From Bacteroidales bacterium (lineage in GTDB: Bacteria; Bacteroidota; Bacteroidia; Bacteroidales; Marinilabiliaceae), in NCBI GenBank assembly GCA_024401355.1, contig JAKSLF010000009.1, positions 1 through 64,000 on the forward strand: a DNA stretch of 64,000 bases, in the 5' to 3' direction. Both the position numbers and the translations under genes were made by a program. Shown here one piece after another: positions 1-64,000 of this stretch (position 1 is the stretch's first letter; each line of letters starts with the position of its first letter). The notes beneath the pieces are model-generated. The model was not told the origin of the DNA and made no database searches. It saw nothing but the letters and a program-made list of their open reading frames with translations.

Positions 1-128
1 AACTACGCAATTATTTCAAATTAAAGCCAAATTTCGGAGTGGAATTTTTAGACGCTATTTCGAGCCGTACACTTTGTGTATCAATACTTTATGCGCGTAT
101 CGTCGCTCATGAAAGCGTATGGTTGCGT

Positions 129-1964
129 ATGGTGGTGAAATTGGGATTTATCGGACAGCCAATTAAAGAGGAATTAAAGGAATTTTATTCATCGCGGCCT
201 GGTTATGCGCCAAGAACAACTTTTCAAGTGCCAGACACTGTTAAAGAAATCGAGTCTAGTGCATTTAATCGGACGAAAATAGAAGATATTATTATTCCAG
301 ATTCTGTTGTTAGCATTGGCGAACGTTGCTTTCAAAGAGGTGATATAAGACATTTGCATATAGGAGTTGCGAATATGGAACCGAATGCTATTGAAGATTG
401 CAAAATAGGTAGTATATCAGTTTCTGCAGATAATACTTTTTATAGATGTATAGATGGAGTGTTGTATAACAATGATGTTACAAGATTGATATTGTGTCCT
501 GCCAATAAGAATTCAATAGAAATACCTTCTAGCGTAGAAGCGATAGGTCCATACGCATTCTATAGTGCTGAATTGGAATGTTTAAACATCCCGCAAAAAG
601 TAACCGTAATAGGGGAACGTGCATTTAGCATAGGCCATGTAAAGAAGATTATTTTGCACTCCAATATATGCTCAATAGGATATTCTGCTTTTGATGACGT
701 TTATGGTGTGACGGTAGTAGTCCCAGTGGATATGCTTGAAAAATGTCTTAAATGTGGTAATATAATTCACGGGGCATACAGAGAGGAAATACAATCAACT
801 AACGAAAGTGTTGAAGCTCAATTCCCAAAGCTTGATGAGCTGCCCAGAGATGACGACAAAGTATTCGTTCCTGTAGGTAGTTGGAACTACTATTACCAGA
901 AACTGCATTCGAAGAAGGAAGAGGAAGATTGTGATGAGGAGGATTATGATGATGTGACGGAGTTGGTTGAAGTTTCCAGAGAAATGCAGATCCAGCACAT
1001 CGAAAAGCTACGTGATTACTACTGTAGTATTGCTAATCAGAAGGAAGGTGTCTCATACTTTAATTATCCAAAGTTGACAGGAATGTATTTGTGTGACGAT
1101 CCGATGAATATTTTCATCAAAAAGAAAGACGGTTCAGTTATACAAATTTACGACCTCGTTACGGTTGATATAGGAGGAAAGGAATTTTTTTATGGAGCAG
1201 GGTCGATATTAAGATTCCTGGGGTTTGATTTTAGAAAATATTTGCTGACGTCATGTAATGCTATTGAAACAAAAGATTGCATTGGGAAAAAACTGGCAGC
1301 TCCTATAATGGGGGATTTCATTGAGGATTTCGTTGATGAGGATAACGGAGATGTTGTTACAATCGCTCGACGTTTTGCGATTGCCTACTATGGGGATGTT
1401 GTTGACGATCGAATCAAAGACTACTTACCAGAAGAAGGCATTTTCGTACGAACTGACTTAAGTGATGACCATGATATTGATGACAATAATATTTGTAAAT
1501 ATATTTTTCCATGCTTTTCTTTCAGGGTTGCAAAGGGTGATTTGTATTATATAATAAAAAATGAGTATATGTACAATGATAAGGACTATTCCTCAAAATA
1601 TAACATTGAGATCCTCAACAGCCTATATTGTGGTGAACCTAAAGAAGAGTGGACACAACAAATGGTTGATGATCTATGCGAAGATTACTTGTCATTGTTT
1701 AAGAGGATTATCAATAGATATGATGAAGATATTCAACCCTTTCGCATATTATTTGAAAGTGAAGAAGGACCATCAGATGAAAATGTTGAATTGTCAAAAG
1801 AGATTGAAAACTTTTTCCAATTAAAAATAGATGAGCTAAAGAAATGCAAATCAGAATGGGAGGCATTTAAGTTATTCAAGACTGATAGTGATTTACAGAA
1901 GATGCTGAAAGAAATTCTGGCTAGCAAGAATCTGCAAAATTCGTTTATCAGAAGATGGTTATAG
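129..1964 (+). CDS. BspA-like leucine-rich-repeat protein with unknown C-terminal half
   Basis: The first ~220 residues carry LRR_5 (BspA/TpLRR-type) repeats, recognisable from recurring units such as 'IPDSVVSIGERCF', 'IPSSVEAIGPYAF' and 'IPQKVTVIGERAF'. This fold usually mediates protein binding. A short acidic stretch (KKEEEDCDEEDYDD) separates it from a ~350-residue C-terminal part that I do not recognise. There is no signal peptide or membrane segment, so it is probably cytoplasmic, unlike surface BspA proteins. The start is uncertain: the frame is open to the left window edge with a GTG at 39, but the residues before the ATG at 129 do not look like protein, so I chose 129. It lies just upstream of the radical SAM gene in an accessory region. 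The LRR call is firm; the function is unknown. Confidence 0.7.
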   Translation: MVVKLGFIGQPIKEELKEFYSSRPGYAPRTTFQVPDTVKEIESSAFNRTKIEDIIIPDSVVSIGERCFQRGDIRHLHIGVANMEPNAIEDCKIGSISVSADNTFYRCIDGVLYNNDVTRLILCPANKNSIEIPSSVEAIGPYAFYSAELECLNIPQKVTVIGERAFSIGHVKKIILHSNICSIGYSAFDDVYGVTVVVPVDMLEKCLKCGNIIHGAYREEIQSTNESVEAQFPKLDELPRDDDKVFVPVGSWNYYYQKLHSKKEEEDCDEEDYDDVTELVEVSREMQIQHIEKLRDYYCSIANQKEGVSYFNYPKLTGMYLCDDPMNIFIKKKDGSVIQIYDLVTVDIGGKEFFYGAGSILRFLGFDFRKYLLTSCNAIETKDCIGKKLAAPIMGDFIEDFVDEDNGDVVTIARRFAIAYYGDVVDDRIKDYLPEEGIFVRTDLSDDHDIDDNNICKYIFPCFSFRVAKGDLYYIIKNEYMYNDKDYSSKYNIEILNSLYCGEPKEEWTQQMVDDLCEDYLSLFKRIINRYDEDIQPFRILFESEEGPSDENVELSKEIENFFQLKIDELKKCKSEWEAFKLFKTDSDLQKMLKEILASKNLQNSFIRRWL

Positions 1965-2031
1965 CGGGGGTAAAAGTATCTGACTCAAAGAAACTGTTAT
2001 TAATATATATGTAAAACTTATTGAACCTAAG

Positions 2032-3342
2032 ATGGGGATGCGTCCTATGGACACCGAAATTAAGATTCGGATGTCTCCGCCTCTTGGTTTGTATACCATT
2101 GTCAGCATATTAAGGAATGATCATAAAGTGGTCGTTCAGAACGAAAACGTAGAAGAGATAGAATACGATACACCTGATCTTGTGGGTATAACGGTTTCTC
2201 TTGATGTTCTTCCTGCGGCTATAGCCATATCTGCTCGCTTTCGTAGTCGCAATGTTCCTGTCGTTGTTGGTGGAGTACATGTTACCACCGCTTATAACAC
2301 TATTCCCCAAGAGGCGTTTGATGCTATTTGCATAGGACCGGCAGAAGGAACATGGCCAGATATAATGTCTGATTTAGCGAAAGGTGCTTTAAAATCTGTA
2401 TATCGATGTACGAATAGCCTTTCCGGTAAAGACATAGTGCCGCCAGCATATGACTTAATTCCCAAGGATAAATACCTTTACAGTAACATCATTCACACAA
2501 GCAGAGGGTGTCCATTCAAGTGTGACTTCTGCTATAATAGCTATGGCGATCACCGTTATGTGCATAGAGAAATAGATGATGTTATTGCAGAGATAAAGGC
2601 TATTGGACGCAAGCACATCATGATTATTGATGATAATTTCATCGGTAATCCTCGTTGGACGATGGAGCTGCTTCGCGCCTTTATCCCTCTGAAGATTAAG
2701 TGGAACGCTGCGGTGTCTATCAACGTTGTCAACATTCCTGGTATGCTCGACCTTATGAAAGAGAGCGGTTGTCAGGGCCTTTTTGTCGGATTCGAGAGTA
2801 TTAATCCATCTTCTATCGGAGGAGTTCATAAAGTGCAGAATGACAGGGCAATGTATGAATATGCCATCGAAGAAATCCATAAGCGTGGATTTATGATTAA
2901 CGCCAGCTTTGTTTTCGGGTTGGATGAAGATACCCCTGAAGTTTTCCAAAAGACACTTAATTGGATTGTTGAGCAGAAGATTGAAACAATCACCTCTCAT
3001 ATCCTTACTCCATATCCTGGAACAAAACTCTATGATGAGTTTGTCAAAGAGAATCGTCTGATTGACCATGATTTTTCGAAATACAATACTGCTCATGTGG
3101 TATTCCAACCTAAGAATATGTCTGCCGAACAGTTGTATGAAGGTTATATCTGGATCTATAAGGAACTATATTCTTTAAAGAATATTTTCAAGCGTTTGCC
3201 AAAAGCTAAAAAACAATGGATTCCATACCTGACTTTCAATCTGCTTTACCGAAAGTATGGTAAATGGACAGATAGAATGTGTAAGCGTTTTTCATACGAA
3301 CGCATAGGATGGTTGGCAGAAAAGGTGTCAAGATATCTATAG
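2032..3342 (+). CDS. B12-binding domain radical SAM protein
   Basis: This is a radical SAM enzyme with an N-terminal cobalamin-binding-like Rossmann domain (about residues 1-130, including 'VPVVVGGVHVT') followed by a radical SAM core. The CxxxCxxC cluster motif lies at C160, C164 and C167 (RGCPFKCDFC), which would ligate a [4Fe-4S] cluster for SAM cleavage. Such proteins do methylations or ring rearrangements on varied substrates; the substrate here cannot be inferred. The annotated ATG seems to remove the first beta strand: the codons just upstream, in frame, read VKLIEPK, a typical opening for this family, but no in-frame ATG, GTG or TTG precedes them. The N-terminus may therefore be damaged or may use a rare start. 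No partner gene is obvious. Confidence 0.85.
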   Translation: MGMRPMDTEIKIRMSPPLGLYTIVSILRNDHKVVVQNENVEEIEYDTPDLVGITVSLDVLPAAIAISARFRSRNVPVVVGGVHVTTAYNTIPQEAFDAICIGPAEGTWPDIMSDLAKGALKSVYRCTNSLSGKDIVPPAYDLIPKDKYLYSNIIHTSRGCPFKCDFCYNSYGDHRYVHREIDDVIAEIKAIGRKHIMIIDDNFIGNPRWTMELLRAFIPLKIKWNAAVSINVVNIPGMLDLMKESGCQGLFVGFESINPSSIGGVHKVQNDRAMYEYAIEEIHKRGFMINASFVFGLDEDTPEVFQKTLNWIVEQKIETITSHILTPYPGTKLYDEFVKENRLIDHDFSKYNTAHVVFQPKNMSAEQLYEGYIWIYKELYSLKNIFKRLPKAKKQWIPYLTFNLLYRKYGKWTDRMCKRFSYERIGWLAEKVSRYL

Positions 3343-3344
3343 TC

Positions 3345-4121
3345 TTATTCCCAGTGATGAAGTTCATCGGCATTGTAATGAAAAGGTGACAGCATCATCC
3401 ATTCTGCATCCTCATCAAGCGTGAACCAAGGGGAACGGAAAGGGTTCTGCCAGTTGGACAACACATGCATATCTCTGGCCGGCGTATTGCCTTCGGCCAA
3501 CAAGAAAACCTTTTTGCCGTCGCTGTTCTGCGCAACATCCACCACCATTACAGCATGCCCATATTTGTGTCCCGGACGGGCCGCGTACACAAACACATCG
3601 CCTACTTGCATATCCTTCAACTTGCGGCGTGGCAGCTCACGCGACAAGGAGAATGTGCTGGCTAATCCATAAACTTTCTTCAGGTAAGATTCAAAAGCCT
3701 TGCGTGAATTGTCTCCGGCATAATTCATGGTATTACCGTTGACATCCATGAAATGAATATCACCATACCTGCCACTGTTGTAAAGATATTCGGCACGTAG
3801 TCGCATGCATACATCAGCACATTGCTCAGCATTGCTCAACAACGGCAAGTCAATCACTGCGTAGTTTAGGAACTGCAGATGAGCCTTGCCTCCGGTGTAT
3901 AACTGTACTTGTGAACCTCGTGCCTTTAATGGTAATGATCTGAGATAATCTGCAAATGCTGCATCATCATTCTTTATTCTCTCATATCCCATAGGAGTCG
4001 GAATATCACCGATAGTCTTATAATTGTGCGGATTACTATAAGAATATCCAAACCATAGCCATAATCCTGCTGTGACAACTATTAATAATAGGGCAAAGGT
4101 TATTTTGATAAAAGTCTTCAT
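3345..4121 (-). CDS. DUF4846 domain protein, membrane-anchored
   Basis: This protein of 258 residues has an N-terminal hydrophobic segment (about residues 5-27, FIKITFALLLIVV...) that acts as a signal anchor, followed by a DUF4846 domain, a family of exported Bacteroidetes proteins without a known reaction. A conserved-looking core contains 'GDVFVYAARPGHKYGHAVMV'. It is convergent with the radical SAM gene, ending 2 bp from it. Its first 33 codons and the sequence upstream are duplicated 2,100 bp away on the far side of the AbiE module, so its original promoter region has been separated from it or copied. The family call is fairly confident; the function is unknown. Confidence 0.75.
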   Translation of the reverse strand: MKTFIKITFALLLIVVTAGLWLWFGYSYSNPHNYKTIGDIPTPMGYERIKNDDAAFADYLRSLPLKARGSQVQLYTGGKAHLQFLNYAVIDLPLLSNAEQCADVCMRLRAEYLYNSGRYGDIHFMDVNGNTMNYAGDNSRKAFESYLKKVYGLASTFSLSRELPRRKLKDMQVGDVFVYAARPGHKYGHAVMVVDVAQNSDGKKVFLLAEGNTPARDMHVLSNWQNPFRSPWFTLDEDAEWMMLSPFHYNADELHHWE

Positions 4122-4155
4122 TGTCTTATTTTGATTAGAGAAGCTAGTGGATAAT
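4021..4155. repeat. 135-bp direct repeat, copy A
   Basis: This copy is identical to 6121-6255 except at two positions (4083 T versus G, 4128 A versus T), a spacing of exactly 2,100 bp. It covers the first ~33 codons of the DUF4846 gene and ~34 bp upstream of its start. The two copies bracket the AbiE toxin-antitoxin genes in the same orientation. Confidence 0.95.
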
Positions 4156-4278
4156 TATGCGTATGGGTTTCATCGTTAATATGTTTTTCTTGTTGAATCA
4201 TACCAAACAGGTCGAACATCTGCATATAGATTCTGCCTATTGGGGGCCTGATCAAAAAGTTTGTCGGACTGCAATGTT

Positions 4279-5280
4279 TTACTTTATGGCTCGAAATCTG
4301 TCTTGTAACTCCGAAAGCCTCTCCATTAAATAATCGTAGGAAGGGGCATCTTTGTAGATGAAGCCGTATTTCATTTGTTCGTAGTCTGAACGCAGCACGG
4401 AATCAATATTAGCTGGTGGCACAAACGATATCGTTTGAGGATTATGTGTGTTGTAATCCAATCCGCTCCACGCCGTAAAAGCTTTCCGATGGGCAACTAT
4501 CTCATCATACAGGGGACGGTTATTCATTGCCTCTATGGCGAATGGTCTGTCCATCATCTTGACAATGTCGTACATGTGGCGTGTGAGTCGTTCAGTTCGC
4601 GAACAACCGCCAGGTCTTGTAAATTCCTCATGGAGAAGAAATATCTTTTCAAGAAAAGTTCTTCCTGGTACAACTGTCGGAACATCCACAGCTGGCATCG
4701 CGAACTCTTCGTCAGGATAAGCGTCTTCTATCATGGAGCGCATTGCAATCCTCTCATAAGGCTCCATTAAAGAACGGCAACTGATTTCAATCTTGACACG
4801 CTCAGGAATGTAGTGGACAGCTTGACCTAGGACTGTATTGTACTCTACGAACATCACCACTGGGTCAAGATCACTAACCGAAGTCTCAGGAACAACGACC
4901 TTACATTCCTGAAGTACGCCGAACTCTGCCAACTTTGCCTCTATGTCGTGACAAAGAGTGCTGCAAATGAATCTCTTTGACTCCTTGCGTAGGTTTGTGC
5001 GTTGAGACTTGTTGAGTTCCTCTCCGAAGCCTAAGTATTTCCTGTCGATGGCTAAGTCAATGTCTTCAGAAAACCGTTCTATCAGATTCCATCCTTTGCT
5101 AAGGCTTGTGCCGCCCTTGAAGACAAGCGCATCGGAGTATGGTAACGAGAAAATGCTTCTCAATACCATGCTTACCCAATAATCCTTCTCTACTGCGTTT
5201 TCTACGATACCCTTATCGTCTGCTATATTGGTGAGGATTGTCTGCCTTTCCTCATTTGAGAGTTGCGTCCAAGCTATCAT
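4279..5280 (-). CDS. AbiEii-type nucleotidyltransferase toxin (type IV TA)
   Basis: This is the toxin of an AbiE type IV toxin-antitoxin pair, a DNA polymerase beta-like nucleotidyltransferase. In characterised members it causes reversible growth arrest by modifying RNA, including tRNA acceptor ends. Visible motifs are EKDYW (31-35), KGGTSLSKGW (55-64) and SEDIDL (71-76, with D73 and D75 as likely metal ligands). The 333-residue length is usual for the family. Its start overlaps the 3' end of the antitoxin gene by 29 bp, which implies translational coupling. The module sits between 135-bp direct repeats. All core motifs are intact, so the toxin is probably active. Confidence 0.9.
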   Translation of the reverse strand: MIAWTQLSNEERQTILTNIADDKGIVENAVEKDYWVSMVLRSIFSLPYSDALVFKGGTSLSKGWNLIERFSEDIDLAIDRKYLGFGEELNKSQRTNLRKESKRFICSTLCHDIEAKLAEFGVLQECKVVVPETSVSDLDPVVMFVEYNTVLGQAVHYIPERVKIEISCRSLMEPYERIAMRSMIEDAYPDEEFAMPAVDVPTVVPGRTFLEKIFLLHEEFTRPGGCSRTERLTRHMYDIVKMMDRPFAIEAMNNRPLYDEIVAHRKAFTAWSGLDYNTHNPQTISFVPPANIDSVLRSDYEQMKYGFIYKDAPSYDYLMERLSELQDRFRAIK

Positions 5281-5869
5281 ATACTTTCAATCTTTTTCTT
5301 ATCCAACCAGGAGCTATACTATAGTCGTATCTGACAGCTTCCTTGTCTTCGCATTTGTCTATTGCATCTTTTATGATGACAAGGTAATCGTCTGTAATAT
5401 TATGCTCGCCAATCTCCTTCATGGCGCAAACCACCAATGGGAAAACATCTGTCTTATACGCAAAATTTCTAGGCGCACTACGCTTGAATACAATAGTCCT
5501 GTTACCAATCTTGATTTCTCTGGCCGTTGCGTCAGTCAGATACACGGCGTTCATCGTGACTTGCGTTGACAGCCCAAGCTTGTTCAATGCGGTAAGTCCC
5601 GATGGTATTATGCGCGCCTTGTCCTTCTGTGCTATGGCAGCAGCAATGTCATCTATACTGGGTTTCAGTATTCCGAATCGGTTGCGTAGCGGATAAAGAT
5701 ATATGCCCTGCGACAGCCTCACCAGCATTCCTTCATCCTCCAGACGAGACAAAGCACGAGTCACCGACCCGTCGTTGTTCAGGTCGGCAAAGTCACGAAC
5801 CATATACAGGGTGTTCTCCCCTTGCGATTCGATGCGCTCTCTAATCTGTTTCGTTAAAACGTTCGACAT
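5252..5869 (-). CDS. AbiEi-type antitoxin / DUF6088 transcriptional regulator
   Basis: This 205-residue protein precedes and overlaps the AbiEii toxin. It has an N-terminal winged-helix region (about 1-65, with 'DGSVTRALSRLEDEGMLVRL') and a C-terminal AbiEi/DUF6088 domain ('IIPSGLTALNKLGLSTQVT'). Characterised AbiEi proteins neutralise the toxin without stable complex formation and repress their own promoter by binding inverted repeats. A 9-bp perfect inverted repeat lies 66-94 bp upstream of this start (5935-5963) and is a natural operator candidate. The family call is supported by both sequence and gene order. Confidence 0.88.
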   Translation of the reverse strand: MSNVLTKQIRERIESQGENTLYMVRDFADLNNDGSVTRALSRLEDEGMLVRLSQGIYLYPLRNRFGILKPSIDDIAAAIAQKDKARIIPSGLTALNKLGLSTQVTMNAVYLTDATAREIKIGNRTIVFKRSAPRNFAYKTDVFPLVVCAMKEIGEHNITDDYLVIIKDAIDKCEDKEAVRYDYSIAPGWIRKRLKVYDSLDATLK

Positions 5870-5934
5870 ACTGCATCAATACTAGTCTGTTTGATGTCGC
5901 GAAATTACGCAAATCTTTTGAATAGACGATAAAA

Positions 5935-5963
5935 TGTCCGAAAAACTTTAGGAATTTCGGACA
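5935..5963. promoter_or_regulatory. Inverted repeat upstream of abiEi, candidate operator
   Basis: TGTCCGAAA (5935-5943) is repeated in inverted orientation as TTTCGGACA (5955-5963) with an 11-bp spacer. It lies in the promoter region of the AbiEi antitoxin gene. AbiEi regulators are known to bind inverted repeats in their own promoters. The assignment is inferred from position and symmetry. Confidence 0.5.
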
Positions 5964-6120
5964 AAATACAATTTGCCAAGGTCAATTGTCCATTTCATCG
6001 TAGGTGTTTTGCCTACAACAATTTATTTGTTATTGCCATGTACCAATATTTCCCTATAAATGCTAAAAGAGGGGTTGTCCTTCTTTTCTCTTCCTTTTTT
6101 TCTGTTCACTTGTATTGCAT
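5964..6120. other. Intergenic sequence, no gene seen
   Basis: AT-rich sequence between the candidate AbiE operator and repeat copy B. I see no open reading frame with coding character, no hairpin with a T-run and no RNA gene. Together with 6256-6571 it forms a ~700-bp stretch whose only recognisable content is the repeat and the gene fragment. Confidence 0.5.
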
Positions 6121-6221
6121 TAATTGTGCGGATTACTATAAGAATATCCAAACCATAGCCATAATCCTGCTGTGACAACTATGAATAATAGGGCAAAGGT
6201 TATTTTGATAAAAGTCTTCAT
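6120..6221 (-). pseudogene. Truncated 5' fragment of the DUF4846 gene
   Basis: This encodes the same first 33 residues as the DUF4846 protein at 3345-4121 (opening MKTFIKITFALL, ending in NPHN), then reaches TAA exactly where the repeat ends. It is a by-product of the duplication that brackets the AbiE module and is unlikely to make a useful protein beyond a hydrophobic peptide. Confidence 0.85.
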
Positions 6222-6255
6222 TGTCTTTTTTTGATTAGAGAAGCTAGTGGATAAT
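6121..6255. repeat. 135-bp direct repeat, copy B
   Basis: Second copy of the sequence at 4021-4155, 133 of 135 bases identical. It contains a stranded 5' fragment of the DUF4846 gene. Recombination between the copies would remove exactly 2,100 bp containing the AbiE module. Confidence 0.95.
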
Positions 6256-6571
6256 AAAACGCTATGACTGCATAAAGCCCAAGACATATATCACTAGGTT
6301 TATGCCGACATCGTAAGATGGCTTTATACGTTTCATGTCAGAAATAATTAATTGCTTGTTTTATAAATCAATAACTGCAAGATCATTGTCTGTGAAACAA
6401 GGCCCGCTTTGCATTTTCTCCCATATATGCCTTGTTTACATAGATGCTGCGTTGCTTAAAGCATCATAAGCATCTACAAGAATATCCCAGTTTTCTATCA
6501 TCATATTTTTAATTATCCATATTATTCACCCATTTATTTTACATCGCTGGGTGACTCACGATGAGTTTTTT
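6256..6571. other. Intergenic sequence, no gene seen
   Basis: About 316 bp between repeat copy B and the 3' end of the DUF1874 gene. I see only a 22-codon minus-strand frame at 6436-6504, which has no recognisable features. No terminator-like hairpin is obvious. Confidence 0.5.
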
Positions 6572-6916
6572 CTATTCAACGGTTAGCTTAACCCATTTGA
6601 AACTGAAACCTATAGGCAGTTTAGTGCAACCTTCTGGGAGACGACCGCCCTGAAGTTGAGCAATGTATGCAACGTCACCTTTCTTAAGGTGAACATTGAT
6701 ACGGCTGAACGGTACTCCAAGTACTGCAGCTATGTCTGGATGATTGACTGCTGAAATAATCTTATAACCTGGCACGTTTGCTAGGTCGTCAAACTCCCCG
6801 TTTAATGCGGGGATAATCTCGTGTTCAATAGTTGGAACGTGAGCCAACGATTTCTTAATGACACAATTATCATCAACCATCGAAAGAGAGAAAGTGTTGC
6901 AAATATATGTTTTCAT
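6572..6916 (-). CDS. DUF1874 protein, AcrIII-1/Crn2-like ring nuclease candidate
   Basis: A 114-residue protein of the STIV-B116/YddF/DUF1874 family. Characterised members (AcrIII-1 of archaeal viruses, Crn2 of bacterial type III CRISPR loci) degrade cyclic tetra-adenylate and shut down type III signalling. The family pattern is visible: start 'MKTYICNTFSL', then 'SAVNHPDIAAVLGV', 'GDVAYIAQL' and 'GRLPEG'. Candidate catalytic residues are H59, R92 and E95, with R and E three apart as in AcrIII-1. The helix after the histidine is about four residues shorter than I expect, and the usual Gly before His is Asn. The open frame extends to 7075, but the family start fits the ATG at 6916 (or 6937). 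It is divergent from the helicase/RT operon, and no type III CRISPR genes are in the window. Confidence 0.75.
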   Translation of the reverse strand: MKTYICNTFSLSMVDDNCVIKKSLAHVPTIEHEIIPALNGEFDDLANVPGYKIISAVNHPDIAAVLGVPFSRINVHLKKGDVAYIAQLQGGRLPEGCTKLPIGFSFKWVKLTVE

Positions 6917-7120
6917 ATTATAAATATTTTTATTCATCGTCTCTTTATACTCACAATCAACAAAAGGTAAACCCAATAACAGACAAGAAATATCTTTTAC
7001 TGAAATAGGTTCCAACATTCTGGATATCCTATTTACCTTTTGAGCATCATGGGTATAAAGTAACGAACAAGCCAAATAAGAGGCTTGATAAACAAGTTAT
7101 AAACCAAAAAACAGAAAAAT

Positions 7121-7300
7121 ATGAACACCGACAGATTTGACAACATCAATGATTTTGATGAAGAGTTTGACAACTACTATGAACAGCCAACATATGATGA
7201 CTATCATGGCTCATACGCTCAGGACGTAGAAGGCTGGTCGGACCAGGACATCGACGACGTGTTTGATGGTGATCCGGATATGTATTGGAACATTGATTAA
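7121..7300 (+). CDS. Small acidic protein (59 aa), unknown function
   Basis: The frame starts MNTDRFDNINDFDEEF and ends in GDPDMYWNID. It is very acidic (many Asp/Glu, few basic residues), with Tyr and Trp. The stop is 21 bp before the helicase start on the same strand, so it is the likely first gene of the operon. I recall similar short acidic proteins ending in 'YAQD...GDP..YWNID' from Bacteroidetes mobile elements, but their role is unknown. The charge could suit DNA mimicry or regulation of a nucleic-acid-binding partner; that is inference only. Confidence that it is a real gene comes from its amino-acid composition, length, position and recalled relatives. Confidence 0.7.
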   Translation: MNTDRFDNINDFDEEFDNYYEQPTYDDYHGSYAQDVEGWSDQDIDDVFDGDPDMYWNID

Positions 7301-7321
7301 CCCTTTTATCTGTACAAGCAC

Positions 7322-9076
7322 ATGATTACAAACAGAGACATAATCAACTATTTCGACCAAGAGGCGGAAGTTGCACGTAAGGACTATGAGGCACTAATGG
7401 CATTGCCAATCGAAGAACGGATAAAAAAACGGAAAGCAATAGCAGGCCTTAGACTCGATGCCGATTTTAGTAAGCAAGCTGAGAATGGTGATCACTTGTA
7501 CAGATTGATTGTCACGCAGAACCTTGCAGATTTTAAAGAAGGTGAATATTTGATGCTGCACAAGGAAGGAACATTTTATGGAATGCAGTGTTGTCTGTAC
7601 GAATTTGATGATGAGGATAATATTATCATCTCTGTTTATCATGCGAATGTTGACATGGATGTATTGTCCTCTGACAAGGGACTAGTATTGGATAAGGCCT
7701 TGGTAGATCTTCGTCAGCAAGTTTATTCCAACTTCTATTATGGGCTTAATTCCTGTTCGTCATATTGGGAGAATCATATCGTCAATAACAGTAGAGTAAG
7801 TAATCTTGAAGATATAAGCAAGAATGAAGAAGAACTTGATGATACCCTTAGTAATTATAATCTATCGATAACGGATAAGCAAAGAGAGTCAATTGTAAAT
7901 AGCATGTCGGCCAAAGACTTGTATTTGATTCAAGGTCCTCCTGGTACTGGCAAGTCATTTACATTGGCTCTTATCATTCTAGAAGAACTTCTATATTTTA
8001 AGCATAAGGTTGCAGTTGTTGGTCCAAATCACATGGCTATAAACAATGCGTTGATGCAATTGGTCAAACTATGTCCGCAATATGCGCCGGGAGTGGTAAA
8101 GGTCGGACAACCATATAATACATTTGGCATAGAGCCAGTTGCAGATAGTGATGGCGCAATGCATGAAATAGCAAAGGTAGACAGAATAAACGTTAATGGT
8201 GTAAACGGTTCGGATTTCGCTTTTCTATATGGCTTGACTCCTCATGCATTGTACACCTCAAGGGCAAGAGGGTTGGAATATGACACACTTGTGATAGATG
8301 AAGCGGGTCAGGTGACCATACCTTGGGCACTTATGGCGATGAAAGACGGGAAGAAGTGTATAATGGCAGGTGACCACAAACAACTTCCGCCAATCATCAC
8401 CTCTGATAAAATATCAGATGACCTCAAATATTCCATTTTTCAGAAGGTGATGAATAAAGACAATAGCACAATGCTTGATGTCTCATTTAGAATGAGAAAG
8501 CCAATATGCGACTTCGTTTCCAAACTATTCTATGATGGGGAACTGACGGCAAGTGTAGAGAGAACCGGTGATAAGGTGTTGTGTGATGACCCAATACTTT
8601 CGTTTGATACACCAATAGTATTTCAACATGTTGACGACAGAGGAATGCAGACATCAGACAAGGAAGCTCAGAAGATAATAGAGATGCTTGTTGATTATAA
8701 AAGACATGGTCTGCCTCTTACTGATGTGTGTGTGCTATCGCCTTTTAGAGCACAGGCGGCTAATATTCGTAGACAAATCAAGAAAAGTAAGGACCTAGCA
8801 GATGAAGACAAGAAATCTGTCATGGTAGATACTATAGACAAGATGCAAGGTCAGGAACGTGAAGTGGTCATTCTGTCGATGGCAGCAGGTGATATCGATT
8901 ATATGAATGAAGTTGGTGATTTCCTCTATAATCCAAATAAATTCAATGTCGCATTTTCAAGGGCGAAGTCAAAACTGATAATAGTTGGCAATGCAACCAA
9001 TTTGAAGAAGTTGGACATGACTAAATATCCACATATTAAAGGGATGCTGGAGAATGTGGATTGGGTAGTGGAATGA
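7322..9076 (+). CDS. SF1 (UPF1-like) DNA/RNA helicase
   Basis: A 584-residue superfamily 1 helicase of the AAA_11/AAA_12 type. Walker A is GPPGTGKS at 205-212, Walker B is DEAGQ at 326-330, motif III is GDHKQLPP, and the C-terminal RecA domain carries 'VDTIDKMQGQEREVVILS' and 'NVAFSRAKSKLIIVGN'. The N-terminal ~190 residues are not recognised and may form an OB-like domain as in UPF1/IGHMBP2. The gap between the two RecA domains is short, so it lacks large insertions. It is followed within 81 bp by the reverse transcriptase and is part of a four- or five-gene operon with a second SF1 helicase. The catalytic motifs are complete, so it should be an active ATPase. Confidence 0.9.
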   Translation: MITNRDIINYFDQEAEVARKDYEALMALPIEERIKKRKAIAGLRLDADFSKQAENGDHLYRLIVTQNLADFKEGEYLMLHKEGTFYGMQCCLYEFDDEDNIIISVYHANVDMDVLSSDKGLVLDKALVDLRQQVYSNFYYGLNSCSSYWENHIVNNSRVSNLEDISKNEEELDDTLSNYNLSITDKQRESIVNSMSAKDLYLIQGPPGTGKSFTLALIILEELLYFKHKVAVVGPNHMAINNALMQLVKLCPQYAPGVVKVGQPYNTFGIEPVADSDGAMHEIAKVDRINVNGVNGSDFAFLYGLTPHALYTSRARGLEYDTLVIDEAGQVTIPWALMAMKDGKKCIMAGDHKQLPPIITSDKISDDLKYSIFQKVMNKDNSTMLDVSFRMRKPICDFVSKLFYDGELTASVERTGDKVLCDDPILSFDTPIVFQHVDDRGMQTSDKEAQKIIEMLVDYKRHGLPLTDVCVLSPFRAQAANIRRQIKKSKDLADEDKKSVMVDTIDKMQGQEREVVILSMAAGDIDYMNEVGDFLYNPNKFNVAFSRAKSKLIIVGNATNLKKLDMTKYPHIKGMLENVDWVVE

Positions 9077-9157
9077 ATTGGGCGAGTGAAAAACGCTCGT
9101 TATTGTAACAAATGTTGTTTTTATCTCGTAGAATTAAATTTGAGAAATTATACTTCT

Positions 9158-10750
9158 ATGAGTGCGGGAAATTTCAATAATGTACTATCCCTTAATGCGG
9201 ATAAAGCTCTAGTTTTCTTCATGAACTCGGCTAGGTATTGTGGCTTTGAATTGCCAGAGTATTTTGAGTTTAATCCATTGCTTAAGCAGGTTCAGAAGTT
9301 AATAGGAGATACTCCTTTCAAAGATTGTTGTAGTGCAGACCCTGTAGAAATGGATAAAGTCAACTTAAACATTCTTTTGAACAAAGATGGCAAGTATGGC
9401 GTTCGTCCCCTTACTTTATTGAATCCGTTTCTCTATTACTTTCTATGCCGTGAAGTCTGTAACAAAAAAGCATGGCAAGCAATACGTAAGTGCTTTGAAA
9501 CGTTTGATGTGCCACATATCAAGTCCTGTGCCATGCCTGTCATTCCTAGCGACAAAGAATCTTTTCATAAGTCTTCGATAATTCTGAATTGGTGGAACTC
9601 GATGGAGCAACGATCTTTGGAGTTGTCACTTGAGTATCGTTATATGTTCGTGACAGACATCACGAACTGCTATGGCTCAATAAACCCTCAGTCTATCGAC
9701 TGGGCATTGAGCATGAAAGGAACCGCGCACGAGAATGGCGATAATCACGAGTTGGCCCAAAACATCATCAAGTACATTCAATGTATGCAGCACGGACAGA
9801 ATATCGGCATACCTCAAGGAAGCGAAATTCTGAACCTTGTAGGTGAGATTATACTCGGCTATTCTGATTTGTTGTTGCATGAAGCAGTGGAACGAGAGAA
9901 GGCTAAAGGCAATGATTTGGGCGACTTTGAGATACTACGTTATCGAGATGACTACAGGGTGTTCTGCAACAACAGGGACTCCTTGGAGCAGTTGTCATAC
10001 CTTTTGCAACAGGTACTGGAGTCATTGAATTTCAGAATGAATACTTCAAAGACTCACGTAAGCAACAGTCTTGTGTTAGACTCGATAAAGCCAGACAAGT
10101 TGGCTTATATCTATAATACACCTATATTCAACAAAAAGGGGTGTGACTTTGATGGTATTCAAAAGCATTTCTTGTATATACTGATGTTTGCGCATGAGCA
10201 TCCTAATGCAGGACAGCTAAAAGTTATGCTAACGGATTTAGATAATCGAGTCAAAGAACGTCTTGAACCTCAGTCATACAAAGATTGTAAAGGGGTAGAA
10301 AAAATATATAAAGGACATATTAAGGAAAATAAGCGAGTTATCATTGCGATCGCTATTCAGTTGGCCGTAGACAATGTGTCGGTAGTCAACTATGTTCTCA
10401 GAATCGTTAGTCGTATATTGGATGACATAGCTGATGTAAAAGAACGCAAAGAGATAATTGATCTTGTGTTCAAGCGTCTTCGCCATCAGCCTAACTCCAC
10501 ATATACTCAAGTTTGGCTTCAGAACATCACATACCAACTTGACAAGAAGAATAAAGTGAATCCATATGATCTCGCTTTGTGCCGATTGGTGATGGGTGAA
10601 GATGTAGAACTATGGAATAACACCTGGCTCAAGGACAAATACTCACATTTGTCCCTAAAGTCAATCATCAATAAGAAATCATTAAAAAAGGCAGCTCCTG
10701 TTATTACGTTCAGGGAAACTAGGGCGTACTATGAAGGTGTTTCTTTGTGA
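9158..10750 (+). CDS. Reverse transcriptase (RNA-directed DNA polymerase), YRDD type
   Basis: A stand-alone reverse transcriptase of about 530 residues. Motif A is 'VTDITNCYGSI' (catalytic Asp at 167), motif B is 'GIPQGSEI', and motif C is RYRDDYRVF with YRDD at 262-265 in place of the usual YADD. This places it among the defence-associated or unknown-group (UG/DRT) reverse transcriptases rather than typical group II intron enzymes; I cannot assign the exact group. The C-terminal ~200 residues are helical and unrecognised. A GTG at 9086 gives a 24-residue extension rich in Cys; I prefer the ATG at 9158 because the protein then starts with a family-like 'NADKALVFFMNSARYCGFELP' neighbourhood. 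It is 33 bp upstream of the GHKL ATPase gene in the same operon. Confidence 0.85.
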   Translation: MSAGNFNNVLSLNADKALVFFMNSARYCGFELPEYFEFNPLLKQVQKLIGDTPFKDCCSADPVEMDKVNLNILLNKDGKYGVRPLTLLNPFLYYFLCREVCNKKAWQAIRKCFETFDVPHIKSCAMPVIPSDKESFHKSSIILNWWNSMEQRSLELSLEYRYMFVTDITNCYGSINPQSIDWALSMKGTAHENGDNHELAQNIIKYIQCMQHGQNIGIPQGSEILNLVGEIILGYSDLLLHEAVEREKAKGNDLGDFEILRYRDDYRVFCNNRDSLEQLSYLLQQVLESLNFRMNTSKTHVSNSLVLDSIKPDKLAYIYNTPIFNKKGCDFDGIQKHFLYILMFAHEHPNAGQLKVMLTDLDNRVKERLEPQSYKDCKGVEKIYKGHIKENKRVIIAIAIQLAVDNVSVVNYVLRIVSRILDDIADVKERKEIIDLVFKRLRHQPNSTYTQVWLQNITYQLDKKNKVNPYDLALCRLVMGEDVELWNNTWLKDKYSHLSLKSIINKKSLKKAAPVITFRETRAYYEGVSL

Positions 10751-10783
10751 AACATTACAAACAGTTTATAAGTTTAATCGGCA

Positions 10784-11938
10784 ATGGCAAAGTTCACAAA
10801 TAAAACTCAATTAACTAAGGCATCAGACGAAGAAATAGAGGCTTTCTTCACTGAAACCACATTTGAAGGAATATACTCTTCTGAACTTAAGAGCAAGAAA
10901 AGTGAGTTCTATAAAGGTAGCATCACTGACATCAGATTGGAAGGAAGACCAACTAACATTGTAATGGCATTTTTGAATGTTCCCAATTCAAGTAATGGTA
11001 TTCCTGAAGGTCCATGCTCATTCAAGTGTAGAATGAATATTGCTGCTTTTAGAGCAGAAGACTCTAAATACATTGTAAATCTAGTTGGATCGTCACTTCG
11101 CTCTATCACCTCGTTGACAGAATCTAATGTCGTGGTTTCCGCTGCTGAAAGTAAAGAGCAAGATCTGTTTGACATGTGGGGAGTGGACAATTGTCAATGT
11201 ATCGGTTTTTATCACTACGATGAAGAAAGTGAAGTGTATGTCGTTGATGACTTACGCAAACCGAATTTTGACCATATCCCATATTATCCTGGAGACCAAG
11301 AAAAGAAGCCGATTCGCATCTTATATCCGCATGAGATTAGAGGAATAACCCCTAATGGCTATTATCTCTTCACGTGGAAATTGTCTCATAGGAACAAATA
11401 CAATCCTTATGAAATATTTTTGGATTTTAAAATACAGCCTCAACCTATCGATCCTAAATGGTTTATTGATACACTCTTTCATGATCGTCACAATGACAAA
11501 TCCAAAAACTTTGGTTCTGCAACTAACTTCCTTGATACGCTGAGTAAGCAGCTGAGTGCTAGGGAATCTACTTTCGTTTACGAACTTCTACAGAATGCTA
11601 ACGACTATCCAGTGGAAGGCCGTAGTGTCGATGTCGAGTTTCATATAACAGACAACTACTTGTTGTTCCTCCACTCAGGTGACAAGTTCAATGTAAGAAA
11701 CATTTCTGGTATCTGCGGTATTAATGAGAAAGAAAAGGTTGCCAATAAGAAGACCATAGGATACAAAGGTATTGGTTTCAAGACGGTTTTCCTTAACAAT
11801 CACTACGTATATCTGAAAACTGGCGATTATTCATTCAGATTCGATGAAGGTGAAACACCAGAAAAGAAAGTTGGTGGCAAGATTAAGCGTCTCGTCGCAC
11901 CTTTCCAGATTCTTCCTATTTGGACAGAGCACAAATAA
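10784..11938 (+). CDS. Sacsin-like GHKL ATPase, N-terminal part (ends at in-frame TAA)
   Basis: This is the N-terminal 384 residues of a giant protein. After ~230 unrecognised residues comes a GHKL (Hsp90-like) ATPase domain: N-box ELLQNAND at 267-274, 'LHSGDKF' in the G1 position, and GYKGIGFK at 326-333. It resembles bacterial sacsin-type ATPases. The frame ends at TAA 11936-11938, but the same frame continues open to 16759, and the residues straight after the stop (VDKEVNDIFDNSSRDFRVQI) look like normal continuation. The stop therefore looks like a nonsense mutation, a readthrough site or a sequencing error inside one 1,991-codon gene. It is co-oriented with the RT gene, 33 bp away. The ATPase half alone might still fold. 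Confidence 0.8.
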   Translation: MAKFTNKTQLTKASDEEIEAFFTETTFEGIYSSELKSKKSEFYKGSITDIRLEGRPTNIVMAFLNVPNSSNGIPEGPCSFKCRMNIAAFRAEDSKYIVNLVGSSLRSITSLTESNVVVSAAESKEQDLFDMWGVDNCQCIGFYHYDEESEVYVVDDLRKPNFDHIPYYPGDQEKKPIRILYPHEIRGITPNGYYLFTWKLSHRNKYNPYEIFLDFKIQPQPIDPKWFIDTLFHDRHNDKSKNFGSATNFLDTLSKQLSARESTFVYELLQNANDYPVEGRSVDVEFHITDNYLLFLHSGDKFNVRNISGICGINEKEKVANKKTIGYKGIGFKTVFLNNHYVYLKTGDYSFRFDEGETPEKKVGGKIKRLVAPFQILPIWTEHK

Positions 11939-14900
11939 GTTGACAAAGAAGTAAATGACATCTTTGACAATTCAAGTCGTGATTTTAGGGTTCAGATTGC
12001 TTTGCGTCCAGATAATAAGAGCCTCCTTCATGTAGGAAAGAATTGTTATGAGAATCTTTTCCGCGAAGTCTTTTCTGATTCTAATATTATTCTCTTTATC
12101 CCTAATATCAATTCTGTGCGAGTCTTCATCAATGGAAAGGAAGAACGTGCTTGTTTCCGCCAAAACGAGAAATGGATTGTTGGAGACTACGAGAATGAAA
12201 TAAAAGAAGAATTGAAGCAACTTATCAATAAGACTATTGAAAAAGGGAATAGCCGCATTCCAGAAAAATACAAAGATTTCGATTGTACTAAAGTATCGTT
12301 TGCTTGTAATCATAAAGGAGCCATGATCAAGCCTGTTGATGATGCACCCCTCTACTGCTATCTACCAACGAGGGCTGCATGGGGCTTCCCATTCCTTATG
12401 AATACAGATATGATTCCTAAAGGAGACCGTAATGATATTGAAACAGAGGTAAAACTCCTCGATGAGGACGAGACAAACTTCAACGAGGAATTAGCTTTTA
12501 TCGCAGGCTCAAAGTTATTTTTATGGATTCGCGATTTACTCACATCCAGAAAATATCAACTAGGTTCGGTGTTTTCGTTGGTTCCTGACTTCAAGAAGTG
12601 CAAGAGGGAACACAAAGATTATACAAGCTTCATAGAGAAGTTTGAGGAAGCATTTAACGCTTGCCTCGAAACAGAAACTATCATTCCTGTTCCTCATGGT
12701 ATAGCTCTTGTCAACAGGGTTATATTAGACACGACTGGACTCAGTTCTTCTGGAATAATAACAGATGACGAGTTCCGTAAGTTCGTAGATATGGAGGATT
12801 ATTCTCTTCCATTGCCTATGCTACGAAATGACAAGCATTTTGACTCGTTCTTAAAACGCTATGCGGAGGAGGATCAGATATTTGAAATCGAGGATTTATC
12901 AAGTCTGATTGACAATGACGAATTTCAAAAGTGGTTAAAGGACCAAGTCAACAATAATAATTTCATAAATTTCTTGTTGGAAAAAGAATTATTAGATGAT
13001 TTTTCTGAGCAGCCTATATTCATAAACGAAACTGATGGGGAATTATGCTGTGCGAGAGATTTGTATTATGACGTTGATGAATACATAGATGACTTGTCTT
13101 TCTTTTCAGACGAATACTTGCATAGAGTATCGAATGAAACTAAGGCGTTCTTTGAAGGTAATGAAGTATTCGCAGACTTCGTGTCTCGATATTTTGAGGT
13201 GTTTGACAGTAGCGACTTTGTGTCTGAATTATATAACAGTACTAATAGGGAATCTACAATTCAAACATTATCTAATGTTGACAATTCTATAAGGTTTGTT
13301 CATTTCTTGGCTAGCGAAAAAATTGATGACGATTATGTTTCTGTTCCGTTGTATAATGCTAGGCAAGAGTTAATAGATACAGTGGCTATACTTTTTTTTG
13401 ACAGAGATAATAAGCGAGGATACGAGATAAAGCAAATGTCATGGCTTCCGTCAAATGCATATGATTTTGTTTCTAATGATTATATGCTAAGAGACAAAGA
13501 TATCGTAGAGACATTTTTTGACAATTATGGTGTTCGGACTTTTAGCGAAGATATTGTAATCAATGAGATTGTGCTCGAAGATGATAGTGTTGGTTCCATT
13601 AATGATAACATAAAAACCATAAGTGATAGCGTAGAATTTATTTCCTTTTTGGAAAAAAATGAAAATATGATATCTGAGGATGTTTTCAATTCTTCATTTA
13701 AGGTATATGTTAACAATGGTGGGGTGTCATCTTTTGATACAGTTGATAATAATACATTCTTTTCATCTCAGTTGTTTGATTCATTTGATTCTTTGTCATG
13801 GAATGATAACTGGTTATTTGAACTTGACGAGTTGTATTTTGATGGATTGAACGAAGCACAGAAGACGATAAGAAAGAGTTTCTTTGCCAAAACATTTGGT
13901 GTAAGGAATATTACTAAGGAGATATTCTATGATGAGTTCATTTCTGATAAACTGAAAGAATTAAATCTATTGATTCAAAAAGACAGAACCAAGAATATTG
14001 ATTTTTGGCGATGGGCACAAAATAATCTATCAACTAAGGCAGAAGAACTGCGTTCGCTTCATCTAATTGTCACAAATTCAGAGGAAGTGGAATCTTATGC
14101 AGCTCCTGATAGTACATACATATATATGTCTGACGTGTATATGCCTGGATGCAGTTGTATTGAAGGTTTTGTAAAAGAATATATTCCAGATTCACTATTT
14201 GTTTCTTCCGATTATGTAGATGATAAATCTAGTTCATCAATAGTCAAGTGGAATTCTTTTTTGAAGAGTCTTGATGTGTCAGCTGATGTGACAAGGATTC
14301 TTATTGATAATATTCTTCCTGACTTAAGTTCAATTGAGAATGATAATCTACCTTCATTATTAATGGCTAATTGGTCACAACTAAAAGAGAATGGCAAGGC
14401 TTGGGGCGATCTAAAGGAACTCAAATTAAGATGTAAAGACGAATCGTTTTATTCTTTGGAGGATTGCTGCCTAGTGAATACTGATAAAGAGCCTTTCGTA
14501 TGTGTTCCATTAGACAATGAATACAATCTAAAGACTAATGGTCAAGTTGGTTGGTTCATTTCTCAAATTGCTGAAAACAACGATATTGAGATTATCTCGA
14601 CTGCTTCAGATTGGAGAGTTGAAAAAATCAATAAATATTTACAGCTTCAAAATGATAGCGAATTGGAGAACGATATCCATTTTGCGTTTATCAACGAATT
14701 AGTTAGCCTAGAAGGTGACGAAATTGCCAAATTGAAAGATCAAATAGAAGAAATACAGCTTCTTTCTAAGGACAATGAATACTGTAATGTTGAGGATCTT
14801 ACATTAGGCCACATATATAACCCTATTTGCGATTTTGAAGCAAATGGAGTGGATTCATTGACATATTTGTCTGAGGATTATCACCGCAGGCAAACTAACG

Positions 14901-16759
14901 AGAAGAACCTTAGAGAAGTGTTCAAGATACATAGGTTCTTTGACAAGGATGATATTGAATTACTTGAAGACAATCCTGCATTTGCTAAGTATATTTGGTA
15001 TACATACATTAAAGATTCAAAGCAATACGATAAAATAAAGGGATATGCAGAAAAAGGTGATTTTGACGATGTCCCTTGTGTGTTGTCTCAAATTGGGGAG
15101 GTTTGTTCTCCTAATTGTTTGTACTCTGCTGAGATATCGGAGTACGTTAAGGGCAGAACTGAAGACTGGCAGTCCAAAACTATAGATTCTTATCTTGTTT
15201 CTTCTTATCCAGAATTAATTTCATGCCTTGATTTAAGGCAATCTTTGGATTTCAATGATTCACTGATAGCATTATTATATATTCAGTCTAAAGAGAAGCG
15301 CAAACAATTATTCGGATGGTTATGTGATGGAGATTATGACGAAGATGCTGTATCAAGATTCTTGGAAGATCCAAGAGCTACTTGGAAAAATAATAAAGGT
15401 AATGATGTTTTGATTAAAAATCTTTATGCGATTTCTCCAGACAACGAGCGACTGTTGAGTTACTTTAGGAAACATGAACGTATACTTGATGTGTCATACG
15501 TGAATAAGAGCGATTTTGAGGGAATATGTAAAATTCTTGGAATTACTATTATTGACGATAGTGATGTCGAGATAATGCCTAGAGATAAGCGGAAAGTAAA
15601 CTTACATTCCATATTTAACAGAAGTTTATTTGTGATTTCTTGTCTTGAAACAGAAGAATGGCGGGAAAGATATGAGAACTATAAACAGGAATTGCTAGAC
15701 GTTGAATTTTTCTCATGTAAGTCGATTAATATTGGCTACATAGTAGATGATGATAGTATTTCTGTAAGTGCGCAAAGGTTTTATTCTTGCGATAAGCAAA
15801 TTTACTATGTAGGATTGTGGTCTGATAGAAAAGTATACACAGATGTGGTAAGTGCAATTCATGAGAATCTCGATTTGTCTATAGACATTGAAAAGGCTAA
15901 GCAATTATTTGATCCTGATGAATCATTTGTTGATGTCATTAGTGAAGAATGTCGAACTTTGTTTAGTGATGAGGATTTTTTGATGGAACTGAGAAATATG
16001 CTACCGAGAGTGTATGGTTTGTTATTCCAGCATGAAGAAACAGATCCAAAGCCAAACAATTCAAATGACAAGAACCAAGAAACTGTTTTATCGAAAGAAT
16101 TAGGTGATTTACAGGGAGATGAGTATGTGGAAGAAGAAAGAGAGGGCGAATGCGAAGACGATGAAACAGCAAAAGATGACAACGATGAATGGGAACGTTC
16201 TGTATGTGATTATATGGGGGGCGGCTTCCAATTGCCTGAAGAAGAAGTTTTGGCTGAAAACATGATAACTAGATGGCGTGTTCTCAACTATTTGAAAGAA
16301 CATGACACACCTTATAAAATTTCAGCTTCATTCGATGAAGAACGGCAGAAAAAATATATACAAGGTAATTTAATAGTAATTACTTTAGATGATAATAAAA
16401 AACTATTAGCACAAGGCGCAAAAGGAGGTATATGGCATATTTCTCCAAATGTGTGGAGAGGATTTGAGAAAGAATCTCTTGTTGTTTGTCTATGTGTCGG
16501 TAATGGAGAAGAGGATTTTAAATTTGCGGAATCTTTAGACGACATTGAGCAATGCGCTGATACTCCAAATGTTTTGGTTAAGGTATCGCCAAAGGATGAG
16601 TATTCAATGATGGAATCCATAAATACGGTATTCCCTGGTCGAGATAATTACAAGATGAATATTCATCTAATGGTGAAAGTGCATTCTACAAAGAATAATA
16701 AGTTGGACAACATCTTTGATAAAGCATTTGATGCTCCTCAAGATGATTATGAGTTTTAA
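11939..16759 (+). CDS. Giant GHKL ATPase partner region, C-terminal part (in frame after the stop)
   Basis: This is the same reading frame as the preceding ATPase piece. If translated separately, the first plausible start is a TTG at 12002, giving 1,585 residues. The opening residues (LFIPNINSVRVFINGKE) resemble the part of sacsin-like proteins that follows the GHKL domain. The remainder is Asp/Glu- and Ser-rich, mostly unrecognised, with an acidic linker (about 16,060-16,190) before a C-terminal ~170-residue globular domain that I cannot name. Its stop is 2 bp before the helicase-PIN start, so the two are translationally linked. The long frame with no further stop argues that the interruption at 11936 is recent or tolerated. 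No nuclease motif is evident here. Confidence 0.75.
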   Translation, partial: VDKEVNDIFDNSSRDFRVQIALRPDNKSLLHVGKNCYENLFREVFSDSNIILFIPNINSVRVFINGKEERACFRQNEKWIVGDYENEIKEELKQLINKTIEKGNSRIPEKYKDFDCTKVSFACNHKGAMIKPVDDAPLYCYLPTRAAWGFPFLMNTDMIPKGDRNDIETEVKLLDEDETNFNEELAFIAGSKLFLWIRDLLTSRKYQLGSVFSLVPDFKKCKREHKDYTSFIEKFEEAFNACLETETIIPVPHGIALVNRVILDTTGLSSSGIITDDEFRKFVDMEDYSLPLPMLRNDKHFDSFLKRYAEEDQIFEIEDLSSLIDNDEFQKWLKDQVNNNNFINFLLEKELLDDFSEQPIFINETDGELCCARDLYYDVDEYIDDLSFFSDEYLHRVSNETKAFFEGNEVFADFVSRYFEVFDSSDFVSELYNSTNRESTIQTLSNVDNSIRFVHFLASEKIDDDYVSVPLYNARQELIDTVAILFFDRDNKRGYEIKQMSWLPSNAYDFVSNDYMLRDKDIVETFFDNYGVRTFSEDIVINEIVLEDDSVGSINDNIKTISDSVEFISFLEKNENMISEDVFNSSFKVYVNNGGVSSFDTVDNNTFFSSQLFDSFDSLSWNDNWLFELDELYFDGLNEAQKTIRKSFFAKTFGVRNITKEIFYDEFISDKLKELNLLIQKDRTKNIDFWRWAQNNLSTKAEELRSLHLIVTNSEEVESYAAPDSTYIYMSDVYMPGCSCIEGFVKEYIPDSLFVSSDYVDDKSSSSIVKWNSFLKSLDVSADVTRILIDNILPDLSSIENDNLPSLLMANWSQLKENGKAWGDLKELKLRCKDESFYSLEDCCLVNTDKEPFVCVPLDNEYNLKTNGQVGWFISQIAENNDIEIISTASDWRVEKINKYLQLQNDSELENDIHFAFINELVSLEGDEIAKLKDQIEEIQLLSKDNEYCNVEDLTLGHIYNPICDFEANGVDSLTYLSEDYHRRQTNEKNLREVFKIHRFFDKDDIELLEDNPAFAKYIWYTYIKDSKQYDKIKGYAEKGDFDDVPCVLSQIGEVCSPNCLYSAEISEYVKGRTEDWQSKTIDSYLVSSYPELISCLDLRQSLDFNDSLIALLYIQSKEKRKQLFGWLCDGDYDEDAVSRFLEDPRATWKNNKGNDVLIKNLYAISPDNERLLSYFRKHERILDVSYVNKSDFEGICKILGITIIDDSDVEIMPRDKRKVNLHSIFNRSLFVISCLETEEWRERYENYKQELLDVEFFSCKSINIGYIVDDDSISVSAQRFYSCDKQIYYVGLWSDRKVYTDVVSAIHENLDLSIDIEKAKQLFDPDESFVDVISEECRTLFSDEDFLMELRNMLPRVYGLLFQHEETDPKPNNSNDKNQETVLSKELGDLQGDEYVEEEREGECEDDETAKDDNDEWERSVCDYMGGGFQLPEEEVLAENMITRWRVLNYLKEHDTPYKISASFDEERQKKYIQGNLIVITLDDNKKLLAQGAKGGIWHISPNVWRGFEKESLVVCLCVGNGEEDFKFAESLDDIEQCADTPNVLVKVSPKDEYSMMESINTVFPGRDNYKMNIHLMVKVHSTKNNKLDNIFDKAFDAPQDDYEF

Positions 16760-16761
16760 TC

Positions 16762-19029
16762 ATGACTAAGATAGAACAGTATATAAAATTTTTTGATCTG
16801 CAACGTAGAGATCAAGAGGCAGAGTATGAGGAGTACGCCAAAACTCCTATGTCTTCGTTATTTGCTGGAGGAGAGGCTTATTATGGAGAAATAATGGGCA
16901 TTGATAAAAGTGGCAAAATTGTTATGCACTTTTCATCTTCACAAAATCCTAGACTAAAAGTCCCAATGGTCTTTTGTGTTCTTAAGGATAGTTGTGGTCA
17001 AGAATTAGGATTAGACTTTTCTAGGTGGTCGATAAATAGTATTGACTTTAGGTCAAGAACTTGTCACTCAAGTTTTTCTGATGCTACTCCGATTTATGCA
17101 ATGAAGGATGATAAGAAAACTATTGCATGCGATAAAATAGACCTGTTAATGTATCAAGCTATCGATAAGGCACTTCAGAATAATCGAAAATTGAAATTTG
17201 TAATGCTAAAAACATTACCTCCAACTGAGCTACTGAAAAATCTTAAGGAGTATATTCAAATACATCCTGAAGATGAAGAATTATTACTTGAAGCTAAGAG
17301 GACTTATGATGAATGGAATCCGTTAGAATTGGGAAGTACAGAACAAGTTGATGAAAAGGTATTGTCATCCTTAAAAAAGGATGGAATAGCCATTTTACAG
17401 GGTCCTCCTGGTACAGGAAAGAGTTATACGATAGCCAGTATTATTACCAAAGTAGCTTCGGAAGGGAAAAATATCTGCGTAACGACTCAAAGCAATGCAA
17501 GTCTTATATCCTTGATATCTCAGGATCCAATTAAAGAGTATAGAGGGTTGGGGAGAATTAGCAAAACAAACATAACAACAGATGAAAGTAGAGAGTTCCC
17601 CAAATTAAAAGGGGCAAACAAAGATCTGACAATACCTAAAGGCGAATTGCTATGTTCTACTTATTATTCTTTGTCTAGAGTAATAAATAAGAGTGATTCG
17701 CCATTGTATGATTTGATTATTATAGAAGAAGCATCTCAGGCTTATCTGACAGCTATTGCCGCATTCAAGAAATTGGGAAAGATGTGCTTGATTGTTGGAG
17801 ATCCAATGCAGTTGCCACCTGTTGTGAAAATTGATGTTCCTGCAGATTATGAAGGTATTGACATAGAGACGCAAGCTAACGGAATGATGACCACACTTAG
17901 AGCTACGGACATTATGAGTTTTCGTATTACCACATCATATCGTTTGACTGGAAAGAGTGCAAGACAAAGTAGTGTGTTTTATAATGGGCATCTATTAAGT
18001 GTCCAAAAGGATATCATTGATTTTTCATTGGTAACCGAACGTCCAGTTCTGTTCCCTCAAGAAGGTGGAACGATAATATTAAAGACAATGGGGGCTTCAA
18101 GTGCGATTTTGTCAACAGAAGCCCTTGAAATAATGAAGTATGTTGAACGAGAATTTAAAGGACATTATCCTACACGCAAATTGGCTATACTTACTCCTTA
18201 TGTGGAGACTACAAAAAAACTACAAGCTGAGTTTTGTAAGGATGAGCAAACATTAGATATAACAGTGGATACTATTCATAGAATTCAGGGTTTGACGGTT
18301 GACTATACGATATATTACGTACCTACTCGTAATTATAATTTTGCATTTTCGGATAACTTATTTAATGTGGCAACAAGTCGTTCTCGTTCAACTACTTTGT
18401 TGTTGACAGATCTTCCATTAGAGATGATGCCGATTAAGTCTACTAAGGTTCGTGCTTTTATGGCAGGTTGTGATATTATTAATAATGGTGGGAAAACATC
18501 AAATCAAAATGATACCCAAGAAGCACATAACGCGATTACAACTGAAACCAGTAAAGAAAGGATTGTTCCCAAAGTTATTGGATTTGTTGATCCGTCTACA
18601 TTTGAGCGCAAAAGAAAAGAAATCGTCTCTGACAAAAAAAATATATATGTTATTGACACCAATGTTTTTGTGAACTATCCAGATATTATTTCCAAAATCG
18701 GAGATAAGTATTCTATAGCGTTGGCAGCAAAAGTGGTTGATGAACTAGACAGAATGAAGATTAAGCTTGACGAGCAAGGTAAACGCAATGCTGAAAAGGC
18801 TATTCGAAACATCAACAATGTAAAACGTGATATCATGTTTGAGCTCTCAGATGTATCCCTATTACCATCTGACTTTGATAAGAGGTCACCCGACAATATG
18901 ATTTTGTCTGTAGCCATGAAATTAAAGGATGATAATCCTATATTATTAACATCGGATAATGGTCTTCAGGTAAAAGCTAAGATACTTGGATTTAAGACAA
19001 TATCGTTGAAGGATTTTCTGAGAAAGTAA
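16762..19029 (+). CDS. SF1 helicase fused to a C-terminal PIN nuclease domain
   Basis: A 755-residue protein. An SF1 helicase occupies about residues 190-590: Walker A GPPGTGKS at 214-221, Walker B 'IIEEASQ', motif III 'VGDPMQLPPV', then 'VDTIHRIQGLTVDYTIYY' and 'NVATSRSRS'. From about residue 628 there is a PIN domain: 'YVIDTNVF' with D632, 'VVDELDRMK', 'SPDNMILSVA' and 'LLTSDNGL', so the acidic residues expected for metal-dependent RNA/ssDNA cleavage are all present. The combination would couple unwinding to cleavage. It starts 2 bp after the GHKL gene ends, the tightest link in the operon, which suggests the ATPase and the helicase-nuclease act as a pair. No antitoxin is adjacent, so the PIN domain is probably controlled within the complex. 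Confidence 0.88.
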   Translation: MTKIEQYIKFFDLQRRDQEAEYEEYAKTPMSSLFAGGEAYYGEIMGIDKSGKIVMHFSSSQNPRLKVPMVFCVLKDSCGQELGLDFSRWSINSIDFRSRTCHSSFSDATPIYAMKDDKKTIACDKIDLLMYQAIDKALQNNRKLKFVMLKTLPPTELLKNLKEYIQIHPEDEELLLEAKRTYDEWNPLELGSTEQVDEKVLSSLKKDGIAILQGPPGTGKSYTIASIITKVASEGKNICVTTQSNASLISLISQDPIKEYRGLGRISKTNITTDESREFPKLKGANKDLTIPKGELLCSTYYSLSRVINKSDSPLYDLIIIEEASQAYLTAIAAFKKLGKMCLIVGDPMQLPPVVKIDVPADYEGIDIETQANGMMTTLRATDIMSFRITTSYRLTGKSARQSSVFYNGHLLSVQKDIIDFSLVTERPVLFPQEGGTIILKTMGASSAILSTEALEIMKYVEREFKGHYPTRKLAILTPYVETTKKLQAEFCKDEQTLDITVDTIHRIQGLTVDYTIYYVPTRNYNFAFSDNLFNVATSRSRSTTLLLTDLPLEMMPIKSTKVRAFMAGCDIINNGGKTSNQNDTQEAHNAITTETSKERIVPKVIGFVDPSTFERKRKEIVSDKKNIYVIDTNVFVNYPDIISKIGDKYSIALAAKVVDELDRMKIKLDEQGKRNAEKAIRNINNVKRDIMFELSDVSLLPSDFDKRSPDNMILSVAMKLKDDNPILLTSDNGLQVKAKILGFKTISLKDFLRK

Positions 19030-19105
19030 TTTGTTGCCTTCCCAGTTATTTGTATTATCTAGTTCATCAACTGGCTATGTTCCGAACTTGTGGTTTGCTT
19101 GATAA

Positions 19106-20794
19106 CTACATGAGTTCGGTGAGGAGTTGGGTGGCCGCGTCGCGTTCGTGCTCGATGTCGCTTTGGCTTAGGGGGAGGAGGAGTTCGATGGCTTTGTCGA
19201 TGTCGCGTTCTATTCCTATGCCGTCTTTGTAGCAGAGGGCCAGTTTGTATTGTCCGAGATGGTTGCCTTGGTCGGCTGCCATCTTGTACCATTTGTAGGC
19301 CCATTCGTATGACATGTCACCTTGGCCGTTGAGATCATAGTTGGCGTTGCCCATTTCTATCTGAGCCTCAGCTACGCCCTGGTGCGCTGCTTGGGCAAAG
19401 CATTCAATAGCCTTGACTGTATCGACTTCTATGCCGATGCCGTTTTTGTAGTAAAGTCCTAGTCGGTATGATGCGAACGGATGATGGCTTTCGGCAGCCT
19501 TCGACAGGTATTCTATTGCCTTGTGATGATTGACGAAGCCCTCTTCGGTGGAATAGACCATGCCAAGCCAGTATAGAGCATCGGTATCGCCCATGTCGAC
19601 GGCCTTTTTGAGGTACTTGATGGCTGTGCTGACATTTTTTTCAATATGTGTTCCGACAAGTAGTGCTCCAGCATATTTAAAACATGCCTCGACATCACCA
19701 TCGTCGGCAGCGTTGCGGTCTTGTTCTGTGGCTATGATTTGATTCATCTCGTCGATGAGGGCCTTGACTTCTTCGTCTTGGCCATTTTTCAGTTTGTCGG
19801 CTTGTGTGGCGAATTTCAGGGCTGTTTCGATATCGTGATCGACATTTTTGCCATGAAGCATTAGCTCTGCAATAAGTTTGTAGGCTTCTTCAATTTCGTA
19901 GAAACAAAATTCCGATGTATTGATGGCATATCGAAGGGCAATATAGTCGTTACGGTCAACGCATATTCCATTGTGATAGCATATAGCCATCAGATAATCT
20001 ATCGATGGGCAAATTGGCATGACGGAGAGAACCTGCTGCATAAGATTCCACGATTTTTTATGGTCGGCTTCTACACCAAGTCCGAATAGATATGCATGGG
20101 CCAGGTAGATCTTAAGTGTGTCTTCTTCAAATCCTCTAACATTCTCGATAGGCTTGAGGATGTCGTAGGCTCTATTTCTGTCGTCGTCTAATAGTGCCAA
20201 GTAGAGTTTATGTGCAATGATGTCGAAGCGGCCGTTGTTCGTGTTTTCTGCTTTCCTCAACAAATCGGCAGCCTGCTCCTCGTCCTTAGGCATTCCAATA
20301 CCAATTTTGTTGAAACGAGCCATCATGCAATATCCCCACGCCTTGTTTTCATCCATTGCCTTCTTGGATAACGTAATGGCATACTGAATGTCGTATTGAA
20401 GTATTGATCCCAAATAAATGCCTGTGCAAATTGTTGAGTCGAAATATTCGTCGCCATCTTCGTGCTTGTACAAGACATATTTGATAGCTCTTTCGTATTC
20501 GGAGTTAATGAGCAGCATAAGGTATTCGGAAACGAGACCTTTGTTGTGAGTTTCGTCGCCCAATCCGATGCCTTCATAGACGCAGACGCAATAGGCGTAC
20601 ATGCCGTCCATGTCGCGGCGGTTGCAGTATTTCTTGGCGTATCTGAATGCTAGTTGCTGGTAGTACTCGCAATGATGTGTTTTCCTGTCGTCGGCTATGG
20701 CGAGCATGAATGCTTTCTGGGCGGCTTCGTCATCTCGTTCGGCTTGTCTTTTCAGCAATATAAGACCTATTTCTTTCTTGAGTGATTCAAACAT
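19106..20794 (-). CDS. Sel1/TPR repeat protein
   Basis: A 562-residue helical-repeat protein. Sel1-like units are clear in the C-terminal half, for example 'AIKYLKKAVDMGDTDALYWLG', 'AIEYLSKAAES' and 'KWYKMAADQGN'; the N-terminal half has more degenerate repeats. No signal peptide or membrane segment is visible, so it should be cytoplasmic and act as a binding scaffold. It is the last gene of a five-gene minus-strand operon, 83 bp downstream of the CHAT protease gene. Sel1 and TPR proteins are often substrates or activators of CHAT and caspase proteases in conflict systems, which makes it a candidate target. The function is inferred from context only. Confidence 0.8.
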   Translation of the reverse strand: MFESLKKEIGLILLKRQAERDDEAAQKAFMLAIADDRKTHHCEYYQQLAFRYAKKYCNRRDMDGMYAYCVCVYEGIGLGDETHNKGLVSEYLMLLINSEYERAIKYVLYKHEDGDEYFDSTICTGIYLGSILQYDIQYAITLSKKAMDENKAWGYCMMARFNKIGIGMPKDEEQAADLLRKAENTNNGRFDIIAHKLYLALLDDDRNRAYDILKPIENVRGFEEDTLKIYLAHAYLFGLGVEADHKKSWNLMQQVLSVMPICPSIDYLMAICYHNGICVDRNDYIALRYAINTSEFCFYEIEEAYKLIAELMLHGKNVDHDIETALKFATQADKLKNGQDEEVKALIDEMNQIIATEQDRNAADDGDVEACFKYAGALLVGTHIEKNVSTAIKYLKKAVDMGDTDALYWLGMVYSTEEGFVNHHKAIEYLSKAAESHHPFASYRLGLYYKNGIGIEVDTVKAIECFAQAAHQGVAEAQIEMGNANYDLNGQGDMSYEWAYKWYKMAADQGNHLGQYKLALCYKDGIGIERDIDKAIELLLPLSQSDIEHERDAATQLLTELM

Positions 20795-20877
20795 AAGCGA
20801 TGTGTTTTAGTTCGTAATGAAAGATTTTTTGATATTAATACCATCGACAGGCAAAAGGTAAACAGGGATGTGTTGGG

Positions 20878-22797
20878 CTATTTGTCTTCAATGCAATCGA
20901 CAAGCTTAAAGGCGGCCCAATGTTTAGGTTCGTTGGGGAATAGAGTTTTTATGTGATCTACAGTTTCTATAAATGAGGTGTGCATACTAGAATTGTGTAG
21001 CATGCGCTTATAGAAGTCAATCATAAATAATGCTGCGGCATTGTCGTTGACATTCCATAAACTAGCGACAACACTTCGTACGCCGGCCAGTTTGAAGGCA
21101 CGAACAAGTCCAAGGCATCCTTCGTAATCATCAAAAACGCCTAGTCCGGATTGGCAGGCCGAAAGGCAGACCAGTTGTGTGCCTTGCATATTCAGTTGCG
21201 AAATCTCGTCGGCAAAGAAAAGTCCATCAGCCAAAGTGGACACTTTTTGCAGATTGTTTTGTGTTCTGTTGGCGCCATTTAGAACAAGTCCGGAATAGTT
21301 CAGTTCGGGTTTCATGGCTTGTGGATTGAGAAACCCGTTTAGTGGGAAAGCTTCTGACTCGACATCCTCCTTTTTATAGAGAAAGGCATGAGTGGCGAAA
21401 TGTGCGAAGACAGGTGATTTGTTGCATTCTGTTCTTACAACTCTTTCGTCGGCATTGGTGCCAGAAAGTTTCTTGACATCAAGAATAGGGGATATATTCT
21501 TTTCGATAGCGTCTATTTCGATCTTAGTATGCTCGATATTGCCCCAGCTACTTCTTTCGTTGTCACCTCGCAAAGTGTCAACAATAACTTTGTCGTAGTC
21601 TACATCGCCAACCAAGAGCATTGAATGATTAGTTGAAGGTCTATATTTTCTGCAAAGTTCGTAGGATGAAGTCAGTTCGACAATGCGCTTGTCGAGTAGT
21701 GAGAAATTGATGCTATTCAATACGCCACTTGGAGTGAGGTATATCTTGCGTTTGCCATTGAAGTATGGTTCAAGGGACTTCATGACGAGTGATTCGAGTT
21801 TGTCACGATGTGTGGTATAGAGAGTCCAAGGCTCGTCAGACGTCTTGTCGAGCAACTGGTGGATGTCGTCGTCGATGCAAAGTTCGACAAGGTCAATTGT
21901 TCCGCTATTGTCCAGAACGTAGGCGGCGTATCCTAAAGTCTCGACCTGGCCGCCGGAGAAAATGTTACGGTTGGTGATTTCCACCACGACCTCGTCGTCG
22001 TTCATCACCTTGGCTATAGATTTCTTGTAGTTGATGTCTAGAGTGTGTTTGATGTCGTTGGTGAGGTTGTTGGTCTGAGAAAATGTAAACTGACGAAGAA
22101 AGACCAGATTGTTGAAGCACAATTCGTAGCAATATTGTCCAGGAAACGATTCCGACAAGTCACTTGTGATGAGGTTGAATATCATGCAGGCACACTGTCG
22201 CATCACATCAGAGTATTCGTATGGACTATTGCCACGAATGGTATTGGTCTGCAATTCTTTCAGGTAATATGACACCTTGTTGAACAAGTCGAATGCCTTA
22301 TCGTTCTTGTCAATGCACAGGGCATGTATCAAGATGCCATAGTTGAACATGCTCAGGTCGGAATCAAGACTTTCTTCTTCGCTTGCGAACATGCCGTAAT
22401 TCATGCATCTTGTGTTGTCCACTCCGTAGAATACTGGGGTGAGATACAAGGCCAGGACATGACTTCTCTTTAGCGACTCTGCATCCAGATGGTCGCGATA
22501 ACGAATTAAAACGTCGAGAATGCGGGCAGCATCATGGGGAGCTGCCAATCGGATATAGTTTTCTCCTATGCGCAACAACATTGCAAGTTTTGCGTTCAGT
22601 TGCCAATTGTCGTTGACGTCCAGTTCTTCGTTGGCTATTCTTTCGGCATTTTGCATTAGCTGCAAACCGCCTTCAGTTTTGGGATTCGAGTAGACCACGT
22701 GTAAGTCTAAAGTGGCTTTATAGAGCCGTTCAGAGACCTTTTGACTCCATCCCAGCATTGAAGAACAACACAGTATGAAAACTATAAATAACCTCAT
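20878..22797 (-). CDS. CHAT domain (caspase-fold) protease
   Basis: A 639-residue protein whose last ~300 residues are a CHAT peptidase domain. The catalytic dyad is visible: H470 in 'HFATHAF' and C548 in 'CLSACQSG', followed by 'GLVRAFKLAGVRSVVASLWNVND', a CHAT hallmark. The N-terminal ~300 residues are helical (TPR-like) and begin with a likely signal peptide (LFIVFILCCSSMLGWSQ), so it may act in the periplasm or be membrane-associated. It starts 12 bp after the membrane protein gene. In the same operon a second caspase-fold protease is encoded, so the two may act as a cascade. Confidence 0.85.
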   Translation of the reverse strand: MRLFIVFILCCSSMLGWSQKVSERLYKATLDLHVVYSNPKTEGGLQLMQNAERIANEELDVNDNWQLNAKLAMLLRIGENYIRLAAPHDAARILDVLIRYRDHLDAESLKRSHVLALYLTPVFYGVDNTRCMNYGMFASEEESLDSDLSMFNYGILIHALCIDKNDKAFDLFNKVSYYLKELQTNTIRGNSPYEYSDVMRQCACMIFNLITSDLSESFPGQYCYELCFNNLVFLRQFTFSQTNNLTNDIKHTLDINYKKSIAKVMNDDEVVVEITNRNIFSGGQVETLGYAAYVLDNSGTIDLVELCIDDDIHQLLDKTSDEPWTLYTTHRDKLESLVMKSLEPYFNGKRKIYLTPSGVLNSINFSLLDKRIVELTSSYELCRKYRPSTNHSMLLVGDVDYDKVIVDTLRGDNERSSWGNIEHTKIEIDAIEKNISPILDVKKLSGTNADERVVRTECNKSPVFAHFATHAFLYKKEDVESEAFPLNGFLNPQAMKPELNYSGLVLNGANRTQNNLQKVSTLADGLFFADEISQLNMQGTQLVCLSACQSGLGVFDDYEGCLGLVRAFKLAGVRSVVASLWNVNDNAAALFMIDFYKRMLHNSSMHTSFIETVDHIKTLFPNEPKHWAAFKLVDCIEDK

Positions 22798-22809
22798 AAA
22801 GGCATTGTT

Positions 22810-23478
22810 CTATAGATTGTCTATTTCGTCAATAATCTTTTGTGCATCAGCGGATATCACCTTGTTGGGGTTGTTCTCGATGATTTCCAAGAGGACCTCT
22901 TTGGCTTTGTTTGGCTTGTTGCGATAGAGATAAGCCATGGCCAGGTTCATTCCCAAAGAGTTGTAATAGTTAGTGTAGTCGTTGTATACGCTTTGTTTGG
23001 ATATCTCGTATAGTTCGGCCAATTTAGTAACTACCGATTCATCATTAGACAACACTCGATAAGACAATTGTGTAATCTCCTTCTCTATGTCATCGTTATC
23101 ACTATCTCCTCGACTATAGGCAGCCATCAATTCAGAGGAGTAATACTTCTGTGCCAAATCTTGTGCTTGGCCCACTCGATGATTGTGGAACAGAAGCAGT
23201 CCGCACGACAGGCAGATTATAAGCATAGCTGCCATTTGTATGAACTTGTGGCGATACCATGCTATTGGCTCTCGTGTGCTCTCGATGATTTTTCTGTCAC
23301 GTTCAGCACGAATATTCTTTATTAGATAAGCCATAGCCTGTGCTCTTTGCTTAAGTTCCTCATCTTGAGCAAGAGTCGCTTTGAACTCGCTTTCTTGTTC
23401 TGGTGACATTTCCTTCTTGAGAAATGCCTCTATTTTAGTGTCGAATTCCATCAGGAATTCTTCTGTTCTTTCTTCCAT
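22810..23478 (-). CDS. Single-pass membrane protein with TPR-like tail, putative anti-sigma factor
   Basis: A 222-residue protein with an N-terminal cytoplasmic region (1-~72, including 'IEAFLKKEMSPEQESEFKA', reminiscent of anti-sigma N-termini), one membrane segment (about 75-93, FIQMAAMLIICLSCGLLLF), and a C-terminal helical region with a TPR-like unit ('GMNLAMAYLYRNKPNKAKEVLLEII'). It lies directly between the ECF sigma gene (7 bp gap) and the CHAT gene (12 bp gap). Its topology and place suggest that it holds the sigma factor at the membrane. That role is inferred; no zinc-binding anti-sigma motif is present. Confidence 0.65.
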   Translation of the reverse strand: MEERTEEFLMEFDTKIEAFLKKEMSPEQESEFKATLAQDEELKQRAQAMAYLIKNIRAERDRKIIESTREPIAWYRHKFIQMAAMLIICLSCGLLLFHNHRVGQAQDLAQKYYSSELMAAYSRGDSDNDDIEKEITQLSYRVLSNDESVVTKLAELYEISKQSVYNDYTNYYNSLGMNLAMAYLYRNKPNKAKEVLLEIIENNPNKVISADAQKIIDEIDNL

Positions 23479-23485
23479 AGGACTA

Positions 23486-24031
23486 CTATTTTAAGAACAT
23501 TTTAAATGCTCTTTCTTTAAATTTAGACATGCAGCGACTCTTGGTCGATTTCACCGTGTCGGCATTGTTGTAATTCAATATTATAGCCAATTCTGCCATA
23601 GAGTGGTCATCAGCGTAATAACCCCATAAGATTTCGTTGCAGGGCTTGGGCAGATCGTTTACTATCTGACGGACAAGTCTGTTGCGTTCTGCTCGTTCTG
23701 GTTCTTCGTCAAGTAATTCGTCAATTTTTTCATTATTGTATATGTCCTCATAATCCACCGTGGGCTTGATGGATAGAGTGTGTTTTGACGCCTGATTCCA
23801 GCATATCGAACCGAAATACGTTGACAATGAACTTGTCAGTACCTTGAGTTTCCCATTGACAATATTCTCATACAATGCTATAGATGCATTCTGATATATG
23901 TCGTCTAGTTCATCGTCAGACAATGAACTAAAATGTTTGCGAACATAAGCCTTCATCTTGCCGCTCATCTTGTCGAAGAATCTATTGAGTTCGACTGATG
24001 ATGATGGTATTTTATTCTTGCTGCTTGCCAT
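23486..24031 (-). CDS. ECF-type RNA polymerase sigma factor
   Basis: A sigma-70 family protein of 181 residues when started at the ATG 24031. Region 2 is visible around 'DDELDDIYQNASIALYENIV', and region 4 around 'LPKPCNEILWGYYADDHSMAELAIILNYNNADTVKSTKSR' split across its helix-turn-helix. The open frame extends to 24133, but that start overlaps the caspase gene and adds non-family sequence; 24031 leaves a 14-bp gap, as expected in this operon. It would direct transcription of the operon or of an unknown regulon, possibly under control of the membrane protein encoded next. Confidence 0.8.
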   Translation of the reverse strand: MASSKNKIPSSSVELNRFFDKMSGKMKAYVRKHFSSLSDDELDDIYQNASIALYENIVNGKLKVLTSSLSTYFGSICWNQASKHTLSIKPTVDYEDIYNNEKIDELLDEEPERAERNRLVRQIVNDLPKPCNEILWGYYADDHSMAELAIILNYNNADTVKSTKSRCMSKFKERAFKMFLK

Positions 24032-24045
24032 ACTTACACCATTTG

Positions 24046-24957
24046 TTACATAGAAATAGTTGACTCTATCACCATATCCTGATTGATCAAAGAGCGGTCG
24101 TTGTTCATGAATGTTTCGACTTTTTTGACCCAATCGCTTCTGTCGTCAAAAACAGATTCAGCAGTGTTAATCACCTTGTGAATATAATATGATAATGGAC
24201 CATAATATACGTTGTCAACCTTGATTTCTACATTTCGCTGGTCGGACCTGCAGGCTTCGATAAAAGTCACATCAGACATCTTGTGACCAGCATCGAGCAG
24301 GAAATGAGTCTTGCGGTTTGAACGAGGGCAGAAAATGATATCATTGCCACTAAAGCCCAGTGAAGAGCCTCGGACGACTATGCTGTCTTCGTCTATGCCT
24401 CGTTCGCCGCTATTCCCAGCGTGACACGCATCAACAACAACATAGACCATGCCTTCTGTCCCGACCTTCTTGCGAATGTCGCTAACGTAAGTTGATAGTT
24501 CGTCGTCAATCAAGTGGCATTCGCCTTCATAGATGCCTTTCTGAAATTTCTTCAGAGCATCGTATGGCACGATAGCCTCGTCCCAGCCATCTTCTTCATC
24601 GCCGTCAATATCTTCGAACGGTTGACCATGAGTAGAGAAATGGATGTATACAATATCACCGGTTTGGCTATATTGCGAGAGCTTCTTCAATTCATTAGTA
24701 ATGTTGTGATAAGTAGCATCTGCATTAAGTAGCTTGGTGATACCGAAATGGTGCTTAATTAAGTCGTCTTGTATCAACATTACATCATTGACGCCGTGTA
24801 TGTCTTTCCACTTGTCGCAAGACTTTTGGGCAAATTGGCTATAGTTGGAAATGCCAACCAGCAGGGCATGTCTGTGTGTTCGTAGTGGGTGTTGGGCAGA
24901 TACTGATAGTGACATCAGCAAAGTCAACAATATTACTATGTTGTAGCGAACTGTCAT
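24046..24957 (-). CDS. Secreted caspase-family (peptidase C14) protease
   Basis: A 303-residue protein with a signal peptide (residues 1-~21, ending VSA-Q) and a caspase-like p20 domain. The opening strand is 'RHALLVGISNYSQF', the catalytic His is H110 in 'IHFSTHGQ', and the catalytic Cys is C178 in 'VVVDACHAGNSGERG'. This matches metacaspase/orthocaspase proteases with acidic or basic P1 specificity; the specificity cannot be read here. It is the first gene of the operon with the sigma factor, the membrane protein, the CHAT protease and the Sel1 protein. Because it is exported, it could act on an envelope signal, for example by cutting the membrane-spanning regulator. That link is inference. 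Confidence 0.88.
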   Translation of the reverse strand: MTVRYNIVILLTLLMSLSVSAQHPLRTHRHALLVGISNYSQFAQKSCDKWKDIHGVNDVMLIQDDLIKHHFGITKLLNADATYHNITNELKKLSQYSQTGDIVYIHFSTHGQPFEDIDGDEEDGWDEAIVPYDALKKFQKGIYEGECHLIDDELSTYVSDIRKKVGTEGMVYVVVDACHAGNSGERGIDEDSIVVRGSSLGFSGNDIIFCPRSNRKTHFLLDAGHKMSDVTFIEACRSDQRNVEIKVDNVYYGPLSYYIHKVINTAESVFDDRSDWVKKVETFMNNDRSLINQDMVIESTISM

Positions 24958-25130
24958 GGATGTTTTTAGATTTGTGTCGCAAGTTACTTATTGGTTATGT
25001 AATTGTTCTACGCATAATAGATAGTTTATGTTATACTTTTTTTATGTTACCATACTTTTTTTATTGTCGTACATCTATTAATACGCAGAATAGGGTGGAG
25101 GTAAACAGGGATATGGAATAAAAATGAGAA

Positions 25131-25158
25131 AGGGTGGTCAGAAATAATTGACCACCCT
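25131..25158 (-). terminator. Hairpin terminator for the DUF1846 gene
   Basis: A perfect inverted repeat, AGGGTGGTCA / TGACCACCCT with an 8-nt loop, lies 24 bp beyond the DUF1846 stop. An A-rich stretch on the minus-strand exit side gives U-rich RNA, so it should terminate the minus-strand gene; it may also stop plus-strand reads (GTTTTT follows). Confidence 0.7.
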
Positions 25159-25181
25159 GTTTTTATGAAAAAGTGAGTTGA

Positions 25182-26675
25182 TTAGTGCTTGTGGTACATG
25201 CGGGTTTGTTCGAATTTAGGCTCGCATGTGAGGTTGATGCCCAGCTTCTTGAATGTTGATTCGTCGATGGAAGAGACGAGGACAGTAGAGTGAGCGGCAA
25301 CGCCCTTGAGTTTAGGCAACTGCTGCATTGCTCGTTCTGCGAGTTCGTTGTGTGCGGCAGATGATGAGAGGGCGATGAGGATCTCGTCGGTGTGCAAGCG
25401 AGGGTTGCTACTTCCAAGGTATTCGATCTTGAGAGTCTGTATAGGCTCGATAGCCAAGTGAGATATGAGGTTGAAAGAAGGGTCGATGTTGGCCAACTTC
25501 TTTAGTGCATTGAGCAAAGCTGCCGAGAGAGGACCGAAAAGGTCGGATGTCTTTCCAGTGACGATAGTGCCGTCGGGAAGTTCGATAGCTGCTGCAGGTC
25601 GTCCTTCGGTAGCCTCAGCCTTCTTTGCTGCAGCCTCGACAACCTTATAGTCGGTTGGTCGGACATGTGCCTGTTGCATGAGTGCCTCGAGCTTCTCCTG
25701 GTTGTCCTTGCTCTCGCCATAGCGTTTTTTGTCGCAAAGGCATTTGTAGTAGCGGCGTACAATCTCGTAGTTGGATGCTTCGCGACATACGTCGTCGTTG
25801 ATGATACAGTTGCCAGCCATATTGACACCCATGTCGGTAGGGCTCTTGTATGGGCTGTTGCCATATATCATTTCGAAAGTGGCGTTGAGCACAGAGAAAG
25901 CCTCGACATCGCGGTTGTAGTTGACAGTAGTTTCGCCATAGGCTTCAAGGTGGAACGAGTCGATGATGTTGACATCATTGAGGTCGGCCGTAGCAGCCTC
26001 GTATGCGAGGTTGACAGGATGCTTGAGAGGAATATTCCAGATAGGGAAAGTCTCGAACTTAGCATATCCGGCATCGATGCCACGTTGATGCTCGTGGTAG
26101 AGCTGTGAAAGACATACAGCGAGTTTGCCGCTACCAGGTCCAGGGGCTGTGACAACAACGAGAGGACGTTCGGTCTTGATGTACTGATTCTTTCCGTATC
26201 CATCTTGAGAGACGATAAACTCGACATTGTTAGGGTAGCCTTCGATGCGGTAGTGTCGGTAGGACTTGATGCCTAGATCCTTGAGTCGCTTCTCGAAACG
26301 GATAGCCAAAGGCTGATCGTTGAACTTAGTAAGGCATACACTGCCAACGAATAGTCCGACACCTTCGAATTCATCGATGAGTCGGAGTACATCCTCGTCG
26401 TAGGTGATACCGTAGTCGCCTCTTATCTTGCAGGCTTCGATGTCTTCGGCATTGATAGCAACGATAATTTCGATTTTATCCTTGAGCTTCAGAAGCATCT
26501 GCATTTTAGAGTCGGGCTGAAAGCCAGGCAATACACGCGATGCGTGGTAATCGTCGAAAAGCTTGCCTCCGATTTCGAGGTAGAGTTTGTTTCCGAACTT
26601 TTGTATGCGTTCGGCGATATGAGCCGATTGCATGCTCAAATACTTATCGTTGTCAAATCCAATTTTAGCGTTCAT
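25182..26675 (-). CDS. DUF1846 domain protein
   Basis: A 497-residue DUF1846 family protein, conserved in Bacteroidetes and Firmicutes. Family-like stretches are 'KIGFDNDKYLSMQS', 'ITYDEDVLRLIDEF', 'VTAPGPGSGKLAVCLSQLYHE' and 'TVNYNRDVEAFSVL'. The 'PGPGSGK' loop is P-loop-like and suggests nucleotide binding. The length is full for the family. Structural-genomics work exists for the family but I know of no established reaction. It stands alone with its own terminator. A TAAATTTG (-7-like) lies at 26711-26718 on the same strand. It is cytoplasmic. Confidence 0.88.
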   Translation of the reverse strand: MNAKIGFDNDKYLSMQSAHIAERIQKFGNKLYLEIGGKLFDDYHASRVLPGFQPDSKMQMLLKLKDKIEIIVAINAEDIEACKIRGDYGITYDEDVLRLIDEFEGVGLFVGSVCLTKFNDQPLAIRFEKRLKDLGIKSYRHYRIEGYPNNVEFIVSQDGYGKNQYIKTERPLVVVTAPGPGSGKLAVCLSQLYHEHQRGIDAGYAKFETFPIWNIPLKHPVNLAYEAATADLNDVNIIDSFHLEAYGETTVNYNRDVEAFSVLNATFEMIYGNSPYKSPTDMGVNMAGNCIINDDVCREASNYEIVRRYYKCLCDKKRYGESKDNQEKLEALMQQAHVRPTDYKVVEAAAKKAEATEGRPAAAIELPDGTIVTGKTSDLFGPLSAALLNALKKLANIDPSFNLISHLAIEPIQTLKIEYLGSSNPRLHTDEILIALSSSAAHNELAERAMQQLPKLKGVAAHSTVLVSSIDESTFKKLGINLTCEPKFEQTRMYHKH

Positions 26676-26710
26676 ATTCTCCGTTTATATAGATACGAAA
26701 TAGAATGATG

Positions 26711-26718
26711 CAAATTTA
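26711..26718 (-). promoter_or_regulatory. Candidate -7 promoter element for the DUF1846 gene
   Basis: On the minus strand this reads TAAATTTG, matching the Bacteroidetes -7 consensus TAnnTTTG, 35 bp upstream of the start. I see no good TTG -33 element at the right distance. Confidence 0.4.
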
Positions 26719-27297
26719 AGTATAAATTGTGAGTTTTCGGTGGGTTTTATGAATAAATTATAAGAAGGTGGTGGGTTCTGTTAATTTGGCATTTTGAATA
26801 GTTAAAATAGTGTTAAGAAAAAGCGGAAAATCGAGTTTGACATTTTGACCATGACCATTGTTAAGGCACGTTAAGGGAGTGTCTTTTTTCATAAAGTCAA
26901 AAAGGTATGGTAAAGGTACGTTAAGGTACCGTTATCCCTCCGAGAAAAGTGTCTAAAGTCGAGGCGGCTTGAATTGTGAAAGATTATTAAATGTTATTAA
27001 ATGAGGTGTGTCAGAATTAACAGATGAGGTTGGTTAAAAACTATCAAATGGGGCGGGTGACTTGGAGTATATTGAGGAAAAGTTGGAATGGTCGCGGTCA
27101 AATGGTCAAAGTTGATTTTTGGGGGGGACGGATGTTTCCTATATACAGCACGCAAAATATATAAACTGGCACATAAAAGTAATAGATTCTATATACAAAC
27201 TGGCACATCAAGTGCTTTGTATTGTAATAAATGTACGGTAAAAATCTTTGTCCTTTGTAATAAAAGTACGGTTAGGTATATGAGTCGGGGGGATAAA
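26719..27297. other. Long intergenic region with short direct repeats
   Basis: About 580 bp without a convincing gene. It holds two related stretches ending in 'ACGTTAAGG' (26862-26876 and 26911-26926), two copies of AAACTGGCACAT (27163-27174 and 27197-27208) and two near-identical 18-mers, TTGTAATAAATGTACGGT (27222-27239) and the same with one change (27255-27272). The last two pairs have periods of 34 and 33 bp. No CRISPR-like regular array, RNA gene or protein signal was recognised. Confidence 0.6.
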
Positions 27298-27300
27298 AAA

Positions 27301-27320
27301 GGGCGCACATAGGTGCGCCC
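27301..27320. terminator. Bidirectional hairpin terminator after the alpha-2-macroglobulin gene
   Basis: The perfect stem GGGCGCAC / GTGCGCCC with a 4-nt loop is flanked by AAAAAA on the left and TTTTTT on the right. It lies 25 bp beyond the stop of the minus-strand alpha-2-macroglobulin gene. Confidence 0.85.
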
Positions 27321-27345
27321 TTTTTTATTATATAGTTGTTGTGTA

Positions 27346-30300
27346 TTACTTAGTAATAGTACGTCCGCTGGCTGTGCAACCAGTGACAGTGTTGTCGTAC
27401 ATTGTCTCTGCGGTGATAGCAGGCATGTAGTAGTCGCCTGAATAGGTTGCAGAAAGGTTGACGGTGATAGACACTTGCTGTCCTGGTGACATTGTGTTGA
27501 CATAAGAGAGAACACGGTCGTCGCGGATGTCCTGGTAGCTGAGTCGTGAGTTCTGGTCACCGTTGAGCACTTCCCAACCAGAAGGAAGGATGTGGCTTAT
27601 GGCGACATTCTCGAGAGTCTTGCCAGAAGTGTTGCGGACAACGACAACAGCCTTGAAAGTGGTGTTCTGATCGAGTTCGCTAACATTGATAGACTGTCCG
27701 TTGGTGTTGAAGTAGCTAACAGTTATGCTCAGTCCGTTGTCATTTTGTGGGATGACAGCTTGAGAGGCAATGCCCTCGGTGCATGCAACAGCGAAGATAG
27801 TGCCGTTGCTCTTGTTCTTGATGCTGATGTTAGGCTTAGTCTTAGTTGTTATAGGCTTAGACTGCCACATCATTGACGAAGAAGAGATCTTCTGGTCATC
27901 ATCACCGATTGTAGCAACGAAGTTGAGCTCGGAAGCAGCATCTATTGTCTTGTAATATGCCGACATGGCAACAAGAGAGAGTGATGCGGCACGAGTAGAG
28001 AGCCAGCTGTTACCTACGAGACGCTTGCGAATAGACTGTGCGATGGTGTTGGCTGTAGTCTTGTTGTCGCCCTTGAGAGAAGCGATAAGATAGAAGCATT
28101 CAGAGTAGTCGTAAGTGCCTGTTGTAGGGATCTTGCTAAGTAGCTCCTTGGCAACATCTGCATGACCTGAGAGAGAGTATGCCGCAGCCAACATGGCAAT
28201 AGTAGACTGTCCGTAGCTAGACTTAGCAGACTTGAGATGCTCGTTGAGTCGGTTCATAGTGCTAAGTTCGCTGTTCTGGCAATTGGCGAGAGCATAGAGA
28301 CAATAAGCGATGCTCTGTGTACGATAGTAAGAATCGTTGCTACGCCAGTTGCGGGCCTGAGCGCGTACGTAAGAGATGAGTCGGCGGCGCATATCAGGAG
28401 AAACATAGAATCCCTTGCGTTCAGCCTCGGTGAAGAAGTGAAGGACGTAGGCAGAGCACCATGTGTCGCTTATGCTCTGGTTTGGCCAGTATGACATTCC
28501 TCCATCAGGAGCCTGATATGAGGCAAGGGCAGAGATTGCGTGTTTGATATTGCCTTCGATCTCCTGCTTCTGCTCTTTTGTCGGTTCTGTGAAGTCGCTG
28601 ATGAACAACTGAGGGAAAGCCTTAGAAGTAGTCTGTTCGACACATCCGTGAGGGTAGACCATCAGTTCACCGATACGTCCGCTTATGTTCATAGGCTGAA
28701 CGCCTGCAACTTCGAGAGAAGTGGTTACCGGTGAGAGTGAGATATTGGCATTGACCGTCTTAGTTTCTCCTGCACCTATTTCGACCATGGCAGTCTGAGC
28801 CATACGCTGGCTGACATTACGGATGTCGATATAAGTAGAGTATTCAGCCTTGTCAGACGAAGCTGAGGCGCTAAGAGTTATCAGGCCCTTGCCACTTTCG
28901 CTGCCAGCCTTGACACGGAATGAGACAGTGCAGTCACCCTTAGAAGAGAGAGTGACAGACTGAGTCTTGTCGCCAATTACCTCGATGCCACCTTCGCAAG
29001 AGATGGTAGTCTTGACATTGCCGACACCGTCCTTAGTAGCAAAGAGAGTTGCCGATACAGTCATTTCATCATTAACGCCAATCTGTCGTGGCATGGTGCC
29101 GATAAGCATGAGAGGCTTGCGTACGAGGACCGACTTTTCTGCATTGCCATAAGCGCTGCCATCGGAAGCAACAACCATGATACGTACTCGGCCGTTGTAG
29201 TTAGGAACCTTGATCTTATGCTTATTAGTCTTACCCTTGTCGAGAGTGAAAGGACCATCGAAATAAACCATAGGAGTGAAGCGGTTGACAATAGCCTTAG
29301 GTCCGTTGTAGAGAGCCTCGTCGCCACCGATGCTGAACATCTGTTCGATGCGACCGCCAAAGGCTCCTGCTACCTGGTTATACATATCCCAGAATCGTAT
29401 GCCGAGAGCCTCGCGTGCGAAGAACGCCTTCCATGCGTCAGGAGTCTTGAAGTGAGTCAAGTCGAGAAGACCTTCGTCGACAATAGCGAGAGTGTAGGCC
29501 ATAGGGCGGCCGTTCTGCTCAGAGATGTTGACCTGACATTCAGTTTCTGGCTTGATTTCATCGTCTACCTTAATAGCAGGCGTAAGGTGACTCTTTTCCG
29601 ACGTTGTAGAGATAGACTTGATGCCGAAGAGTCGGATAGGCATATCGTTAGCCGTATGGCTGTATGGCTGGACGAGAGTAGCGCATACGTAAGCGTTAGG
29701 CATCATCTGTTCTGTAACCTCGAAAGAGACCTCTGTACGCTTGTCCTGGCAAGAAACGAATTTCTGGTCGACGATGCTAGTGCCTGTGCAGATGCTTACT
29801 ATAGCACGGCTGCCAGCGGAAGAAGGAAGAGCAACAACCATCTTGTCGCCTACCTTATATTCCTGCTTGTCGGTAGATATAGAGAGCTTGGTAGAAGCAT
29901 CGTTGCCTCCGTCGCTATTACGGTCGCTCATAGAAGGCCAGTCGAAGTAGCCGAGAGTACCAGTAGTATGTCCACCATTGACATCCTTAACGAGGATGAG
30001 GTAAGTGCCCCATTCGTTATCATTAAAATTGAGGCTAATCTTAGCCTTGCCCTGAGAGTCGGTTACGAGCTGCTGACTCTTTACAGCCTCGTGGTATTCT
30101 GATGTAGCATAGCTAGCCATGTCGTCGTTGTCAGCATTCCACCACCAGTACCAGCCCACCTTGTAGACCTTGGCATTGAGAGTTACATTAGACTGTGCAC
30201 GACCTTGTGGGTCGACAACAACAACATCGAAAGTGTGGTTCTTCCCAGTAGCGAGTTGTTCGCGTCCTTCTTGTGGAGAGTGGATGCCGACATATCTCTT

Positions 30301-32784
30301 GTATGGAGAGAAAGATGCCTGAGTTACATCGGTGCTGAACTCGCCAGTTGGCTCGTATACGTGAGTTGTGATAGCACAACGGAGCATGCCAGCAGCAGTT
30401 TGCATATTATTGAAAGAGAGTCCGAACGAAGAGTCGCCAATATCGTTGACAGTGCCCTCGCCAATCTCAACATCCTCTGAAGAGTAGTTGACAGTAGGAT
30501 TGTCGAACTTGTATCCCTTATAGGCATCGAACTTAGTATCAGCCTTGACAAAAGTGCATTCCATGTCGTACTTGAGATTACTTGCGACATTACCATTGAG
30601 CCATTCGACATGAAGGGCAGTTTGGTTGTTCTGTGCCATCATTATTTCAGGCACGGCAAGATTAATCTTAAGTCTGTTAGGCTTGATAGTTTCAACGCGG
30701 AGGCTCTTGCTGAAAGAAGTGCCACCGACAGTTACCTGTGCATTCCATGAACCAGTAGGTGCATTGGCGTCGGTTGGTACGTTGAAAGTATAGAGACCAT
30801 AACTACCCTCGGCGCGAGTTATGCGCTTGACGAGCTGTCCGAGAGGATTCTTGACCTCGAGAGTTACAGGGTGCTTCTCAGGAAGATTGCCACCCTTGTC
30901 GTTGAGCATGAAAGCGATATGGAGAGTATCGCCTGGTCGCCATACTCCACGGTCGCCATAGATGAAGCCCTTTATGCCGTTCTGGACAACCTCGCCACTA
31001 ACGTCGAACGTACTAGTAGAGAGTTCGTCACCGTTGGATATCTTGAGATATGCCACATCCTTGCCATTCTTAGCGACAACATGATGTCCTGCACCCTTGT
31101 TGGTGTCGATAGATATCTCGGCAAGACCGTCGGAATTGGTAGAGCCAGTGCCGATGACCTGATTCTGGAGAGAGTAGACCTCGATGTCGACACCAGACAT
31201 TGCAGATGCAGATACGAGATTGGTAGCGATGATGCTGTACTTATTCTCGGAAGCCTTGATGCCCATGAGTCCAATATTCGTGGAGAGGACATTGCGTCCG
31301 ACAGTCTTGTGCATGTAGTATGACTTTGTTGCAGGATCTTCTGCTTGGTCGTACTCGTAATTCCACCAATCATCATCGACGATATCTCCGTTATAGTAGT
31401 ATCCGCCTCTGTTGAAAGCGCTGTTGAGAGTAGCCATGACGAGTTTGTCCTCATTCTCCATTTCTTCACGAGATGCACTCTCGATAGAGTCGGAAGGCCA
31501 AGCAGAAAGACGTCGGTCGAGACTGAGCTCAACGCGGTAGATGGCGCCAGGTTCGGTCTTTACAAGATCGGTAAGATTGATCGCGAAATTGTTCCATCGA
31601 GTGAGGTCGGCGCCTTGTTCGTCGAGGAAGATTGTTGTGGCAGCGACTGGGCGACCAGCATACATGAGTCTGTCGCATTCATCGATGTTGCCATTCTGAA
31701 GCATCTGTCCGACATTGTTCTCAAAAATCTTGAAAACGCGAACCTTTATGCCACGCATATAGATAGAGCGGAAAGGAATGGTAACGTCGGCCTCGGAAAC
31801 AGAAGGCACGATAGTTCCACGTCCGATAAGTTGCACCTGAGGATATTCTACACTGAGTTGCACCTGAGTTACGACATCGTTGCCGAGCTTAACTCCAGAG
31901 CGGCTCTTTATGGCAGCGGAAACAAAGACATTAGCGGAACCTGTGCGTCCATGATCAGGGTAGAGTTTTAGCTTATTGCCGATAATATCGACAGCTTTAC
32001 TCTTGTTGCCATCGATATATGCCAGACCTAGAAGATTCTGCTTTGTATCGAGCTGCTTGTTGAAAGTAATCTCGACATATTTCTCGTTGTCGGCTCTATA
32101 GACTACCGAGAAGATAGAGAGAGTCTTTGAGTCGGGAGTAGGAAGTTCAACCTCGCTGTTGAGGAGCTTGACAAAGTACAAGTCGTTAGTTGCCTTCGTT
32201 GGGTCGATAGTGTACTTGAGTTCGTGTATCTTGTTGTTATCGCCGTGTGACCATTCCTTCGTACCTTCGAGAGGAAGCTGAAGAGCCTTGTCGAGTGTGG
32301 CCTCGTCCTCGGAGTCGGGAGTGGTGAAAACGATAGAATAGGCATACTTGTCATCGTTAGTGACATCGAATCCCTTGAGTGAGCCGCTTACGCTGAGTGG
32401 GTAGGTGGCGAACTGGAACGAGAACTCGCTAGCACCATCGAAGAGATCACCAAGATCGGCAGTTACCGTGTAGGTGGTGTTTTGTGCGAATTCTGGAGAA
32501 GGAGTGAAGACAATGGTATTCTCGTTGGCGTAGGAGAACTTTCCTGGAACCTTAGGAGAGATACTCATGAAATCTTCGGGAGAGACTTTGTCCATCATCT
32601 CTTGTGAGAGTGAAGTAGACAATATCATGTGTATGGCATCCTTGCGCGATACACAACCAGAAGTAAAAGCAGAAACGTAATCGTTGTACGCTGGGCTTTT
32701 GGAAGAATGACTGTCGGAGCACGAACAACCGCTTATGCAGAAGATAAGCAGGAGTGACAAGACAATCTTGGACAGCTGTTTCAT
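27346..32784 (-). CDS. Alpha-2-macroglobulin family lipoprotein
   Basis: A 1,812-residue bacterial alpha-2-macroglobulin. It begins with a lipoprotein signal (hydrophobic stretch, then lipobox ISGC), so it is anchored in the envelope. Several MG (macroglobulin beta-sandwich) domains follow ('GFIYGDRGVWRPGDTLHIAF' is an MG2 signature), then the A2M domain ('PNYNGRVRIMVVASDGSAYG') and the thioester domain with GCVEQ at about residue 1,380, so the protease-trapping thioester is intact. Such proteins are thought to trap host or competitor proteases. The usual PBP1c partner gene is not adjacent. Strong terminators and its own upstream region indicate a single-gene unit. Confidence 0.93.
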   Translation of the reverse strand: MKQLSKIVLSLLLIFCISGCSCSDSHSSKSPAYNDYVSAFTSGCVSRKDAIHMILSTSLSQEMMDKVSPEDFMSISPKVPGKFSYANENTIVFTPSPEFAQNTTYTVTADLGDLFDGASEFSFQFATYPLSVSGSLKGFDVTNDDKYAYSIVFTTPDSEDEATLDKALQLPLEGTKEWSHGDNNKIHELKYTIDPTKATNDLYFVKLLNSEVELPTPDSKTLSIFSVVYRADNEKYVEITFNKQLDTKQNLLGLAYIDGNKSKAVDIIGNKLKLYPDHGRTGSANVFVSAAIKSRSGVKLGNDVVTQVQLSVEYPQVQLIGRGTIVPSVSEADVTIPFRSIYMRGIKVRVFKIFENNVGQMLQNGNIDECDRLMYAGRPVAATTIFLDEQGADLTRWNNFAINLTDLVKTEPGAIYRVELSLDRRLSAWPSDSIESASREEMENEDKLVMATLNSAFNRGGYYYNGDIVDDDWWNYEYDQAEDPATKSYYMHKTVGRNVLSTNIGLMGIKASENKYSIIATNLVSASAMSGVDIEVYSLQNQVIGTGSTNSDGLAEISIDTNKGAGHHVVAKNGKDVAYLKISNGDELSTSTFDVSGEVVQNGIKGFIYGDRGVWRPGDTLHIAFMLNDKGGNLPEKHPVTLEVKNPLGQLVKRITRAEGSYGLYTFNVPTDANAPTGSWNAQVTVGGTSFSKSLRVETIKPNRLKINLAVPEIMMAQNNQTALHVEWLNGNVASNLKYDMECTFVKADTKFDAYKGYKFDNPTVNYSSEDVEIGEGTVNDIGDSSFGLSFNNMQTAAGMLRCAITTHVYEPTGEFSTDVTQASFSPYKRYVGIHSPQEGREQLATGKNHTFDVVVVDPQGRAQSNVTLNAKVYKVGWYWWWNADNDDMASYATSEYHEAVKSQQLVTDSQGKAKISLNFNDNEWGTYLILVKDVNGGHTTGTLGYFDWPSMSDRNSDGGNDASTKLSISTDKQEYKVGDKMVVALPSSAGSRAIVSICTGTSIVDQKFVSCQDKRTEVSFEVTEQMMPNAYVCATLVQPYSHTANDMPIRLFGIKSISTTSEKSHLTPAIKVDDEIKPETECQVNISEQNGRPMAYTLAIVDEGLLDLTHFKTPDAWKAFFAREALGIRFWDMYNQVAGAFGGRIEQMFSIGGDEALYNGPKAIVNRFTPMVYFDGPFTLDKGKTNKHKIKVPNYNGRVRIMVVASDGSAYGNAEKSVLVRKPLMLIGTMPRQIGVNDEMTVSATLFATKDGVGNVKTTISCEGGIEVIGDKTQSVTLSSKGDCTVSFRVKAGSESGKGLITLSASASSDKAEYSTYIDIRNVSQRMAQTAMVEIGAGETKTVNANISLSPVTTSLEVAGVQPMNISGRIGELMVYPHGCVEQTTSKAFPQLFISDFTEPTKEQKQEIEGNIKHAISALASYQAPDGGMSYWPNQSISDTWCSAYVLHFFTEAERKGFYVSPDMRRRLISYVRAQARNWRSNDSYYRTQSIAYCLYALANCQNSELSTMNRLNEHLKSAKSSYGQSTIAMLAAAYSLSGHADVAKELLSKIPTTGTYDYSECFYLIASLKGDNKTTANTIAQSIRKRLVGNSWLSTRAASLSLVAMSAYYKTIDAASELNFVATIGDDDQKISSSSMMWQSKPITTKTKPNISIKNKSNGTIFAVACTEGIASQAVIPQNDNGLSITVSYFNTNGQSINVSELDQNTTFKAVVVVRNTSGKTLENVAISHILPSGWEVLNGDQNSRLSYQDIRDDRVLSYVNTMSPGQQVSITVNLSATYSGDYYMPAITAETMYDNTVTGCTASGRTITK

Positions 32785-32892
32785 TGTATAAAAATTGGTT
32801 TTAATAAATGCTAACTAATGCGATGTAAAGGTAGCAAATAAAAGCCAATAATTATCAAAAATAGCCATTTTTTTGTTAATGGCCTTAAGATG

Positions 32893-34041
32893 TCAGACGG
32901 AAGCTGTGTTGGATGTAATTGGAGCAATTGCGACACATTCCATTTCGATAAGCCAACCTGGTCGGCAGACGGGTGCCAGAGTTATGACAAGAGGGGTGTC
33001 GCCGAACTCTTCGGTGAGCAATTGTCTAGCAACGGTGTAATCTGCGATGTCGCGAAGGTATACTACTATATGAGCGATATCGTCATTAGAGGCATTCGCT
33101 TCACTGAGTAGAGCCTTGACATTGAGAATCATGCGTTGAGTCTGTGCTACGATATCACCTTCAGCAACAACATTGCCCTTGTTGTCGATGCTGGCAGTTC
33201 CGCTGATGAAAATCTCGCGTCGGTCGTCAAAGTCGACATAAGTGCCGCGTTCGAATGTTACTCCATATTCACTAGTACGGTTCATATTATCAGAAGCGTA
33301 TAGGTAGCCCATTTGTCCTGGGCGGAGTCCACCTATGCAGTAGGCATCGAGGATTGAAGTAACCTCTTTGAGAGCATGTCGTCCGCCAATGCCTGTGCTG
33401 GCAATATAGTGAGTGTCGACCGTGAGTCCGTTATTGTTGAAATTGTCGCGTCGAGCCTTGACAACAGCGCCATAGTTGACATCAATATTTTGAACGAAGA
33501 ACCAAGTGCGAACGCAATTGTCGGCTATATTGAGTCCGTGCTTATGGAGCATGTCTTCGAGATATGAGAGCTGTGTTTCTGTCTCACTGTGAGTGTTGGC
33601 TATAGCATTGCAAACGCTTGCAGACCAGAAATGCGTAAAGTCGCCACGTCGGCCCATTACGGTGTATTTGTCGACACGTTCGGTAGATATGCCTTGTATC
33701 ATGTAAATGACAGCGGCAATTTTTGTTCCGTTGAGTGGTGGCTGCTGCACATAGCCGAGAGCGCAATGGCCATTGATAGCACTAAATGAAGCCATGGCGG
33801 TTTCAGCCTGATTGGCTGCGTCGCTGAGGAGAAGTCGAATCATTGCCACTGAGTATCCCTCTGAAGAAAATCTGTCGACGAGGGATTTGAACGCATTTGC
33901 GGCTTCTTCGAGTTGGGTTGAAAATGGGAGACATGGGTTTGTTATAGAGACCACCGCATGGAGTTCCCCGTTGTTGCTTGAGGAGCCGAAAGTAGACAAA
34001 TTGACCTTCGCCTGATTGTATATGAAGCTCGAATAGTGCAT
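32893..34041 (-). CDS. RidA/YjgF-like domain protein
   Basis: About 382 residues from the ATG at 34041. The C-terminal ~130 residues look like a RidA/YjgF domain ('EIFISGTASIDNKGNVVAEGDIVAQTQRM' region, ending with 'VCRPGWLIEMECVAI'); the N-terminal part resembles a second, diverged copy, as in longer Bacteroidetes Rid-family proteins and chorismatase-like enzymes. RidA proteins hydrolyse reactive enamines; activity here is not established. The open frame reaches a TTG at 34062, but a -7 element TATCTTTG occupies 34060-34067, so 34041 is the sensible start. No operon partners. Confidence 0.75.
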   Translation of the reverse strand: MHYSSFIYNQAKVNLSTFGSSSNNGELHAVVSITNPCLPFSTQLEEAANAFKSLVDRFSSEGYSVAMIRLLLSDAANQAETAMASFSAINGHCALGYVQQPPLNGTKIAAVIYMIQGISTERVDKYTVMGRRGDFTHFWSASVCNAIANTHSETETQLSYLEDMLHKHGLNIADNCVRTWFFVQNIDVNYGAVVKARRDNFNNNGLTVDTHYIASTGIGGRHALKEVTSILDAYCIGGLRPGQMGYLYASDNMNRTSEYGVTFERGTYVDFDDRREIFISGTASIDNKGNVVAEGDIVAQTQRMILNVKALLSEANASNDDIAHIVVYLRDIADYTVARQLLTEEFGDTPLVITLAPVCRPGWLIEMECVAIAPITSNTASV

Positions 34042-34059
34042 GTCATAATAATTACGATG

Positions 34060-34067
34060 CAAAGATA
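34060..34067 (-). promoter_or_regulatory. -7 promoter element for the RidA-like gene
   Basis: Minus-strand TATCTTTG, an exact match to TAnnTTTG, 19 bp upstream of the ATG at 34041. It excludes the upstream TTG start and implies a short leader. Confidence 0.5.
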
Positions 34068-34211
34068 AAAAAAAAGAATGAAAAAAGGAATGAAAATACT
34101 ATATGGATAAATAGGTAGATATTTTGGGTAATTTTTTCTTAAAAATGTTTTCTTTTTATAAAATGAATTGCTATCTTAGCGACATGATAAACCAATAAAC
34201 ATGTATTTGTT

Positions 34212-34595
34212 ATGGCTAAACACACAATTAACTTTCACTATAACATAGTATTAGATGGGTCAGTAGTCAACACATGCCGAACATATTTTGACTTGACAGA
34301 TTCAGATTTAAAGATAATAACTGATGATATATTGGAGCACGAGGACCATCGAACAGGTTTGTTTGCCAATTTGCCTGCTACCGTATTTGATAAGATAATG
34401 GGTGAGGCAGTAGATGATGCAAGAACACGTGTGAAAGATGATATCTCGAAGTACAAGGTGGTGCTTGAGAACTATATACCACTCGACTTGTTGTATCTGC
34501 TTCCTGAACATGCACAGAATGTGTTGCCAGAGGAGGCGTTTAATGATCCAGATACGGATGCGGATCTTGCTGCTTTGAGAGCAGAATTCTTGTAA
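34212..34595 (+). CDS. Conserved-looking hypothetical protein
   Basis: A 127-residue acidic, soluble protein starting MAKHTINFHYNIVLDG and rich in Asp. I do not recognise a family. It has no signal peptide or membrane segment. It stands alone between a divergent RidA-like gene and a convergent cytochrome c biogenesis gene, and is followed by a clear terminator, which supports it being expressed. A TATCTTAG (one mismatch to the -7 consensus) lies about 38 bp upstream. Confidence 0.7.
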   Translation: MAKHTINFHYNIVLDGSVVNTCRTYFDLTDSDLKIITDDILEHEDHRTGLFANLPATVFDKIMGEAVDDARTRVKDDISKYKVVLENYIPLDLLYLLPEHAQNVLPEEAFNDPDTDADLAALRAEFL

Positions 34596-34620
34596 TAGTC
34601 AATCATTATAATAAGTGAAA

Positions 34621-34644
34621 AGACACCGGATTATTCCGATGTCT
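34621..34644. terminator. Bidirectional hairpin terminator
   Basis: Stem AGACACCGGA / TCCGATGTCT with one mismatch and a 4-nt loop, followed by seven T on the plus strand. It sits between convergent genes (34212-34595 and 34679-36760). Confidence 0.8.
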
Positions 34645-34678
34645 TTTTTTGTGCTTTACTAATAACCGAATAAGTACA

Positions 34679-36760
34679 TCAAGATGCAGCATAAGAGTGC
34701 ATGCCACCGAGCAAGAAATTAACGCCGAAGTAGGTCATGAGCACAGTCAGAAAAGCTACGATGGAGAAAATGTGGAATCCGCGTGGCTTGGCTAAAGCAG
34801 GAACAATAGAGTGATGTAGAGGTATAGCATAGACCATCATAGTGATGAGAGCCCATACTTCCTTAGGATCCCATCCCCAGTAGCGTCCCCAAGACTGGTT
34901 GGCCCATATAGCTCCGATGAAAATGCCTGCGGAGAGGAGAAAAAGTGCGGGGTAGAGAAGCATTCTGCTTATGTTGTAGAGCATAATGCTCTGTTGTTTC
35001 ATACCCAAGTGTTCCATTACGACAGCCGTCAGCCCGTTGAACATCATGAAAGCAAGAAGGGAGTATGAAATCATAATGACGCATACGTGAATGCTTAATA
35101 GAGGCGAAGAGAGAACCGGCATGAGATTGGTGATCTGTGGATTAGATTCTCCGAACATCGAGACCATAAGCGTTAGTCCTGCCAGAAGGATTCCGAACGG
35201 GAATACGAGTATGAACCGACGTTGTAGCAGAAGAGTCAGAATCAATGACACGAGAGCCATGAACTGCATAGTCTCGTAGCCATTGGTAATAGGCAGGTGA
35301 TTAGCTATGAATCCACGGAGAGAAATAGTAGTAAGCAGATAGAGTGTGACAGTACCGACAATGACATTGAGAGATATATAAATATATCGTGGAATAGGTT
35401 GCCCTTTTGCCCAGCGAATTACAAAGAAGAGAAACGCCAGGATGCCAAGTGTCGCCATAGCCATAGCCAGTGGTCTGGTGAAGAGAATTGAATTGTAGAA
35501 CAGTTCAGCCTTGAAACGGGCGTCGCTAGGAAGAGAGTCAGAAGCATAGTCGTGCTGATACTTTCGGAGTTTTGTGACAGCGGTGTGAAGATTATCGAAA
35601 TCATTCATAGTGGCCAATTCACACATATAGTCAAGAGACTTTTTGATGAAGAACCACTGGTCTTCGGGCATGTCGAGAGGCAGGTTATCGCCAGGGTTGA
35701 GCCACAAGAATTGTCCGTTGTCGTCATAAGGGTATATATTCATCAGTTGTCCGTTGAGGTGCATTCTGATGACATTTAGTTTCTCGTCGTCGGCAGTATT
35801 GTTGTCGCGGTGTGAAAGTTCGTCGAAAGAGATATAGCTCTTGTCGCCTGACTTAACCTTTATCATAGGCTCTGACGTCCATGAACTAGGAAAGAAGAAC
35901 CATCCGAAGAAAACTTGTGGAGCAGACATGCCCATGTAGCTTGGCTTCCCGTAGAGTTTAGTAGTGAAATCTCTGGCAACAGACTGAAGGGGGCATATAC
36001 GACCGTTATAGTAGGCACAGACATTACAAAGATCGTCGGCAACATCGGCTGGTATTGACTTCGGTTCGGCATGACAGAGAGAAGACGACAGCAATGCTAA
36101 TGTGATCAGCTGCAGCTTAGAGACATTGCGAAGAGCCTTGCGGAATCCCTCATTGGGGAGGATAAGTAGGAGGCACATAGCTACGAAGAGAAGAAAATAT
36201 CCGGTATAAGTGATGCCAATGCCCCATGGGTCGTGACTGACAGCAAGTATGGAGCCGCGGCAGTCGAAATCGTAGGCAGACTGATAGAAACGGTAGCCGT
36301 TGTGCTCGGCAATGTTATTCATGGAAACAGTAGCCTTAGTGATTGATCCGTCGTTGTCGATGAAAGAGAGAAAGCTGGAATAGTCCATGGGGGACTGGGT
36401 GCCAGGATACATGGTTACAGAAAAACTGTCGAGCCGGACAATGAAAGGCAGGCTGCTGCTGACATCGTTGACGCGAAGGTGCATCGAACCTTGTCGGCCA
36501 AAAAAGAAAGAAACGATAGCTCCAAGCAAAATCAGAATCAGAGCAGAATGGAGTGCGAAGACAAACGGGCGCTTGAACAATTGTTTGCGTATCATGTATG
36601 TGAAACCGCATAGGGCAAGAACAGCCCAGATAGCGATGAAATACCAGGAAGAATAGATAGTGGTATGTCCGTAGAACTTCTCGACTACCGTGGCAAGGCA
36701 CATGATAGAGATGATGGCACAATAAGATATAATCAAAGATGATTTGAGTAGTTTCGTCAT
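34679..36760 (-). CDS. ccsBA: Cytochrome c biogenesis protein, ResB-CcsA fusion
   Basis: A 693-residue integral membrane protein that exports heme and attaches it to c-type cytochromes (System II). The N-terminal ~230 residues are ResB-like with three or four membrane segments and a periplasmic loop; the C-terminal ~300 residues are CcsA-like with the tryptophan-rich WWD motif 'WGRYWGWDPKEVW' and flanking heme-ligand histidines ('LSIHVCVIM', 'AIPLHHSI'). Fused forms of this kind are typical of Bacteroidetes and epsilonproteobacteria. It lies 173 bp downstream of the di-heme cytochrome gene, whose CxxCH sites it would serve. Confidence 0.9.
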   Translation of the reverse strand: MTKLLKSSLIISYCAIISIMCLATVVEKFYGHTTIYSSWYFIAIWAVLALCGFTYMIRKQLFKRPFVFALHSALILILLGAIVSFFFGRQGSMHLRVNDVSSSLPFIVRLDSFSVTMYPGTQSPMDYSSFLSFIDNDGSITKATVSMNNIAEHNGYRFYQSAYDFDCRGSILAVSHDPWGIGITYTGYFLLFVAMCLLLILPNEGFRKALRNVSKLQLITLALLSSSLCHAEPKSIPADVADDLCNVCAYYNGRICPLQSVARDFTTKLYGKPSYMGMSAPQVFFGWFFFPSSWTSEPMIKVKSGDKSYISFDELSHRDNNTADDEKLNVIRMHLNGQLMNIYPYDDNGQFLWLNPGDNLPLDMPEDQWFFIKKSLDYMCELATMNDFDNLHTAVTKLRKYQHDYASDSLPSDARFKAELFYNSILFTRPLAMAMATLGILAFLFFVIRWAKGQPIPRYIYISLNVIVGTVTLYLLTTISLRGFIANHLPITNGYETMQFMALVSLILTLLLQRRFILVFPFGILLAGLTLMVSMFGESNPQITNLMPVLSSPLLSIHVCVIMISYSLLAFMMFNGLTAVVMEHLGMKQQSIMLYNISRMLLYPALFLLSAGIFIGAIWANQSWGRYWGWDPKEVWALITMMVYAIPLHHSIVPALAKPRGFHIFSIVAFLTVLMTYFGVNFLLGGMHSYAAS

Positions 36761-36933
36761 TTTTGTGTGTATACTATATAAGTAAAATCGTTATGGTTTA
36801 ATGCATGCAAAAGTAGGAAAAGAGAAATGTTTCTGCAATACCTATATAGGCAAATGCTGTACAAAAAAATAGAAAGCATCGACTTCGTGGGATGGAAGAC
36901 GATGCCCATAGAAAACATAGAAGAGAAAAAATG

Positions 36934-38550
36934 TTAGAGTGCGTCGATGAACTTGATGACAGCATCTCTCTCATTCTTTGATAATTTGCGGAATCTTTCG
37001 ACTGTCCATCGAGCATCGCTTTGTGGGGCTCCGTGCCACATTACAGCCTCAAGAGTATTGCGTGCACGGCAGTCGTGGAGACGGTCCTCGGTGTTTTCGA
37101 CCAAACGACAAAGTCCGCGTCCCCAGAGAGGAGTCGTTCGACACCAGCCTGTACGAATGTCATTGACCATGAAAAGACGATGCTGAACCATGTCGGTGTA
37201 AGGCCATATCTTCTGATGAGGATAACGAGGCATATCTTTGTCAGACAACATGCCATTAGGGTCTTGTATATGATCATCGCCGGTGGTCCATGAAGGTCGA
37301 TGACACGAAGCGCAGCCAATTTGTCTGAAGAGGTCGTGTCCCTTCTGAACCTCTGGATCGTCGAGGTCGCGTGCGGCAGGAACGGCAAGTCCACGGTGCC
37401 AGATCATGAAATTCTTGTAGTCGGTATCGGTCATCTCAACCTTTGCTATATTCTTGCCGTCATCCTTACCAGTAAGGTAGCGATATATATCATACTCGAC
37501 ACCATTGTCAGTCTTCTCGTCAGGATAGTAATTGTAGAACTCGGCCTGCACCTCAGCGTCCTGAGAAGCAGCCTTGGCGTAGGCGGCAGTCATATAGTGG
37601 TATTGGCGATCGCTGCGAGTGACATTAGTGATGTTCCATATAGCATTAGCACCAGCACCATCGAGTAATGGTCCACGGCTCAGAGCATAAGTAAATCGAC
37701 GCATGTATGACATCTTGTCGAGCCCGTTGGAGTAATATACAGGAGCACCATTGGCCCAGATAGCAGGATTGAGGCTTATGCCCTTAGCCTCATAAGCCTT
37801 GTATTGTGCAATGAGTGAGTCCTCGGGTATCGCATCGAGAAGTCCGGTGCCATATACACCTATAGTTGATTCGAGACGTATGCCAACTTCAGAAATGTCA
37901 ATATCTCCACGGGCAGACGAAATGAGTCCGTATGTAAAAGCGGAAGCAGGGATAGTGACCTCGGGATAGATGAGACTATAAGTCTCGCCGTCGTCAAATC
38001 TATTCCCCCATTCATCAGTATAGTTCAGCCAGTCGATATTAATCTGATTTTCGTCGATAGGAGCCTTGAAAGGAGCCACAGCAAGAGTCTGTGGCATACC
38101 AGTCTGTGACGTTAGGTAGCCGTTTGTCTGCTTGTCATAGAGTACGAGCAGATATCCATTGCCCATGTCGGTGGCCTTGTAACGAGTCTGTCGCTTGCCA
38201 TGGCCGTAGGAAGGATGGCAATAGAGACATCCGTTGCGTACCATGAGAGGTCCGAGCCCCTTGAAGGCGCTTTCTGGATCTTGCGTAGCGTCTCGTTCGA
38301 AGAAGTACTCTCCCATTTTGAAGGCGCTTGACATACCGGCCTGTTCTACTGCTGGAGTAGGCTGTTGAAAAGCATAGCCAGTGGCATTAAAAACTGTTCC
38401 CAGTTTGCCACCAGCATATACTTCTTCATCATATACAAGCGTCTCCGACTTATATGGCTCGTCTGCTGGAGTCTCGTTTTTATCATCCTCACATGCGATG
38501 GTGAGTGATGCTATGACCAGCGTTAATGCGAAATTCTTGTTATGATTCAT
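36934..38550 (-). CDS. Di-heme oxidoreductase-like c-type cytochrome lipoprotein
   Basis: A 538-residue exported protein with a lipobox-like start (LTIAC) and two heme-binding CxxCH sites: 'RNGCLYCHPSYGHG' and 'IGCASCHRPSWTTG'. The layout matches the di-heme oxidoreductase (DHOR/DUF1111) family, related to di-heme peroxidases, found in imelysin iron-uptake loci. It probably handles redox steps in iron acquisition at the outer or inner membrane. It starts 11 bp after the imelysin gene in the same operon. Confidence 0.88.
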   Translation of the reverse strand: MNHNKNFALTLVIASLTIACEDDKNETPADEPYKSETLVYDEEVYAGGKLGTVFNATGYAFQQPTPAVEQAGMSSAFKMGEYFFERDATQDPESAFKGLGPLMVRNGCLYCHPSYGHGKRQTRYKATDMGNGYLLVLYDKQTNGYLTSQTGMPQTLAVAPFKAPIDENQINIDWLNYTDEWGNRFDDGETYSLIYPEVTIPASAFTYGLISSARGDIDISEVGIRLESTIGVYGTGLLDAIPEDSLIAQYKAYEAKGISLNPAIWANGAPVYYSNGLDKMSYMRRFTYALSRGPLLDGAGANAIWNITNVTRSDRQYHYMTAAYAKAASQDAEVQAEFYNYYPDEKTDNGVEYDIYRYLTGKDDGKNIAKVEMTDTDYKNFMIWHRGLAVPAARDLDDPEVQKGHDLFRQIGCASCHRPSWTTGDDHIQDPNGMLSDKDMPRYPHQKIWPYTDMVQHRLFMVNDIRTGWCRTTPLWGRGLCRLVENTEDRLHDCRARNTLEAVMWHGAPQSDARWTVERFRKLSKNERDAVIKFIDAL

Positions 38551-38561
38551 TTTTCTAATCT

Positions 38562-39737
38562 TTAGTCTTCAATTGCATTTTTTAGAGCATCAAGTGTCTC
38601 GTCGAGTTCATCGAGAGCATCCATAGCCTCCTGTGCAGAATTGTCGGAATAGTAAGTTACGAAAGGACGCTTCATTCCATTTGTTGCACCATCGATTTCG
38701 TCGAGAGCCTTCTCGAGAGCGGCAGATACAGCAAGAGCCTCCTTGGCATGAGTGAGATAGGCATAAGCCATGAGTGATCCGGAAGCGGCTTTGGCGGCAT
38801 CGGCAACGCCATCGACAGCCATGGTGCCGTAGAGTGCGTGCTTGACCGAAATGATATTGTCGTAGAAATCAGTTATGGAATTATAAGAATGAGGACTTTC
38901 GATATAATTGACATCCTCGCCAGTGTGAGCCGCGCCAATCTTGCCTTCTGAAACCTCGCCAATAATGTCCTGGGCACCTTCGATAATCTGTATTGCAGCT
39001 AGGGTCGCGGACTTCCATCGAGAACCGGCAAGGCCGGCATTAGCAAACTCCTCGCCAAAATTGTCGGCCTCAAACTCAGCCTCCTCAAGAAGTTGTGTGC
39101 GAGCATTGTTGACCTCGCCCTTCCAGGCAACGAGCAGTTTGCAGGAATTGAGATAGAGGTCACGAGCAGCGGTAACAGCGAACCAAATCTCATTGGCAGT
39201 AAGATCGGCAGCCTGACGCACCATGCCTTCGCGGAAGATAAGGTATTCGACAGCGTGAAAGCCGGTAAGATTCTGCCCTGTAGCAATAGCCTCCTCGAGA
39301 ATTGCTGCATCGTCATCATTATCTGAAGGATTGTACTTCTTCATGTAATTTTCGAATGCAGTCTTGTCGAAAGGCCAAGTGTCGATGTGTGGGTCGATAG
39401 AGTAGCCCGATGCAGCACCAAATAGGAATGCTTCAGACCATTCCCAGTACTTACGTGCGTCAATCCAAGCCTTGCCTGCAGCTTCAAGATCGGCCTGTGA
39501 CTGACTCTTGTCAAAAGCCTCGAGTGTCTCTACGAGCTTCTCGGAAGCATCGGCAAGTCCAGAATAAGTTGGTACAACAACATTGTTTACGTAGTTGGCA
39601 TTTACCGTAGCGAGTGCAATGTTTTGGGCTACATTGGCAGGAGTCGAATTGTTATCATCATCGTCGCATGCGACAAAGAACGAAGACACTGAAGCCGCGA
39701 AGGCTAAAGTCAACAGATTTTTCCAAGATTTTTTCAT
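38562..39737 (-). CDS. Imelysin family lipoprotein (iron-regulated, IrpA-like)
   Basis: A 391-residue lipoprotein (signal ends FFVAC-D) with an imelysin domain. The GxHxxE motif, thought to bind metal, appears as 'TGFHAVEYLIFREG'; another hallmark is 'ARKYWEWSEAFLFGAASGYSIDPHIDTWP' in the first third, here broken over lines of the protein. Imelysins are tied to iron or heme uptake. It follows the porin gene by 30 bp and precedes the di-heme cytochrome by 11 bp, so the three form an operon. Confidence 0.92.
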   Translation of the reverse strand: MKKSWKNLLTLAFAASVSSFFVACDDDDNNSTPANVAQNIALATVNANYVNNVVVPTYSGLADASEKLVETLEAFDKSQSQADLEAAGKAWIDARKYWEWSEAFLFGAASGYSIDPHIDTWPFDKTAFENYMKKYNPSDNDDDAAILEEAIATGQNLTGFHAVEYLIFREGMVRQAADLTANEIWFAVTAARDLYLNSCKLLVAWKGEVNNARTQLLEEAEFEADNFGEEFANAGLAGSRWKSATLAAIQIIEGAQDIIGEVSEGKIGAAHTGEDVNYIESPHSYNSITDFYDNIISVKHALYGTMAVDGVADAAKAASGSLMAYAYLTHAKEALAVSAALEKALDEIDGATNGMKRPFVTYYSDNSAQEAMDALDELDETLDALKNAIED

Positions 39738-39767
39738 TGTTATTATTTTTTTGTTGTTACTATCAAG

Positions 39768-41123
39768 TTATTTGACGAACCAGCCGCAATAGGCGATACC
39801 GAGAGAAATGCTTGGCTCGTTGTTATACTGGCTTTTGAGGAATCGCTTGGAGAATTCGGCCTTGACTACAATCTCCTTCATTGGATAGAAATTTATACCG
39901 GCCGCCAAGCGCTTCCTTTCGCACCATTCATAGGCGACCTTGTGAGTGCCACTCTTCATAGGGTTGTAATACTCGTAGCGTCCGAAGAGGATTAGTCGGG
40001 TATTTGAATTGGCGTAATGTGACGACAGACCAAGAAAATTATAGCCTAATTCACCACCAAGTGCCATAGCCTTTTCACCTACTGGCTGATGTTTGGATGG
40101 AGAGCCGTCTTGTCCGGAGTGTTTGGGATAAGAATTGTTGAAAGTAGTGATCTGCTGAGCATCACTGATAGTGGCGATGTCGTAATTGCCACGTGCGATG
40201 AAATTGTGGTCGTCGTAGTTGAAATCGAACGTCAGAATTTTGACCGTGCCTTTGACATCGTCGTATTTAGAGCCTGCTGATTTGAGTTTGTTCTTAAACG
40301 AATTGCCCATATAGCCACTCAAGCCAAGTCGGAGTCCCTTTATTGAAAAGTTGTCGATGCGGAGAGCAGCTGCATAGACATTGGCTATTTTATATTCATA
40401 GCAGCTGGTAGCTGCGTAATGAATGAAGCAATCTGCGCCGAAACGTTCAGAGTCGAGTCCGGGAAGAAACTGTGCCTCGTAGCGCCATTTGTCATTGTGT
40501 CCCCAGAGAGAAATGCCTATTTGATGCCATGTACAAGGGAGTATATAGAACTCTCCTTCTGGACGATAATTGGTAAAGAACTCATTAGGGTTGTGATGCA
40601 TATTGGTAGCCCCCACGGGTACTATTATTTCCCCGGCGCGCAAGTTGAGCATAGGGTTCCATGACTTCTGAATCCAGAACTGCTCTAGAGCCACCTCGCC
40701 ACCTTTTTCTATTTCGGCCTCATACTCTCCACTCTCGTCGGCATCGACCTCGACAGCGCTTTCTGTGCCACCGTGTTCAAACTCTATTTCTGAACCCAAC
40801 GTCCAGCCTTGGCCAAAGTCATAGCCTAGATTAATCACAACATGTGGCAAGTCAAATTGTCCATGACTTCCGTCATTGGCATGTTGTTCTGGATATTTAT
40901 ATCTATTGAAATGATCGCTATAGAGATTGCGAGTCATGACAGCCTCGCCGTAGCCGCCAATAGTCAGGCGGCTAGCTATTTTCTTTAGAGTAGTCTGGTT
41001 GGAAGTGGATGTGGCTCCTGTGTGGGCATCGGCCTCATCGTCGACTTGCTGTGCCATGGAAGGCACGAAAGCAAGTGTGACGAGACCCAGAGTGGATATT
41101 AATTTGATATAAGAACGAATCAT
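39768..41123 (-). CDS. Outer-membrane beta-barrel porin of the imelysin operon
   Basis: A 451-residue protein with a signal peptide (cleavage near SMA-QQ) and alternating aromatic/hydrophobic strands typical of a beta barrel, ending in 'SLGIAYCGWFVK'. It opens with 'LTIGGYGEAVMTRN', usual for Bacteroidetes phosphate/iron-locus porins. As the first gene of the operon with imelysin and the di-heme cytochrome, it likely passes an iron source across the outer membrane. A good promoter lies at 41161-41191. Substrate unknown. Confidence 0.82.
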   Translation of the reverse strand: MIRSYIKLISTLGLVTLAFVPSMAQQVDDEADAHTGATSTSNQTTLKKIASRLTIGGYGEAVMTRNLYSDHFNRYKYPEQHANDGSHGQFDLPHVVINLGYDFGQGWTLGSEIEFEHGGTESAVEVDADESGEYEAEIEKGGEVALEQFWIQKSWNPMLNLRAGEIIVPVGATNMHHNPNEFFTNYRPEGEFYILPCTWHQIGISLWGHNDKWRYEAQFLPGLDSERFGADCFIHYAATSCYEYKIANVYAAALRIDNFSIKGLRLGLSGYMGNSFKNKLKSAGSKYDDVKGTVKILTFDFNYDDHNFIARGNYDIATISDAQQITTFNNSYPKHSGQDGSPSKHQPVGEKAMALGGELGYNFLGLSSHYANSNTRLILFGRYEYYNPMKSGTHKVAYEWCERKRLAAGINFYPMKEIVVKAEFSKRFLKSQYNNEPSISLGIAYCGWFVK

Positions 41124-41160
41124 TGTTGCCTACTGTTTTGCATGTTATCTATTGACGATG

Positions 41161-41191
41161 CAAAGTTAGAGATAGGCAAAAAAGTAGTCAA
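41161..41191 (-). promoter_or_regulatory. Bacteroidetes-type promoter for the porin/imelysin operon
   Basis: On the minus strand a TTG (-33, at 41189-41191) is followed after 20 bp by TAACTTTG (-7, 41161-41168), an exact consensus match, 38 bp upstream of the porin start. Confidence 0.65.
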
Positions 41192-41247
41192 TACTCATTT
41201 TTTAGTAAAAAACGAGCGAGCAATAATCAGAATTAGGTATTAGACGA

Positions 41248-42345
41248 TTAATGTAAAATGTCCCAGAAGGATTGTGGAAGTGATATGTTTTCAACGTAAC
41301 AGGCATCCTTGAAGAGTGGAGCAATGTCGTCGGGCTCGAATCCTGCTATGCCACAACCAATAGGAGTCACGAGGAAAGTAGACTCGGGATGTTGCTTAGC
41401 GAAAACGATGAAGTCGTCGACATAGGGCTTGATAGTCTCGGGGCCACCCTGCATAGTTGGAATGGCGTAGGACTGTCCTTGGAGTCCGACACCCTGTCCG
41501 AGAACAGCTCCGAAGTGGAGTAAAGCTGCACGAGCGGCGCCTCCGCCATGCATGCCTTGGAGGTTAGAGCCAAAGACGAATATCTCGTTGGCCTTGAGAG
41601 TTGAAATGTAGTCGGGTGTGATACGATTATTGTACATAGGTGTATTGATTGAAGAACAACATTTGCTTCTGCCGAAGGGAGTGAATGTGCGGCTGTATTC
41701 GACCTCCATAGGCATTGCAGCCTCCTCGCAGATGCACTCGGTTGGAGTGGTGCCGTAATAGATACCAGAAGAGTAATTCTCGATAACGAAAGGCGTGATT
41801 ACCTCGTCCATCATCTTCTTGTATCGCTGGTTGACAGCAGATGGCGTGAGACCGAGTTGTATAGCTGCATCCTTCTGTATGAAACCTTCGAGGAGGACCA
41901 TTCGAGCGATAGTAGTCATTTTAGGGTCGTTGTAGTGAGCATTAACGGCTTCTATTACTTGATGAAGCAGCCCGGTCTCGTGGTCGGAATCTCGCAGATA
42001 TTCGAGGATAACATCTGATTGAGAAGCAGGATGATTGTCGCACTCCTTGTTGAAAGCCTTGAGGGCCTCGAGAATCACGAAACGGAATCCACCAGTCATC
42101 CATGTGGATAATTTAGTGGACTTGGGGCAGTCCTTAAGTTGTTGGAAATCGTGAGTCAGGAGCTGGATGTAGTAGTCGTGAGCGAGAGAATAGAAATCGA
42201 GCCCAGCCTTATTGCTGAGTTGGTACTTGTGGTCGAAAACAGAATAGGCACGTCGACAGTAACCATAGAAAAACTCCTTGGTTATGGCAACGTCAAATGA
42301 GCGGATGCCGTTGTAAATCTGCTTATCACTAGGTTTGTCCCTCAT
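41248..42345 (-). CDS. ECF-like sigma factor fused to an A1S_2505-type (macro-like) domain
   Basis: From the ATG at 42345 this is 365 residues. The N-terminal ~200 residues look like a sigma-70 family protein, with a region-4-like helix-turn-helix 'GFIQKDAAIQLGLTPSAVNQR'. The C-terminal ~120 residues ('LKANEIFVFGSNLQGMHGGG', 'GVGLQGQSYAIPT', 'FLVTPIGCGIAGFEPDDIAPLF') match the A1S_2505 phage non-structural family, whose glycine-rich loops resemble macrodomains that bind ADP-ribose-like ligands. A nucleotide-sensing transcription factor is therefore plausible, though inferred. The frame reaches 42375, but a -7-like element lies near 42360, so I prefer 42345. It is divergent from the VWA gene. 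Confidence 0.75.
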   Translation of the reverse strand: MRDKPSDKQIYNGIRSFDVAITKEFFYGYCRRAYSVFDHKYQLSNKAGLDFYSLAHDYYIQLLTHDFQQLKDCPKSTKLSTWMTGGFRFVILEALKAFNKECDNHPASQSDVILEYLRDSDHETGLLHQVIEAVNAHYNDPKMTTIARMVLLEGFIQKDAAIQLGLTPSAVNQRYKKMMDEVITPFVIENYSSGIYYGTTPTECICEEAAMPMEVEYSRTFTPFGRSKCCSSINTPMYNNRITPDYISTLKANEIFVFGSNLQGMHGGGAARAALLHFGAVLGQGVGLQGQSYAIPTMQGGPETIKPYVDDFIVFAKQHPESTFLVTPIGCGIAGFEPDDIAPLFKDACYVENISLPQSFWDILH

Positions 42346-42484
42346 GGTCGGCGCATATTTTATGCATAGATACAAAAAAGTTAGAAAAAAAACGACATGC
42401 TGCTTAATTTTTTCTCACAAACATCCTTCTAAAGGGAAAGAGAGAATAAAAACAATAGTATTAATAAAAATGGAGGGAAAAGCC

Positions 42485-43144
42485 ATGAAAGAAGAAAATG
42501 TAAAAAAGACAAGTGCCAAAAGAGTGTACAACCTCATCATTGTGGACGAGTCGGGCAGTATGGAAATAATACATCGTGAAGCCTTGGCTGGAATAAATGA
42601 AACCATCGCAACATGTAAGAAACTACAAGAGATGCACAGCGAGATGGAGCAGCATGTGACGCTTATAACATTCGATAGTTGTCACTTTAAAGTGCATTAT
42701 GACGATGTGCTAGCAATGAGAGCCCAAGAGCTTGGTATGAATGAATATCGTCCAAGTGGCGGAACACCTCTTTATGATGCGATAGGAAAGGGAGTTGCAA
42801 AAGTCAATGCTCAGACGGAAGTGGGTGACAACGTGCTAGTGACAATCATTACCGACGGCGAAGAAAACAGTTCGCGAGAGTATACTCTGAAAATGGTAAA
42901 GAACCTCATCGAAAAGCAGAAGAAATTGGGATGGACATTTACTTTGATAGGTACAGACAATCTCGATGTAGAAGGAATGGCTGGAGCGATGGCAATAGAC
43001 AACCACTTGGCCTTTGCTGAAGATGATGAAGGAACACGCGAGATGTTTAGAAGGGAAAGAAATGCACGTGTCAACTATAACATGTGTTGCTTGAGAGCAG
43101 AAGCAATGGAGACAGGTACATATTTCAGAGAAGAAGAAGTATAG
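42485..43144 (+). CDS. VWA domain protein
   Basis: A 219-residue protein consisting almost wholly of a von Willebrand factor A domain. The metal-ion-dependent adhesion site is 'VDESGSM', with the later motif residues in 'PSGGTPLYDAIG' and 'ITDGEENS'. It has no signal peptide, so it is cytoplasmic. The longest frame begins at 42335, but GGAGGG (42472-42477) lies 7 bp before the ATG at 42485 and decides the start. It is transcribed divergently from the sigma/macro-like fusion gene, with only ~140 bp between starts, so the two may be co-regulated. Such VWA proteins often organise stress or metal-related complexes. Confidence 0.82.
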   Translation: MKEENVKKTSAKRVYNLIIVDESGSMEIIHREALAGINETIATCKKLQEMHSEMEQHVTLITFDSCHFKVHYDDVLAMRAQELGMNEYRPSGGTPLYDAIGKGVAKVNAQTEVGDNVLVTIITDGEENSSREYTLKMVKNLIEKQKKLGWTFTLIGTDNLDVEGMAGAMAIDNHLAFAEDDEGTREMFRRERNARVNYNMCCLRAEAMETGTYFREEEV

Positions 43145-43159
43145 AATGATGAATGAGGA

Positions 43160-43189
43160 AACCCCTGTCAGCACCAGCCGACAGGGGTT
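43160..43189 (+). terminator. Hairpin terminator after the VWA gene
   Basis: Perfect stem AACCCCTGTC / GACAGGGGTT with a 10-nt loop, followed by TTTG, 15 bp beyond the VWA stop. Confidence 0.8.
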
Positions 43190-43221
43190 TTGTATTAAAA
43201 TATGACTGATAATTAGTTTCT

Positions 43222-43466
43222 TTATTTCTTCCAGACGTTGACAATCTCGCCGATGTACATCACATGAATGCCTGTGCCTGTCTCATCGTACCACTGACGC
43301 TGTTCTATAGGCATCTTGTCGGCTTTGAATTGTTCGACATAGATTTTCTTACATTCGATGGCAAGGTCTGCCTCTGCAAAGATAGGGTTGCCTAGATTTG
43401 TAAATTGGGGCTGCATGATGCCAATGCGAGGCTCATGGCAAATACTGAATAGATATATTTTTTCAT
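43222..43466 (-). pseudogene. Small lipoprotein gene with an apparent frameshift
   Basis: From ATG 43466 the minus strand encodes a typical lipoprotein signal (MKKYIYSVFAMSLALASC, lipobox LASC) but meets TAG a few codons later. The next frame carries the rest of a protein, QFTNLGNPIF...NVWKK, which is open from an internal ATG at 43416. One extra C in the CCCC run (43407-43410, minus strand) would join them as CSPQFTNLG. It is either a recent frameshift, a phase-variable tract or a sequencing error. Without the signal the remaining 64 residues would not be exported. I do not recognise the mature domain; it may be a small secreted binding protein. Confidence 0.65.
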
Positions 43467-43525
43467 TTTGTTCTTAATTATTTCATAATAGTTTCTTGTG
43501 CTTCATGATATACCTTATATAAGTA

Positions 43526-44668
43526 TTATCCCATGCGGGATTTGTAGTCTTCGTAGCCGAATTTACGGAGAACTCGGAGTCCGTGCTTCTGGTCGGAGAT
43601 GGCGAGAGCTGGATGAGTGATGCCATTGAACATAGTGGTTTTCACTATAGTATAATGTATCATATCCTCGAAGATAATCTTGTCGCCAATCTTAAGAGGC
43701 TGATCGAAAGACCAGTCGCCGACAAAGTCGCCAGATAGACAGCTGTTTCCACCCATGCGATATGTTGGCAGACCTTCGACAGGTTCGTGGTGTGCGCCAC
43801 GGATGCGAGGCTTGTATGGCATTTCGAGACAGTCGGGCATGTGGCAGGCGAACGATACGTTGAGGATAGCTGTTTTGATGCCACAGTTTTCGACGATGTC
43901 GACAACATCGCTAACAAGAACGCCAGTGTCCCATCCGAAAGCGGAGCCAGGTTCAAGGATGACATCGACGTTCCACTTTTCGCGGAACTGCTTGATGATG
44001 CGAATGAGACGTTCTACATCATAACCCTTGCGAGTCATGAGATGTCCACCGCCAAAGTTGACCCATTTGACCTGCTTTATCCAATGAGCGAACTTCTCAC
44101 CCATTTGATTCATCAGGCCCTCGAGATCTTCAGCCGAGGACTCGCAGAGACAATGAACATGAAGTCCCTCGATGTCGGCAGGCAACTGGCTTGGCAGTTG
44201 TGACACCATGATTCCTAATCGTGAGCCAGGTGTACAAGGATTGTAGAGGTCGGTCTCGACGACACTAAACTCTGGGTTGACACGCAGACCAAGTGAGATT
44301 GGATGGTCGGCGAGAGCAATCTGATTGTGAAAATGTTCGTACTGAGTGAGAGAGTTGAAAGTGATATGGCTACTGCATTCCATGATAGTCTTGAACTCGC
44401 CCTCGGTATAAGCGGGAGAGAACGTGTGAGCCATGCCGCCAAGTTCCTCGAAAGCAAGACGAGCCTCGGAGAGTGAACTTGCTGTAGACCGGAAATTGAA
44501 CTCGCGAACAATAGGGAATGCACTCCACATAGCAAAAGCCTTGAAAGCCAAAATGATCTCAGCTCCAGACTCTTGGCGTACTCTATTTATCAGACGAAGG
44601 TTTTCTCGCAGCAAGTCGCCGTCTAAAACATAACAAGGTGACGGAACCTTACTAAAATCGATAGCCAT
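43526..44668 (-). CDS. nspC: Carboxynorspermidine decarboxylase
   Basis: A 380-residue PLP-dependent fold-III decarboxylase that converts carboxynorspermidine or carboxyspermidine to the polyamine. The PLP lysine is K43 in 'LAFKAFAMW'; the PLP-phosphate glycine loop is 'VNFGGGHLMTRKGYDVERL', and the active-site cysteine region is 'NSCLSGDFVGDW'. Length and motifs match NspC of the alternative spermidine pathway used by Bacteroidetes. The partner carboxy(nor)spermidine dehydrogenase is not in this window. A consensus promoter lies upstream at 44711-44741. Confidence 0.93.
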   Translation of the reverse strand: MAIDFSKVPSPCYVLDGDLLRENLRLINRVRQESGAEIILAFKAFAMWSAFPIVREFNFRSTASSLSEARLAFEELGGMAHTFSPAYTEGEFKTIMECSSHITFNSLTQYEHFHNQIALADHPISLGLRVNPEFSVVETDLYNPCTPGSRLGIMVSQLPSQLPADIEGLHVHCLCESSAEDLEGLMNQMGEKFAHWIKQVKWVNFGGGHLMTRKGYDVERLIRIIKQFREKWNVDVILEPGSAFGWDTGVLVSDVVDIVENCGIKTAILNVSFACHMPDCLEMPYKPRIRGAHHEPVEGLPTYRMGGNSCLSGDFVGDWSFDQPLKIGDKIIFEDMIHYTIVKTTMFNGITHPALAISDQKHGLRVLRKFGYEDYKSRMG

Positions 44669-44710
44669 AATTATTGTTTTACTTTCTGTTTCTGTTGTTT
44701 ATCTATTGCA

Positions 44711-44741
44711 CAAAAGTAATGCTAACTTTTAGATAAAACAA
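44711..44741 (-). promoter_or_regulatory. Bacteroidetes-type promoter for nspC
   Basis: On the minus strand TTG (-33, 44739-44741) is followed after 20 bp by TACTTTTG (-7, 44711-44718), an exact match to TAnnTTTG, 42 bp before the nspC start. Confidence 0.65.
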
Positions 44742-44910
44742 TTATTATCGTTGGAGAGTTGTCTGGTTGAGATCTATTTTATAATAATTTAATGACGGCA
44801 CGGTAGTGTAAGTGTGTAGTTTGTGAAGGTGGAAAATATGGTCATGGGTAGCTTAAAGGTAGCATATTGTATCTGTGAGAGTACGTGTTTCGGATGTTAA
44901 AAGGGAGGAG

Positions 44911-44941
44911 TTGCTTTTGTTGTAGAAAAATACTATCTTTG
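44911..44941 (+). promoter_or_regulatory. Bacteroidetes-type promoter for tex
   Basis: TTGC (-33, 44911-44914) and TATCTTTG (-7, 44934-44941) are 19 bp apart and end 19 bp before the tex ATG. The leader must therefore be very short. Confidence 0.6.
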
Positions 44942-44960
44942 TGGAGTAATAGATAGAATT

Positions 44961-47066
44961 ATGACAATTCAGGAACTCGTAGCTAAAGCCACCGGAATAG
45001 CATTAAGGCAGGTTGGCAATACCATAAATTTGCTGAATGATGGTGCAACAGTACCATTTATCAGCCGTTATCGCAAGGAAGCCACAGGTAACCTTGATGA
45101 AGTGCAGATACAGGAGATAAAAGAGAAAAATACATATTATACAGAACTGTCGCAACGTAAGGAGACAGTGCAGAAAACCATAGAAGAGCAGGGCAAGCTT
45201 ACTCTGGAACTACGCAAGCAGATAGAAGAATGCTGGGATGCTACGATGCTGGAGGACTTGTATCTGCCATACAAACCAAAGCGAAAGACAAGAGCTGCAA
45301 AAGCCAGGGAGAATGGGCTCGAACCATTGGCAACAGTCATAATGTTGCAGCAGAACCGAGATATTCAGCTAGAAGCTGAAAAATATATCAACGACAACGT
45401 CAAGACCGTAGAAGAGGCTCTTCAGGGAGCTAGAGACATCATTGCCGAAATGGTGAGTGAAGACAAGGAATCGCGTGACATAGTTAGAGAGTCGTTTGCC
45501 CGTCAGGCTCATATAACCACGAAAAAGGTGAAAGGCAAAGATGCTGAAGCGGAAAAGTATAGAGACTATCTGGACAGAGACGAGCAGTTGAGCAGATGTC
45601 CGAGCCATAGATTCTTGGCCATGATGAGAGCACAGAATGAAGGTGTCATTAATATACATATAGCACCTCAGGATCCGTCGAGAGCCATAGAGAGAATTGA
45701 GCGTCACTATGTCAGATTGCGCAATGAAGCTGGTGAGCAGGTGAGGGAGGCGATAGCCGATTCGTATGACCGACTTATCGAACCTTCGATAGAGACAGAG
45801 TATATCAACTCCTCAAAAGAACAGGCAGACACGGAAGCAATCAAAGTGTTCAATGACAACTTGCGACAACTATTGTTGGCTGCACCTCTGGGGCCGAAAC
45901 GAATATTGGCCATTGACCCTGGTATTCGTACGGGATGCAAAACCGTTGTGCTTGATGCACAAGGTGACTTGAAACATCATACCGTAATATTTCCTCAGCA
46001 GAGAAAGATGGAAGCGGAGAGCATCGTTACCGACTTGGTGTCGAAATATAAGATAGAAGCCATAGCGGTAGGCAATGGAACAGCATCGCGTGAGACAGAG
46101 AGTTTTGTGAGGGCGGTAGTGCCGCAGACGCCACTATTTGTTGTTAGCGAAGATGGAGCATCGGTATACTCAGCATCTAAGACAGCGCGTGATGAATTTC
46201 CAGATCAGGATGTGACAGTACGCGGTGCGGTGTCGATAGGTAGAAGACTTATGGATCCTTTGGCTGAACTTGTGAAGATAGATCCTAAGTCAATAGGTGT
46301 TGGGCAGTATCAGCATGATGTAGATCAGAACCGACTTAAAGATGCCTTGAACTCGACCGTAGAGAGTTGTGTGAACCTGGTTGGTGTAAATGTGAATACA
46401 GCCAGCAAGCATCTGTTGACGTATGTGTCGGGTCTTGGTCCTACGTTGGCTCAAAACATAGTGGACTATAGAACCGCAAATGGAGCATTTAGTAGCAGAA
46501 CGGAGTTGAAAAAAGTGCCACGTCTTGGAGCAAAAGCCTTTGAGCAATGTGCGGGCTTCCTGCGCATAGACGGAAAGAATCCGCTTGATAATTCGGCTGT
46601 GCATCCCGAGTCGTATCACATCGTTGAAAAAATGGCGAAAGACCTTGGCACGACAGTAAAGGAACTTATCAACGACGGAACCAAACGTAAGCAGATAGAT
46701 ATAAAGAAATATGTAACAGAAGAAGTGGGGTTGCTGACACTTAATGACATCATGAAAGAACTTGAGAAGCCTGGACGCGACCCGCGAGAGCATATAGAGG
46801 AATTTCATTTTGCAGAAGGCATATCGGCCATAGAAGACCTTGTTCCGGGGATGGAATTGCCTGGCATTGTCACGAATATAACAGCCTTTGGCGCCTTTGT
46901 CGACCTTGGAGTGCATCAGGATGGACTTGTTCATATAAGCCAATGTTCTGACCGCTTTGTCAAAGACATCAACGAAGTGTTGAAACTACATCAGCATGTG
47001 AGAGTAAAAGTGCTGGAGGTGGACATGGCGCGTAAGAGAATAAGCCTTACGATGAAAGGACTTTGA
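44961..47066 (+). CDS. tex: Tex family RNA-binding transcription accessory protein
   Basis: A 701-residue Tex/YhgF protein, full length. It shows the N-terminal helical region ('NLLNDGATVPFISRYRKEATG'), the YqgF-like RNase-H-fold domain ('RILAIDPGIRTGCKTVVLD'), helix-hairpin-helix repeats ('LTYVSGLGPTLAQNIVDYR') and a C-terminal S1 RNA-binding domain ('GIVTNITAFGAFVDLGVHQDG'). Tex is a conserved nucleic-acid-binding factor related to eukaryotic Spt6, and acts in transcription in the cytoplasm. It stands alone, divergent from nspC. Confidence 0.96.
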   Translation: MTIQELVAKATGIALRQVGNTINLLNDGATVPFISRYRKEATGNLDEVQIQEIKEKNTYYTELSQRKETVQKTIEEQGKLTLELRKQIEECWDATMLEDLYLPYKPKRKTRAAKARENGLEPLATVIMLQQNRDIQLEAEKYINDNVKTVEEALQGARDIIAEMVSEDKESRDIVRESFARQAHITTKKVKGKDAEAEKYRDYLDRDEQLSRCPSHRFLAMMRAQNEGVINIHIAPQDPSRAIERIERHYVRLRNEAGEQVREAIADSYDRLIEPSIETEYINSSKEQADTEAIKVFNDNLRQLLLAAPLGPKRILAIDPGIRTGCKTVVLDAQGDLKHHTVIFPQQRKMEAESIVTDLVSKYKIEAIAVGNGTASRETESFVRAVVPQTPLFVVSEDGASVYSASKTARDEFPDQDVTVRGAVSIGRRLMDPLAELVKIDPKSIGVGQYQHDVDQNRLKDALNSTVESCVNLVGVNVNTASKHLLTYVSGLGPTLAQNIVDYRTANGAFSSRTELKKVPRLGAKAFEQCAGFLRIDGKNPLDNSAVHPESYHIVEKMAKDLGTTVKELINDGTKRKQIDIKKYVTEEVGLLTLNDIMKELEKPGRDPREHIEEFHFAEGISAIEDLVPGMELPGIVTNITAFGAFVDLGVHQDGLVHISQCSDRFVKDINEVLKLHQHVRVKVLEVDMARKRISLTMKGL

Positions 47067-47194
47067 TGTCGGTGTAGTGGGGCTGGACTAGATTTGTGTG
47101 TTTTGTAAATAAAAAAACACCTTCTTTTACAACCTTTTGAATATGTAACAAGTATAACTAATTGATGACTAAATAAAAAACTAGGTATAAAAAT

Positions 47195-48583
47195 ATGAGA
47201 CTGACAATTTTTGCTACATTGTTTATGGCCATGTGGGCTACTGCTCCGAATTGTGTGGCACAGATATCAACTGAAGATGCGAATGCTCCGTTTGGATGGG
47301 CGGTGTGTTCGTCGATGACATCTGGAGATGACTATAAACTTACTGGTGGCGGTGTAAGCACTTCTGATAACACTATAACACTCAAGGCAAATGGTACTAA
47401 TGATATGCGTAATGCCATACGCAACGCTGTCGATAACTATAGCATCATAATTCTCGATGGTAGTGACGGTGCCTTTGTTATTAGCAAGTCGGTTGATATT
47501 GAAAAATTGACAGGTAAGACTATAGTTGGCATCAACAATGTGTGTCTCACGACGCAATTCAAAATAACAGAGGAAATCAGGGCTGCTTTGGATGCGGCAG
47601 GCGTCAAGAGCAAAAGTACTTCCAGTGGGACGGGAGGTACGCTATATAAGTCGGATGGCGTTACATCCAAAGGCTCTGTAGGTGAAGCGTGTGAATTGGC
47701 AACTCGTCAGACAATTATTAACCAGACAAAAGACGACAACGAAAACTATCGCAAGTCGGGAATATTTAATGTGTCGGGCTGCGAGAATATCATAATACGT
47801 AACATTACATTTGAAGGTCCCGGTTCGGTTGATGTAGGTGGCTATGACCTTATCTCCCAGACAAATTCTAAGCACATTTGGGTAGACCATTGTGAGTTCA
47901 TTGATGGCATGGATGGAAACTATGATATTACAAACAGTAGCGACTTCACTACCGTCTCGTGGTGTGTATTCCGTTATACAGAGCGTTCGTATGTTCATAT
48001 GAATACAAATCTTGTGGGTAGTAGTGACTCTGAAGATGCTGCTTATCTCAATACCACATTTGCAAATAACATTTGGGGAAACGGTTGTGATCAACGAATG
48101 CCGATGGCTCGTGCTGGCAACATACACCTTGTCAACAATTATTATAATTGTGCTGGCAATAGTGCGGCAATCAACCCTCGTAAAAACTCAGAATTTCTAA
48201 TTGAAGGTAACTATTTTGAATCGGGTGTCAACAAGAAATTCAGTGCTTCAAGTGATGCCATCAGTTATCAGTTTGTAGACAACTATAACTTGTCGGCAAG
48301 TGGCAAGGGTACAACGACAGTTCCATATAAATACACGAAAATAGCGGCATCAAAAGTGCCTGCTGTGATAACATTGGGTGCTGGCGCCACTCTTGCTGAC
48401 CCACTGGTGATAGGTAATGTGTCGACTCCTATAGATGAAACGGAATCTATTGATGAGGTCGTTGGTATAGAGTATTATTCTATTGACGGACGACGTCTTA
48501 ACGAACTTAAGTCTGGTGTGGTAATAGTGAAAAGGGTACTAGCTTCGGGGAAATCAAAATGCGTAAAGACAATAATAAAATAA
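47195..48583 (+). CDS. Secreted pectate lyase, polysaccharide lyase family 1
   Basis: A 462-residue protein with a signal peptide (ends CVA-Q) and a parallel beta-helix of PL1 type. 'NIIIRNITFEGPG', 'HIWVDHCEF', the metal-binding Asp region 'DGMDGNYDIT' and the catalytic Arg region 'AAINPRKNSEF' are visible. It cleaves polygalacturonate by beta-elimination with calcium. The C-terminus ('EYYSIDGRRLNELKSGVVIV') resembles the short beta-rich tail common on exported Bacteroidales proteins and may be a sorting signal. No susCD pair is adjacent, so it is not in an obvious utilisation locus. Confidence 0.9.
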   Translation: MRLTIFATLFMAMWATAPNCVAQISTEDANAPFGWAVCSSMTSGDDYKLTGGGVSTSDNTITLKANGTNDMRNAIRNAVDNYSIIILDGSDGAFVISKSVDIEKLTGKTIVGINNVCLTTQFKITEEIRAALDAAGVKSKSTSSGTGGTLYKSDGVTSKGSVGEACELATRQTIINQTKDDNENYRKSGIFNVSGCENIIIRNITFEGPGSVDVGGYDLISQTNSKHIWVDHCEFIDGMDGNYDITNSSDFTTVSWCVFRYTERSYVHMNTNLVGSSDSEDAAYLNTTFANNIWGNGCDQRMPMARAGNIHLVNNYYNCAGNSAAINPRKNSEFLIEGNYFESGVNKKFSASSDAISYQFVDNYNLSASGKGTTTVPYKYTKIAASKVPAVITLGAGATLADPLVIGNVSTPIDETESIDEVVGIEYYSIDGRRLNELKSGVVIVKRVLASGKSKCVKTIIK

Positions 48584-48591
48584 GTCTGTCG

Positions 48592-48882
48592 CTATAGTGA
48601 TATAACCCCCTCGATAGACGTAGCTTTTTCTGTGAGACTTATAATCTCCTCGGCAGAAAACATGTAGTTGACATGAGTTACTGACATGTAGTTCATGTCC
48701 TTGCTGCCTTTTAATGAAGTTTGGCCAGTAGTCGGTATTATTGACATCAGTTCTTTCATCGTGTATGGATTGTTCTTGGCGATGAACTTGAACATATATT
48801 TGATAGGCCAGTTCTCAGTCTTCATTAATACAGCTCTGAGTCTGTTGAGCATTTCGATGCGTTGCTGGTCTCTTTCGTTCAT
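48592..48882 (-). CDS. DUF493 (YbeD-like) family protein
   Basis: A 96-residue protein whose last ~75 residues match the YbeD/DUF493 ferredoxin-like fold ('WPIKYMFKFIAKN', 'GQTSLKGSKDMNYMSVTHVNYMFSAEEI' split by a variable loop). The reaction is unknown; the E. coli homologue is linked to lipoate metabolism by gene context only. It starts 11 bp downstream of the truA stop, so it is in its operon. Confidence 0.75.
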   Translation of the reverse strand: MNERDQQRIEMLNRLRAVLMKTENWPIKYMFKFIAKNNPYTMKELMSIIPTTGQTSLKGSKDMNYMSVTHVNYMFSAEEIISLTEKATSIEGVISL

Positions 48883-48893
48883 GTCTGTAAAAA

Positions 48894-49682
48894 TTATCGG
48901 ATATACATAAGTGGAATAGGTGGAATCTCGTCGTCCTCTGCCTGTCCTCCATATTCGACCTTCTCGAGATAAAGACCAGCAGGAGGGACTGTGAAAGTAG
49001 CTGGCTCTGGTGAGAATTTATTGAAATAGCTTTCGACGCGTCGTTTGTCAATTCGGCCTCGTCCGACCTCAATCAAAGTGCCGACAATACGGCGGACCAT
49101 CTTCCACAGAAAATGTGAGCCAACAACATTGACAACAATAGAGCCTCCGTCGTCATAGACATTGACCGCAGTAACTTCGACTATAGTAGACTTTGTCTCC
49201 GAGTCTTTGTCTCCGAATGAACGGAAATCCTTCATTCCCACCATCACATTAGCGGCCTCTTGCATAGCCTTTGTGTCAAGTTTGTCCTTTACCCAATAGG
49301 CATATCTTTTGGCAAAAGCGCTCTTTCGGGTAGATATCTGGTATATATAGCTTCTGGACGTTGCGTCGTATCGGGCGTGGAAATTCTTGGGTACTTGCTT
49401 GATATCGATAATAGAAATTGTTGCAGGGAGTGCGTCGTTCAGCCGGTACTTGAGTTGCGTCGGTGACATTTGAGTGTCAATGTCTAGGTGCGCTACCTGT
49501 CCGAGGGCATGAACGCCGGCGTCGGTTCGTCCTGCTCCGTAAAGTTCGAACCTTGTGTTAGGCCCGAAAACGTCTTTTACAGAATCCATCATCTTGCCCT
49601 GTACCGAATTGCAATCCTTCAGAAGTTGCCATCCGTGGTAAGCCGAACCATCATATTCTATTGTCAATTTGAATCTTGCCAT
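48894..49682 (-). CDS. truA: tRNA pseudouridine(38-40) synthase
   Basis: A 262-residue TruA enzyme that converts uridines 38-40 of the tRNA anticodon arm to pseudouridine. The start is set at the ATG 49682, giving 'MARFKLTIEYDGSAYHGWQ', the family opening; the open frame to 49769 adds 29 non-family residues and overlaps the promoter. The catalytic Asp is D54 in 'GAGRTDAGVHALGQ'. 'SFLWKMVRRIVG'-like sequence appears as 'GSHFLWKMVRRIVGTLIEVG'. A -7 element TATATTTG lies at 49709-49716. Confidence 0.95.
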   Translation of the reverse strand: MARFKLTIEYDGSAYHGWQLLKDCNSVQGKMMDSVKDVFGPNTRFELYGAGRTDAGVHALGQVAHLDIDTQMSPTQLKYRLNDALPATISIIDIKQVPKNFHARYDATSRSYIYQISTRKSAFAKRYAYWVKDKLDTKAMQEAANVMVGMKDFRSFGDKDSETKSTIVEVTAVNVYDDGGSIVVNVVGSHFLWKMVRRIVGTLIEVGRGRIDKRRVESYFNKFSPEPATFTVPPAGLYLEKVEYGGQAEDDEIPPIPLMYIR

Positions 49683-49708
49683 TTGTGTTGTCTCGTAATT
49701 ATGAGATG

Positions 49709-49716
49709 CAAATATA
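49709..49716 (-). promoter_or_regulatory. -7 promoter element for truA
   Basis: Minus-strand TATATTTG, an exact TAnnTTTG match, 27 bp upstream of the truA ATG. No clear TTG -33 element was seen at 19-21 bp. Confidence 0.45.
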
Positions 49717-49735
49717 ATATTGTCATTCGATATTG

Positions 49736-49766
49736 TTGCTTTAATTCTCTTGTTTTTGTAAATTTG
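49736..49766 (+). promoter_or_regulatory. Bacteroidetes-type promoter for the lipoprotein gene at 49829
   Basis: TTGC (-33, 49736-49739) and TAAATTTG (-7, 49759-49766), about 20 bp apart, divergent from the truA promoter. Confidence 0.6.
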
Positions 49767-49828
49767 CAACGATAAAAAGTGCCAGAAGAGTAGATGGCAT
49801 AAGCCAACAAAAAGTTATTCGTATATAA

Positions 49829-50827
49829 ATGAAATATTTTTCAGTTGCCATATTGGCTTCAGTCATAGCCTTTGCTGCATGTGATTACGATTATGATGAG
49901 ATTCATGTCGATTATTCTTCATCGCTTAATGCGGGAGTGTTGAAAGATGATGATGGATGTTCCATAAGACTTGAATCTATTGGCGACATGGATTTTTTCT
50001 ATGCCAATGACGGATGTCTAGAAGGAATAGGAGATGTCGATGTGAACATGTCAAGATTCATCGTTTCGACAGTCGATTACTATAACGGTCCACAGGGGCG
50101 TGAGAAGACAAAACGTGAGGATAAGTATACATTTACACACAATGGTTGGGTGTCGGAGATATATTCCAATGGTTCGATAGATGCACCGGGTTATATGGAG
50201 CATTCCAATAGTACGACATCGGTGTCATATAACTATAATGGGCAGTTGTCTACCATGCATACATATACTTCGTTAAGTGGTTTCGACAACGGAGAATCGT
50301 TTATTTGTCACAAGACCTCAGATGTTGAAGCAATTTATTTTGCTCAGCGCATCAGTGCGGTTAAGTGTGTTGTTGATGCCATATATAACGGGCAGAGAAC
50401 CATCTCGCAGTATAATTATCACTTCCGCTATGAAGACGCGCATGACAACTATTTCCGTCAGTTCACTCCATCTATGGCAGAGGCATATTTTGCCAACGAA
50501 TTTGACCAGTATATGATGTGCCTAGGCTTTTATGGCAGAGGACCATCGAAGATTCCTACATCAATAATCTATGAGTTCATAACAGAAGTAGATGGAGTAG
50601 AAGAAGTTGAAGAAGGTGAGTACTTCTGTGACTATATGTTCTTCCGTAATGAGGCTATAGCGGCCGCAGATGGCGAATACTTCAGGTACTCGTTGCCTGG
50701 AGGAGAAATGCTTGGTATGGCAAAGGAATCGTCATCGCTTTCGCATCTAAAGTCTTTCTCTCCGGAACGAAAAGCTCTAGCTCCGTTCATGCGCCTGACA
50801 AACAAAACAGCAAGGAAACCATTATGA
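49829..50827 (+). CDS. Putative lipoprotein, unknown function
   Basis: A 332-residue protein with a lipoprotein signal (SVIAFAAC, lipobox FAAC at residues 15-18) followed by a mature part rich in Tyr, Asp and Ser with repeated beta-strand-like stretches ('EKTKREDKYTFTHNGWVSEI', 'SVSYNYNGQLSTMHTYTSL'), reminiscent of DUF4595-type surface lipoproteins. I cannot assign it firmly. It has its own promoter and precedes der, from which it is separated by 155 bp with another promoter, so it is a single-gene unit. Confidence 0.7.
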   Translation: MKYFSVAILASVIAFAACDYDYDEIHVDYSSSLNAGVLKDDDGCSIRLESIGDMDFFYANDGCLEGIGDVDVNMSRFIVSTVDYYNGPQGREKTKREDKYTFTHNGWVSEIYSNGSIDAPGYMEHSNSTTSVSYNYNGQLSTMHTYTSLSGFDNGESFICHKTSDVEAIYFAQRISAVKCVVDAIYNGQRTISQYNYHFRYEDAHDNYFRQFTPSMAEAYFANEFDQYMMCLGFYGRGPSKIPTSIIYEFITEVDGVEEVEEGEYFCDYMFFRNEAIAAADGEYFRYSLPGGEMLGMAKESSSLSHLKSFSPERKALAPFMRLTNKTARKPL

Positions 50828-50875
50828 GGCAATAGGCGTAACTCATTATTAAAAAAGATAAAACGTGGCGCAACG

Positions 50876-50908
50876 TTGTGTTTTCTTCAATAAAAAAGCA
50901 TAACTTTG
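50876..50908 (+). promoter_or_regulatory. Bacteroidetes-type promoter for der
   Basis: TTGTG (50876-50880) and TAACTTTG (50901-50908), an exact -7 match, about 75 bp before the der ATG. Confidence 0.6.
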
Positions 50909-50982
50909 CGCCCAACTTGTCTGTGACATAATGTTGTAGCAGACTGCAAAGCAAATATAACTTATAAAAGAAAGGAACAACC

Positions 50983-52290
50983 ATGGGAAACATAGTAGCT
51001 ATTGTAGGACGACCTAACGTAGGTAAGTCTACACTTTTCAACCGACTCACACAGACTCGTCAGGCCATCGTCGACGAAGCTTCAGGTGTTACCCGCGACC
51101 GCCAGTATGGTAAGGTCGAGTGGAATGGCAAGGAATTCTCAATCATCGATACGGGTGGATATGCCGATGATGATGAAGACTCATTTGAGGCAGAGATTCG
51201 TAAACAAGTCGTTTTGGCCATAGATGAAGCCGCGCTTATACTCTTTGTTGTTGACGTGTCGACAGGTATTACTGGGTATGACGAAACAGTTGCAGATATG
51301 CTTAGACGTTCGCGTAAGCCAGTAATTGTTATAGCGAACAAAGCTGATAACGGAAATGACTTGTATGATGTTGCGCAGTTCCACAAGTTTGGTCTGCATG
51401 ACATATATCCGATATCGGCAATGAGTGGTAGTGGTACGGGAGACCTGCTTGACAGAGTATTGGAGCTTTTGCCTGACGATGTGACAAGTGACATTGACGA
51501 CTCTCTTCCTAAATTCACGATAGTAGGTCGTCCTAATGCCGGTAAGTCGTCATTGACAAACGCATTGTTGGGCGAGGAGCGCAATATTGTGACAGACGTG
51601 GCAGGTACTACACGTGACTCGATATACACGCGTTATAATAAATTTGGCTATGACTTCTATCTTGTGGACACGGCAGGTCTGCGAAAGAAGACAAAGGTGA
51701 AAGAAGACGTGGAATTCTATTCGACCATGCGAGCAATACGTGCGATAGAGAATTCGGATGTCTGCATATTGATGCTTGATGCGTCACGTGGTTTTGAGGC
51801 CCAGGATAAAAAGATCTTCAGCCTGATAGAGAAAAATAATAAGGGTGTAGTGGTGCTGGTCAACAAATGGGACCTTATACAGAAAGACTCGAAGACCACA
51901 AAGCAGTGGGAAACATATATCCATAAGGAATTGGCGAGCTATACGGACTTCCCAATAGTCTTTACCAGCGTGCCAAACAAGCAGCGTATACATCAGGCGA
52001 TAGAAGAGGCCGTTCATGTGTATGAAAACATGAAGCGAAAAGTGCCTACTTCGATACTAAATGAAGTTCTTCTTCCGCCTATAGAGAACTATCCTCCGCC
52101 AATGTATAAGGGTAAGATGGTCAAGATAAAATATGTCACTCAGATACCAAGTGATACTCCGACCATAGCCTTTTTCTGCAATCTTCCGCAGTATGTCAAA
52201 GATCCATATAAGCGATTCCTTGAGCATAAAGTGCGTGAGAATTGGGACTTCAAGGGAGTGCCTCTCAACATTGTGATGCGCAAGAAGTAA
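50983..52290 (+). CDS. der: Ribosome assembly GTPase Der (EngA)
   Basis: A 435-residue GTPase with two tandem G domains and a C-terminal KH-like domain, needed for 50S subunit assembly. The first G domain shows '[11 protein letters not shown]', 'DTGG' and 'NKAD'; the second '[10 protein letters not shown]', 'DTAG' and 'NKWD'. The C-terminus ('[22 protein letters not shown]' region) is typical. Length is standard. It is followed 20 bp later by the RDD protein gene. Confidence 0.97.
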
Positions 52291-52310
52291 AAGATACACA
52301 GAAATACAAA

Positions 52311-52892
52311 ATGAGTTCAAAACTGAATACTATAATCGATAACACTCTGAAGATGTTTACTCTTCAGAGAGTTATCGCTTTTGACGTTGACCTCATTGTA
52401 TGTTTCACGATATCATTGTGTCCACGTATAGGTGTGGCGTTGTCGGTGTTTTACTTCCTTTTTAGAGATATATTGCCATTTGACGGAGCTCGCAGTTTTG
52501 GAAAGTCGGTTTATAGATTAAAAGTAGTGCCTATTGAAGGTGAACCAAAGACCATCACATGGCGTCAGGCTTTCGTTCGCAATATAGTAACGCTAATACC
52601 ATTGGTAAATATATATGACATCTATCTTTTTCTGCTGACAGGAGAGCGTTTGGCCGATCAATGGTCGGATACGCATGTTGTCATTTTGGCAGATGAGGCT
52701 GACAAAGAATCGGTGCCTGCGTCAGAACCTTCGAAAGAAACTGATGAAAACTTGTCAATGGACGAGTTGAGTGAAGAAGACGTAGAAGAAGAGTATAGCT
52801 TGAAGAAACGCGTTGAACCAGAAAGTTTTAGGAACGGGTGTGTAACCGAAGATGAATTGGAATATGTAGATACCCGTTCAACGAACGATTGA
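52311..52892 (+). CDS. RDD family membrane protein
   Basis: From the ATG at 52311 this is 193 residues with an RDD-type domain: 'RVIAFDVDLIVCF' at the first membrane segment, a second segment 'VALSVFYFLF', 'RSFGKSVYRLKVV', and a third segment 'FVRNIVTLIPLVNIYDIYLFLL'. The C-terminal ~60 residues are acidic and charged and likely cytoplasmic. RDD proteins may transport small solutes or ions; no substrate is known. The longer frame from 52242 overlaps der and lacks family sequence. Confidence 0.82.
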   Translation: MSSKLNTIIDNTLKMFTLQRVIAFDVDLIVCFTISLCPRIGVALSVFYFLFRDILPFDGARSFGKSVYRLKVVPIEGEPKTITWRQAFVRNIVTLIPLVNIYDIYLFLLTGERLADQWSDTHVVILADEADKESVPASEPSKETDENLSMDELSEEDVEEEYSLKKRVEPESFRNGCVTEDELEYVDTRSTND

Positions 52893-53073
52893 AAAATATC
52901 AACAAAAGTCGGAAATCAGCCCACATTTGTATTCTCCCTCCAAGTAGTCCCGTTCGTTTATTTTTCCATGCCCTTTGTTGAAAAAATTTTGGCATGAAAA
53001 TTGACTTTAGCATATTTGCATCGTCGATAAAACAACAACACGACGAAAAATGTCTCACTAAAACATTTAAGAG

Positions 53074-54606
53074 ATGGAAATGAGAAAATATGCATTGGCA
53101 ATAGCCGCATCAATGGGATGCGCAGCCTTCGGAGCTTATTTATATTCGCGCTATGAGATTGCGACAAACAATAACTCACCAGCAGCAACAACCACAACGG
53201 TACCATTCGAATCGTCAATAGGTCATTTTGTGGCCCAAACCTATGCACCTACTGATTTTACGGAAGCTGCAGAGCAGAGTGTGAATGCTGTAGTACACGT
53301 GAAGATTAAGAAAGAGCAGAAGAATCGTCAGAATGGGTATAACTTTGGTGGTTCAATGGATTTCAGCGATCCGTTTTTTGACTTTTTCTTTGGTCAGCGG
53401 CCACGCCAACGTCAGCAACCGGTTCCACGGCAAGAGAAGGATGAAGATGGTACAAACTTCGTATTGGTAGGAGCGGGCTCGGGCGTAATCATCAGTAGTG
53501 ATGGATATATAGTTACAAACAACCATGTTATAGAGTCTGCTGACAAGATAGAAGTCACGCTTAACGATCGTACAACATTTGATGCAACACTTATTGGTAC
53601 CGACCCAACGACAGACATTGCTTTGTTGAAAATAGAGACAGACGGGCTGCATTATTTGCAGTTTGGTAACTCTGATGCCATTAAAGTGGGCGAATGGGTG
53701 TTGGCTGTTGGTAATCCGTTTAATCTGACAAGTACGGTAACTGCGGGCATAGTCAGTGCCAAGAGCCGAACACTTGGTGGAGTAAACGAAAAGAGCAATA
53801 TCGGCATCGAATCGTTCATACAGACAGATGCAGCAGTAAACCCAGGTAACAGTGGTGGAGCCTTGGTGAATACGCGAGGTGAACTCATCGGTATAAACAC
53901 TGCCATTGCTTCGACAACGGGCAGTTATAGCGGATATTCGTTTGCCGTGCCAGCATCTATAGCTCAGAAAGTTGTCCAAGACCTCAAGCAGTATGGCGAA
54001 GTGCAGCGAGCATTGCTGGGTGTGTCGATAGCCGACGTGACGCCAGAATTGCAGAAAGAACATAATCTACGCGATGTGAAAGGAGTGTTCGTAGCAGAAG
54101 TGTCGGATGGCGGTGCGGCGAAAGAAGCTGGTATAATCAGTGGTGACGTCATCGTGAGTGTAAACGGCGAGTCGGTCAATACGGTGCCAGCTCTTCAAGA
54201 GAAGATAGGTACACGCAGACCGGGTGAATCTGTAAAGCTTGGCATCATTCGTGAAGGTAAATCGAAAGAGATAGTTGCAACGCTTAAAAATGTGAGAGGC
54301 ACGACAGGTATAGTCAAACTCGACGACGACCAGAAACTTCTCGGTGCAACATTTGAGCCAATAAGTGATAGTGATAGAGAGAATCTGCGCATCCGCAACG
54401 GCATCAAAGTAACGAAACTCGCTGAGGGCAAACTTAAGCAGAGTGGCATGCGCGAAGGCTTTATCATCGTCAAAGCAAACCGCATGGGAGTAACTTCGAC
54501 GAAGGATTTCCAGCAGATTGTTGCCACAGCGAGTGAAGGACTCTTCATTTCAGGCATTTATCCAAATGGTAAAGTAGCATATTACGCAATAAACCTCGAA
54601 GAATAA
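53074..54606 (+). CDS. Do/DegP-type periplasmic serine protease (HtrA)
   Basis: A 510-residue HtrA family protease for envelope protein quality control. A signal anchor (residues ~3-22) precedes a trypsin-like domain with the catalytic triad H151 ('TNNHV'), D181 ('TDIALL') and S260 ('GNSGG'), then two PDZ domains ('GVFVAEVSDGGAAKEAGI' and 'FIIVKANRMGVTSTKD'). Residues ~85-130 hold a Gln/Arg/Phe-rich loop. The start could also be the ATG at 53080. A strong hairpin terminator follows at 54644-54671. A symbol is left out because degP, degQ and htrA cannot be told apart here. Confidence 0.94.
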   Translation: MEMRKYALAIAASMGCAAFGAYLYSRYEIATNNNSPAATTTTVPFESSIGHFVAQTYAPTDFTEAAEQSVNAVVHVKIKKEQKNRQNGYNFGGSMDFSDPFFDFFFGQRPRQRQQPVPRQEKDEDGTNFVLVGAGSGVIISSDGYIVTNNHVIESADKIEVTLNDRTTFDATLIGTDPTTDIALLKIETDGLHYLQFGNSDAIKVGEWVLAVGNPFNLTSTVTAGIVSAKSRTLGGVNEKSNIGIESFIQTDAAVNPGNSGGALVNTRGELIGINTAIASTTGSYSGYSFAVPASIAQKVVQDLKQYGEVQRALLGVSIADVTPELQKEHNLRDVKGVFVAEVSDGGAAKEAGIISGDVIVSVNGESVNTVPALQEKIGTRRPGESVKLGIIREGKSKEIVATLKNVRGTTGIVKLDDDQKLLGATFEPISDSDRENLRIRNGIKVTKLAEGKLKQSGMREGFIIVKANRMGVTSTKDFQQIVATASEGLFISGIYPNGKVAYYAINLEE

Positions 54607-54643
54607 TCAACAGATAGTAGTACGGACAACAGATGAGTAACTG

Positions 54644-54671
54644 ACCCACATCTTTTGAACAAGATGTGGGT
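54644..54671 (+). terminator. Hairpin terminator after the HtrA gene
   Basis: Perfect 11-bp stem ACCCACATCTT / AAGATGTGGGT with a 6-nt loop, followed by a short T-run (TGGTTTTG). Confidence 0.8.
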
Positions 54672-54727
54672 TGGTTTTGTGTGTGAGTGTCCGAAATTGT
54701 TGGGGCGTAAAAATAATTGCTTAATTT

Positions 54728-54760
54728 TTTGGATATTAGGTAACTTTTTCGTTAATTTTG
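54728..54760 (+). promoter_or_regulatory. Bacteroidetes-type promoter for rpoD
   Basis: TTTG (54728-54731) and TAATTTTG (54753-54760), both consensus matches, 21 bp apart, about 77 bp before the rpoD start. Confidence 0.6.
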
Positions 54761-54837
54761 CCGTTCGTATGGCATAAAGTCCACTGTTGCGAAAAAGCTC
54801 GTAAGCAGTAATAATAACCATAAACCGAAGACATCGA

Positions 54838-55698
54838 ATGAGACAATTAAAGATCACCAAGTCTATCACAAATCGCGAAAGCGCTTCGCTTGACAAATAT
54901 CTTCAGGAGATAGGCCATGAAGAGCTTGTTAGTCTTGACGAAGAAGTTGAATTGGCGCAGAGAATCAGGCAGGGAGACCGTGCAGCGTTGGAGAGATTGA
55001 CGAAAGCGAATCTTCGTTTTGTGGTGTCGGTTGCTAAGCAATACCAGAATCAGGGACTGAGCCTTCCAGACCTTATCAATGAGGGAAATTTGGGTCTGAT
55101 AAAGGCAGCCGAAAAATTTGATGAGACTCGAGGATTCAAGTTTATTTCATACGCTGTATGGTGGATACGTCAGTCGATACTTCAGGCTTTGGCAGAGCAG
55201 TCGAGAATAGTTCGCCTTCCGTTGAACCAGGTAGGTGCTCTCAATAAGATAAATAAAGCATTCTCGAAGTTTGAGCAAGAGAATGAGCGTCGTCCGTCGG
55301 CAGAAGAACTAGCAGAGTCTCTGGACATGGATGCTGCAAAGATTAGTGACACGATGAAGGTGTCGAGTCGCCATGTGTCGGTTGATGCTCCATTTACTGA
55401 TGGTGAAGAGAATAATCTTCTTGACGTCTTGCCGAATGTTGATTCTCCGAATGCGGACAAGAGTCTGATGAGTGAATCGCTTTCGCTAGAAGTAGAGCGA
55501 ACCCTTGCAACATTGACGGAGCGAGAAAGTGAAATATTGAAATATTTTTTTGGCATAGGTTGCCAGGAATTGACATTGGAAGAAATAGGAGAACGTCTTG
55601 GACTCACTCGTGAGCGAGTGCGTCAGATAAAGGAGAAGGCGATACGCAAGCTCCGTCAGGGGCAGCGAAGCAAACTGCTTAAGGCGTTTCTTGGATAA
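54838..55698 (+). CDS. rpoD: Primary RNA polymerase sigma factor (Bacteroidetes RpoD type)
   Basis: A 286-residue sigma-70 lacking the long region 1.1, as in the Bacteroidetes primary sigma factor. Region 2 shows '[20 protein letters not shown]' and the -10-reading '[16 protein letters not shown]'; region 3 is '[15 protein letters not shown]'; region 4 ends with the helix-turn-helix '[20 protein letters not shown]'. It recognises the TTTG/TAnnTTTG promoters noted in this window. It is followed by the DUF4290 gene after 17 bp. Confidence 0.95.
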
Positions 55699-55715
55699 AA
55701 TCGTATATATTTGCT

Positions 55716-56381
55716 ATGGACAACAATAGCTTGCAGTACAACACACAAAGAGAAAGACTTATTTTGCCTGAATATGGCCGTGCCGTTCAGGACATGGTAC
55801 ACCATGCTGTCTCTATAGAAGACAGAGCGGAGCGCAATCGATGCGCTCGTACAATCGTTGGAATCATGGCCAACATGTTCCCACAGATGAAGGATGCTCC
55901 TGATTTTAAACATAAATTGTGGGATCAACTCTTTATTATATCGGAATTTAAGCTTGATGTAGACTCTCCATATCCAGTGCCAGAGGTGGCTAATCTAAGC
56001 ACCAAGCCAGATGTGGTGCCATATCCGGCTCAGAAGATACGTTTCAAGCATTATGGACATATCATAGAAGACATGATAGAGAAAGCCATAGATACGGAGG
56101 ATCCTGAGCAAAAACGCAGAATAGTTGTCAATATAGCCAACTATATGAAGAATGCGTTATTGGCGTGGAACAAAGATTTTGCTACAGACGAAAGGCTCTT
56201 TAATGACATTCGCATAATGAGTAATGGCCGTTTGGTAATTGACGAAGAAGATGGCATTAAGACCTCGGCATATCATAGAGATGCATTGCCTCAGCCTGTG
56301 CAAACTCGTAATGTAAAGCGTAGTAAGGCAAGCTCAAAGAAAAAAAGTAACAGAAGGAACAATAACCGCAGCCGTTATTGA
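55716..56381 (+). CDS. DUF4290 domain protein
   Basis: A 221-residue DUF4290 protein, a Bacteroidetes-specific family of unknown function: 'LQYNTQRERLILPEYGRAVQ' at the start and 'ERNRCARTIVGIMANMFPQ' are family hallmarks. The C-terminal ~25 residues are Lys/Arg/Ser/Asn-rich and suggest nucleic-acid or ribosome contact. It lies between rpoD and murA, an order conserved in the Bacteroidales as far as I recall, with a short gap to murA, so it is cotranscribed with it. Confidence 0.88.
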   Translation: MDNNSLQYNTQRERLILPEYGRAVQDMVHHAVSIEDRAERNRCARTIVGIMANMFPQMKDAPDFKHKLWDQLFIISEFKLDVDSPYPVPEVANLSTKPDVVPYPAQKIRFKHYGHIIEDMIEKAIDTEDPEQKRRIVVNIANYMKNALLAWNKDFATDERLFNDIRIMSNGRLVIDEEDGIKTSAYHRDALPQPVQTRNVKRSKASSKKKSNRRNNNRSRY

Positions 56382-56413
56382 TGCCTGGACAATCTTTTAT
56401 AAACAGAACAGCG

Positions 56414-57718
56414 ATGAGTACATTTATCATAGATGGCGGACAACCGCTCAAGGGAGAAATAACGCCGCAGGGAGCAAAGAATGAAGCACTTCAAATATTG
56501 TGTGCAACATTGATGACATCGGAAGAGGTGGTTGTAGAAAATATACCTGACATTCTGGATGTGAACAATCTTATAGACCTGCTTGCAAAACTTGGAGTAA
56601 GTGTAGACCGCACAGATCGTCATACATGCAAGTTCAAGGCAGATCGTGTTGACTTGACGTATATGCAGACTGATGACTTCAAACGTCGTGCTTCGTCGCT
56701 TCGTGGTTCAATAATGATAATGGGACCATTGCTTGGTAGGTTTGGAAGAGCATACTTCCCCAAACCAGGTGGAGACAAAATTGGTCGCCGTCGTCTGGAT
56801 ACTCACTTTTATGGCTTCCAGAAGCTGGGTGCCAAATTTAACTTTGACTCAGATGACGTATTTTATACAGTAGAGGCAGAAAACATGAAAGGAGCGTATA
56901 TGCTTCTTGATGAAGCCTCTGTGACTGGTACAGCTAATACTTTGATGGCAGCAGTAATGACGCCTGGTAAAACAACGATATACAATGCAGCATGTGAACC
57001 TTACGTTCAGCAGCTTTGTAGAATGCTTGTATCGATGGGTGCAAAGATAGAAGGAATTGGTTCCAACCTTCTCAATATTACTGGTGTTGATCATCTAGGT
57101 GGTTGTCGTCACCGCATATTGCCTGACATGATAGAAGTGGGGTCGTTCATAGGAATGGCAGCCATGACAGCAGGTGATATTACAATAAAAGACGCAGGTC
57201 TTGAGCATCTCGGCATTATACCTCTTGCCTTTGAGCGAATGGGAATAGAGATAGAACGAAAAGGGGATGACATACATATACCGTCACAACAGCACTACAC
57301 TATCGATTCGTTTATTGATGGCTCGATAATGACAATAGCTGATGCTCCTTGGCCTGGTCTCACGCCTGACCTTCTCAGTGTATTCCTCGTTGTCGCAACG
57401 CAGGCGAAGGGTAGTGTGTTGATACATCAGAAAATGTTTGAGAGCCGACTTTTCTTTGTCGACAAACTCATAGATATGGGTGCTAAAATCATACTCTGCG
57501 ACCCTCACCGTGCGACGGTTATTGGACTCAACCGTGAAGCCCAGCTTCGTGGAACTACTATGACTTCGCCAGATATTCGTGCGGGTGTAGCCCTGCTTAT
57601 AGCAGCGCTTTCGGCGAAAGGAACTAGCACAATTCATAATATTGAGCAGATAGACAGAGGCTATCAGTATATAGATCAGCGTCTGAATGCTCTCGGTGCT
57701 CGTATTTCGCGTCAGTAG
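56414..57718 (+). CDS. murA: UDP-N-acetylglucosamine 1-carboxyvinyltransferase
   Basis: A 434-residue MurA that transfers enolpyruvate from PEP to UDP-GlcNAc, the first committed step of peptidoglycan synthesis. The ATG at 56414 gives the family start 'MSTFIIDGGQPLKGEI'; the frame to 56378 adds 12 residues that overlap the DUF4290 stop. The fosfomycin-reactive loop reads 'KPGGDKIGRRRLDTHF', so the usual catalytic Cys (C115 in E. coli) is Asp (D121), as in naturally fosfomycin-resistant MurA proteins. Other parts are complete ('GTANTLMAAV', 'PDIRAGVALLIAALSAKG'). Confidence 0.95.
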   Translation: MSTFIIDGGQPLKGEITPQGAKNEALQILCATLMTSEEVVVENIPDILDVNNLIDLLAKLGVSVDRTDRHTCKFKADRVDLTYMQTDDFKRRASSLRGSIMIMGPLLGRFGRAYFPKPGGDKIGRRRLDTHFYGFQKLGAKFNFDSDDVFYTVEAENMKGAYMLLDEASVTGTANTLMAAVMTPGKTTIYNAACEPYVQQLCRMLVSMGAKIEGIGSNLLNITGVDHLGGCRHRILPDMIEVGSFIGMAAMTAGDITIKDAGLEHLGIIPLAFERMGIEIERKGDDIHIPSQQHYTIDSFIDGSIMTIADAPWPGLTPDLLSVFLVVATQAKGSVLIHQKMFESRLFFVDKLIDMGAKIILCDPHRATVIGLNREAQLRGTTMTSPDIRAGVALLIAALSAKGTSTIHNIEQIDRGYQYIDQRLNALGARISRQ

Positions 57719-57882
57719 CCAATAGTTTTCTCCACGTTACACAGATAGTGTTAAAAGGCGCTTTTTGCTATTGGGGTGGCTATTTCTGCAAGGATATTGG
57801 ATGAGTTTTGAAGAAAAAAAGGTAATTTAGTGGCCGCATTATAAAAGATGCGAAGCTCAAAAGGACTTTAATAATTTCTTAA

Positions 57883-58323
57883 ATGGAAAATAATGTTATA
57901 GGAATGGCCAGCGATCATGCTGGTTATGTGATGAAAGAAGCTATCAAGAAGCGTCTTGAAAAAGCAGGTTATAAAGTTGTCGATTTCGGAACGAATTCGG
58001 AGGCAAGTTGTGACTATGCCGATTACGCTCATCCATTGGCATCGGCCATCTCAAAGGGAGAATTGGTGCGTGCCATAGCATTTTGTGGCAGTGGAAACGG
58101 AATTAATATGACACTAAACAAGCACAACGGTGTTCGTGCAGCATATTGCTGGAATGAGGAGATTACACGTCTTGCTCGTCAGCATAATGATGCGAATATC
58201 TGTGTTATGCCGGCGCGATTCCTTGAAGAAGATTTCTGCTGGACATTGTCAGAGATATTCCTTGCGACTGAATTTGAGGGCGGTCGTCATCAGCGTCGAG
58301 TAGAAAAAATGATGCAATTCTAA
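57883..58323 (+). CDS. rpiB: Ribose 5-phosphate isomerase B
   Basis: A 146-residue RpiB that interconverts ribose 5-phosphate and ribulose 5-phosphate. Family motifs: 'GMASDHAGYVMKEAI' at the N-terminus and 'AIAFCGSGNGINMTLNKHNGV' near the middle, including the catalytic Cys and the anion-hole glycines, written here as two overlapping pieces. It lies 39 bp upstream of the transketolase gene, so the two form a non-oxidative pentose phosphate operon. Confidence 0.95.
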   Translation: MENNVIGMASDHAGYVMKEAIKKRLEKAGYKVVDFGTNSEASCDYADYAHPLASAISKGELVRAIAFCGSGNGINMTLNKHNGVRAAYCWNEEITRLARQHNDANICVMPARFLEEDFCWTLSEIFLATEFEGGRHQRRVEKMMQF

Positions 58324-58362
58324 AAAAGAAAAAACAAATAAACACAAAACATATCAATCACT

Positions 58363-60384
58363 ATGGCTAAAAATGCAACTCAGTTGGCTGCTGATAATAT
58401 TCGTATTCTCGCAGCATCAATGGTAGAGAAGGCAAAGAGTGGTCACCCAGGCGGTGCTATGGGTGGTGCTGACTTCATCAACGTACTCTATTCAGAATTC
58501 TTGCAGTATGACCCAAAGAACCCAACATGGGTAGGTCGTGACCGCTTCTTCCTTGACCCAGGTCACATGGCTCCAATGCTCTATGCACAGTTGGCATTGG
58601 CAGGCAAGTTTACACTTGAGGAGTGCTCACAGCTTCGTCAGTGGGGTTCACCAACAACAGGTCACCCAGAGTATGAGGTAGCTCGTGGTATTGAAAATAC
58701 ATCTGGTCCTCTCGGTCAGGGTCATGCATACGCAATTGGTGCTGCTATCGCTGCAAAGTTCCTTGCTGAGCACACTGGCAACCCAACATTTGCAAAGGAG
58801 ACTATCTACGCATATATTTCTGATGGTGGTATTCAGGAGGAAGTTTCACAGGGTGCTGCTCGTATCGCTGGTAACCTTGGTTTGGACAACCTCATTATGT
58901 TCTACGACTGCAATGACATCCAGCTCTCTACAGAGACTAAGGAGGTTATGAACGAGGATACTGCAGCTAAGTATCGTGCACAGAACTGGGAGGTTATCGA
59001 GATTAATGGTAACGATGCTGATCAGATCCGTGCTGCTATCAATAAGGCTAAGGCTGTTAAGGGTAAGCCAACACTCATCATCGGTAAGTGTATCATGGGT
59101 AAGGGCGCTTTGAAGGAGGATGGTTCTTCTTACGAGCGCAACTGCAAGACTCACGGTGCTCCACTTGGTGGCGATGCTTACAAGAATACAGTAAAGAACC
59201 TCGGCGGTGATCCTGAGAACCCATTCGTAATCTTCCCAGAAGTTAAGGAACTCTACACTAAGCGTGCTGAGGAACTTGCTAAGATTGTAGCAGAGCGTTA
59301 TGCAGAAGAGAAGGCTTGGGCAGCAGCAAATGCTGATAAGGCAGCACAGCAGGCTGAGTGGTTCTCTGGTAAGGCTCCTAAGATTGACTGGAGCAAGTGT
59401 ACACAGAAAGATAACGATGCTACTCGTAATGCATCTGCAGCTTGTCTCGGTGTTCTCGCTGAGCAGGTTCCTAATATGATCTGTGCTTCTGCAGACCTTT
59501 CTAACTCAGATAAGACTGACGGCTTCCTCAAGAAGACTCACGCTCTTACAGCTGACGATTTCTCTGGTGCATTCTTCCAGGCAGGTGTTGCTGAGTTCAC
59601 AATGGCATGCTGCTGCGTAGGTATGGCACTCCACGGTGGTGTTATCCCAGCTTGTGGTACATTCTTCGTATTCAGCCAGTATATGCTCCCTGTAGTACGT
59701 ATGGCAGCTCTCATGCAGCTCCCAGTTAAGTTCATCTGGACTCACGATGCATTCCGCGTAGGTGAGGATGGACCTACTCACGAGCCAGTTGAGCACGAGG
59801 CACAGATTCGTCTCATGGAGAAGCTCAAGCGTCATGATGGTAAGAACTCTACACTCGTTCTTCGCCCAGCTGATGCTAAGGAGACAACAACTGCATGGGC
59901 TATGGCAATGGAGAATGTTGAGAGCCCAACAGCTCTTATCCTTTCACGTCAGAACATCAACAACCTCCCAGAAGGCAATGACTATGAGCAGGCTCGTAAG
60001 GGTGGTTACATCGTAGCTGGTTCAGATGTAAATCCAGATGTAGTATGTGTTGCTACTGGTTCTGAGGTGTCTACACTCGTTGCAGGTGCTGAACTTCTCC
60101 GCAAGGATGGTGTTAAGGTTCGTATCGTATCTGTACCTTCTGAGGGTCTCTTCCGCACACAGAGTGCAGAATATCAGCAGAGCGTAATTCCTGCAGGTGC
60201 TAAGGTGTTTGGTATGACAGCTGGTCTTCCAGTTAACCTTCAGGGCTTCCTGATTGGCGCAGATCCTAAGTCAAAGGTTTGGGGTCTTGAGTCATTCGGT
60301 TTCTCAGCTCCTTACAAGGTGCTTGATGAGAAGCTCGGTTACACTGCTCAGAACGTATACGAGCAGGTAAAGAAGATGCTCTAA
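58363..60384 (+). CDS. tkt: Transketolase
   Basis: A 673-residue TPP-dependent transketolase of the non-oxidative pentose phosphate pathway. The N-terminal motif is 'SGHPGGAMGGADFINVLYSEF', the TPP-binding region is 'SDGGIQEEVSQGAARIAG...DCND', and the later 'FIWTHDAFRVGEDGPTHEPVE' carries the catalytic His/Glu area. The gene uses a narrow set of codons (GGT, GCT, CTC, AAG, AAC), unlike its neighbours, which suggests very high expression. A hairpin terminator follows. Confidence 0.96.
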   Translation: MAKNATQLAADNIRILAASMVEKAKSGHPGGAMGGADFINVLYSEFLQYDPKNPTWVGRDRFFLDPGHMAPMLYAQLALAGKFTLEECSQLRQWGSPTTGHPEYEVARGIENTSGPLGQGHAYAIGAAIAAKFLAEHTGNPTFAKETIYAYISDGGIQEEVSQGAARIAGNLGLDNLIMFYDCNDIQLSTETKEVMNEDTAAKYRAQNWEVIEINGNDADQIRAAINKAKAVKGKPTLIIGKCIMGKGALKEDGSSYERNCKTHGAPLGGDAYKNTVKNLGGDPENPFVIFPEVKELYTKRAEELAKIVAERYAEEKAWAAANADKAAQQAEWFSGKAPKIDWSKCTQKDNDATRNASAACLGVLAEQVPNMICASADLSNSDKTDGFLKKTHALTADDFSGAFFQAGVAEFTMACCCVGMALHGGVIPACGTFFVFSQYMLPVVRMAALMQLPVKFIWTHDAFRVGEDGPTHEPVEHEAQIRLMEKLKRHDGKNSTLVLRPADAKETTTAWAMAMENVESPTALILSRQNINNLPEGNDYEQARKGGYIVAGSDVNPDVVCVATGSEVSTLVAGAELLRKDGVKVRIVSVPSEGLFRTQSAEYQQSVIPAGAKVFGMTAGLPVNLQGFLIGADPKSKVWGLESFGFSAPYKVLDEKLGYTAQNVYEQVKKML

Positions 60385-60405
60385 TAAAAAGACTACAAAT
60401 AAATG

Positions 60406-60432
60406 ATCCTCTTGGGAATTTCTCAAGAGGAT
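60406..60432 (+). terminator. Hairpin terminator after tkt
   Basis: Perfect 9-bp stem ATCCTCTTG / CAAGAGGAT with a 9-nt loop, then TTTTTAATTTT, 22 bp beyond the tkt stop. Confidence 0.85.
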
Positions 60433-60529
60433 TTTTTAATTTTGTGCATTAATACATTATAGCAACATCTAAATACTTTGCAATAGATGCAGATAAAGTG
60501 ACGTTTGCTGTAATTAAAAATTTATTCAC

Positions 60530-61486
60530 ATGAAAAAATTAGCTTTATTAGCTTTCTGCCTTAATGGTGTGATTGCTATGGCACAGATGCCTAATGGTGG
60601 CTTTGGTTTTGGCGGAAACCAGGCGAGCCAAACTGTGGCCGAATTCTCCGAGAAATATGCAGACATCAACTATGCTGGAGATAATGAGGCATATCACACG
60701 TTGGACATATATCTTCCAAAGAAACAGCAGGAGAAATATCCTGTGATAGTACACATATATGGAAGTGCATGGTTTAGTAACAGTTCAAAAGGAATAGCTG
60801 ACATCAATACAATTTGTGCGGCTTTGCTTGAGGCTGGGTATGCTGTGGTTACTCCAAATCATCGTGCGAGCACAGATGCAAAATATCCAGCTCAGATTAA
60901 CGATATCAAGGCAGTGGTTCGTTTTGTTCGTGCAAATGCGGAGAAGTATCACCTCGACCCTTCATTCATCGGAACATCGGGTTTTTCATCGGGTGCACAT
61001 CTTGCTTCATTGATGGCTACAAGTAATGGTGTCAAGGTCGCCAAAGAAGGCAAGGCAGAATATGATATAGAAGGAACAGTAGGCCAGTGTGGTGACTATA
61101 GCAGCTATGTAGATGCTTGTTGTGAATGGTCGGGACCAATAGACTTGCTTAACATGGATTGCGATGGAATTGAAAAACCAAAGAATAGTCCAGAAGAAGT
61201 TATCATGGGCATGCCTAAAGAGGGTAATGAGGATAGTTATAAACTTCTCAACTCAATATACTACATTGATGGTGATGATGTGCCAATCGGTGTGTTCCAT
61301 GGTTCGGAAGATAATGTTGTTCCTTGTTGTCAGGGTGAGTTGATGTATGATAGACTCCAGAAGGCAGGTGTTAAGACATTCTTTGTGAAGCAGCCAGGTG
61401 GCGGTCATGGTTTCAATATGTATACGCCAGAGAATTTGAAAAAAATGGTGGAATGGTTTGATGCAGCACGTGCAGCAAAGAAGTAA
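60530..61486 (+). CDS. Secreted alpha/beta hydrolase (acetyl esterase-like)
   Basis: A 318-residue protein with a signal peptide (ends VIAMA-Q) and an alpha/beta-hydrolase fold of the BD-FAE/acetyl esterase type. The oxyanion region is 'VIVHIYGSAWF', the nucleophile Ser is in 'GTSGFSSGAHLASL' (GFSSG), and the late His is in 'PGGGHGFNMYTPENL', so the catalytic triad is present. Likely an extracellular or periplasmic carbohydrate esterase. It is convergent with the hybrid regulator gene. Confidence 0.88.
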   Translation: MKKLALLAFCLNGVIAMAQMPNGGFGFGGNQASQTVAEFSEKYADINYAGDNEAYHTLDIYLPKKQQEKYPVIVHIYGSAWFSNSSKGIADINTICAALLEAGYAVVTPNHRASTDAKYPAQINDIKAVVRFVRANAEKYHLDPSFIGTSGFSSGAHLASLMATSNGVKVAKEGKAEYDIEGTVGQCGDYSSYVDACCEWSGPIDLLNMDCDGIEKPKNSPEEVIMGMPKEGNEDSYKLLNSIYYIDGDDVPIGVFHGSEDNVVPCCQGELMYDRLQKAGVKTFFVKQPGGGHGFNMYTPENLKKMVEWFDAARAAKK

Positions 61487-61514
61487 ACATTCTTGTAAAA
61501 ACAATAGAAAAAAG

Positions 61515-61543
61515 CAAGGCTGGTCTTATTGAAACCAGCCTTG
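61515..61543. terminator. Bidirectional terminator between esterase and regulator genes
   Basis: Perfect 10-bp stem CAAGGCTGGT / ACCAGCCTTG with a 9-nt loop, A-rich on the left and T-rich on the right, between the convergent genes ending at 61486 and 61553. Confidence 0.85.
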
Positions 61544-61552
61544 TTTTGTTTT

Positions 61553-64000
61553 TTACGCTTCGTTGTTTTTGTCGTTGGCGTTCATATATTCTTTAGGAGA
61601 GACTCCGTAGAACACCTTGAAAGCCTTTGCAAAATATGTAGGAGTAGAGAATCCTGTCATGTCGGCAATTTGTTGTATGTCGTATTTCTTGCTTAACAAC
61701 AGCGTCTCTGCATATTTTAGTCTTACATTTCTGACATAATCGCGTGTAGTCATATTGGTTATCTCCTTCATTTTTCTGTGAAGGTGGACGCGGCTCAATC
61801 CTACTTCCCTAGCCAAATCTTCAATGCTGTATTCGCTATCTGAAATGTTTGCATTGATGGCTGCGGTTATGCGTTGCATTAATTGCTCGTTGTATGACAG
61901 GGTCGCTGAAGCCGGAATGTTTTCGATGCTTTCAAGAACCTGTTGCTGCGCAACCATATTAGCCATGAACTTCTGTCGTTGTGAAATCAGATTTTTGATT
62001 GTGGCAGATAACTCATCGATGCTAAATGGTTTTGCAATATAAGCATCGGCACCATTTTCGTAACTTTCTATTCTGTCAGTCTCTGCGCTTCTGGCCGTTA
62101 GAATGACAACAGGTAGATAGTTGATATTTATATTGTGCTTAATGTTGCGACATAGAGTAAATCCGTCCATGTTTGGCATGACAACATCGGTTACAACGAG
62201 ATCTGGTACATTGGTGAGAATCTCTTCCTGTGCCTCTCGTCCGTCTTGGCAAGTGATGATAGAATACGTATCAGAAAGATGCGACTTAATATAGTTTCGT
62301 ATTTCTGGATCATCATCGACAAGGACTATCCTGAGATTAGTCTTAGGCTTCTTTGTTTCCTCCTGTTCGGAAACTTCTTGAGAGGCTGTAGTACGTGTTT
62401 CTTCTGCTGGTTCTATTTCATCGTCCTGCAGATGTGTATGACCGAGAGGAATAGATACAGTCATTATGCCACCTTTCTCATCAACCTTATTACTTGGGAT
62501 GATTGTGCCATGATGGAGCTGTACTATAGTGTTCGTAAGGTCAAGTCCGATGCCGAAGCCTATTTCTGAATTAGAAAGTCGGTGGAAGCGCTCGAACATG
62601 TGTTTCATATCCTCATCGCTAAATCCGTTGCCCGTATCTTCTACCTTTAGAATATAGTTTGAACCCTCAATACATGTTTTTATTACGACCTCGCCATCTT
62701 TCGGTGTGTATTTAATAGCATTGGAAACAAGATTTGTTACTATCTGGTCGAAGTGTTGTGGATCTACGTAGACTATAGGTTCCTCTTGAAGTAGATTGTT
62801 GTACTTTAAACTTATGTTTTTAGCTCGTGCCTCGAAGTCGAAAGTGAGACATACATCGTTAACTATCTTGTTGACATTTGTAGGGCAGAAATGGAGCTTC
62901 ATCTTTCCTGCGTCAATCTTCTGAATGTCCAGAACCTGTGCCATGAGTCGGAGAATTCGCTGCGTATTGCGTTCAATGACCTCATAGTTCGCCTTGTGTT
63001 TCGGATCAGTATCAGTTGCCATGAGTTCTTTAAGAGGTGCAATGACAAGCGACATCGGAGTGCGGATTTCATGGGCGATGTTGGTGAACATATTCATCTT
63101 GGCTGCATGCATCTGTTGGTTGTGGAGTGTTTCCGTAAGCTGTTGCTTTGTCTTTTGGCGGATACGAATCTGTTTCTGCAACACGTATATGATGATGCAT
63201 GCCAGAATAAAGTATATGAATTTTGCCGTGTTGGTAGCATATATGGCAGGGTGTATAATCACTTTGAGTTTTAGTGGAGTTGATTCGTCGCCATTGTCGA
63301 AAGCTACGACCCTGATTGTGTAGGTGTCGGGATCCATGTTTCTGAAAGTGATTTTATTGTTTTCGTTGTCATTGGCAAATATCGTTTCTGATTCACCATC
63401 GCTATTGGTCAATTTGTATTGAAACTTCATGCCCTTTTGTGGCATCATTTTAGATGATGTGAATTCAAGAGTGAACGTGTTGTCTGTATGGCAAAGATTG
63501 TATGTTAGAGTCGAGTCTTCGGTAGTTGAAGACTTAACCTTGTATTTCCCTGAAAGAGTGGATGGTAGGACTCGTTGTCCGTTAATGTAAAAATCGACAA
63601 GTCGGATGATGGGCTGTTGGCGTTTGTTGGATATGATGCCAGGCGTAAAGAATGTTATGCCATCTGTGCCTCCGAAAAATAGTTGCCCATCACTTGACCT
63701 ATATGAAGAACGGTAGCCGAACTCGCTAGTTTCGATGCCATCCTGCTCGTAAAAGTAGCTGACGTTTGTAGTTTTGGGGTCGATTCTTATGATACCATTT
63801 CTTGTGCTGGCCCATAGATGTCCATTCGCATCGCAATTGATGGCCTTTATGATATTTTCTGTGCCAATGATATCAGGTAATGTTTCGACCTTATGAGTGT
63901 TGTAGGACAGCATTGAAAGTCCGAGATTTGAGGCTATCCAGATATTCCCTTCGTTATCCTCTGTTATATCGTTGATTCTGCATTGTCCTAAGATTCTGTT
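61553..64000 (-). CDS. Hybrid two-component system regulator, 3' part (5' end outside window)
   Basis: The minus-strand frame stays open to the right window edge, so the Met at 63913 is internal and the protein starts beyond the window. The visible ~815 residues include, in order: the end of a sensor propeller ('EDNEGNIWIASNLG'), a Y_Y_Y domain, a membrane segment ('FIYFILACIIIYVL'), HisKA ('NIAHEIRTPMSLVIAPL', phosphorylated His), HATPase ('VSNAIKYTPKDGEV'), a receiver domain ('VLVDDDPEIRNYI', phosphoacceptor Asp in 'VVTDVVMPNMDGF'), and an AraC-type DNA-binding domain. Such proteins sense carbohydrates and induce polysaccharide utilisation loci, so its target genes may lie to the right. Confidence 0.95.
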   Translation of the reverse strand, partial: NRILGQCRINDITEDNEGNIWIASNLGLSMLSYNTHKVETLPDIIGTENIIKAINCDANGHLWASTRNGIIRIDPKTTNVSYFYEQDGIETSEFGYRSSYRSSDGQLFFGGTDGITFFTPGIISNKRQQPIIRLVDFYINGQRVLPSTLSGKYKVKSSTTEDSTLTYNLCHTDNTFTLEFTSSKMMPQKGMKFQYKLTNSDGESETIFANDNENNKITFRNMDPDTYTIRVVAFDNGDESTPLKLKVIIHPAIYATNTAKFIYFILACIIIYVLQKQIRIRQKTKQQLTETLHNQQMHAAKMNMFTNIAHEIRTPMSLVIAPLKELMATDTDPKHKANYEVIERNTQRILRLMAQVLDIQKIDAGKMKLHFCPTNVNKIVNDVCLTFDFEARAKNISLKYNNLLQEEPIVYVDPQHFDQIVTNLVSNAIKYTPKDGEVVIKTCIEGSNYILKVEDTGNGFSDEDMKHMFERFHRLSNSEIGFGIGLDLTNTIVQLHHGTIIPSNKVDEKGGIMTVSIPLGHTHLQDDEIEPAEETRTTASQEVSEQEETKKPKTNLRIVLVDDDPEIRNYIKSHLSDTYSIITCQDGREAQEEILTNVPDLVVTDVVMPNMDGFTLCRNIKHNININYLPVVILTARSAETDRIESYENGADAYIAKPFSIDELSATIKNLISQRQKFMANMVAQQQVLESIENIPASATLSYNEQLMQRITAAINANISDSEYSIEDLAREVGLSRVHLHRKMKEITNMTTRDYVRNVRLKYAETLLLSKKYDIQQIADMTGFSTPTYFAKAFKVFYGVSPKEYMNANDKNNEA

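Follow-up and report, generated by a model that had tools for sequence, protein, structure and literature searches.

An Abi-P2-type reverse transcriptase ahead of a TmtA-like GHKL ATPase and a helicase-PIN gene in a probable defence operon of a Bacteroidales bacterium

We analysed a stretch of 64,000 nucleotides from a Bacteroidales bacterium, referred to here as the window. Five genes follow one another on its plus strand (Table 1), with consecutive gaps of 21, 9, 33 and 2 bp; the second becomes 81 bp if the reverse transcriptase (RT) starts at 9158. These ORF coordinates bear out the co-orientation, the gaps and the five-gene run given in a preliminary description of this DNA. Four of the genes are fully open in the ORF map. 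The giant GHKL gene, presented earlier as a single open frame of about 1,990 codons, is split by an in-frame TAA that had been overlooked. The AbiE module said to lie beside the operon is present as an antitoxin and a toxin gene, and no ring-nuclease-like gene, which had also been listed, was named by Pfam or PADLOC among the 10 neighbouring genes scanned. Rfam gave no match within the window. The gene maps of the loci compared below are longest-ORF calls made without a gene finder.

Table 1. Genes and features of the operon and of the neighbouring AbiE module in the window.
Feature	Position	Strand	Evidence
AbiE toxin gene	4279..5280		Pfam/PADLOC scan of neighbours
AbiE antitoxin gene	5252..5869		Pfam/PADLOC scan of neighbours
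Acidic ORF, 59 aa	7121..7300	+	No usable Pfam, PADLOC or NCBIfam match
SF1 (IGHMBP2/MkoA-like) helicase, 584 aa	7322..9076	+	AAA_12 6e-38; MkoA 2.7e-60
Abi-P2-type reverse transcriptase / predicted protein-primed polymerase	9086..10750, likely start 9158	+	PADLOC AbiP2 2.8e-163; PDB 7r08 6.5e-56 (phmmer)
Giant sacsin/TmtA-like GHKL ATPase gene, interrupted	10784..16759	+	TmtA PDLC03972, NCBIfam and L013 homology
In-frame TAA within GHKL gene	11936..11938	+	Read from ORF map
SF1 helicase with C-terminal PIN nuclease domain, GHKL partner	16762..19029	+	AAA_11 7.5e-19; PIN_4 1e-19

The RT matches the PADLOC AbiP2 profile over its full length, the next class being Drt6 at 4.4e-35, and a Pfam RVT_1 match (7.9e-10) confirms its earlier identification, just as the AAA_11, AAA_12 and PIN_4 matches confirm those of the SF1 helicases and the PIN domain. 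A start at the ATG at 9158 agrees with the starts of four homologues. In the phmmer alignment Tyr59 of the window RT pairs with Tyr61 of chain 7r08, which is the in-cis priming tyrosine according to the Abi-P2 paper (PMC9508834); the Tyr46/Tyr61 numbering of the chain agrees with that paper. YRDD and the motif A aspartate are kept in all 79 RTs aligned, the YRDD of the window RT included. The priming tyrosine is present in 39/39 RTs of the clade that are ungapped at the site (of 41 clade rows) and in 38/38 other RTs. Judged by sequence, the window RT is an Abi-P2 polymerase of the UG/Abi-DRT superfamily, for which template-independent, protein-primed DNA synthesis and trimer formation are predicted. 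A search of its own family for intact copies of the locus gave RT relatives in 3 of 71 genomes, its own included. The two others are 63% and 36% identical to the window RT, and the former appears to be locus L043, where the module is a different helicase.

The TAA divides the GHKL gene into 384 and 1606 codons in the same frame. An uninterrupted homologue of 2210 aa (L013) aligns with both pieces, with few residues between them, and because it spans them nearly seamlessly we regard them as one interrupted gene and not as two genes. Against the TmtA profile PDLC03972 of PADLOC the N-terminal piece scores 1e-44 and the C-terminal piece 6.3e-43; the best stretches cover profile positions 4-153 and 156-713 of 1302, three further stretches of the C-terminal piece being counted but unplaced. 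The sacsin N-terminal ATP-binding-like domain of NCBIfam (NF047352) also matches, at 1.2e-18. An S1 RNA-binding domain, as carried at the N-terminus by the GHKL proteins of L035 and L039, gave no hhalign match in the window protein. The helicase-PIN protein resembles MkoA across its helicase region (9.2e-24, PADLOC), and its Walker A motif and four PIN acidic motifs are conserved among its relatives. No relative was found on plasmids at E 1e-20, and no close relative in viral contigs. By these resemblances the giant protein is TmtA (Tiamat)-like. Its gene forms a two-gene unit with the helicase-PIN gene.

The preliminary description had taken a GHKL/helicase-PIN pair that never sits beside this RT as a point against a joint system. 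The two occur together in 6 of 40 related RT loci as well as in the window: the RT lies directly upstream of GHKL and helicase-PIN genes in L033, L035, L039, L045, L046 and L049, with gaps, window included, of 12-105 bp. In L035, L039 and L045 the called ORFs are unbroken. Elsewhere the same clade of RTs is followed by a lone TmtA (L041, L052 and L051, the last from the cultured Segatella baroniae B14 and scoring 1245 bits) or by helicases (L037, L043, L044, L047, L054, L056, L059, L060 and L065), and three of the helicase modules behind clade RTs contain a domain of DarT, a single-stranded DNA ADP-ribosyltransferase. The swapping of modules is seen directly in L045, L041 and L051, where RT genes sharing 84% DNA identity over a stretch that runs from roughly 150 bp ahead of the start to the stop are followed by three different modules.

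The downstream partners do not look like a random draw from the surrounding genes. A GHKL or helicase gene is found in 18 of 20 tight downstream modules and among 3 of 107 other large genes of the same loci, a contrast that is partly circular because the search queries were themselves picked from the modules. An independent Pfam scan of 82 of the 93 complete control genes found AAA_19 in 3 and UvrD in 2, among the 25 commonest of 165 families. Before counting, L020 (the same stretch as L054) and the RT fragments L071 and L079 were removed; the near-copies L040 and L057 were left out of the control only, as was the helicase of L049, and the helicase of L036, 221 bp after its RT, was kept there as one of the 3 matches. 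L056 and L059, which are 97% identical in DNA, were counted separately, and dropping one gives 17/19. An earlier and stricter count (same strand, gap of at most 60 bp, at least 450 aa) gave modules in 16 of 41 clade loci (L020 still among them) and in 6 of 38 outer loci.

Two further comparisons bear on how closely RT and partner belong together. On the RT tree the label for GHKL plus helicase-PIN requires 5 changes, against a shuffled mean of 5.5, and all four partner labels together require 7, a value as low as this being reached in 30 of 200 shuffles; trees of the N-terminal and C-terminal RT halves likewise place the labels near chance. With no clear clustering of partner types on the RT tree, there is no sign of co-divergence between RT and partner, and we rejected that idea. 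On the helicase tree, RT-bearing and RT-less GHKL/helicase pairs are intermixed, so the RT must have joined or left such pairs repeatedly. The second comparison concerns a palindromic leader motif, whose consensus was drafted after inspection of the same loci in which it was later found. It precedes the RT in 12 of 40 loci; the remainder of the 1.6 Mb of locus sequence contains it a single time, and shuffled sequences never do. It stands immediately ahead of the RT in 10 loci, and in the alignment of these leaders conservation lies chiefly across the short motif. This pattern and the Rfam result are the observations that bear on a conserved structured ncRNA beside the RT, as expected for class 2 DRTs with a template ncRNA. 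The leader of the window RT agrees with the consensus at 16/28 positions, not above chance. One pattern had no exact match in viral contigs, and the L020 viral contig has a variant that does not fit it. In 295 genomes of the order, allowing at most one mismatch, the motif gave 5 matches and a reversed control pattern 4, so that it is at chance level where the RT clade is rare.

The preliminary description proposed that the four large proteins form one system, and the shared strand and close spacing of these genes in the window speak for it. The association of the RT with the GHKL/helicase-PIN pair stands; the first helicase does not recur beside the RT. Only weak matches of 23-32% identity, to parts of other helicases, were found in 7 of 81 RT loci. 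Its three best relatives, in 3 other genomes of the 295 and 30-32% identical, have no RT or GHKL match beside them, and two of the three have a second SF1-like helicase. In addition, the GHKL/helicase pair and the RT are each found separately. On the non-recurrence of the first helicase we reject a single system in which it acts together with the RT, GHKL and helicase-PIN proteins; that reading is largely refuted and very improbable. The first helicase is probably a separate acquisition. The 59-aa ORF probably also lies outside the core system: longer ORFs in L048, G302 and G306 end in a stretch that its C-terminal part matches at 54-75%. This tail motif is the only part to recur. Among 81 RT loci just one, L048, has it, 4.6 kb ahead of a clade RT, and in a set of 41 genomes it turns up in 2 others, which led us to discard the ORF as a conserved component. 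Together the two would be bystanders or a separate defence unit.

Our best reading of these sequence comparisons is that a Bacteroidales subclade of Abi-P2 polymerases repeatedly joins interchangeable ATPase/helicase effectors, and that the window holds a likely virus-defence operon of this kind. We are highly confident of the identities of the parts and of the composite nature of the operon. That it is a composite phage-defence operon, with a GHKL/helicase-PIN effector and an Abi-P2-type polymerase in front, has in our estimate an even chance, and a functional coupling of RT and module falls just short of that. We infer this coupling, its trigger and an RNA target as follows. The core would be an ATPase effector encoded by two genes, one for the TmtA-like GHKL protein and one for the SF1 helicase-PIN protein, with the polymerase joined on ahead of them. 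The RT may prime from its own Tyr59 and so carry untemplated single-stranded DNA, and this adduct would restrain or license the ATPase/helicase module. Phage replication or recombination proteins acting on the adduct would free the GHKL/helicase-PIN pair, which might then unwind nucleic acid and cleave RNA, halting the cell. In a wider and, we think, unlikely form of this idea, the Bacteroidales Abi-P2 clade would be a portable immunity control unit under one common leader/operator element, its self-linked random single-stranded DNA arming or restraining any nucleic-acid-dependent ATPase effector behind it (GHKL plus helicase-PIN, TmtA, S1-helicase plus DarT, RecD-type helicases).

The main rival supposes that a self-sufficient Abi-P2 RT is merely embedded before other defence modules and co-transcribed with them, with no shared mechanism. 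We consider this a serious contender, though somewhat under an even chance. It accounts for the 22 of 40 clade loci without a GHKL/helicase module (some end soon past the RT, and L036 has its helicase 221 bp on), for the lack of an RT beside any of the five GHKL/helicase pairs inspected from the 295-genome order sample, and for the differing histories of RT and partner. Distant AbiP2 RTs of other phyla also lie inside type I restriction operons, in L081 between HsdS and HsdR. HsdR is itself a helicase-type protein, so a preference for operons with helicases would not by itself imply coupling. A precedent is reported in which a defence embedded in type I restriction-modification operons protects regardless of HsdR (PMC11411939). 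Simple embedding explains less readily, however, why the partners are non-random, why the same partner class was joined repeatedly, and why a motif rare elsewhere stands right ahead of the RT in 10 loci.

Whether coupled or independent, the operon may be a decaying remnant, formerly RT plus GHKL plus helicase-PIN and now non-functional, in which the RT or nothing acts; we hold this as a tentative possibility. Because its GHKL gene is interrupted, the window copy may be inactive, and other copies look broken: L046 has a GHKL protein of 679 aa and a helicase ORF of 367 aa, the helicase ORF of L049 lacks its N-terminus, and in L014, which lacks the RT, a TAA interrupts the helicase-PIN gene and a TAG, read by eye, the GHKL gene. 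Against decay, the other four window genes are open and the active-site letters checked are kept. The stop itself could be real, but it could also stem from misassembly or from a minority variant, the source assembly consisting of 69 contigs and being 85% complete.

The RT and GHKL proteins are, by their profile matches, relatives of the named defence families AbiP2 and TmtA. No named system combining RT, GHKL and helicase-PIN was found in the profile libraries or literature searched, in line with the earlier statement that none was known. In phage P2, Abi-P2 works as a lone gene; the window RT shares its whole-length profile, YRDD and the tyrosine aligned with Tyr61 of 7r08, whereas it sits in an operon with ATPase and helicase genes behind it. 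TmtA likewise constitutes a one-gene system. The window GHKL protein matches PDLC03972 and has the sacsin-type ATPase domain, but the remaining TmtA profile and most of its C-terminal thousand residues fall outside the best match, and its gene has a helicase-PIN partner instead of standing alone. Mokosh comprises an SF1 RNA helicase with a PLD nuclease and/or kinase partner. Both window helicases match MkoA in the helicase region (2.7e-60 and 9.2e-24), a similarity that likely reflects the generic SF1 core; PIN_4 takes the place of PLD, and no PLD or kinase family is listed for the operon proteins. A precedent for the proposed logic is DRT1 (RT-nitrilase), in which template-free, protein-linked DNA adducts are reported to regulate an effector and the T4 Dda helicase to be part of the activating network (PMC13275509). 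There, however, RT and nitrilase effector domain share one protein, and in the window the ATPase and helicase are separate genes. The nuclease-protease pairs reportedly acquired again and again by Hachiman, AVAST, Lamassu and DRT (PMC12799240) offer a parallel of one module serving multiple unrelated immune systems; in our case the shared module is the RT and the variable parts are the GHKL/helicase genes.

To our knowledge, no cellular role of the untemplated DNA made by Abi polymerases is settled. If this clade is repeatedly wired to helicase or GHKL effectors, an ATP-driven partner is probably what the random DNA works on or through, and the role of the DNA would become testable against a named partner. 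Even if the RT proves independent of the modules behind it, the loci would remain a clear case of one Abi gene repeatedly embedded in differing defence operons. If coupling is correct, annotation tools should not treat the RT, TmtA and helicase genes as separate systems with no relation to one another, and the arrangement would account for some of the modularity of Bacteroidales defence islands.

The reverse transcriptase (RT) of the window is an Abi-P2 enzyme (PADLOC PDLC03744, 2.8e-163; next class, 4.4e-35), whose nearest solved chain is 7r08 (6.5e-56). Contigs were scanned with an alignment of five RTs and the best 80 of 389 relatives were kept; 40 of these (loci L028-L067, fetched from other genomes) form a single clade with the window RT (support 100/100, midpoint root). 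In the Abi-P2 study (PMC9508834), Tyr61 is described as required for priming and Tyr46 is not. On alignment with 7r08 these residues lie opposite Tyr59 and Phe44 of the window RT. The Tyr59 site carries tyrosine in all 39 clade RTs that are ungapped there (2 of 41 are gapped) and in 38/38 more distant RTs, and YRDD is present in 79/79, so that the polymerase letters are kept across the whole set.

A module, defined as a same-strand run that includes a gene of at least 400 aa and begins no more than 150 bp after the RT stop codon, follows the RT in 20 of the 40 clade loci; the other 20 have no such run. A GHKL or helicase gene occurs in 18 of these 20 modules, the exceptions being L030 (Sel1 repeats) and L062, whereas of the 107 further genes this large in the clade loci only 3 match any GHKL or helicase query. 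A Pfam scan of 82 of these control genes found, among the families listed, AAA_19 in three and UvrD in two. RT, GHKL and helicase(-PIN) genes follow one another in the window and in six clade loci (L033, L035, L039, L045, L046, L049), a lone TmtA is the partner in three (L041, L051, L052), and in nine more the partner is or includes a helicase (Table).

Features of the window and of fetched loci (L-numbers)
Locus	Coordinates	Strand	Feature	Remark
Window	7121-7300	+	59-aa ORF	
Window	7322-9076	+	first helicase	
Window	9086-10750	+	RT	
Window	10784-16759	+	GHKL	
Window	11936-11938	+	TAA in GHKL gene	in frame
Window	16762-19029	+	helicase-PIN	
Window	19106-24957	-	Sel1-repeat protein, CHAT-domain protein, gene with weak TPR matches, unassigned gene, caspase-domain gene	downstream of operon
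Window	within 19106-24957	-	caspase-domain gene	Peptidase_C14 domain match
Window	within 19106-24957	-	gene with weak TPR matches	domain match
L014	14671-14673		TAA in PIN region	in frame
L015	101-18523	-	GHKL + PIN-less SF1 helicase pair, type IIG enzyme-methyltransferase, DrmD-like and DruE-like helicases	methyltransferase split, two ORFs
L020/L054	16825-21660		giant RT-linked DarT protein	
L047	16736-21586		giant RT-linked DarT protein	
L044	15859-20997		giant RT-linked DarT protein	
L044	9242-9967		NusG/KOW-type gene	before RT
L120	8164-13348		first-helicase relative + larger SF1-like ORF	second ORF 1133 aa
L121	9630-14817		first-helicase relative + larger SF1-like ORF	second ORF 1081 aa
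L046			RT-GHKL-helicase run	shortened
L049			RT-GHKL-helicase run	helicase start broken
L037			helicase partner	PDC-M16A
L043			helicase partner	DpdF/UvrD-like; also PADLOC profile RTasHel, listed under DRT
L044			MkoA-like helicase, then giant with DarT + HD	S1-like start by eye
L047, L054			S1 protein + SF1 helicase + giant with DarT	L047 helicase by BLAST only
L056, L059, L060, L065			helicase partner	L059 near-copy of L056

The ORF that follows the DarT/HD giant in L044 resembles, by eye, a macrodomain antitoxin.

The GHKL protein has a sacsin-type ATPase domain (NF047352, 1.2e-18), and its best matching stretches on the TmtA profile cover positions 4-153 and 156-713 of 1302. The helicase-PIN protein is an SF1 helicase, with SEN1-type enzymes as its closest solved relatives, and carries PIN_4 (Pfam, 1e-19). 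Walker A is kept in all 11 rows that reach it, and the four PIN acidic motifs, whose residues we take to be catalytic, in 8/8 rows (L014 ends short of the fourth). The first helicase is IGHMBP2/MkoA-like by profile matches; its relatives in L120 and L121 adjoin a larger ORF with SF1 helicase similarity, possibly as a two-helicase unit of its own.

An ORF check confirmed the positions and gaps of the five co-oriented ORFs in the preliminary description. The RT frame begins with GTG at 9086; the residue after the ATG at 9158 is close to the starting point of four RT homologues, which makes the 81-bp gap before the RT likelier. The GHKL gene contains one in-frame TAA, which the codon count of the preliminary description read through. 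A homologue in L013 (2210 aa) aligns with both pieces of the gene, at 36% before the TAA and about 30% beyond it, just a few residues separating the two matches. Because the source assembly (2.9 Mb) is in 69 contigs and 85% complete, the TAA may be an assembly error. In-frame stops also occur in L014, which holds the RT-less pair closest to that of L033, including a TAG read by eye in the start region of its GHKL gene, and genes of the GHKL/helicase pair seem to decay often. The genes on the other strand beyond the operon resemble a protease-based module of their own.

Of the proposal that the four large proteins form one defence system, one part is supported, in that the RT recurs beside the GHKL/helicase-PIN pair; a single fixed system is not supported, and the pair also occurs without the RT. 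Helicase-PIN relatives are present in 11 of 295 genomes of the order and window RT relatives (E 1e-40) in 4, the source genome included in both counts. In the five genomes with the best other helicase-PIN matches (L013-L017), a giant ORF that aligns with the window GHKL protein lies directly upstream of the helicase (5/5), and none of the five has an RT at E 1e-40. The pair is thus a unit of its own. These helicases are 26-46% identical to the window protein, and only those of L013 and L014 have a PIN domain. The L015 locus, which is large and on one strand, is another composite defence operon.

On the RT tree the GHKL plus helicase-PIN label needs 5 changes, against a shuffled mean of 5.5. 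All four partner labels need 7, against 8.3, and 30 of 200 shuffles go as low; trees from the two halves of the RT need 7 (N half, 26/200) and 8 (C half, 110/200). Pairs with an RT (7) and pairs lacking one (5) are interleaved on the helicase tree, where no fewer than 4 changes are forced, and helicase identity between the two kinds reaches 72% (L033-L014) and 54% (L045-L013). In L045, L041 and L051 the DNA is 84% identical from about 150 bp before the RT start to the stop codon, beyond which lie three different modules; a 3.2-kb upstream stretch common to L045 and L051 adjoins the RT leader in L051 and is 6 kb ahead in L045. L035 and L049 align without a break over the RT-GHKL border. Together, the interleaving, the shared RT DNA and this continuity indicate that the RT joins, leaves and swaps partners, and is sometimes co-inherited with them.

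A 28-base leader element consists of a TAnnTTTG box, of the Bacteroidetes promoter type, followed by an imperfect palindrome. Ten of the 40 loci have it just 5' of the RT, at a distance of 52-118 bp from the called start (overlapping it in L046). In L038 and L044 it lies about 800 bp before the RT, ahead of a NusG-like gene. Since the consensus was drawn from these same loci, finding the element in them is to some extent a given, but its scarcity in the rest of the 1.62 Mb of loci (one copy, L046, reverse strand) is not, and shuffled sequence has none. GHKL/helicase modules occur in 10/12 motif-bearing loci and 8/28 others (Fisher p 0.002, relatedness uncorrected). The window leader matches at 16/28, within chance. 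For the motif-bearing loci, though not for the window, shared control of the RT and its module is suggested. NusG/KOW-type genes precede the RT in L044, L037 and, as a fragment, L038, downstream of the motif in L044 and L038; these very long operons could need a specialised antiterminator.

The individual parts already have names (AbiP2, TmtA-like, SF1 helicase, PIN). Their combination has none in PADLOC 2.0.0, NCBIfam or Pfam, and none turned up among the open-licence papers listed, with prior mention possible in the main UG/Abi survey. The broken GHKL gene of the window copy and the unproved coupling temper the weight of the finding.

Whether the RT works with its neighbours or is merely packaged among defence genes may be judged in part from more distant AbiP2 RTs, which lie inside type I restriction operons of other phyla and favour embedding. 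HsdR follows within 200 bp of the RT in L081, L091, L092, L099, L101, L104 and L106, and further downstream in L082, L085, L088, L089 and L100. Where PADLOC names REase_I (L081, L088, L091, L092, L099, L104; other HsdR by BLAST), it comes directly after the RT or up to about 4 kb downstream; in L081 the order is HsdS-RT-HsdR, the first two genes overlapping by 4 bases and the last two being 21 bp apart. However, HsdR is also a helicase-type ATPase, which qualifies this argument. Plasmid records (120) and phage records (6) carry RT relatives too, all below 60% identity. A tested precedent for embedding is TgvAB (PMC11411939), and we regard embedding alone as a serious candidate, somewhat below an even chance. 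Functional coupling between RT and ATPase/helicase module, which we put only just short of even, has against it that RT and partners show no co-divergence and that each is also found alone.

The identities of the parts, their motifs, their recurrence and the exchange of partners are observed, and the mechanism is a proposal. If the two are coupled, the RT would make ssDNA bound to itself, and this adduct may restrain or license the ATPase/helicase partner. The analogy is with DRT1, whose effector is reported to be regulated by template-free DNA adducts, with the Dda helicase of T4 contributing to the trigger (PMC13275509), and with the three RT-linked modules bearing DarT, which per its Pfam description acts on ssDNA. 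Phage enzymes that act on ssDNA would undo the hold of the adduct on the partner; the PIN domain would then cleave RNA, and growth of the cell would stop.
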